DNA of 30,007 bases. It comes from a virus. The notes beneath the pieces were generated by a model that was not told where the DNA came from, did no database searches, and saw only the letters and a list, made by a program, of their open reading frames with translations. Location of the stretch: IMG/VR virus record IMGVR_UViG_3300030085_003019, positions 1,508 through 31,514 of that record; one strand, written 5' to 3'. A program made the position numbers and the translations under genes. Positions 1 through 30,007 of this stretch are shown in pieces (position 1 is the stretch's first letter; every line of letters starts with the position of its first letter).

Positions 1-3000
1 ATGTTAGAAAAAAGAGTAAAAATCCAATCCGTAGTTGAAAATCAACTTCCGATTTTTCTTGGTGCCGAACTGGAAGGCGCAAGCGATCTTTTAAAGACAT
101 ATTATAAGTCACAAGAGTATCAAGGCGGTCCTGTTAATATTCTTGAAAATATTGATCAATATACGAAGGTAGGAACTTATTCATCTATCGTTGGATTCAC
201 GACGGTAACTTCTAACATTGACTTTGATGCTACCACTATCAATGTTGGTGATACATCTGGATGGCCAGACAAATATGGTCTATTAAAGATCAATGATGAG
301 ATTATTTCATATACAGGAAAAACACAAACCACTTTTACGGGGTGTATCAGAGGTTTTAGTGGTATTACAAGTTATCACTCTAATAACGGACCAGATGAAT
401 TAATTTTTGAGTCATCCTCAGCAGAAGAACATGTTGCTGCGGATTCTGTCGAAAATTTATCATCTCTTTTCTTAGAAGAATTTTTTAGAAAGTTAAAAGC
501 AGAATATTTACCTGGTTTAGAAAACGCAAGTTTATATCCCGGTCTGAATAGATCAAATTTCATTAAACAAGCGACAGATTTTTACAAATCCAAAGGAACT
601 TCTGATGGATTTGAAATTCTTTTCAGAGCACTTTACAATGATGAAGTTGAGGTTTTAAAACCACAAGATAATCTCTTTGCACCTTCTGATGCTGATTACA
701 GAAAGGTTCTCAGACTTAATGCATTCCCTGATCCAGCAAATTTAGATATAACTGAAAAATATCTGTCTGGATTTATTACAAAAAATGTTTATCAAGAAGA
801 TAAGGATGGAAATATCACAGCATCTGGTTCGGTAGTCGCATCTGAACGAATTATCACTGATAAGGGTGCATATTTTCAAATTGATCTTGATTTTGTTGAG
901 AGAAAAGATAGTGTAGTTGTTGGATCGATTTATGGTGATTTTAAAATTACACCTCAAACAAAAGTCCTTGGAAACGTAGCAGCAGGTGCTACATTTGTTG
1001 ATGTTGAGTCAACTATTGGTTTTCCAGAAAATGGAGAACTATCAATTAGATTTGATAACAATGACGTTGGTGTTGTAACATATAAATCCAAAAATATAAC
1101 ACAATTTTTAGATCTTGATGGTCTTATTGAAGGTGTTTTAGATAAAGAGGAAATTTTTGATACTTCAAGGGCTTATGGTGTTCTTGATGATGGAACTGAA
1201 TTTGATTTCAGAATAAAAGGCAGTCTTGGTGATTATAAGATAAAAGCAACTGATCTTGGTACGCCATATTTTAAAAAGGGTGATATTATTAAAAATCAAT
1301 CTCTTGGATACTCCAAGAACAATATAGTAACTGATTCTTTGATTTCAAATGAAACTTCTAGATTTAAAATTGAAAATGCAAAGATTTTAAATCAGAATCA
1401 ACTTGGACAAAATCCAAATATTATTTCTTTATACCAAATTCAAACCACTGAAAATCATAATTTAAACATTGGTGATTCTATTCAAGTTATTACACCAACT
1501 AAACTTGAAACTAGTGGTGTTGTCAATAATATTCTTTCATCAAAAGTTTTTGACGTATCAGGTCTTTCTGGATTTGATCCAGATAAGGGAGGTGAGGTAA
1601 GAAGACTGCTTACAAAAGTCAACTCTGAGAATGATGTTGTTAATAGTCTTCCAGCGAACGTTGTAAAATCTTTTTATGATACAAATGATTCTGTTTATAT
1701 TGCTTCGCACTCTTTACCAAAGTATTCAGACCCAATCAATATTAAAACTGGAAATGTTATTTTAACAGATAATGGTAAAAGTGCTACTGCTCCCCTAATT
1801 CTTTCTGGTGATACGATTGATTATGTTGGGCACGGATTCTTCACTGGCGATGAAGTTTACTACAAACCTGATGAATTTGTAGAATACGATGCATCTTATG
1901 GCGAACCAATTGCGATTACAACCACCAGAAACTTGGGTGATTTGCAAAGAGGTTCATACTTTGTTAAAAAATTAGATAATGATAGTTTTAAATTAGCAGA
2001 ATCTAGGGCAAATATTTTTAATTCTAAATTTGTTGATGTTACTGGTATCGCTAGTAATCAAATTTTATACCCAATTGATTCTTATGAAAATCAATTAGAT
2101 AGTTCATATGGTCTCAGAAAAGTTTCTCGTTTCATCGAAACTCCCAACGAAAAGGCAAAAACAAAATCAGGACACATTGGTTTTCTTATCAATGGCGTAG
2201 ATCTTCATTCATATAAATCAGAAGATTTTTGCTACTATGGAAATCTAACATCTGTTGACGTTTTATCTGGTGGATCCGACTATGATGTAATTAATCCACC
2301 AAATATTATAATCACAGATTCTGTTGGCACAGGAGCAACTGCAACTGCCACTGTTGTCGGGTCTCTTGAAGAAATTGAAGTTACTAATAGTGGATATGAT
2401 TTCTTAGAGGATCCTGTAATTAATATTTCAGGTGGTAATGGAACTGGTGCAAAAGCAAAGGCAAATTTAAGATCTGAAAAAACCGTTGCAATTGTGGATG
2501 CTAGTGTTGGTGCTGGAAACATTTCCACAGCAACTAATGTTATTGGATTCAGTACATATCACCGTCTCAGAAATGGTGATGCAATTGTTTATAATTCTAA
2601 TTCTCAGACTGCTATTGGAATTGGAACTACTAGTGGATCACAAGTAAGAGACGCATATCTCGTTAATAATTCAATTTATTATGTTAATGTCAGATCTCTT
2701 TCGGAGATCACTCTGCATGGACATCAAAGTACTGCTCTTGCAGGTGTTAGCACAATCAATATAACCACGTTTGGAGAAGGTAATCATTATTTTACTACGG
2801 TTGCAGAAAAGAAAATTTTATCCTCTGTAACTGTTGAATCTGGTGGTAGTGGATACACCAATAACCCAATTAAACTATCATCTTCTGGTGTTAGCACCAG
2901 TAAAAATCAAATTAATTTTATAAACCATGGATTCTCATCTGGTGAGGTAATTCAGTACCGTCATGAAGGAACACCAATCAGCGGATTGACAACGGATCAA

Positions 3001-6000
3001 AATTATATCGTAACTCGTATTAATTCCGATTCCTTCAAATTATCGGCAGCAGGGATTGGTACAACATCATCTACTTTAAACTATAATAATAATATCTTTA
3101 CCAAATTTGATACCGTTGGATCTGGTGGAACTCACATTTTTAATTATCCTGATATTAGTGTAAGTATTACCGGTAATGTTGGTATTGCAACCACCAATAA
3201 TCTAACATTCGCATCTTCATTGACTCCAAAATTTAGAGGAACCATCTCTAAAATTAATCTTGAAAAGGGTGGCATTGGATATGGATGCTCAGACATTCTT
3301 AATTTTGAACGTCAATCTTTGATAACGTTTGAAAATGGAACTGGTGCTCAGTTACAACCTGTTATTGAGGGATCTACTATTAAGGAAGTTTTTGTACTTA
3401 ATGGTGGAAAAGGATATAATTCTATTCCTGATTTAAAGATTACTGGATCTGGAAAAGACGCTAAACTGACTCCAATTATTACAAATGGAGCGATCACTTC
3501 AATTACTGTTAATAATTCTGGTGTTGGATTCTCAACTGGTACGACTTTTGTTGATGTCATTCCAAATGGATTGGGGGCAAAGGCAAAAGTATCCATTAAA
3601 TCCTGGAATGTCAATGAGTTTGAGAAAAAGAGAAATTTACTGGGTGTAGATGATGCAATTCTTCGGAAATCAAGTAATCAATATTCTAAGGGAAGTGTTG
3701 CATCATTGACCGTTCCCAGAGGTCTCAGGGAGATCATATATTCAAAAAATGAAGATGGTTCCTTTAACTTTGGTGCAGATACTTTTGATTTAATTAAAGA
3801 TAACAATATAGAAATTCCTTCTAAGAATCATTCACCAATTATTGGATGGGCAAATGATGGTCATCCAATTTATGGACCTTATGGGTATGATCAAGACACT
3901 GGTGGTGCAATTAAAGCACTTCAATCTGGTTATATTTTAGATCCAAGTCCAGAAAGACCCACAGGATTTCCAGATGGATTTTTTATTGAAGATTACAAGT
4001 TTGAATCTAATGGAGACTTAGATGAGCATAATGGAAGATTTGGTAAGACCCCAGATTTTCCAAATGGGGTATATGCATATTTTGCAATCATTTCCTCAGG
4101 TAAAGCAGATAGTGATGGTTCGTTTAAAAATTATAGACAACCACAATTCCCATACGTAATCGGGGATACTTATAATTCTGTTCCTACCGAATTCAACATC
4201 GATAGAAAAAATAATCAGGTTGATTTTAATTATGAAGGTGAGGGTTTAATTAGAAACACAAGACCATCGAAGACTAGTAATCTTCATGGGTTTAATGAGT
4301 ATATCAATGATACAACCAGAGAAGTAGATCAGATCAGCACAATTGAATCTACTACAAAGGGTGAAATTACAGGGTATGAAATTGTTTCTGCTGGAACCAG
4401 TTATAAGAGTGGAGATGTGCTCCATTTAGATGGAGACCCACAATATGGCAGACAATCCAGATTATCTGTTGGAAGAGTTGTTGGTAAAAAGGTTGTATCT
4501 CTTGCATCCTCAACAATTAGTTCAGAAAATCTTGAACTTTTTGTTGGTGGTGGTCTTGCCATCGGTTATTGCACTTCTCCCCACAATTTTGAAAATAAAA
4601 ACAGAGTTGTAATTTCTGGATTATCAACGGAGTCCTTTGCAAGTTTAAATGGCACCCAAAATATCTTCAATCCACAAAGACTTTGGAGAACTAATGAATT
4701 TATCGATACACCAGCTAATACTGGTCTGACAACTACTATTGCACTCAATGGTCCATATGATCCTCTTTACGTAAGAGAGAATACTATCATTGGTATTGGA
4801 CAATCTGCCGAAAATCTTGAACAACTTAAAGTTCTTAATGTAGACCCTTTGAATTCTGTAATGAGAGTTCAAAGAAATCAAAATGGCACTGTGGGAACTT
4901 CATATTCTACGGGCACTCTTGCACTTGATATTCGTGGTTCTTTCAGCTTCAATGTCGGAGTTGAGACCTTTACCAGTAACCCACCAACATTCCAAAGATA
5001 TTTTGATCCGTCCGAAGTAGTTGGACTCGGAACCACTGCGGTGGTTGGTGTTGGAACTACAATTGCATATCATGCACTGAATAATATTGCACCTCCCCAT
5101 TTACAAGAGAACACAGACTATCAACCAGGAACTGCACACACCAGCAGAATTATTCCTATCAAGACAATCTTGATTCCTAATCACTCTTTTGAGACCGGCG
5201 ATAAACTGACATATTCAAATGGTGGTGGAACTTCCATTGAAGTATCTGATGGAATTGGCACTTTTGTTCTTTCAGATCAATCGACAGTATATGCTATTAA
5301 AGAGTCCACAAATCTTCTTGGCATTTCTACTACCAAGGTTGGTTTGGGATCTACCGGTTCTTTTGTGGGACTTGGTTCTACTGCTGTTCAATTAGCATTT
5401 ACTGTTGCTGGATTAGGTGTTACTCATAGTTTCAAGAGAGAAACCTCTCCCATTACTGCTGATGCAAATGCACATGAAGCTACTCTAACAACTGAGGAAG
5501 CACATGGATTAACTTTTAATGATCCGATTAGATTAGTTGCATCTCCAAATAAAGAGCAAATTGTATTTGTTCAATATAATGATTATAATAGAAGAATTGT
5601 ATTTGATAGAAAGAAGTTTGAACCTACTGGAATCACATCTACAACTAACAGTATCAACATTCAGAATCACAATTTGGTGAGTGGTGATAAAGTCATTTAT
5701 AGCACTGGTGGAACCGCACCATCTGGAATGGCGGATCAAAAAATTTATTATGCAATTAGAATTGATTCAAATAATTTAAAACTCGCAGCAAACAAGGTAG
5801 ATGCTATTGGATCTAATCCTACACCAATTTCTATCGGTGGAACAGGAAGTGGTGAACATTTCTTATCTAAGGTTAATCCAAGAGTTGATGTTAAAAAAGG
5901 TAATACTGTTTCTTTTGCAACCACCGACTCTTCCCTGTCAATTGTTGCATCTGGATCTACTTTCTCAGCGTTTGATTTGAAATTCTATGAAGATGCTGGA

Positions 6001-9000
6001 TTTAATAAGGAATTTAAAACGAGTGGAACAAATAGAGAATATGAAGTGTCTGGAATTGGCACCATTGGTGTCACAGATCCATCTGCGGTAAACATAAGAA
6101 CAAATAATCTGATACCAGAAACACTTTTCTATAAGTTTATTCCGATTAATATTGATATTTCCCCAACAACAAAAACCGAACTGTTCATAGACACTGAGCA
6201 AGATTCTGCAAACACAATTAATTTAGTCAATAGTGTATATCAAGTTTATGAATATCCAACTGGCATTGGCACAACCACCTTCAAATTCAATTTGACGGAA
6301 AAACCCGAACGAACCAGTTATGGATCTTCTGAGGGGACTTTCTACTACACTCACAAATCTCTCAATGCTACCGGACCAATTGACACAATTAATATTAAGA
6401 ATAGTAATAAAAATTACTTAGATCTTCCTGGCATCACTTCCATCGGATCTACTACTGGATCTGGTGGTTTGATTAGATTGTCCGGTAACATGGGCAGTAT
6501 AAACAGAACTCGTAAGCAAAGTGTTGGTTATGATTATCCATCTGACCCAACATTTAAAGTAATTGCAAACACTCCCGAAATTTTAAGAATTGAAGGTTTG
6601 AGTTCTTTTGATAGCGTTGGAATTACTTCTGGTGGAAATGGTTATAATATCGAACCAAGAATTGTGGTTATTGATGCAATTACTAATAAAAAAATTGAAA
6701 ACGTAATTCTTGAACCAAAAGTAAAAAATGGTGGTATTTCTGAAATTTTCATTAGAGAGAATGCCAAAAATCTCTCTGACGTTGCACCATCTCTTATTAC
6801 TGTAAACAATCCAAATGGTGTTGGAATTGATACTGTTGGATTCAATACTATCACAAAAGAAGTTACACTTAATCTGAACACTGGATTCTCAACTGCGGGA
6901 TCTTTCCCATTCTCGGTTGGAGGAAAAGTTTTTGTTGAAGGCGTTGGTATTGCATCCACTGGATCTGGATATAATTCGCCAGATTATAACTTCAAATTCT
7001 TTGAAGTAACTGCAATTGATGCGAATATTGGTGGAATTGGATCCATCACTTATAAGCTAGATTCTGATGTTTCAAATCCAGGAATATATGTGACAACGAG
7101 ATCTGCGGGAAGAGTTATTCCATTTGAAGACTTCCCTGTATTCAATCCAATCTTGAAAAAGAATGAATTCTCATTTACTGAGCAAATTGAAGCTACTAAT
7201 AAAGATGAAGTTAAGTATGGCACAGTTTCTGGTTGGGACACTAAAAATAAGATTTTAAAAGTCAATTCTACAAAAGAAATCTTAGTTGGTGACCTTATCA
7301 GAGGCATTGGATCTGGAACTTTTGGAACAGTATCTGAAAAAATTAATGTAGATTCATACTATGATATCACACCTGTTGAGGAGGTTGTAAGAGGATGGGA
7401 TACTGACACTGGTAAATTGAGCATCAATGAGCAGAGATTAATTGATAGTGATTATTACCAGCATTTCTCCTACTCTTTGAAATCTAAAATCGCTTATGAC
7501 ACTTGGAATGAAATCGTGTCTTCCATGGCCCACCCCGGTGGATTTAAGAAGTTCTCCGATTTGCAGATTGAATCTAAGGATGAAAATAATCGTCCTGTTG
7601 GAATCACTTCAAACACAATCGAATTATTTGTTGATTTGATTAGTGAGGTTGAAACATATTGTCGTTATGACTTTGATTTTGTTTCAGAAACCTCCAAGTT
7701 CATCTCTGGTAATTTCTTATCTAATCAAATATTGACAAGAAATATTCCAATTTCTGATTATGAAGAATCTGTTGGAAATAGAGTTCTTTCCATCGACAAT
7801 TTTTCGGGTGAATTTAACAACACTCCAAGAGCAACTAGGTTCACCGTAATTGATAGATTCCCGATTGCAGGAACTCGTTATAGAAAATACTTTGCGTTGA
7901 CATTTGACACTCAGTTCATTGATACCAGAAGAATGGAAATCATTGAACTATTGATTGATAATAATGGAAACGGATTTATTCAAGAATTTGGATCTGTTGA
8001 TGGTTCTGATGATCTTAATGGATTCTTTGATTTCCAGGTTCGTGGTAGTGAAGGCGAATTATTATTCTTCCCAGATAAATTTGACACAAATAATTATGAT
8101 GTTCATGGATTAGTCTATAACGTTGATAGAGATATTCACACTGCTGTTGGTATCTCAACTCTTGTCGGTATTACAACTGTTGGTGATATTATTCAACTCG
8201 CAACAAGAGGATCTAAAATTAATGCTGGTGTCACAACAACTGTAAACATCTATGATATTCCTTTGACCAACATGGACGCTGGTCATAAATTTATGATTCA
8301 AATGACTGCTGGTGAGTTGCATGAAGTTGTTAATCTCAACGTATTGCATGATGATACCTACGGATATGATCTTCAATATGGTGACATGTCTAACATCGAT
8401 CCATCTTCCACCACAGCTACTACCGGAGGTATTTGTACATTTAGTTCCTATGTTGAAAATAACATCTACTACATCAATGCTACACCAGCGTCAGGTGTAA
8501 CTGGAACTGGTATTACGTTTAATATCTTTGGACAATGTTTCCTTGGTGGTGTATCAACGGTTGGAATTGCCACCGTTGAATTGACAACTGGCGACATCAG
8601 AGCTCAGTATCAAGGTATCTCTGCCTCAGCATCACCTGGTATCACAACTGTTGCAACTTTTGGTAATGAATCTATTAGTGAAGAAGGAGGACATGTTCTC
8701 TTCCACATTGAGGATGTGACAAATGATAAATTTGAACTGCTTGAAGGCATCTTCATGCATGATAGTAATGGTGAGATTTATCAAACTCTCTTTGGTGCAA
8801 TTGAGACTGACAATAACAGTGGACACTCTGGTATTGGTACAATTTCTGCTATTAAAGATGGTGATAAGTATAATGTTGTTTATGTGCCACCCGCATCAAC
8901 TGAGGTAAGAGTAAAAACTGTTACTACTTCTGCTTCACAAACCAAAGGTGGCGTTGAAGGACTGTTTGAATTGGATCTTGTTGATACTAAGATTTCTTCT

Positions 9001-12000
9001 TTTGAAGGATCTTATACTAACACTAATGCTGACGTTAGAAGAGCGTTTGGTCTTTTCCATGGTGGTGATCCAATCTTCTTCCAAGACTTTGATTCCACAG
9101 ATTCGCTCATTGTTGATACTGATAATGATCTTATTACACTCCCAAATCACTTCTTCTCCTCTGGTGAAAGATTGAAGTACAATCCAACTGGGTCTGGCAC
9201 AACTTCTTCCGTTGGTATTGCAACTACAACGATCAGTGGATATGGTTCTACTGACAAACTCCCTGAATATGTCTATGCAATTAAGGTTGATGATAAATCA
9301 ATTCGCCTCGCTGGTTCACCAGAAGATGCTCTTGCATCCAATGTTGGTAACTATCTTGATTTAACCACAGTTGGTATTGGCACCTCTCATACATTTACTT
9401 CTCAGGATCAAAATACTAAGTGTATTATTGCTGTTGATAATAATATTCAGGATCCAGTTATTCCTGGTAATGTTGAGCACACTCTTGTTGAACAGATGAG
9501 TTTTGGTGGAGAAACATTAAGGATTTCTGGAATCACATCAATCTTTGGTGGGGATCTTCTTAAAGTAGAAGATGAATTTATGAGAGTCAAACAAGTAGGA
9601 TTTGGTAGCACTAATGTTCTTGTTGTTCAGAGAGCATGGATGGGTACGGGTCTTTCAACTCACCCAAATGGTGCTCAAATTGAAAAATATGAAGGATCTT
9701 ATAACATCGTTGATAACACAATTAATTTCTATACTGCTCCTAATGGATTGAAACCTGCCGAAGGAACTGATCCCGATGATCTCGACTACACTGGCATTCA
9801 AACAACAGCTGTTTTCCAAGGGAGAGCCTTCCTGAGAAATGGAGTTGTTGGTGCAACAACTCATACTTATGCAACCAACTTCCTCTTTGATTCGGTATCC
9901 CAAGAACTAACTGGTGTTGGTAAGACTTTCACCATCAAAGAAAATGATGTAAACGTTTCTGGATTCAGCACAAGTCATGCTTTGATCTTGATTAATGATA
10001 TTGCTCAAATTCCATCACAAGATGCACGAATTAATGATTTTGAGTTTACTGAAAATGCTGGTATTACATCTATCGTATTCAGTGGATTTGCTGCTTCTGT
10101 AACCAATGATGTAAACACTGGTTCTGTTCCTGTTGGTGGTGTTATTGTCTCGGTCGGATCGACACAAGGATTTGGTTATCAACCTCTGGTTGCTGCTGGC
10201 GGCACCGCAATTGTTTCTGGATTTGGTACTATCTCTTCTATCAGCATTGGTAATAGTGGATCTGGTTACAGAACTGGAATTGCAACTTACAATGGTGTTG
10301 TTCAAGAACTGACTTATAACGTCGGACTCAGAACTGCTGATATCGATACAGTTGAGGTAACTGCCATTGGTACTGCAACGGTTGTAAATGGTAATGTCAC
10401 TGGTGTCTCAATCACTCCGACCGAGAATCCTGGTACTGGTTATACATTTAGCAATCCACCAATCGTTGTTTTTGATCAACCAATCCCATATACTCGCATT
10501 CCGCTGATTTATCATCCAGATTCCCCTGGTTCTCAAATTGGCACAAATGCATTTGTTGATGTTCAAGTCTCGCTTGGATCTAGTGTTTTAAATTTTGATA
10601 TTATCAACACTGGTTATGGATATAAGGTTGGAGAAATTCTAACCATTCCAAAGGGTGGTATCACAGGAATTCCAACTGACTCCACCGTTGGCGCTGGATT
10701 TAGTGATTTCAGAATCGATATCAACAGAGTGGATTCTGATAAGATGACTGGTTGGAGATTTGGTGATCTTGATGTATTTGATAAACTTGATACTTTCTTT
10801 GACGGTCAAACAAGAGTATTCACCATGAGAAAGAATGGAACACCTACATCTATTAGAGCTGCCAAAGGTTCTTTAATTGATGTTAAGCAAACTCTTCTTG
10901 TATTCTTAAACAACATTATCCAAGAACCAGGTGTTGCATATCAATTTGATGGTGGTTCAAATATCACATTTATTGAACCACCAAAGGTTGGCGATACTTG
11001 TGCTATTCTCTTCTATCGTGGTACGGGTGGTGTTGATGTTATCAGTCGAGATATTATTGAAACAATTAAGACTGGTGATACTGTAAAAATTAATGCAAAT
11101 GATTCGCAAAATAAACTTGTGTTCGATCAAAATAGAAGATTTGTTTCTGGAATTGCAACTGCTGATACCTTTAATACTTCTTCTTATGATGGACCTGGGT
11201 TAACTACGGATGTTACAATCCAAAGACCCATGACTTGGTGTAAGCAGCAAGAAGATCTCTTCCTGAATAACAAAGCAATCACCAAAGACAGAACTTTATA
11301 CGAAGCGAACATCTTACCAAAAACAAATATTATCAAAGCAGTTGGACTTGGTTCTACTGAAATTTGGACCACTGGTGTCTTCCCTCTATTTGATTCCTAC
11401 GCGGAAGCTCTTCCTGAGGTTAAACAAACTGTCCAGATTATCAATCAAGACACTAAGATCGCTGCTGCTGCGACAGCAATCATCTCTGGATTTGGCACTG
11501 TCTCCTCAATCAGCGTCACAAACTCTGGTCTTGGATATACAGTGGCACCTCTGGTTTCTATTGCCAATAGCGTTGGTTTTGGTTCTGCCACCAGAGCAAC
11601 TGCTACTGCATCGATAACTGGAACAGCAGTTACTTCGATTAGTGTAAGTAGTGCTGGTGCTGGATATACATTCTCCAATCCACCAGTTGTCCTTCTCACA
11701 CCACCTAATTTTGATAAAGAGGAAATCAAAAATGTTGATTACTCTGGTGACTTTGGCATTATCTCTGGTGTTGGAACTACATCTATCGGAGTTGCAACTA
11801 CGGGTCTAATCTTTGATCTGTTAATCCCTGATGGATCTCCTCTGAGAAGCACTTCTGTAATGGGACCAGGTGCAGCAAGAACAATTTCTAATATCGCAAC
11901 TGGGTATCCATTTGTAGTCTTTGACTCAAATATTGGTCAAGGAGTTACTTCTCTTGATCTTGGTGGTGCCACACTTGGAATTGGTTCTACGTGCTTGGAT

Positions 12001-12288
12001 AATGTATACGAAGCAGTTTCTGTTTCGATTGCAACAACAGAGGCAGTTGGATTTGGAACTACACATGTTGCAAGAGTTGTTGTAAGTGTTGCAAGCACTG
12101 CTGGTATAACTGGTTATGGACATAGCGAATTCTTTGGTAAGTTTAGTTGGGGTAGACTTCAAACCTTTACCAGATCTGGTATTGCTAAGACCTTTACTCC
12201 AACTCTTAATAATGGTGTTACAGGAATTACAACTGGTCCTGTTATCATTAGAAGAACACCACTCAAATCGGTTGGATATTTAACATAA
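1..12288 (+). CDS. Giant virion protein, probable baseplate/tail component in the T4 gene 7 position (YHYH-type domain)
   Basis: This 4095-residue protein lies directly upstream of gp8, where T4 has gene 7 (about 1030 residues), so a baseplate-wedge or tail role is inferred from position. The N-terminus (MLEKRVKIQSVVENQLP) resembles the usual start of cyanophage homologues, so the ATG at base 1 is probably the true start, though its ribosome site lies outside the window. Visible parts: an NDEIISYTG...CIRGFSGITSYH module (residues about 77-135); a conserved FYKSKGTSDGFEILFRALY block (about 193-212); GxGY beta repeats (about 750-1200, 3378-3500, 3817-3904); a YHYH-like domain (about 1281-1393); a conserved DSDYYQHFSYSLKS...HPGGFKKFSDL block (about 2482-2520); and an LNNIIQEPGVAYQF block (about 3635-3650). 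At least six HxxxxGDxVxY...KLA modules lie between. There is no signal peptide or membrane segment. Homology to gp7 itself is not visible. Confidence 0.9.
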   Translation: MLEKRVKIQSVVENQLPIFLGAELEGASDLLKTYYKSQEYQGGPVNILENIDQYTKVGTYSSIVGFTTVTSNIDFDATTINVGDTSGWPDKYGLLKINDEIISYTGKTQTTFTGCIRGFSGITSYHSNNGPDELIFESSSAEEHVAADSVENLSSLFLEEFFRKLKAEYLPGLENASLYPGLNRSNFIKQATDFYKSKGTSDGFEILFRALYNDEVEVLKPQDNLFAPSDADYRKVLRLNAFPDPANLDITEKYLSGFITKNVYQEDKDGNITASGSVVASERIITDKGAYFQIDLDFVERKDSVVVGSIYGDFKITPQTKVLGNVAAGATFVDVESTIGFPENGELSIRFDNNDVGVVTYKSKNITQFLDLDGLIEGVLDKEEIFDTSRAYGVLDDGTEFDFRIKGSLGDYKIKATDLGTPYFKKGDIIKNQSLGYSKNNIVTDSLISNETSRFKIENAKILNQNQLGQNPNIISLYQIQTTENHNLNIGDSIQVITPTKLETSGVVNNILSSKVFDVSGLSGFDPDKGGEVRRLLTKVNSENDVVNSLPANVVKSFYDTNDSVYIASHSLPKYSDPINIKTGNVILTDNGKSATAPLILSGDTIDYVGHGFFTGDEVYYKPDEFVEYDASYGEPIAITTTRNLGDLQRGSYFVKKLDNDSFKLAESRANIFNSKFVDVTGIASNQILYPIDSYENQLDSSYGLRKVSRFIETPNEKAKTKSGHIGFLINGVDLHSYKSEDFCYYGNLTSVDVLSGGSDYDVINPPNIIITDSVGTGATATATVVGSLEEIEVTNSGYDFLEDPVINISGGNGTGAKAKANLRSEKTVAIVDASVGAGNISTATNVIGFSTYHRLRNGDAIVYNSNSQTAIGIGTTSGSQVRDAYLVNNSIYYVNVRSLSEITLHGHQSTALAGVSTINITTFGEGNHYFTTVAEKKILSSVTVESGGSGYTNNPIKLSSSGVSTSKNQINFINHGFSSGEVIQYRHEGTPISGLTTDQNYIVTRINSDSFKLSAAGIGTTSSTLNYNNNIFTKFDTVGSGGTHIFNYPDISVSITGNVGIATTNNLTFASSLTPKFRGTISKINLEKGGIGYGCSDILNFERQSLITFENGTGAQLQPVIEGSTIKEVFVLNGGKGYNSIPDLKITGSGKDAKLTPIITNGAITSITVNNSGVGFSTGTTFVDVIPNGLGAKAKVSIKSWNVNEFEKKRNLLGVDDAILRKSSNQYSKGSVASLTVPRGLREIIYSKNEDGSFNFGADTFDLIKDNNIEIPSKNHSPIIGWANDGHPIYGPYGYDQDTGGAIKALQSGYILDPSPERPTGFPDGFFIEDYKFESNGDLDEHNGRFGKTPDFPNGVYAYFAIISSGKADSDGSFKNYRQPQFPYVIGDTYNSVPTEFNIDRKNNQVDFNYEGEGLIRNTRPSKTSNLHGFNEYINDTTREVDQISTIESTTKGEITGYEIVSAGTSYKSGDVLHLDGDPQYGRQSRLSVGRVVGKKVVSLASSTISSENLELFVGGGLAIGYCTSPHNFENKNRVVISGLSTESFASLNGTQNIFNPQRLWRTNEFIDTPANTGLTTTIALNGPYDPLYVRENTIIGIGQSAENLEQLKVLNVDPLNSVMRVQRNQNGTVGTSYSTGTLALDIRGSFSFNVGVETFTSNPPTFQRYFDPSEVVGLGTTAVVGVGTTIAYHALNNIAPPHLQENTDYQPGTAHTSRIIPIKTILIPNHSFETGDKLTYSNGGGTSIEVSDGIGTFVLSDQSTVYAIKESTNLLGISTTKVGLGSTGSFVGLGSTAVQLAFTVAGLGVTHSFKRETSPITADANAHEATLTTEEAHGLTFNDPIRLVASPNKEQIVFVQYNDYNRRIVFDRKKFEPTGITSTTNSINIQNHNLVSGDKVIYSTGGTAPSGMADQKIYYAIRIDSNNLKLAANKVDAIGSNPTPISIGGTGSGEHFLSKVNPRVDVKKGNTVSFATTDSSLSIVASGSTFSAFDLKFYEDAGFNKEFKTSGTNREYEVSGIGTIGVTDPSAVNIRTNNLIPETLFYKFIPINIDISPTTKTELFIDTEQDSANTINLVNSVYQVYEYPTGIGTTTFKFNLTEKPERTSYGSSEGTFYYTHKSLNATGPIDTINIKNSNKNYLDLPGITSIGSTTGSGGLIRLSGNMGSINRTRKQSVGYDYPSDPTFKVIANTPEILRIEGLSSFDSVGITSGGNGYNIEPRIVVIDAITNKKIENVILEPKVKNGGISEIFIRENAKNLSDVAPSLITVNNPNGVGIDTVGFNTITKEVTLNLNTGFSTAGSFPFSVGGKVFVEGVGIASTGSGYNSPDYNFKFFEVTAIDANIGGIGSITYKLDSDVSNPGIYVTTRSAGRVIPFEDFPVFNPILKKNEFSFTEQIEATNKDEVKYGTVSGWDTKNKILKVNSTKEILVGDLIRGIGSGTFGTVSEKINVDSYYDITPVEEVVRGWDTDTGKLSINEQRLIDSDYYQHFSYSLKSKIAYDTWNEIVSSMAHPGGFKKFSDLQIESKDENNRPVGITSNTIELFVDLISEVETYCRYDFDFVSETSKFISGNFLSNQILTRNIPISDYEESVGNRVLSIDNFSGEFNNTPRATRFTVIDRFPIAGTRYRKYFALTFDTQFIDTRRMEIIELLIDNNGNGFIQEFGSVDGSDDLNGFFDFQVRGSEGELLFFPDKFDTNNYDVHGLVYNVDRDIHTAVGISTLVGITTVGDIIQLATRGSKINAGVTTTVNIYDIPLTNMDAGHKFMIQMTAGELHEVVNLNVLHDDTYGYDLQYGDMSNIDPSSTTATTGGICTFSSYVENNIYYINATPASGVTGTGITFNIFGQCFLGGVSTVGIATVELTTGDIRAQYQGISASASPGITTVATFGNESISEEGGHVLFHIEDVTNDKFELLEGIFMHDSNGEIYQTLFGAIETDNNSGHSGIGTISAIKDGDKYNVVYVPPASTEVRVKTVTTSASQTKGGVEGLFELDLVDTKISSFEGSYTNTNADVRRAFGLFHGGDPIFFQDFDSTDSLIVDTDNDLITLPNHFFSSGERLKYNPTGSGTTSSVGIATTTISGYGSTDKLPEYVYAIKVDDKSIRLAGSPEDALASNVGNYLDLTTVGIGTSHTFTSQDQNTKCIIAVDNNIQDPVIPGNVEHTLVEQMSFGGETLRISGITSIFGGDLLKVEDEFMRVKQVGFGSTNVLVVQRAWMGTGLSTHPNGAQIEKYEGSYNIVDNTINFYTAPNGLKPAEGTDPDDLDYTGIQTTAVFQGRAFLRNGVVGATTHTYATNFLFDSVSQELTGVGKTFTIKENDVNVSGFSTSHALILINDIAQIPSQDARINDFEFTENAGITSIVFSGFAASVTNDVNTGSVPVGGVIVSVGSTQGFGYQPLVAAGGTAIVSGFGTISSISIGNSGSGYRTGIATYNGVVQELTYNVGLRTADIDTVEVTAIGTATVVNGNVTGVSITPTENPGTGYTFSNPPIVVFDQPIPYTRIPLIYHPDSPGSQIGTNAFVDVQVSLGSSVLNFDIINTGYGYKVGEILTIPKGGITGIPTDSTVGAGFSDFRIDINRVDSDKMTGWRFGDLDVFDKLDTFFDGQTRVFTMRKNGTPTSIRAAKGSLIDVKQTLLVFLNNIIQEPGVAYQFDGGSNITFIEPPKVGDTCAILFYRGTGGVDVISRDIIETIKTGDTVKINANDSQNKLVFDQNRRFVSGIATADTFNTSSYDGPGLTTDVTIQRPMTWCKQQEDLFLNNKAITKDRTLYEANILPKTNIIKAVGLGSTEIWTTGVFPLFDSYAEALPEVKQTVQIINQDTKIAAAATAIISGFGTVSSISVTNSGLGYTVAPLVSIANSVGFGSATRATATASITGTAVTSISVSSAGAGYTFSNPPVVLLTPPNFDKEEIKNVDYSGDFGIISGVGTTSIGVATTGLIFDLLIPDGSPLRSTSVMGPGAARTISNIATGYPFVVFDSNIGQGVTSLDLGGATLGIGSTCLDNVYEAVSVSIATTEAVGFGTTHVARVVVSVASTAGITGYGHSEFFGKFSWGRLQTFTRSGIAKTFTPTLNNGVTGITTGPVIIRRTPLKSVGYLT
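2248..2478 (+). repeat. GxGY-type beta repeat, two tandem units (giant tail protein)
   Basis: Two units of the pattern (hydrophobic strand)-x-x-G-G/S-x-Y-x-x-x-x-P-x-(hydrophobic strand)-G-G-A-x-A-x-A. The first reads VLSGGSDYDVINPPNIIIT followed by GTGATATATV. The second reads VTNSGYDFLEDPVINIS followed by GTGAKAKANL. The alternating strands and glycine turns suggest a stacked beta solenoid or small beta-prism units. The fold is inferred. Confidence 0.75.
3244..3606 (+). repeat. GxGY-type beta repeat, three units (giant tail protein)
   Basis: Three consecutive units: LEKGGIGYGCSDILNF with GTGAQLQPVI; VLNGGKGYNSIPDLKI with GKDAKLTPII; VNNSGVGFSTGTTFVDV with GLGAKAKVSI. They follow the same pattern as the repeat at 2248-2478, and a lone unit (VESGGSGYTNNPIKL) lies at about 2815-2880. 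Confidence 0.75.
3838..4179 (+). other. YHYH-type domain inside the giant tail protein
   Basis: Residues about 1280-1393 carry IGWANDGHPIYGPYGY, then a DLDEHNGRFGKTPDFPNGVYAYFAI block and a closing PQFPYVIGDTY. This is the order of motifs I know from YHYH-family proteins, which are mostly bacterial secreted or surface proteins and also occur in cyanophage virion proteins. The biochemical role of the family is not known to me. The histidine and tyrosine residues suggest ligand or metal binding, but that is inference. Confidence 0.7.
10132..10500 (+). repeat. GxGY-type beta repeat, C-terminal cluster 1 (giant tail protein)
   Basis: Three units: TQGFGYQPLVAAGGTAIV; TISSISIGNSGSGYRTG; and ENPGTGYTFSNPPIVVF. 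The second is nearly the same as a unit in the gp14 extension (ISAISIGNSGFGY). The third matches a unit 1.2 kb downstream in the same protein (AGAGYTFSNPPVVLL). Confidence 0.75.
11449..11712 (+). repeat. GxGY-type beta repeat, C-terminal cluster 2 (giant tail protein)
   Basis: Two units: VSSISVTNSGLGYTVAPLV with ATRATATASI, and ISVSSAGAGYTFSNPPVVLL. The ISGFG-T-[IV]-SSIS leader shared with the cluster at 10132-10500 suggests internal duplication of this unit within the gene. Confidence 0.75.
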
Positions 12289-12291
12289 ATA
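12284..12291 (+). promoter_or_regulatory. T4-like late promoter motif CATAAATA before gp8
   Basis: CATAAATA matches the T4/cyanophage late -10 element (NATAAATA). The stop codon of the upstream gene (TAA, 12286-12288) lies inside it and the gp8 ATG is 16 bases past its end. The bases from the second position onward, ATAAATAACTAAAAAAGTT (12285-12303), recur exactly at 27319-27337. No clear Shine-Dalgarno sequence precedes the ATG. Transcription start is not shown by sequence alone. Confidence 0.65.
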
Positions 12292-12307
12292 ACTAAAAAA
12301 GTTCAAA

Positions 12308-13855
12308 ATGTCTGCGATTATAACTGAACAGTTTCGTATCCTCAGCGCGGAGAACTTCCGCGCTGGACTTGCGTCTACTGGTAGTTCGTATTATACCTGG
12401 ATTGGTTTACCAAATGCGACTGAGTTAGACGCAAGTTGGAACACCAGTCCCCCGGCACCAGTTGATTCTCTGAGTGAAGAGAATCGACATTGGGATACGA
12501 TGATCGCAATGAAAAAGATCAATCCTTCTGAGGTAAAAAGGGTTGTAGAAAAATACACATGGGCATCTGGTGAAAAGTATGACATGTATCGTCATGATTA
12601 TAGTAGAAATAATTTAGCACCGGTTTCTAAATCTACTACTCTTTATAGTGCAAAGTATTATGTAATTAACAGAGATTATAGAGTTTACATTTGCCTCAAC
12701 AATGGCATTTCACCAGAAAACCCATCTGGTAAACCATCTTTGGATGAACCTCTATTTACCGATTTAGAACCAAGAGCAGCTGGTAGCAGTGGTGATGGTT
12801 ATGTTTGGAAATATCTTTACACTTTAACTCCAACAGATATTCTTAGATTTGACTCTACTAATTTTATTCCTGTTCCTACTGGTTGGCAAGGAGACTCTAC
12901 CAACGCAGCAGTTAGAGATAATGCAGCAACTAGTGGGCAATTAAAAATTGTAACCATCTCTAATAGAGGAACTGGTTATGGAACAGCAACCACATATTCT
13001 AATGTTGATATTCTTGGTGATGGTGATGGAGCAAAGGCAAGTGTTACGATCAATGCTGATGGTAAAATTCAATCAGTAGATATTTCAAATGGTGGTTCTG
13101 GATACTCTTTCGGAACTCTTGATTTAGACGGAGCAGGAATTACAAATTCTGCATCTAGCACCGATGCTGTGACAAGTGTGGTTATCCCACCTCGTGGTGG
13201 ACATGGTTCTGATATCTACGAGGAACTTGGAACTAGAAAGGTGATGATTTATTCTCGCCTTGAAAATGACAGTGCAAATCCCGATTTTATTACTGGAAAT
13301 GAGTTTGCAAGAATTGGTGTGGTAAAAGACCCATTAGTATATGGATCTACGAGTAGACTATCCTTAGAAAAAGCGAGTGCGACATATGCTTTAAAGGTAA
13401 CAGCAGACCAGTTAAATTTAATTGATTTTCAAGAAGACGATATTATCACACAAACTGTTGGTGTTGGATCTACCGCCATTGGTAGAGTTGTTTCTTGGGA
13501 TGCAAACACTGGTGTATTGAAATATTGGCAGGATAGCAGAGTTGCAACATCATCGACAGTTGGTACTGCACCTCTCTATGGATATAAACTGTTGAGATTC
13601 CAAAATACTTTGACCAACGGTGGATCATTTAATATTGCCGGAGGAACTGGAACAGTTGCCATTGATACTTCATTCTCAGGTATCTCTACCGTTCTAAATA
13701 ATAGGACCTACTTCCTAGGCCAAACGTTTGACAAAGGAACCTCAACTCCTGAGGTACAACCTCAAAGCGGACACATCATTTATGTTGATAATAGACCGTC
13801 CGTTTTAAGATCGTCAAACCAAAAAGAAGATATTAAAATTGTTTTAGAATTCTAA
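12308..13855 (+). CDS. 8: Baseplate wedge protein gp8
   Basis: This is the homologue of T4 gp8, a baseplate wedge subunit that dimerises and binds gp7, gp6 and gp10. Family signs are an N-terminal TEQFRILSAENFRAGL, the central GDGYVWKYLYTLTPTDILRF (T4 has GDGYVWEYLFEIPPDVSINR), and a C-terminal SGHIIYVDNRPSV...EDIKIVLEF matching T4 SGEMIYMENRPPI...EEINILFTF. The protein is 515 residues against 334 in T4. The excess is central: two GxGY beta units (about residues 212-278) and a block around DDIITQTVGVGSTAIGRVVSWD (about 378-400). It follows the giant gene after 19 bases containing a late promoter motif and ends 4 bases before the next gene. Identification is secure. Confidence 0.95.
   Translation: MSAIITEQFRILSAENFRAGLASTGSSYYTWIGLPNATELDASWNTSPPAPVDSLSEENRHWDTMIAMKKINPSEVKRVVEKYTWASGEKYDMYRHDYSRNNLAPVSKSTTLYSAKYYVINRDYRVYICLNNGISPENPSGKPSLDEPLFTDLEPRAAGSSGDGYVWKYLYTLTPTDILRFDSTNFIPVPTGWQGDSTNAAVRDNAATSGQLKIVTISNRGTGYGTATTYSNVDILGDGDGAKASVTINADGKIQSVDISNGGSGYSFGTLDLDGAGITNSASSTDAVTSVVIPPRGGHGSDIYEELGTRKVMIYSRLENDSANPDFITGNEFARIGVVKDPLVYGSTSRLSLEKASATYALKVTADQLNLIDFQEDDIITQTVGVGSTAIGRVVSWDANTGVLKYWQDSRVATSSTVGTAPLYGYKLLRFQNTLTNGGSFNIAGGTGTVAIDTSFSGISTVLNNRTYFLGQTFDKGTSTPEVQPQSGHIIYVDNRPSVLRSSNQKEDIKIVLEF
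12941..13141 (+). repeat. GxGY-type beta repeat pair inserted in gp8
   Basis: Two units, VTISNRGTGYGTATTYSNV with GDGAKASVTI and VDISNGGSGYSFGTLDL. They lie between the two gp8 parts recognisable in T4. T4 gp8 has no such repeat, and the pattern matches units in the giant tail protein, the DUF4815 protein and gp14. Confidence 0.75.
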
Positions 13856-13859
13856 GAAG

Positions 13860-16800
13860 ATGCCCCAGGAAACTAATCTCAATGTCACTCCATATTATGA
13901 TGACTTTGATCCAGCCAGTAATTTTCACAGGGTTCTTTTTAAACCAGGAACTCCTGTTCAGGCAAGGGAATTAACTGGATTACAGTCAATTCTTCAAAAC
14001 CAGATTGAAAAATTTGGTACGCATTTTTTCAAAGAAGGTGCGAAAGTAATTCCTGGGCAACTTTCATATCAAGATCTTTTCACTGGCATTTGTATTGATT
14101 CGGATTTTGCTGGTCTCCCGGTCAGTCTATATGTAGATCAGTTAGTTGGTAAGAAATTTAGAGGGCAAGATTCTGGTATTGAGGCAAGAGTTGATTTTGT
14201 CTTACGTGCCAATGATTCTGAATTAAATTTAGATACTTTATATTTTACAATCACTAAGTCTGGATCTGATCTTTCTACTGGTGATTTTGTTGAGGGAGAG
14301 GATCTAATTCTGTTAGATTCTTTGTCATATGGGAATACTGTAATTTCTGCAAATCAAGGATTTGCAAGAGCAGTTTCTACTGACTGTAATATTACTGGTT
14401 CTGCTGCTAATATTCAAGAGGGTGTATATTTTTTAAGAGGTAACTTTGTAACGGTTAGTCCTCAAACCATTTTATTGCAACAATATCAGTCAATGCCAAC
14501 TGTTAAGGTTGGTTTGTCTGTAATTGAAGAAATTATCAATTCGGATGAAGATCCATCTCTTAATGATAATGCTCAGGGTTATAGTAATTATTCTGCACCT
14601 GGCGCAGATAGATTAAAAATTACTGCTCTTCTAACTTCAAAACTGATCAGCGATAATGATGATCCAGATTTTGTTGAATTGATGAGAATTCAAGATGGTG
14701 AACTTGAAACCTTTGTAAAAAATACTGACTACAACTTCATCAAAGCAGAGTTTGCAAGAAGAACTCATGATGAGTCTGGTGACTACTATATTCAACCATT
14801 TGGTCTTTCTATCAAAAATACCCTCAATAACTATCTGGGTAATGATGGTCTGTATAATGAAGGGGAACTGACATATCAGGCAAATACTCCATCTGATAAT
14901 TTAATGGAGTATGTTATTTCTTCTGGTAAGGCATACGTTAGAGGATTTGAAGTAGAGAAGCAGACTGATACTGTAATTGATATTGATAAACCAAGAACTA
15001 CTAGACAAGTATTTCAAGAGGCAGTTCCTCTTTCTGTTGGACCAAAACTAACGATCAATAATCTCCATGGTTCGCCTGTTGTAGGATTTGGCACAACCAT
15101 TGCTGCTATTCTGAGAGACGAAAGAGTTGGTGTTGGATCAACTGTTGCTGCTGGTAGTGCCATTGGCGAATGTAGAATCTATGACTATAACTTAGAGTCT
15201 CAGGTCTTTAAAGGTCCAGAATCTGAGTATACTCTCAGACTTTTTGATATTTCTCCATACACTAAGTTAGAAATTACTCAACCATTTACGTCTCTGAGAG
15301 CAGGAGCTTTCCTCTCTGGACAATATAGTGGCGCTTCTGGATTTGTTGTTGATGATGCGTCTGGAAGTTCCACATTTAGTCTCAGACAGGTTAGAGGATC
15401 TTTCCACAAAGGAGAAAAGATTGCAGTTGATGGTATTAATTATAACACCACTGTTGCGATTACGACCAACTACGATATTTCAAAAACAAAGTCCATTTAT
15501 CAGGGCACCACTGTTGGTATTCAAACCTTCAACGCTGATCTCAAATTAACGACTAAGAGAAAGTTTGGAACACCATTTACCATCAGTGGTAGAGGTGGTA
15601 GTAGTGCTGATACACTCCCCGCAGGTTTTAGCACAATTACCGCTGAGCAAGGAACCTTCGTAGGCATTGTTACTACGAATGATCTTGTCAGATTTATTTC
15701 CACTGACAGTGCTATTTCTGATCCTGTTGTGCTGAGGGTTCATAGCATCAACAATACTGCCTCTGAGATGACTCTGGCAGGCATTCAGACGGTATCTAAT
15801 GTCTTTGAGGGTGCTCCTCCACAAAACGTACAACAAATCACTGATCTTGAAGTTGTATCCGGCGATTTAATCAATGTAGAAGATAATACGTTCTTCACCA
15901 CTCTTGGTGTTGAAAATATTGATAATGTAGATCTTGGTACAGCAAATATTGTAATTAAGAGAGTATTTACTAATGTTTCTTCTGCTTCAAGCACTCTCAC
16001 ATTAGAAACTGCTCCTGCTAATGAGGCATATCTCCCATTTGACGAGGAGAGGTATCATGTTGCATATTCTGATGGCACCATTCAACCTCTTACCGAGGAC
16101 ATGGTTACACTTGCAACTAATGCAAAAACAGTAACCATTGCTGGTCTTGATCGCGAAGAAGAAACAAATATTAGAGTATTTGCTACTCTTAACAAAAATA
16201 GAGTTCGTGAAAAATTAAAGAGACTCAACAATGTTTCTTCTGTTCTGGTTACCAGATCTAGCGATGCCTCATCTGGAATCGGAACCACTACTTTGAATGA
16301 TGGTCTTACTTACAGTAATGTATATGGAACCAGAGTTCAGGACAAAGAAATTTCTCTGAACAAACCAGATGTTCTAAGAGTTCTTGGTATTTTTGAATCG
16401 GATGATCAAAATGATCCGAATTTGCCAACAGTGACTCTTACGACCATGAGTGGTCCAAATCAAACAACTTCCGACTTTATTATTGGCGAAAAGTTAATCG
16501 GTGAAGATAGTAAAGCAGTTGCAAGAGTTGTCTCAGCAGTTTCTGGAACAGTATTAGAGGTAGTATATCTCAATAACAAGGTTTTCACACTTAGCGAAAG
16601 GTTAAGTGGAAAGACTTCATCTGTTGGAGCAATAGTAGCTGACATTGGTCAGGCAGATAAGAACGTCACTGAGGACTATTCTCTTGATAATGGACAAAGA
16701 AATTCTTTCTATGATTATGGAAGAATTGTAAGAAAGAAGGGAAGAGAAAATGCTAATAGAAAACTTAGAGTAATTTTCCAAAATTATGCAGTTGATGCTT

Positions 16801-19800
16801 CTGATACTGGTGATATCTTCACATCTGAAAGTTATGATAATGAACTGTATAGTAATGATATTCCATCTTTTGAAGGTGTAAGAAATACGGATATTCTTGA
16901 TATTCGACCAAGAGTTAGTGATTACAGCACATCATCTACTACATCTCCATTTGATTTTGCTTCCAGAAACTTCACTGGTAGTGGTCAATCAGTTCCAAAT
17001 ATTTTGGTTTCTGATGAGAATATCGTCATTAACTATGAATACTATCTTGGTCGTATTGACAGAGTGTTCTTAGATGCGTTTGGTAAGTTTAACGTTGTTA
17101 ATGGTGTACCAGCAGTTAACCCTCAATTGCCACCTGCTCTGGATGATAATTTAGAGGTTGCCACAATTAAACTTCCCCCCTACATGTTCTCTATTGATAG
17201 CGCATCTATCAAGAGAGTTGAGCATAAGAGATACACCATGAAAGATATTGGTGATCTTGATAATAGAATTACTAATCTTGAATATTATACCGCACTTTCT
17301 CTGTTAGAAAAAGAAACTGAGGCACTTACGATTCAAGATGCCAAAGGTCTTGACAGATTTAAGAGTGGTTTCTTTGTTGATAATTTTAAAACTCACCAAA
17401 TTCAAGATCAATCAAACGAAGACTTTGATTGCTCAATTGACACTTACAATGGTGAATTAAGACCACCTCACTATACCACTGCTATTGATCTTGTCTTAGC
17501 AACCGCAGCAGTGACTGGAATTGGTGCGTCTTTACCAGATACATTAGACAATCGTTTCAATACTCAATTAACTGATCCAAATCTTAGAAAGACTGGTGAT
17601 GTCATCACTCTCAACTATGCAGACTTGGTTTTCATGCAAAACCTGTTTGCATCTCGTGTTGAATCCGTCAACCCATTCCTTGTAACTAATTGGACTGGTA
17701 GACTTCATCTCTATCCATCATCTGACAACTGGGCTGATCAGAAGGTTATTAAAACAGCAGAGTTTGATGTAAATGGTCCCGATTTTGTTGCCTCAACTCA
17801 AAAACTTGGTATTGAAGAAGCAAAAGGATTTGCTGAAATTGAATGGGGTTCTTGGGTAGATAGCATCATTGGTAGAGAAACTAGAACTGCTGATAATACT
17901 GTTGTTACCAGCACAACTAAGCAACTCAACGCAACTGATGATATTAAGACAACCACTACCCAAGTTGTAAGAACAACTTCTGATGTACAACTTCACAAAC
18001 AAGTTAGAGATGGTGTTGCTATCAGGACATCTCCCCACATTGAGAAGAAAACAGTTGGTAGTAGAGTTCTGAATAGATCTGTTATTACGCATATGAGATC
18101 GCGTAATATTGAATTTAAGGGAACTAGACTCAGACCAAGAACTCAGGTATTCCCGATTCTGGATAATGTCAATATGATTGACTTCACAGCACCAAAACTG
18201 CTTGAAGTCGCTATGACATCTGGAACATTTGAGGTTGGAGAGACCGTTGTTGGTACAATGTCCAGAGCAGAGTCTGGAATTAATCCAACGCCTGATGAAT
18301 CAACTCCAACGTTTAAGTTTAGATTAGCGGAAGCAAATCATAAGACTGGACCTTTTGATGATCCAACAGCAACTTATGACTTAAATCCGTATAATAACGA
18401 CGAAACTCTTCCAGATGATTACTCATCAGTCTCATCTGTATTGAATGTTGATACTACATCTCTTGCATCGAAAGTTAATGGAGATTTCTTCGGATATCCT
18501 CGTAGAGGAATGATCCTTAAAGGTCTTACTAGTGGAGCACAAGCTACCGTAGATGACATTAGATTAGTCACCGACGAAGTAGGTTTTGTTGTTGGTTGCA
18601 TCTTTGTTCCAGATCCATCTAAGGCAACTAACCCAAGATTCTTAACTGGCAGTAAGATTGTCAAACTTACTTCAATTCCAAATACAAACTTCGTTTCCTC
18701 CCTGAACCAAACGTCAGCAGAAACTACTTTCCAGGCAAGTGGTTTACTTGAATTTACAGAAGAAACAGTTCTTTCGGTAAGATCAACTGCACTCCATCAG
18801 TCTATTTTCCAAGAAACTACAAATTCTGAAACTATTCTCGGTTCTTCGGATGCAGTTATTAGTGAAGTTAGTGAAGATACGATCCTTAGAAATGTAAGAC
18901 AGAGACCTAGTGCAAACTGTGATGCACGTTATGTTGCATACACTGTTGCTATCAATAACGGATACAGTTCTTACACTGCATATGCACGTGCAGTTGATGA
19001 CTATGGGAAAGGTCTAATCTACAATACTGCTGTTCTTTTAACAAGACCTGGTGCTCCCACTGAATGTGGTGGATCTGGTGGTGGTAGATCTCCTAGGAGA
19101 AGTCCAAGTAGAAGAAGAGGTGGTGGCAGAAGAAGAAGATACAGAGGAAGAGGAAGAATACAAAGTAGAAGAGGAGGAAGAATCTGGAACTTTGATGGTG
19201 CTGGTAGACTGATTGCTACCAGAAATCTTTCCAGAACCAGAACCCTCTACACTTCTAGAAGAAACAGTGGTAGAAGTGGAAGATCTTACGCCAGAAAGGG
19301 TGTAACCAGACATGGACCCACCGGACGTGGTGGTGGAAGAAGTCGCGGTGGAGGCGGCGGCGGAAGACGCAGTGGCGGCGGTGGTGGTCGCTCAGGTGGC
19401 GGCGGAAGAACTTGGAACTTTGATAGAAGCGGTAATCTGATTCCAACCGGTCAACTTGGTAACACAAGAACTGCTAGTACGAGAAGATGTAAGAGTGGAA
19501 GAGATCCTCTGGCACAATCCTTCTTTGTCAACTCCGCTGATGGCATGTTTGTCACCGCCATTGAGGCATACTTCCAAGTCAAAGATACTACTCTGCCTGT
19601 GACAATGCAGATTAGAACTATGAGGGATGGCACACCAACTACTACGATCCTCCCATTTGGTGAAGTTGATCTGATGCCATCTCAGGTTAATATTTCTGAT
19701 GATGCATCAGTGGCGACTAAGTTTACTTTCCCATCACCAGTATATCTCAAAGGTAATACTGAATATGCATTCGTCCTTCTTGCGGATACTCCTGAATATG

Positions 19801-21962
19801 GTGCTTGGATTTCTAGAATGGGCGAAGAAGATGTCACTGGAACTCTGACTGATGAAAATGCTACTAGACAAGTAATTTCTCAACAACCTCTGTTGGGTTC
19901 TTTATTCAAGTCTCAAAACGGTTCTACGTGGGATGCAAGTCAGTTTGAAGATCTTAAATTTACCATGTACAGAGCTCAGTTTACAACTGGGACAACTGCT
20001 AATGCATCGTTCTACAACCCTGACATGGGTCTTACAAATGGTGGTGTTACAAAACTTGGTCCAAATCCAGTTCAAACTATTAGTAGAAAAACTACTGTTG
20101 GACTTGGTGCTACTTTAACTTCCGCAATGGAAGCAGTTGTTATTGATGGTGTTAACATTTCTCAGGTTAACAACACAACTGCAACTGGTGTTATTATCGA
20201 TACCCTTGGTTCTATTGGTATTGGTGCTTCTGTCGATATTATTAATGCTGGTATCGGATACACTCCATCTGCTGGTTTTGCAACCTACACTGCAAATCTT
20301 ACTACTTTCTCTGGTTCTGGATCTGGCGCAATCGCTAGTGTCACTGTTAGCAGTGGGGGTATCACATCATGCTTTATCACCAATGGTGGTACAGGATATG
20401 CAGTTGGTGACGAACTTGGTATTAGCACCTTGGGTAGCACCACTCTTGGTAGAAATGCAAGATTTAGTGTTGGTATTATTTCCGCGATCAATGCTCTTGT
20501 TCTTGATGGAGTTCAGGGTCAATTTGTTACCGGAACTGCTGGAACAATGACTTATGTTGTTCAAGAAACTGGTGCTGTTGGAATTCTTACAGGAGTTTTT
20601 GCTGACAGTGCGTCTGATAATACAGACTCTGATGGTTTACATTTGAATATCAGACATAGAAATCATGCCATGTATTCTGGTGTAAATGGTGTTAGTATTT
20701 CTAATGTAAAACCAGACATGAGACCTACAACTCTCAGTGCTGATATTGAAGCAACTGCTACTGGTAATATTGGACTTGCAAATACGTCTAAATTTGAAAC
20801 CTTTGAAAATGTGGGTGTTGGAACCACAAACCCAGGATATGCAGTTATTGGAAACGAACTTATTTCTTATACAGGCATTACTGGCAATGCTTTATCTGGA
20901 ATCACCAGAAATATTGACAGTAAAGGAACCTTCGCACATAACGCAGGTGACTTAATTTCTAAGTATGAATTGAATGGAGTCTCTCTTAGAAGGATCAACA
21001 GAGATCATACTCTTAGCGATGCAACCGTTGGAAATGCAAGAAAACTTGATTCTTACGCAATCAAGATTGATATGTCTTCCAATGGCATTGATCGATCTGT
21101 CAACACTTCATTCCCCAAACTTGGATTCAACTCTCCCAAGAAAGTTGGTGGTGATAATGTAACCGGTGGAAACAACATTCAGTTTGAGACTATCACTCCA
21201 AATGTTCAGAACCTCACTCTGACTGGTACGACCTTAAATGCAAGTATCAGAACAGTTAGTGCGACTAGTGTTGATGGTGGTGAGCAATCATTCTCTGATC
21301 AAGGTTACGAACCAGTAACTCTCAATGAACCAAACGAACTTGACAGTCCAAGAATGATTGCATCTAAGAATAATGAAAATGTTATTTTAAGTGATCTCCC
21401 CGGAAATAAATCTTTCACTCTTGATCTTGAATTCTTCTCAGACAATTCCTTTGTTTCTCCTCTGGTTGACCTTGATAGAGTTCAAGCTATCCTTACTTCA
21501 AATAGAGTGAATTCACCAGTATCCGACTTCTCACAAGATAGAAGAGTCACCGTCACTGGTGAGGATCCTAATGGTGCGATCTACATCACTAAGAAAGTTG
21601 ATCTTGCAAATCCAGCAAACTCTATCAAAGTTCTTCTGGATGCATATAGAGATCAAACTGCTGATATCAGAGTTCTGTATAAGATCTTTACCGATGATAG
21701 CAGCATTGATTCTGTACCATACAACTTGTTCCCAGGTTACAATAATCTTGATGATCTTGGTAATGTTATTGATGTTGCGAACAATGATGGTAGATCAAAT
21801 GTACTGGTCACACCTAGTGACCCAGGACAATTCAAGGAATATGAATTCTTCGTTGATGATCTTCCAGAATTTACTGGTTTCCAATTGAAGATTGTTATGA
21901 CTGGAACAAATCAAGCAAAACCACCTCGTATCAAGAATCTCCGTACTATCGCTGTAAGATAA
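13860..21962 (+). CDS. Giant DUF4815-type baseplate/tail virion protein with Arg/Gly-rich insert
   Basis: The 2700-residue protein starts like DUF4815 proteins (NVTPYYDDFDPASNFHRVLF, then KPGTPVQARELTGLQSILQN), a family of phage tail or baseplate proteins. Later landmarks are a predicted helical stretch with DIGDLDNRITNLEYYTALSL (about 1131-1150); MRSRNIEFKGTRLRPRTQVF (about 1412-1431); a basic Gly/Arg/Ser-rich insert (about 1735-1880); a conserved beta domain from RDPLAQSFFV (1881) through YLKGNTEYAFVLLAD; two GxGY units (about 2124-2192); an NELISYTG...H module (about 2298-2370); and a C-terminal YITKKVDLANPANSIKVLLD...ADIRVLYKIF domain. It occupies the place of T4 genes 9-12 and wac, so a role in the outer baseplate or fibre attachment is inferred. 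The ATG is 4 bases after the gp8 stop, with AGAAG just upstream. The gene ends in a TAATG overlap with the next one. Confidence 0.9.
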   Translation: MPQETNLNVTPYYDDFDPASNFHRVLFKPGTPVQARELTGLQSILQNQIEKFGTHFFKEGAKVIPGQLSYQDLFTGICIDSDFAGLPVSLYVDQLVGKKFRGQDSGIEARVDFVLRANDSELNLDTLYFTITKSGSDLSTGDFVEGEDLILLDSLSYGNTVISANQGFARAVSTDCNITGSAANIQEGVYFLRGNFVTVSPQTILLQQYQSMPTVKVGLSVIEEIINSDEDPSLNDNAQGYSNYSAPGADRLKITALLTSKLISDNDDPDFVELMRIQDGELETFVKNTDYNFIKAEFARRTHDESGDYYIQPFGLSIKNTLNNYLGNDGLYNEGELTYQANTPSDNLMEYVISSGKAYVRGFEVEKQTDTVIDIDKPRTTRQVFQEAVPLSVGPKLTINNLHGSPVVGFGTTIAAILRDERVGVGSTVAAGSAIGECRIYDYNLESQVFKGPESEYTLRLFDISPYTKLEITQPFTSLRAGAFLSGQYSGASGFVVDDASGSSTFSLRQVRGSFHKGEKIAVDGINYNTTVAITTNYDISKTKSIYQGTTVGIQTFNADLKLTTKRKFGTPFTISGRGGSSADTLPAGFSTITAEQGTFVGIVTTNDLVRFISTDSAISDPVVLRVHSINNTASEMTLAGIQTVSNVFEGAPPQNVQQITDLEVVSGDLINVEDNTFFTTLGVENIDNVDLGTANIVIKRVFTNVSSASSTLTLETAPANEAYLPFDEERYHVAYSDGTIQPLTEDMVTLATNAKTVTIAGLDREEETNIRVFATLNKNRVREKLKRLNNVSSVLVTRSSDASSGIGTTTLNDGLTYSNVYGTRVQDKEISLNKPDVLRVLGIFESDDQNDPNLPTVTLTTMSGPNQTTSDFIIGEKLIGEDSKAVARVVSAVSGTVLEVVYLNNKVFTLSERLSGKTSSVGAIVADIGQADKNVTEDYSLDNGQRNSFYDYGRIVRKKGRENANRKLRVIFQNYAVDASDTGDIFTSESYDNELYSNDIPSFEGVRNTDILDIRPRVSDYSTSSTTSPFDFASRNFTGSGQSVPNILVSDENIVINYEYYLGRIDRVFLDAFGKFNVVNGVPAVNPQLPPALDDNLEVATIKLPPYMFSIDSASIKRVEHKRYTMKDIGDLDNRITNLEYYTALSLLEKETEALTIQDAKGLDRFKSGFFVDNFKTHQIQDQSNEDFDCSIDTYNGELRPPHYTTAIDLVLATAAVTGIGASLPDTLDNRFNTQLTDPNLRKTGDVITLNYADLVFMQNLFASRVESVNPFLVTNWTGRLHLYPSSDNWADQKVIKTAEFDVNGPDFVASTQKLGIEEAKGFAEIEWGSWVDSIIGRETRTADNTVVTSTTKQLNATDDIKTTTTQVVRTTSDVQLHKQVRDGVAIRTSPHIEKKTVGSRVLNRSVITHMRSRNIEFKGTRLRPRTQVFPILDNVNMIDFTAPKLLEVAMTSGTFEVGETVVGTMSRAESGINPTPDESTPTFKFRLAEANHKTGPFDDPTATYDLNPYNNDETLPDDYSSVSSVLNVDTTSLASKVNGDFFGYPRRGMILKGLTSGAQATVDDIRLVTDEVGFVVGCIFVPDPSKATNPRFLTGSKIVKLTSIPNTNFVSSLNQTSAETTFQASGLLEFTEETVLSVRSTALHQSIFQETTNSETILGSSDAVISEVSEDTILRNVRQRPSANCDARYVAYTVAINNGYSSYTAYARAVDDYGKGLIYNTAVLLTRPGAPTECGGSGGGRSPRRSPSRRRGGGRRRRYRGRGRIQSRRGGRIWNFDGAGRLIATRNLSRTRTLYTSRRNSGRSGRSYARKGVTRHGPTGRGGGRSRGGGGGGRRSGGGGGRSGGGGRTWNFDRSGNLIPTGQLGNTRTASTRRCKSGRDPLAQSFFVNSADGMFVTAIEAYFQVKDTTLPVTMQIRTMRDGTPTTTILPFGEVDLMPSQVNISDDASVATKFTFPSPVYLKGNTEYAFVLLADTPEYGAWISRMGEEDVTGTLTDENATRQVISQQPLLGSLFKSQNGSTWDASQFEDLKFTMYRAQFTTGTTANASFYNPDMGLTNGGVTKLGPNPVQTISRKTTVGLGATLTSAMEAVVIDGVNISQVNNTTATGVIIDTLGSIGIGASVDIINAGIGYTPSAGFATYTANLTTFSGSGSGAIASVTVSSGGITSCFITNGGTGYAVGDELGISTLGSTTLGRNARFSVGIISAINALVLDGVQGQFVTGTAGTMTYVVQETGAVGILTGVFADSASDNTDSDGLHLNIRHRNHAMYSGVNGVSISNVKPDMRPTTLSADIEATATGNIGLANTSKFETFENVGVGTTNPGYAVIGNELISYTGITGNALSGITRNIDSKGTFAHNAGDLISKYELNGVSLRRINRDHTLSDATVGNARKLDSYAIKIDMSSNGIDRSVNTSFPKLGFNSPKKVGGDNVTGGNNIQFETITPNVQNLTLTGTTLNASIRTVSATSVDGGEQSFSDQGYEPVTLNEPNELDSPRMIASKNNENVILSDLPGNKSFTLDLEFFSDNSFVSPLVDLDRVQAILTSNRVNSPVSDFSQDRRVTVTGEDPNGAIYITKKVDLANPANSIKVLLDAYRDQTADIRVLYKIFTDDSSIDSVPYNLFPGYNNLDDLGNVIDVANNDGRSNVLVTPSDPGQFKEYEFFVDDLPEFTGFQLKIVMTGTNQAKPPRIKNLRTIAVR
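19061..19500 (+). repeat. Arg/Gly/Ser-rich low-complexity insert with duplicated WNFD unit
   Basis: About 145 residues are rich in Gly, Arg and Ser (RSPRRSPSRRR, GRRRRYRGRGR, GRSRGGGGGGRRSGGGGG). Inside are two copies of a unit reading GR-x-WNFD-x-x-G-x-LI-x-T-x-x-L-x-x-TRT, with the tryptophans at residues 1776 and 1852. One cysteine lies near each end (ECGG and RRCKSG). The DNA is locally G-rich with GGC/GGT runs, unlike the AT-rich surroundings. It sits between two conserved halves of the protein, so it is probably an exposed linker or insert. Confidence 0.85.
20229..20436 (+). repeat. GxGY-type beta repeat pair in the DUF4815 protein
   Basis: Two units, VDIINAGIGYTPSAGFATY with GSGAIASVTV and CFITNGGTGYAVGDELGI. 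Same pattern as units in the giant tail protein, gp8 and gp14. Confidence 0.7.
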
Positions 21963-22174
21963 TGAAAGTTGAAGGGCATCCCAATCTTGAAAGGGATATG
22001 ACAACAGGCGCTGTGGTGAACACAAACCACAACGCCTATCAAAATTATCTCATGAAGAAAAATCGTCAAGATAAAGAACATCAAGAGATTCGTGACATGA
22101 AAGATGACATAAATTCTTTAAAGGATGATATGTCAACCATTAAAGATCTTCTCCTCAAACTCGCAGAAAAATAA
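21962..22174 (+). CDS. Small coiled-coil protein between the DUF4815 gene and the neck genes
   Basis: The protein has 70 residues. The first 30 are polar and may be extended (MKVEGHPNLERDMTTGAVVN). The last 35 form a heptad-like coiled coil with hydrophobic residues at I-M-I-L-M-I-L-L spacing (EIRDMKDDINSLKDDMSTIK). It is joined to the gene before and the gene after by single-base TAATG overlaps, so it is almost certainly translated by coupling. Small proteins of this shape occur at this position in related cyanophages, but I know no function. A minor virion or assembly protein that oligomerises through the coil is an inference. Confidence 0.75.
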   Translation: MKVEGHPNLERDMTTGAVVNTNHNAYQNYLMKKNRQDKEHQEIRDMKDDINSLKDDMSTIKDLLLKLAEK

Positions 22175-22548
22175 TGGACGCTAGTTTTACCTTCGATACC
22201 AATTCTGGTGTTGGACAAGTAGTAAATCAAACAATTAACACTGGTGCAAATTTTATTGCCGACTACGCTGTAACAACAACTAGTGGAGCAGCATTTAATT
22301 TTAGTGGGTACAGTTTTGCTGGAAACTTGACCAAATCAGTGAGTATAGGTTCATCGATGTATGCATTGAGAACATTTTCAATTAGTGAATCTTCTGGCAC
22401 CGTCACTTTATCATTATCTTCTGCTAACACGATAGGTTTGAAAGAGGGTAGATATAAATATGATGTCCTTGCAAAAACAGGTTCAACTACTTATAGGCTT
22501 GTTGAAGGCGATGTAATGGTAAGATCAGGAGTTACTTCTTCTGTCTAA
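22174..22548 (+). CDS. Small beta-sandwich virion protein (BppU N-terminal-like)
   Basis: The 124-residue protein is predicted to be all beta. The pattern is a strand (GANFIADYAVTTTSGAAFNF), then FSGYSFAGNLTKS, then a strand rich in Ser/Thr (SGTVTLSLSSANTIGL), then KEGRYKYDVLAKTGSTTYRL and a closing VEGDVMVRSGVTSSV. This order, especially G-Y-x-x-x-x-x-I/L-x-K, L-S-L-S and G-x-Y-x-Y-D-V, resembles small phage tail domains such as the BppU N-terminal domain. That relation is by pattern only. The start overlaps the preceding stop (TAATG) and the stop lies inside the late promoter motif of gp13. Confidence 0.7.
   Translation: MDASFTFDTNSGVGQVVNQTINTGANFIADYAVTTTSGAAFNFSGYSFAGNLTKSVSIGSSMYALRTFSISESSGTVTLSLSSANTIGLKEGRYKYDVLAKTGSTTYRLVEGDVMVRSGVTSSV
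22453..22460 (+). promoter_or_regulatory. Possible internal late promoter TATAAATA
   Basis: This is an exact copy of the T4 late promoter consensus, within the coding sequence of the small beta protein and about 110 bases upstream of gp13. It encodes RYKYD, so it may simply be coding sequence. Such AT-rich octamers also arise by chance. Confidence 0.25.
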
Positions 22549-22551
22549 ATA
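22544..22551 (+). promoter_or_regulatory. Late promoter motif TCTAAATA before gp13
   Basis: TCTAAATA is a variant of the late -10 element. The upstream stop codon TAA (22546-22548) forms its core. It is followed by a strong Shine-Dalgarno sequence (AGGAGGA, 22556-22562) 8 bases before the gp13 ATG, the clearest ribosome site in the window. Confidence 0.6.
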
Positions 22552-22570
22552 ACATAGGAGGACTCCAAAT

Positions 22571-23410
22571 ATGTCGAAGCCATCAAATCGTCAAGGTCTC
22601 ATCGATTATTGCCTCAGGCAACTCGGTGCTCCTGTTCTGGAAATCAATATTGCAGATGAGCAGATCGATGATCTGGTAGATGATGCTATTCAATATTTTC
22701 AAGAAAGACACTATGATGGTGTCATACAAGTTCCACTGAAATATAAAATCACTCAGGATGATATTGATAGAGGCAAAGCACCTGCTGGTGGAACGTCTGG
22801 TATTGTAACCAAAACTGTAACCAAGACTGTTGGCAGTACAAGTTCTTTTGACTATCTAGAAAATTCAAATTATATTCCTCTGCCCGATTCAATTATTGGA
22901 GTCAATAAAATTTACAGATTCCCTGGCACTCAAACGATGTCAACGGGAATGTTTAACGTCAAGTATCAATTGTTGATGAATGACGTTTATCATTTTGGAT
23001 CACTGGAATTGCTCACGTATTCCATGGTCAAGAGTAAGTTAGAAGATATCGACTTCTTACTGAATCCTCTCAAACAATTACGATTCAATATCCGAGAACA
23101 AAAACTCTATATCGATTGTGATTGGGGAGACTTTGCCGTTGATGATTATATTATTATTGATTGTTGGAGAGCCATGGATCCCAATGATACACCGGGTGTA
23201 TTCAACGATAGATTCATTAAGAAGTATTTGACTGCTACGATGAAGAAGCAGTGGGGTATGAATCTAATTAAGTTCCAAGGGGTAAAACTTCCTGGTGGAG
23301 TTGAGCTTAATGGTAGACAGATTTATGACGATGCAATGCAAGAGTTGAAAGACATTAATGATCAGATGCTCTCCACTTACGAAATTCCTCCTCTTGATCT
23401 TATCGGATAA
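22571..23410 (+). CDS. 13: Neck protein gp13 (head completion)
   Basis: This is the homologue of T4 gp13, which with gp14 forms the neck that seals the filled head and accepts the tail. It is 279 residues against 309 in T4. Family signs are an N-terminal RQGLIDYCLRQLGAPVLEIN, an acidic helix (ADEQIDDLVDDAIQYFQERH), a central NDVYHFGSLELLTYSM, and a C-terminal part with FNDRFIKKYLTATMKKQWG. The start is fixed by AGGAGGA. The stop overlaps the gp14 start (TAATG), as expected for two proteins made together. Confidence 0.95.
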   Translation: MSKPSNRQGLIDYCLRQLGAPVLEINIADEQIDDLVDDAIQYFQERHYDGVIQVPLKYKITQDDIDRGKAPAGGTSGIVTKTVTKTVGSTSSFDYLENSNYIPLPDSIIGVNKIYRFPGTQTMSTGMFNVKYQLLMNDVYHFGSLELLTYSMVKSKLEDIDFLLNPLKQLRFNIREQKLYIDCDWGDFAVDDYIIIDCWRAMDPNDTPGVFNDRFIKKYLTATMKKQWGMNLIKFQGVKLPGGVELNGRQIYDDAMQELKDINDQMLSTYEIPPLDLIG

Positions 23411-23709
23411 TGGCACTTAATCCTTACTTCACTCAGGGCACACGCGGTGAGCAAGGTCTAGTCCAAGACCTGATCAACGAACAACTTCGTATGTATGGAG
23501 TTGATGTACACTATATTCCTAGAAAGTACGTCACTCAAAATACTGTCATTAGAGAAGTAATTCAATCTAAATTTGATGATGCATATCCTATCGAAGCATA
23601 TGTGAAGTCAGATGCCTATGAAGGTACTGGCATCATGCTGTCCAAGTTTGGTGTGCAGCAGCAAGATGATGTCACTCTCATTATTTCAAGAGAGAGGTGG
23701 GAGACTTAA
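23410..23709 (+). pseudogene. 14: Neck protein gp14, N-terminal fragment (frame-split gene)
   Basis: The 99 residues match the N-terminal part of T4-like gp14: MALNPYFTQGTRGEQGLVQD, LRMYGVDVHYIPRKYV, an alpha/beta stretch, and SKFGVQQQDDVTLIISRERW (T4 has SNFGMQVQDEVTLSINPGLF). The frame then ends at TAA 23707-23709. The rest of gp14 continues in the -1 frame from about 23697. Between these two points T4 gp14 has about 11 further residues (KHQVNGKEPKE) before GDLIYFP, and these are missing here. A short deletion that shifts the frame therefore explains the split better than a single-base error. It may still be translated as a separate chain, coupled to gp13 by TAATG. Confidence 0.85.
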
Positions 23710-25856
23710 TTTATTTCCCACTTGATGATAGATTATATGAAATCAAGTTTGTAGAATACGCTGATCCTTTCTATCAGTTACAAGATCTTTACACGTATGA
23801 GTTACGATGTGAGGTCTTCCGTTATGAAGATGAAGTCATCGATACTGGTGTTGATGACATTGATGATAGCATGAAAGATGCTGGATACGCAGAAACGCTT
23901 ACTCTTCTTGGAATTGGAACAACGGCAACTGTGTCCACAACAGTTGTTAATGGTGCATTAAAGTTTATCAGTCTTACTAATAAAGGTCAAGGTTACACAT
24001 CAACACCCACAGTAGCAATCTCTTCTGCACCTTCTGGTGGTATTCAGGCAACTGCGGTTGCAATCATGACATCCAGACCAGGATTTTCAACTGCATCATC
24101 TGTCGATAGAGTATTGATGATTAATCCTGGTGCTGGATATACAGTCCCACCAACGATTGTTTTTGTTGGCGGCGGCGGATCTGGTGCAATTGCTACTGTT
24201 GGTTTAGCAACAACGGGTGCAATTGGAATTATCACAGTTTCTAATGGTGGTGGTGGATACACAACGCCGCCAACTGTAACCATTGATACTCCAACTCATG
24301 TAGGAGCAGCTGCTACGGCAATCATTGATCATCCAATTGGTGCTGGTGTTAGTGTTCTTTCTGCTCCTATAAGTATTGGCGCTGCAAACTTCTTATTCCC
24401 AGGTGGAACCACTGGTGGTAGATTTTATTCTAGAACACCACAGGTTACTTTTGCACTTCCAACTGGCAATTCAAATACTGCCACTGCCACCGCAACAATG
24501 GGAGATTTTGATTCAACAGGTGGCACAGTTGCAAGTATTGCAATTAATGATGAGGGTAAATTCTATGATCAAGCAAATCCTCCAACGGTAACAATAAGTG
24601 GTCCTGGTTCTAGTAGAGCAACAGCTACAATTGGTCTTTCTGGAACCTCTATCAATCCAAACTCAGTTGCATTTACAACAACGGGTAGGGCATACTCTTC
24701 TGCTCCAACAGTAACTATTGGTCTTGGAACTGGTGATAGCACGGGTCAGACAGCGATTGGTATTGCAACGATTAATATCGCTGGTGTAGTCACTGCGGTA
24801 TCTTTTAATGAATCTGATTCATGGGCAGTTGGTACAGGAGCAACAATCGGATTTGGATACACTGTCACTCCAACAATTACATTTGGTTCTCCAAGTCCAG
24901 TAACCGCAACAGCAACACCAACTGTTTCTGTCGCAGGAACAATTTCTGCCATTAGTATTGGAAATAGTGGATTTGGTTATGCACCAGGAACGACAGCCAC
25001 GGTTACCATTTCTGCCCCTGGTGGTGCCAATGAAGCATTTAGAGCACTTGGCGTTGCGACGATGAGATTTGATTCTGTCAAGACAGAAGGAACCATCGGT
25101 ATTGGATCTACGTTTATTACAGGAATTACTACAACAGGTATTCTTCTTGGAGATAGAGTCAGATTGCAATATGACTATGATAATGTGGTTACTAACTATA
25201 TTCCAGATGGAACTCATGTAACACAGATTGATTCTAATATTGTTTACATGTCTGCCGCTGCAACTAATACTGGCATCGGTACAACATCAATTGAATTTGG
25301 AATTAATGGATGCGGTATTGTGACTGGTATTGCAGTCACGTTTGGTGGAGGTGGATATATTGAACCTCCGATAATTTCTATTGCAAACAGTGCTGCTGAT
25401 AAAAATTATTCAAGTCTTGAAGTTGGTGTAAATACTGCAACAGCGGAGGCAATTCTAAATTCTTCGGGTGAAGTATCTGTTATTAGAATAACCGACTCTG
25501 GTGCTAAGTATACTCTTGGTACAAATAATCTACCACCTCAGATATCATTCTCCTCACCTTCTTTGGTTGGAACAGGAACTTATATCTATAATGAAATTGT
25601 AACAGGTGGAACTTCTGGAACAACTGCGAGAGTGAAAGATTGGGATGAATCAACTAAGCAACTTAAAGTTTCTATTGCAGCAGGAACCTTTACATATGGC
25701 GAGACTATTACTGGATCAGATTCTGGTGCGGTTTACACATTACAGAAAACTGACACTGATGATCTTATCGATCCATATGCAGATAATGACACCATTCAAA
25801 GCGAAGCAGATGGTATCTTAGACTTTACTCAGAAGAATCCTTTCGGAGAAGTCTAA
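23697..25856 (+). CDS. 14: Neck protein gp14, C-terminal fragment with long beta-repeat extension
   Basis: The frame opens with a possible GTG and reads GDLIYFPLDDRLYEIKFVEY then DPFYQLQDLYTYELR, matching T4 gp14 [20 protein letters not shown]...DPFYQLGQ, so it begins in mid-gp14. After about 65 residues comes a 500-residue region with about ten GxGY-type beta units, then a GTTARVKDWDESTKQLKVS block. The end is acidic, with DFTQKNPFGEV recalling the end of gp14 proteins. T4 gp14 has 256 residues in total, so the extension more than doubles the protein. GAGAGAG lies just before the GTG, but too close to be a normal ribosome site. The real start may not exist; see the finding on the split. Confidence 0.85.
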   Translation: MGDLIYFPLDDRLYEIKFVEYADPFYQLQDLYTYELRCEVFRYEDEVIDTGVDDIDDSMKDAGYAETLTLLGIGTTATVSTTVVNGALKFISLTNKGQGYTSTPTVAISSAPSGGIQATAVAIMTSRPGFSTASSVDRVLMINPGAGYTVPPTIVFVGGGGSGAIATVGLATTGAIGIITVSNGGGGYTTPPTVTIDTPTHVGAAATAIIDHPIGAGVSVLSAPISIGAANFLFPGGTTGGRFYSRTPQVTFALPTGNSNTATATATMGDFDSTGGTVASIAINDEGKFYDQANPPTVTISGPGSSRATATIGLSGTSINPNSVAFTTTGRAYSSAPTVTIGLGTGDSTGQTAIGIATINIAGVVTAVSFNESDSWAVGTGATIGFGYTVTPTITFGSPSPVTATATPTVSVAGTISAISIGNSGFGYAPGTTATVTISAPGGANEAFRALGVATMRFDSVKTEGTIGIGSTFITGITTTGILLGDRVRLQYDYDNVVTNYIPDGTHVTQIDSNIVYMSAAATNTGIGTTSIEFGINGCGIVTGIAVTFGGGGYIEPPIISIANSAADKNYSSLEVGVNTATAEAILNSSGEVSVIRITDSGAKYTLGTNNLPPQISFSSPSLVGTGTYIYNEIVTGGTSGTTARVKDWDESTKQLKVSIAAGTFTYGETITGSDSGAVYTLQKTDTDDLIDPYADNDTIQSEADGILDFTQKNPFGEV
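23928..25560 (+). repeat. Long array of GxGY-type beta repeats in the gp14 extension
   Basis: About ten degenerate units of 40-60 residues, with cores KGQGYTSTPTVAI, PGAGYTVPPTIVF, GGGGYTTPPTVTI, GRFYSRTPQVTF, GKFYDQANPPTVTI, GRAYSSAPTVTI, FGYTVTPTITF, FGYAPGTTATVTI, GGGGYIEPPIISI and GAKYTLGTNNLPPQISF. Most are followed by an alternating A-T-A strand. They look like successive rungs or blades of a beta structure. It is the longest array of this unit in the window. Confidence 0.85.
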
Positions 25857-25859
25857 ATA
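25852..25859 (+). promoter_or_regulatory. Late promoter motif TCTAAATA before gp15
   Basis: It is identical to the motif before gp13 and again contains the upstream stop codon (TAA, 25854-25856). The gp15 ATG lies 22 bases past its end. No strong Shine-Dalgarno sequence is visible (GGGCGAAA is the best purine run). Confidence 0.6.
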
Positions 25860-25881
25860 ACTACACTAGACTTGGGCGAAA

Positions 25882-26913
25882 ATGTTTGAATACTTTTACA
25901 ATGAGGTATTGAGAAGGACTGTCATTGCGTTTGGCACCCTGTTCAATAACATTACCATCAAACATTTGGACGGGAGCGATAACACTGTTAGTGTTATGAA
26001 GGTTCCTCTGGCATATGGTCCTACCCAAAAGTTTCTTGCCAGAATCGAGCAGACTCCAAATCTAAACAAACCAACATCCATCACTCTTCCAAGGATGTCG
26101 TTTGAGTTTAGTGGTCTGACTTATGACCCATCCAGAAAAGTATCTCAGACTCAAACCTTCTTATCAAAGAAAGTAAATTCTGAATCGACGATTAAGAAAG
26201 CATATATGCCAGTGCCATATAACATGGCATTTGAATTGAGCATCATGACAAAGTTAAATGATGATGCTCTTCAAATTATTGAACAAATTTTACCATACTT
26301 CCAACCATCTTATAATGTGACAGTTCAGATGGTGGGAGAGATTAACGAGAAAAGAGATATTCCAATCATTCTTGATTCAGTAAACTTCACTGATGACTAT
26401 GAGGGTGACTTTTCTACCAGAAGAGCACTGATCTACACGTTAAGATTTACCGCAAAAACTTATCTGTTCGGTCCTACCCCAGATCAGACCACTGGTGTTA
26501 TCAAGAAGGCTACTCTCAATTACATGACCAACATGGATACGAAGAATCCCAGACGGGAACTTCGTTATTCAGTTACACCAAGAGCAACCAAAAACTACGT
26601 TGGAGATGCATCTGGATATCTCAACGAAGATATCGAAGCAGCAGAGACTGTTCTCACTCTTGTTGATGCATCTGCATTTAGTGAGGATGCTTACATCACA
26701 ATCAACAATGAGGAGATGTACATTGAGTCCATTGCCGGTAACAACCTCAAAGTTAGAAGAGGTCAAGATGGAACCACAGCAGTGGATCATGTACAAGGAT
26801 CTGGTGTTAACATCTTGAACACTGCCGATGATGCTCTAATCGAGGTTGGAGATGACTTCGGTTTCAACGAGACTACATCGTTCTTCCAAGATTTTAGCAC
26901 GGACATGTCATGA
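25882..26913 (+). CDS. 15: Tail sheath terminator / proximal tail stabiliser gp15
   Basis: This is the homologue of T4 gp15, a hexamer that caps the tail tube and sheath and joins them to the neck. Matches to T4 are MFEYFYNEVLRRTVIAFGTL (T4 MFGYFYNSSFRRYATLMGDL), MAFELSIMTKLNDDALQIIE and QILPYFQPSYNVTV (T4 ELSIFTRYEDDMFQIVEQILPYFQPHFNTT), and EKRDIPIIL. It has 343 residues against 272 in T4. The extra C-terminal part (about residues 250-315) holds a module absent from T4 gp15, with ITINNEEMYIESI then KVRRGQDGTTAVDH. The stop overlaps the gp16 start by four bases (ATGA). Confidence 0.95.
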   Translation: MFEYFYNEVLRRTVIAFGTLFNNITIKHLDGSDNTVSVMKVPLAYGPTQKFLARIEQTPNLNKPTSITLPRMSFEFSGLTYDPSRKVSQTQTFLSKKVNSESTIKKAYMPVPYNMAFELSIMTKLNDDALQIIEQILPYFQPSYNVTVQMVGEINEKRDIPIILDSVNFTDDYEGDFSTRRALIYTLRFTAKTYLFGPTPDQTTGVIKKATLNYMTNMDTKNPRRELRYSVTPRATKNYVGDASGYLNEDIEAAETVLTLVDASAFSEDAYITINNEEMYIESIAGNNLKVRRGQDGTTAVDHVQGSGVNILNTADDALIEVGDDFGFNETTSFFQDFSTDMS

Positions 26914-27326
26914 AGTTTGACGATCTAAACGAGACCTTTGATGTTGCTGGCGATATTGTCGAAGCAACAAAAGATGTAAAAGTAACCAAACCTCTTCCTG
27001 AAAGGGACAAGACTGAGGTTAGGAAGGACTATGAATATACCAGGGGTAATCTTTATAGCATAATTGAAAAGGGTCAAGAGGCAATCAATGGCATTCTTGA
27101 TTTAGCACAAGAGAGTGAAATGCCTCGTGCATATGAGGTTGCTGGACAGTTGATCAAAAGTGTCTCTGATGCAACTGACAAATTGATGGATCTGCAAAAG
27201 AAACTGAAAGACGTTGAGGAAGAGTCTCAGAAGGGACCAACCAATGTCACAAATGCTCTCTTTGTGGGGTCAACTGCTGACCTTACTAAGATGCTCAAAG
27301 ATGCACAAAAGACTCAAAATAAATAA
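26910..27326 (+). CDS. 16: Small terminase subunit gp16
   Basis: T4 gp16 forms a ring that binds DNA ends and stimulates the gp17 packaging ATPase. This protein is 138 residues (T4: 164) and starts MKFDDLNETFDVAGDIVEAT. It has a family-like EVRKDYEYTRGNLYSIIEKG followed by a helical hairpin or coiled coil (GILDLAQESEMPRAYEVAGQ to DLQKKLKDVEEES), and a C-terminal tail (TNVTNALFVGSTADLTKML). It starts inside the gp15 stop (ATGA), so translation is probably coupled. Position after 15 and before the expected 17 agrees with T4 order. Confidence 0.92.
   Translation: MKFDDLNETFDVAGDIVEATKDVKVTKPLPERDKTEVRKDYEYTRGNLYSIIEKGQEAINGILDLAQESEMPRAYEVAGQLIKSVSDATDKLMDLQKKLKDVEEESQKGPTNVTNALFVGSTADLTKMLKDAQKTQNK
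27318..27325 (+). promoter_or_regulatory. Late promoter motif AATAAATA with 19-base leader shared with gp8
   Basis: AATAAATA fits NATAAATA and its end overlaps the gp16 stop (TAA, 27324-27326). ATAAATAACTAAAAAAGTT at 27319-27337 is identical to 12285-12303 before gp8. Because the shared leader runs up to base 27337, the GTG at 27338 would begin with no untranslated spacer after it, which favours the ATG at 27347 as the start. Confidence 0.6.
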
Positions 27327-27346
27327 CTAAAAAAGTTGTGACTAAA

Positions 27347-29251
27347 ATGCCCGAAGAGCATAATAGCGAATTACCATCTATTGAGGATATCGTAGGGCAG
27401 ACCGAAGAACTTCCTTCGGTTGATGAATTTATTGAGCTGGAAGAAGAGGAAGTAGAAGAGGAAACTCAGATAATTGATGATGCAGAGGGAAATGCAAAGA
27501 TAGAAGTAGTTGATGTAATTCAAGCACCCGAATGGGGTGAAGTTCTACGTCTAATTAATGATGTTCGAGAAAGTATTCCAGAGATTCCCGAAATACCTGA
27601 GATCAAAACATATGACGAAGAACTTAAAGCAATTTGTGAAATTATTGATGATGTAAGGGAATTAATTCCTGTCGTCCCAGAAGTAAGATATTATGAAGAC
27701 GAACTTGAAACGATTAGAGAATCGGTTCAGTCAGTCAAAGATTCAATTCCAACTCTTCCCGTTTGGATTGAAAAAGTAAGCGAAGTTCCAGACTTTACCT
27801 GGGTTGGTCAAACTTTCAATACAGTTGATGAGAGATTTAAATCAATCAAAGATTGTGTAGAGACACTTTCATCTCGTATTGAAGATGAACTAGGTAGAAT
27901 TCAAGAAGAAAAAGATACTCTTGCTTTTGAATCAAAGACAGATTTTAAAAACGTACATGATAGAGTAGGTTCTCTTAAAGATCAAATTTATGGTCAACTG
28001 AAAGAACAGTCTGATATCATTTGGAAATTACAAAAGAAACTTAAAGAAAATCAAAAAGAGTTTGAAATTGTAATTACTGATCGGGTAGAAAACAAAGTAG
28101 ATCATTTACAAGAAGTAACCACCGAGACTGCAAAACGTCTTCAAACTTCTTTGAATGAAAAGTTTGAGTCTGTTGGAAATAAACTCGATGAAGAGGTAGA
28201 CTCACTCAAAACAAAACTTAGTGGTCTTCCCAAACCAAAATACTACGAAGAAGAACTCAATAAGATTAGAAAGGAACTCAAAAATTTTGAGAGTCTAAGA
28301 GAGATTGTTGAGCAGATTCAAGTAAGACAAGAGAAGGTAGAAGATCTACAAGAAAACTATCTCCTTAATGAACCACCTGAGGAAGCTGAGAACATTGGTT
28401 CGGGACAAGATCCACTCACTCCGATGGATCAAAAGTTTGCTACTTTAAGCGATCTTGCAAGTCATTACAGAATCTTCATTAATCGCATCCAAACCCAACT
28501 CTCAACGATGGGTGGCGGTGGTGCCGGATTCATCAAAGATCTTGACGATGTAACTTTTGATGGCACAGATGGTCAACTACTTATCTACAATTCATCATCA
28601 TCAAAGTGGGTTGGTATTGCCAGCACAGAAGTCGGTGGTGGAGCTGCATCTGAATTAGCAGAAAATGCAACGGGAGTCAATTTAACATTAAGTGGAAATT
28701 TAAATGTAACTGGTGATATTGTTTACGATGAGGCAAATGCTAGAAATTGGAATGTAAGTGGGGTTGCAACAGCAACTAAATTGCATGTTGGAGTTGACAC
28801 TGGATTTCATAGTGAAGATTTAGTTGTTAATGGTGATGCAAGGGTCACCGGTATTCTTACTGTCGGTGAAGGATCAATTACTATTGATCCAAATGCGAAA
28901 CAAATTTCAGGTATTGATGAAATCATCATCGGTACGGCAACAACAGTTTCAATCAAACAGGATAGTGCAGGTGAAGTTACTTTCCAAGATAGTCAGGGAA
29001 AACCAGCATCAGTTGGAATTGGTACAACAGTTTCAATTAATACGTCAGGTATTATAACTGCGGCAACACTCAAAGCGTCAACTGCATTTTATCCACCGTT
29101 ATATACCACTGCATCTAGGGATGCTGGAACTTTCACTCAGGGTGCAATTATCTTTAATACAACATCAGCAAAACTTGAATATTATAACGGTACATCTTGG
29201 CAGTCGCTGCCTGGCATGACCTTAGGTCTTGCTTTGGCACTTGATGGATGA
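27347..29251 (+). CDS. Acidic coiled-coil virion protein with fibre-like C-terminus
   Basis: The protein has about 634 residues from ATG 27347; a GTG at 27338 would add three. The N-terminus is very acidic (ELEEEEVEEETQIIDD). Next come proline-hinged units: IPEIPEIPEI then TYDEELKAI; VPEVRYYEDELETIRES; and later KPKYYEEELNKIRKEL. A long predicted coiled coil covers about residues 150-340. After a GGGGAGF hinge (near 28510-28530) the C-terminal third resembles phage fibre beta modules, with LSGNLNVTGDIVYDEANARN, GDARVTGILTVG and a closing KLEYYNGTSWQSLPGM. In cyanophages a gene like this sits between small terminase and gp17 genes and is usually annotated as structural. A trimeric fibre or whisker is an inference; I know no defined function. 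Confidence 0.85.
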   Translation: MPEEHNSELPSIEDIVGQTEELPSVDEFIELEEEEVEEETQIIDDAEGNAKIEVVDVIQAPEWGEVLRLINDVRESIPEIPEIPEIKTYDEELKAICEIIDDVRELIPVVPEVRYYEDELETIRESVQSVKDSIPTLPVWIEKVSEVPDFTWVGQTFNTVDERFKSIKDCVETLSSRIEDELGRIQEEKDTLAFESKTDFKNVHDRVGSLKDQIYGQLKEQSDIIWKLQKKLKENQKEFEIVITDRVENKVDHLQEVTTETAKRLQTSLNEKFESVGNKLDEEVDSLKTKLSGLPKPKYYEEELNKIRKELKNFESLREIVEQIQVRQEKVEDLQENYLLNEPPEEAENIGSGQDPLTPMDQKFATLSDLASHYRIFINRIQTQLSTMGGGGAGFIKDLDDVTFDGTDGQLLIYNSSSSKWVGIASTEVGGGAASELAENATGVNLTLSGNLNVTGDIVYDEANARNWNVSGVATATKLHVGVDTGFHSEDLVVNGDARVTGILTVGEGSITIDPNAKQISGIDEIIIGTATTVSIKQDSAGEVTFQDSQGKPASVGIGTTVSINTSGIITAATLKASTAFYPPLYTTASRDAGTFTQGAIIFNTTSAKLEYYNGTSWQSLPGMTLGLALALDG

Positions 29252-29257
29252 TAAATA
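29250..29257 (+). promoter_or_regulatory. Late promoter motif GATAAATA
   Basis: It fits NATAAATA and overlaps the upstream TGA stop (29249-29251). The next ATG is 22 bases past its end. Confidence 0.6.
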
Positions 29258-29259
29258 AT

Positions 29260-29277
29260 AAAGAGTAATTATTCTTT
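29260..29277 (+). other. Weak hairpin between the late promoter motif and the next start codon
   Basis: AAAGAGTAATTATTCTTT can pair as a 7-bp stem (one G-U pair) around an AATT loop, followed by one more T and the start codon of the next gene two bases later. It could affect translation initiation. It is AT-rich and weak, so it is not convincing as a terminator. Confidence 0.3.
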
Positions 29278-29279
29278 TG

Positions 29280-30007
29280 ATGGCTAAGAACGGCAAGTGC
29301 CCCGCTGGTCAATATTACTGTTACACTGATAAAAAGTGTAAATCCATCCCCAAAGGATTTAAGGTTGTTGGAGCTGCTGGAATGTTACGCAAAGAAAACG
29401 GTCATAGTGTAGATGATGATGCAGAGAATAAGAATGGGAATGGAAATGGGAATGGGGGCGCTAATGGTGGAGTTAGCGAGGGCACCCTTCACAAGTGGTT
29501 CAAAGGATCCAAGTCAAAAGATGGTAAAGGTGGTTGGGTCAACGTTGTCACAGGTGGGACTTGCGCCAGTGATGAACCAGGCGAAGGAACTCCCAAGTGT
29601 GTTTCCTCAGCAAAACGAGCAAGCATGAGTAAGTCGGAGAGACTCTCTGCTGCACGTCGTAAAAAGAAAGCAGATCCCGGTCAACAGTCAAAGTCTGGTG
29701 CTGCAAAACCAACCTATGTTAAAACCGATAGCCCTAGGAAAAAGAAAATGAAAGAAGAAGTCATCTTAGAGAAGGACAAGAAGGGTAAGGGTAGTGGCAC
29801 AAAAGATGCTTGCTATCACAAGGTCAAGTCTCGTTACTCTGTATGGCCTAGTGCGTATGCATCTGGTGCCCTTGTCAAGTGCCGTAAGGTTGGTGCTGCT
29901 AACTGGGGTAACAGCACTAAGAAAGAGGGATTCACTCCATCTCAAATTGCTGCTCTCGAACACATCGGTGCTATTGAACTGAATGAAAAAGGTCAGAAGT
30001 GCTGGAA
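29280..30007 (+). CDS. Lys/Cys-rich DUF5872-like protein, partial at window end
   Basis: An open frame runs from ATG 29280 past the window end (242 codons visible, no stop). It has an N-terminal Cys motif (CPAGQYYCYTDKKCKSIPKG), a repeat-encoded NGNGNGNGG stretch, and a DUF5872-like segment (LHKWFKGSKSKDGKGGWVNV, then PKCVSSAKRASMSKSERLS). Next comes a lysine-rich stretch and a motif I recognise from many marine phage proteins: ACYHKVKSRYSVWPSAYASG then CRKVGAANWGN. The protein is strongly basic. The function is unknown to me. The Cys and Lys content suggests nucleic-acid or metal binding, which is only inference. It lies where gp17 is expected soon after. Confidence 0.85.
   Translation, partial: MAKNGKCPAGQYYCYTDKKCKSIPKGFKVVGAAGMLRKENGHSVDDDAENKNGNGNGNGGANGGVSEGTLHKWFKGSKSKDGKGGWVNVVTGGTCASDEPGEGTPKCVSSAKRASMSKSERLSAARRKKKADPGQQSKSGAAKPTYVKTDSPRKKKMKEEVILEKDKKGKGSGTKDACYHKVKSRYSVWPSAYASGALVKCRKVGAANWGNSTKKEGFTPSQIAALEHIGAIELNEKGQKCW
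29433..29456 (+). repeat. Hexanucleotide tandem repeat (AATGGR)x4
   Basis: Four in-frame copies of AATGGG/AATGGA encode an Asn-Gly run in the partial Cys/Lys-rich protein. In-frame simple repeats like this can change length by slippage without breaking the gene. Confidence 0.7.

Follow-up and report, generated by a model that had tools for sequence, protein, structure and literature searches.

What does a strongly basic, glycine-rich segment do inside a phage tail protein? An initial annotation of the window, the 30,007-nt stretch of viral DNA analyzed here and taken from a 31.5-kb metagenomic virus record, had placed such a segment, likened to eukaryotic SR/RGG tails, at 19061-19500 within a tail protein. 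The ORF at 13860-21962 matched PF16075 (DUF4815) in Pfam (E 1.4e-64, 218.9 bits against a cut-off of 30), phrog_358 in PHROGs (E 0, 2080 bits) and, by sequence, the baseplate DUF4815 protein of Staphylococcus phage phi812 in the PDB (9euf, E 1.5e-40). A region of the ORF also gave a fold match to the phi812 baseplate (9eui, E 1.6e-11), and this relative, matched in both sequence and fold, is a baseplate component of solved structure (9euf/9eui). By homology, we identify the ORF as a DUF4815/VrlC-type baseplate protein of a T4-like phage, which bears out the placement of the insert in a tail protein. In cyanophages, the phrog_358/DUF4815 protein is named VrlC or "structural protein." VrlC is the name of such proteins in cyano- and pelagimyophages, where it is regarded as part of the baseplate, and DUF4815/VrlC proteins are core baseplate parts of cyanomyophages and pelagimyophages (PMC7029224). 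Elsewhere in the window, positions 1-12288 hold a 4,095-aa ORF that runs from base 1 and contains many GIGTT/GVGTT-like repeats. The features discussed below are as follows, in window coordinates.

13860..21962, + strand: 2,700-aa DUF4815 baseplate protein carrying the insert, assigned from Pfam PF16075, phrog_358 and PDB phi812.
18900..19502, + strand: the entire insertion of this lineage, about 201 aa when compared with other T4-like phages, delimited from linker lengths; absent in the compared isolate phages.
18915..19067, + strand: predicted helical mini-domain of 50 aa, NCDARYV...PGAPTEC, starting at Asn1686 and enclosed by Cys1687 and Cys1736; AF2 pLDDT about 71-82 in two models, NCDARYV invariant.
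19065..19067, + strand: Cys1736, start of the basic loop; invariant in carrier alignment A1 and also in L111.
19068..19178, + strand: first Arg/Gly/Ser-rich segment (RSPRRSPSRRR, GRRRRYRGRGR), from the translation; pLDDT about 30-45, dN/dS about 0.54, many indels.
19179..19259, + strand: first WNFD unit RIWNFDGAGRLIATRNLSRTRTLYTSR, predicted short beta-hairpin; dN/dS about 0.29, in 14/14 carriers.
19260..19406, + strand: central Gly/Arg/Ser-rich linker, with much of the length variation (alignments A1 and A3); dN/dS about 0.43, pLDDT about 25-33.
19407..19487, + strand: second WNFD unit RTWNFDRSGNLIPTGQLGNTRTASTRR, predicted short beta-hairpin; dN/dS about 0.32, replaced in L006.
19488..19490, + strand: Cys1877, end of the basic loop; invariant in carrier alignment A1 and also in L111.
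19503..19997, + strand: conserved beta-rich downstream domain beginning DPLAQSF, common to residues 786-948 of the phi812 baseplate protein.

From Cys1736 (19065-19067) to Cys1877 (19488-19490), the protein runs for 142 aa comprising 37 Arg, 1 Lys, 2 Asp, no Glu, 40 Gly and 15 Ser, a low-complexity composition of Arg/Gly or Arg/Ser character. Arg and Gly account for 77 of these residues, the highest count of any 142-aa stretch of the protein (mean 20.7), and the translation has RSPRRSPSRRR and GRRRRYRGRGR in frame within the single ORF. The two WNFD units start 76 residues apart and are identical at 15 of 28 residues and 50 of 84 nt. At 116 (BLOSUM62), the score of the best internal repeat exceeded those of all 500 shuffles (mean 51, maximum 92). 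The basic, glycine-rich character, the spaced duplicate and the cysteine near each end, all described at the outset, were thus upheld, and the cysteines are conserved in the carriers. The reported GC-richness was also real (50.5% in the segment vs. 40.5% in the flanks) but has no separate meaning, since third-position GC equals that of the flanks (26.1% vs. 27.4%); the excess comes from the Gly and Arg codons and gives no reason to suppose foreign DNA, an origin rejected as a reading of the GC content. The segment uses Arg codons much as the gene does elsewhere, AGA being dominant, and its DNA contains imperfect short tandem repeats of 21 bp. A minus-strand ORF at 19038-19313 (91 aa, Ser-rich) mirrors the Arg/Gly codons; as their complement, it was not accepted as a gene.

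A carrier scan of 2.9 million viral contigs placed the basic segment in 14 viral contigs (scan carriers L002-L013 and L111; L112 and L114 end inside or before the loop). The comparison set consisted of 80 loci found via the next, DPLAQSF domain, with identities given relative to the window. The insert was present in all loci 81-97% identical to the window in that domain (L002-L013) and in none of those at 65% or below whose linker could be read, a few of which begin too near the domain to show it. Between a conserved upstream anchor and the DPLAQ-type motif, ordinary relatives have 66-99 aa, loci with acidic or NIT repeats have 137-167 aa, and carriers, whose linkers have net charges of +8 to +39, have 249-288 aa; the linker of the window protein is 278 aa long. 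The linker before the DPLAQ-type domain is a hotspot of lineage-specific inserts. The interval first assigned to the insert does hold the basic segment but begins too late, because the insertion relative to T4-like phages starts at about 18900 and includes the helical mini-domain.

No tblastn match to 18888-19502 was obtained in 50,697 phage records, and the insert was not seen in the compared isolate phages. The basic segment had no match in Pfam, PHROGs or PDB, the weak PDB rows being antibody chains, and no confirmed relative in the genomes of 84,980 bacterial and archaeal species. Over the viral contigs, a WNFD pattern returned nine contigs, all known carriers, and a YNFD pattern returned five, namely four known carriers and L129. 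By these searches the insert could be assigned to no known family, and the SR/RGG likeness holds for composition but not for homology. The window region and the genes downstream found their best matches in cyanophages. Many cyanophages carry psbA, and because a 194-kb relative has this gene (evidence on the clade that comes from the relative and not from the window record), the carrier group is probably cyanophage.

Both cysteines, NCDARYV, PGAP and most of the first hairpin core were invariant in an alignment of 12 carriers, and L111 has the same cysteines, NCDARYV, PGAP and first-hairpin features. The length between the cysteines ranged from 113 to 153 aa across carriers. Both WNFD units were present in 13 of the 14; in L006 the first is kept, and an FNRAPIAR copy plus RGG repeats stand in place of the second; the loop of L013 is serine-rich and far less basic than the others. 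Pooled over carrier pairs, dN/dS was lowest in the downstream domain (0.09), followed by the upstream part (0.15), the mini-domain (0.25) and the two hairpins (0.29 and 0.32), and was highest in the Arg/Gly parts (0.54 and 0.43). These ratios are rough, given large pooled synonymous differences of about 0.5. By this measure the hairpins are under purifying selection and the Arg/Gly parts under weaker selection.

Outside the hairpins, the 14 carriers together have 1,301 residues, among which we counted 1 Glu (90 expected), 5 Asp (51), 15 Lys (84) and 327 Arg (166), the expected numbers being derived from base composition, single for all codon positions, with related sequences treated as independent. 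Because the sequences are related and codon position is ignored, the missing Asp, Glu and Lys and the excess of Arg are strongly indicative without having the force of a formal test; the segment seems to have been selected to be arginine-rich. Purine-tract drift as the sole cause is disfavored, since Glu and Lys are nearly absent though base composition predicts many. Identity among WNFD units was 63% and 70% within types and 55% between types, and because units are more alike within than between types, the duplication is probably older than the spread of the clade. Over about 25 residues the mini-domain occurs as two allele types (YARAV..GLIYNTAVLLTR and YHNST..LYNTAWLLTQ; loci L002, L003, L006 and L007). 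L003 and L005 have nearly identical Arg/Gly loops and different mini-domain cassettes, which suggests recombination of the cassette. FNRAP(I/S), another short motif, has two copies in the L006 loop and one copy in L111, and L008 has the related SSPIARRG.

Because the overall pTM of the AF2 model (554 aa, 42 sequences) was low, at 0.33, only its local features were used. The pLDDT was 25-48 across the Arg/Gly parts, short strand pairs appeared at both WNFD units, and values on the helical mini-domain were about 71-82, with 74-82 in a second, separate model. A fold search with the mini-domain model returned no PDB match at E <= 0.001. Low pLDDT points to disorder without proving it: the modeled loop would be disordered apart from two short hairpins, and a small helical domain is predicted to precede it. 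Across relatives, then, we found varying length and predicted disorder and not one length with an ordered fold throughout. The earlier reading of a variable, flexible linker stands insofar as the loop varies, is predicted to be disordered and is basic in all carriers, but the conserved cysteines, first hairpin and arginine bias speak against a mere linker.

Comparison of the carriers establishes, at the level of sequence, an insertion confined to a single clade, with variable length, conserved cysteines, paralogous WNFD units and an enrichment in Arg with few Asp, Glu and Lys; that this baseplate protein carries a flexible basic loop, specific to the lineage and under selection, is very probable. 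For its role, our main and still tentative reading, to which we give a probability of about 0.38, is that an exposed polycationic loop in an insertion-tolerant inter-domain linker holds the baseplate on the cyanobacterial envelope before contraction. The loop would be exposed on the baseplate, where its arginines may touch the cyanobacterial outer envelope weakly at many phosphate or other acidic groups, the aromatic hairpins may contribute more specific contacts, and the whole may help keep the baseplate on the cell ahead of contraction; the use of Arg instead of Lys would fit binding at sea-water salt. This proposal draws on the homology to the phi812 baseplate, the long basic linkers, the low pLDDT with hairpins, the Arg bias, the selection on the hairpins, the conserved cysteines and psbA. 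Its weakest step is the host-envelope target. The exact loop sequence appears to be dispensable, as L013 is serine-rich and less basic and L006 lacks the second hairpin, and the sign of the charge is no general requirement at the site, because acidic repeats occupy it in L043, L050 and L055. In addition, an internal partner is as natural as the envelope, because the insert has a net charge of +36 and the protein outside it one of -95.

The same charges suit a serious rival to the main reading: the loop would attach to acidic surfaces on its own protein or on neighboring baseplate subunits, anchored by the hairpins and cysteines, and would stabilize the pre-contraction baseplate. The loop and the mini-domain each keep a cysteine at either end, and phage Milano, whose baseplate is locked by intersubunit disulfides, provides a precedent (PMC10811340). 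A disulfide is only putative here, however, and a 40-aa spread of loop length among carriers, predicted disorder over most of the loop and the fact that other DUF4815 phages manage without it make such an internal staple somewhat unlikely in our view. We also consider it unlikely, to a slightly greater degree, that the loop is a nearly neutral spacer, that is, an insertion-tolerant linker that grew as a purine-rich (AGA/GGA/GGT) tract slipped, with no task other than to be soluble and flexible. Other lineages do place quite different low-complexity inserts at the site (VEV repeats, poly-Pro/NIT repeats, a Lys-rich stretch), and the 21-bp repeats and a dN/dS of the Arg/Gly parts above that of the flanks are in keeping with such a spacer; yet a purine tract should yield Glu and Lys too, which all carriers nearly lack, and the hairpins, both cysteines and the mini-domain are kept despite the changing length.

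A sticker-and-spacer polycation would combine a disordered Arg/Gly/Ser loop with two hairpin stickers, in several copies round the baseplate, and might serve either as a general, salt-tolerant envelope adhesive or, on the acidic baseplate, as an electrostatic latch that can be switched. We regard this as a speculative and rather improbable scheme; a literature search returned no description of such a polycation in a phage tail, nor of relevant arginine-rich disordered baseplate segments. The GGGGGG-like runs and the fast variation of the Gly/Arg parts might instead recall a receptor-binding module of stacked Gly-rich loops, as in the gp38 and Pam3 gp24 tips, with variable ends choosing the receptor, and the fiber tip of myocyanophage Pam3 does contain a domain of Gly-rich motifs with 39% Gly (PMC9608196). 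Here, though, Arg interrupts the Gly runs, AF2 confidence is low there, the PDB holds no match and the segment lies within a baseplate protein, not at a fiber tip, all of which makes this module very improbable. Binding of nucleic acid, whether DNA or RNA, through an RGG/SR-like segment, at genome delivery for instance or to extracellular DNA, is suggested by composition alone and is likewise very improbable, given that the baseplate is distant from the packaged genome and that the segment showed homology to none of the RGG, SR or protamine families. If the basic loop does bind the envelope, as in our main reading, it would promote adsorption from outside the tail fibers and be missed by surveys of folded receptor-binding tips; if it is merely a spacer, it advises caution about inferring function from composition.

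Among known systems, eukaryotic RGG/SR proteins share with the segment the RSP, RGR and GGR composition and the absence of acidic residues, but not homology, and WNFD hairpins and flanking cysteines are foreign to their tails. The S16 gp38 and Pam3 gp24 fiber tips are likewise Gly-rich and rapidly changing, whereas the segment here is Arg-rich, predicted to be disordered and located within a baseplate protein. The WNFD units have the pattern [WY]xFDxxGxLIxT and a predicted hairpin in common with choline- or glucan-binding type repeats, as in the choline-binding-type repeat protein of L129 (5312-5346; IMGVR_UViG_2623621013_000002), which has YNFDNSGALIPTG units. A profile comparison of the WNFD units with the L129 repeats gave a probability of 88% over 15 columns, which is no independent evidence because L129 was found by a WNFD-derived pattern, and ten single WNFD units matched no Pfam family up to E 10. 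The units form no tandem array of the choline/cell-wall-binding (CW_binding) type; two lie 76 aa apart, with one in L006, and the resemblance is limited to the motif.

The nearest likeness is to the DUF4815/VrlC proteins, including that of phi812 (9euf, 9eui), which are alike in their N-terminal and central parts by sequence and in the DPLAQSF domain by sequence and fold. In phi812 and most compared phages the linker is short, unlike that of the window protein, and the Cys-bounded Arg/Gly loop with WNFD hairpins was not found in the phi812 protein or in cultured-phage records. At the same site, before a DPVAQ motif, L065 and L066 have poly-proline and then NITNVTN repeats; before the DPLAQ-type motif, L043, L050 and L055 (also L067) have long acidic Val-Glu-Val/Arg-Glu-Val repeats, with net charges of -14 to -16 in L043, L050 and L055. 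These T4-like inserts (VEV repeats in L043, L050 and L055, poly-Pro/NIT in L065 and L066) resemble the basic loop in their position before the DPLAQ-type domain, low complexity and variable length but differ in being acidic (net -5 to -16) and, in the stretches read, in having no cysteines, hairpins or helical mini-domain. One linker of a conserved baseplate protein receives chemically opposite low-complexity modules by lineage: acidic VEV, poly-Pro/NIT and basic Arg/Gly.
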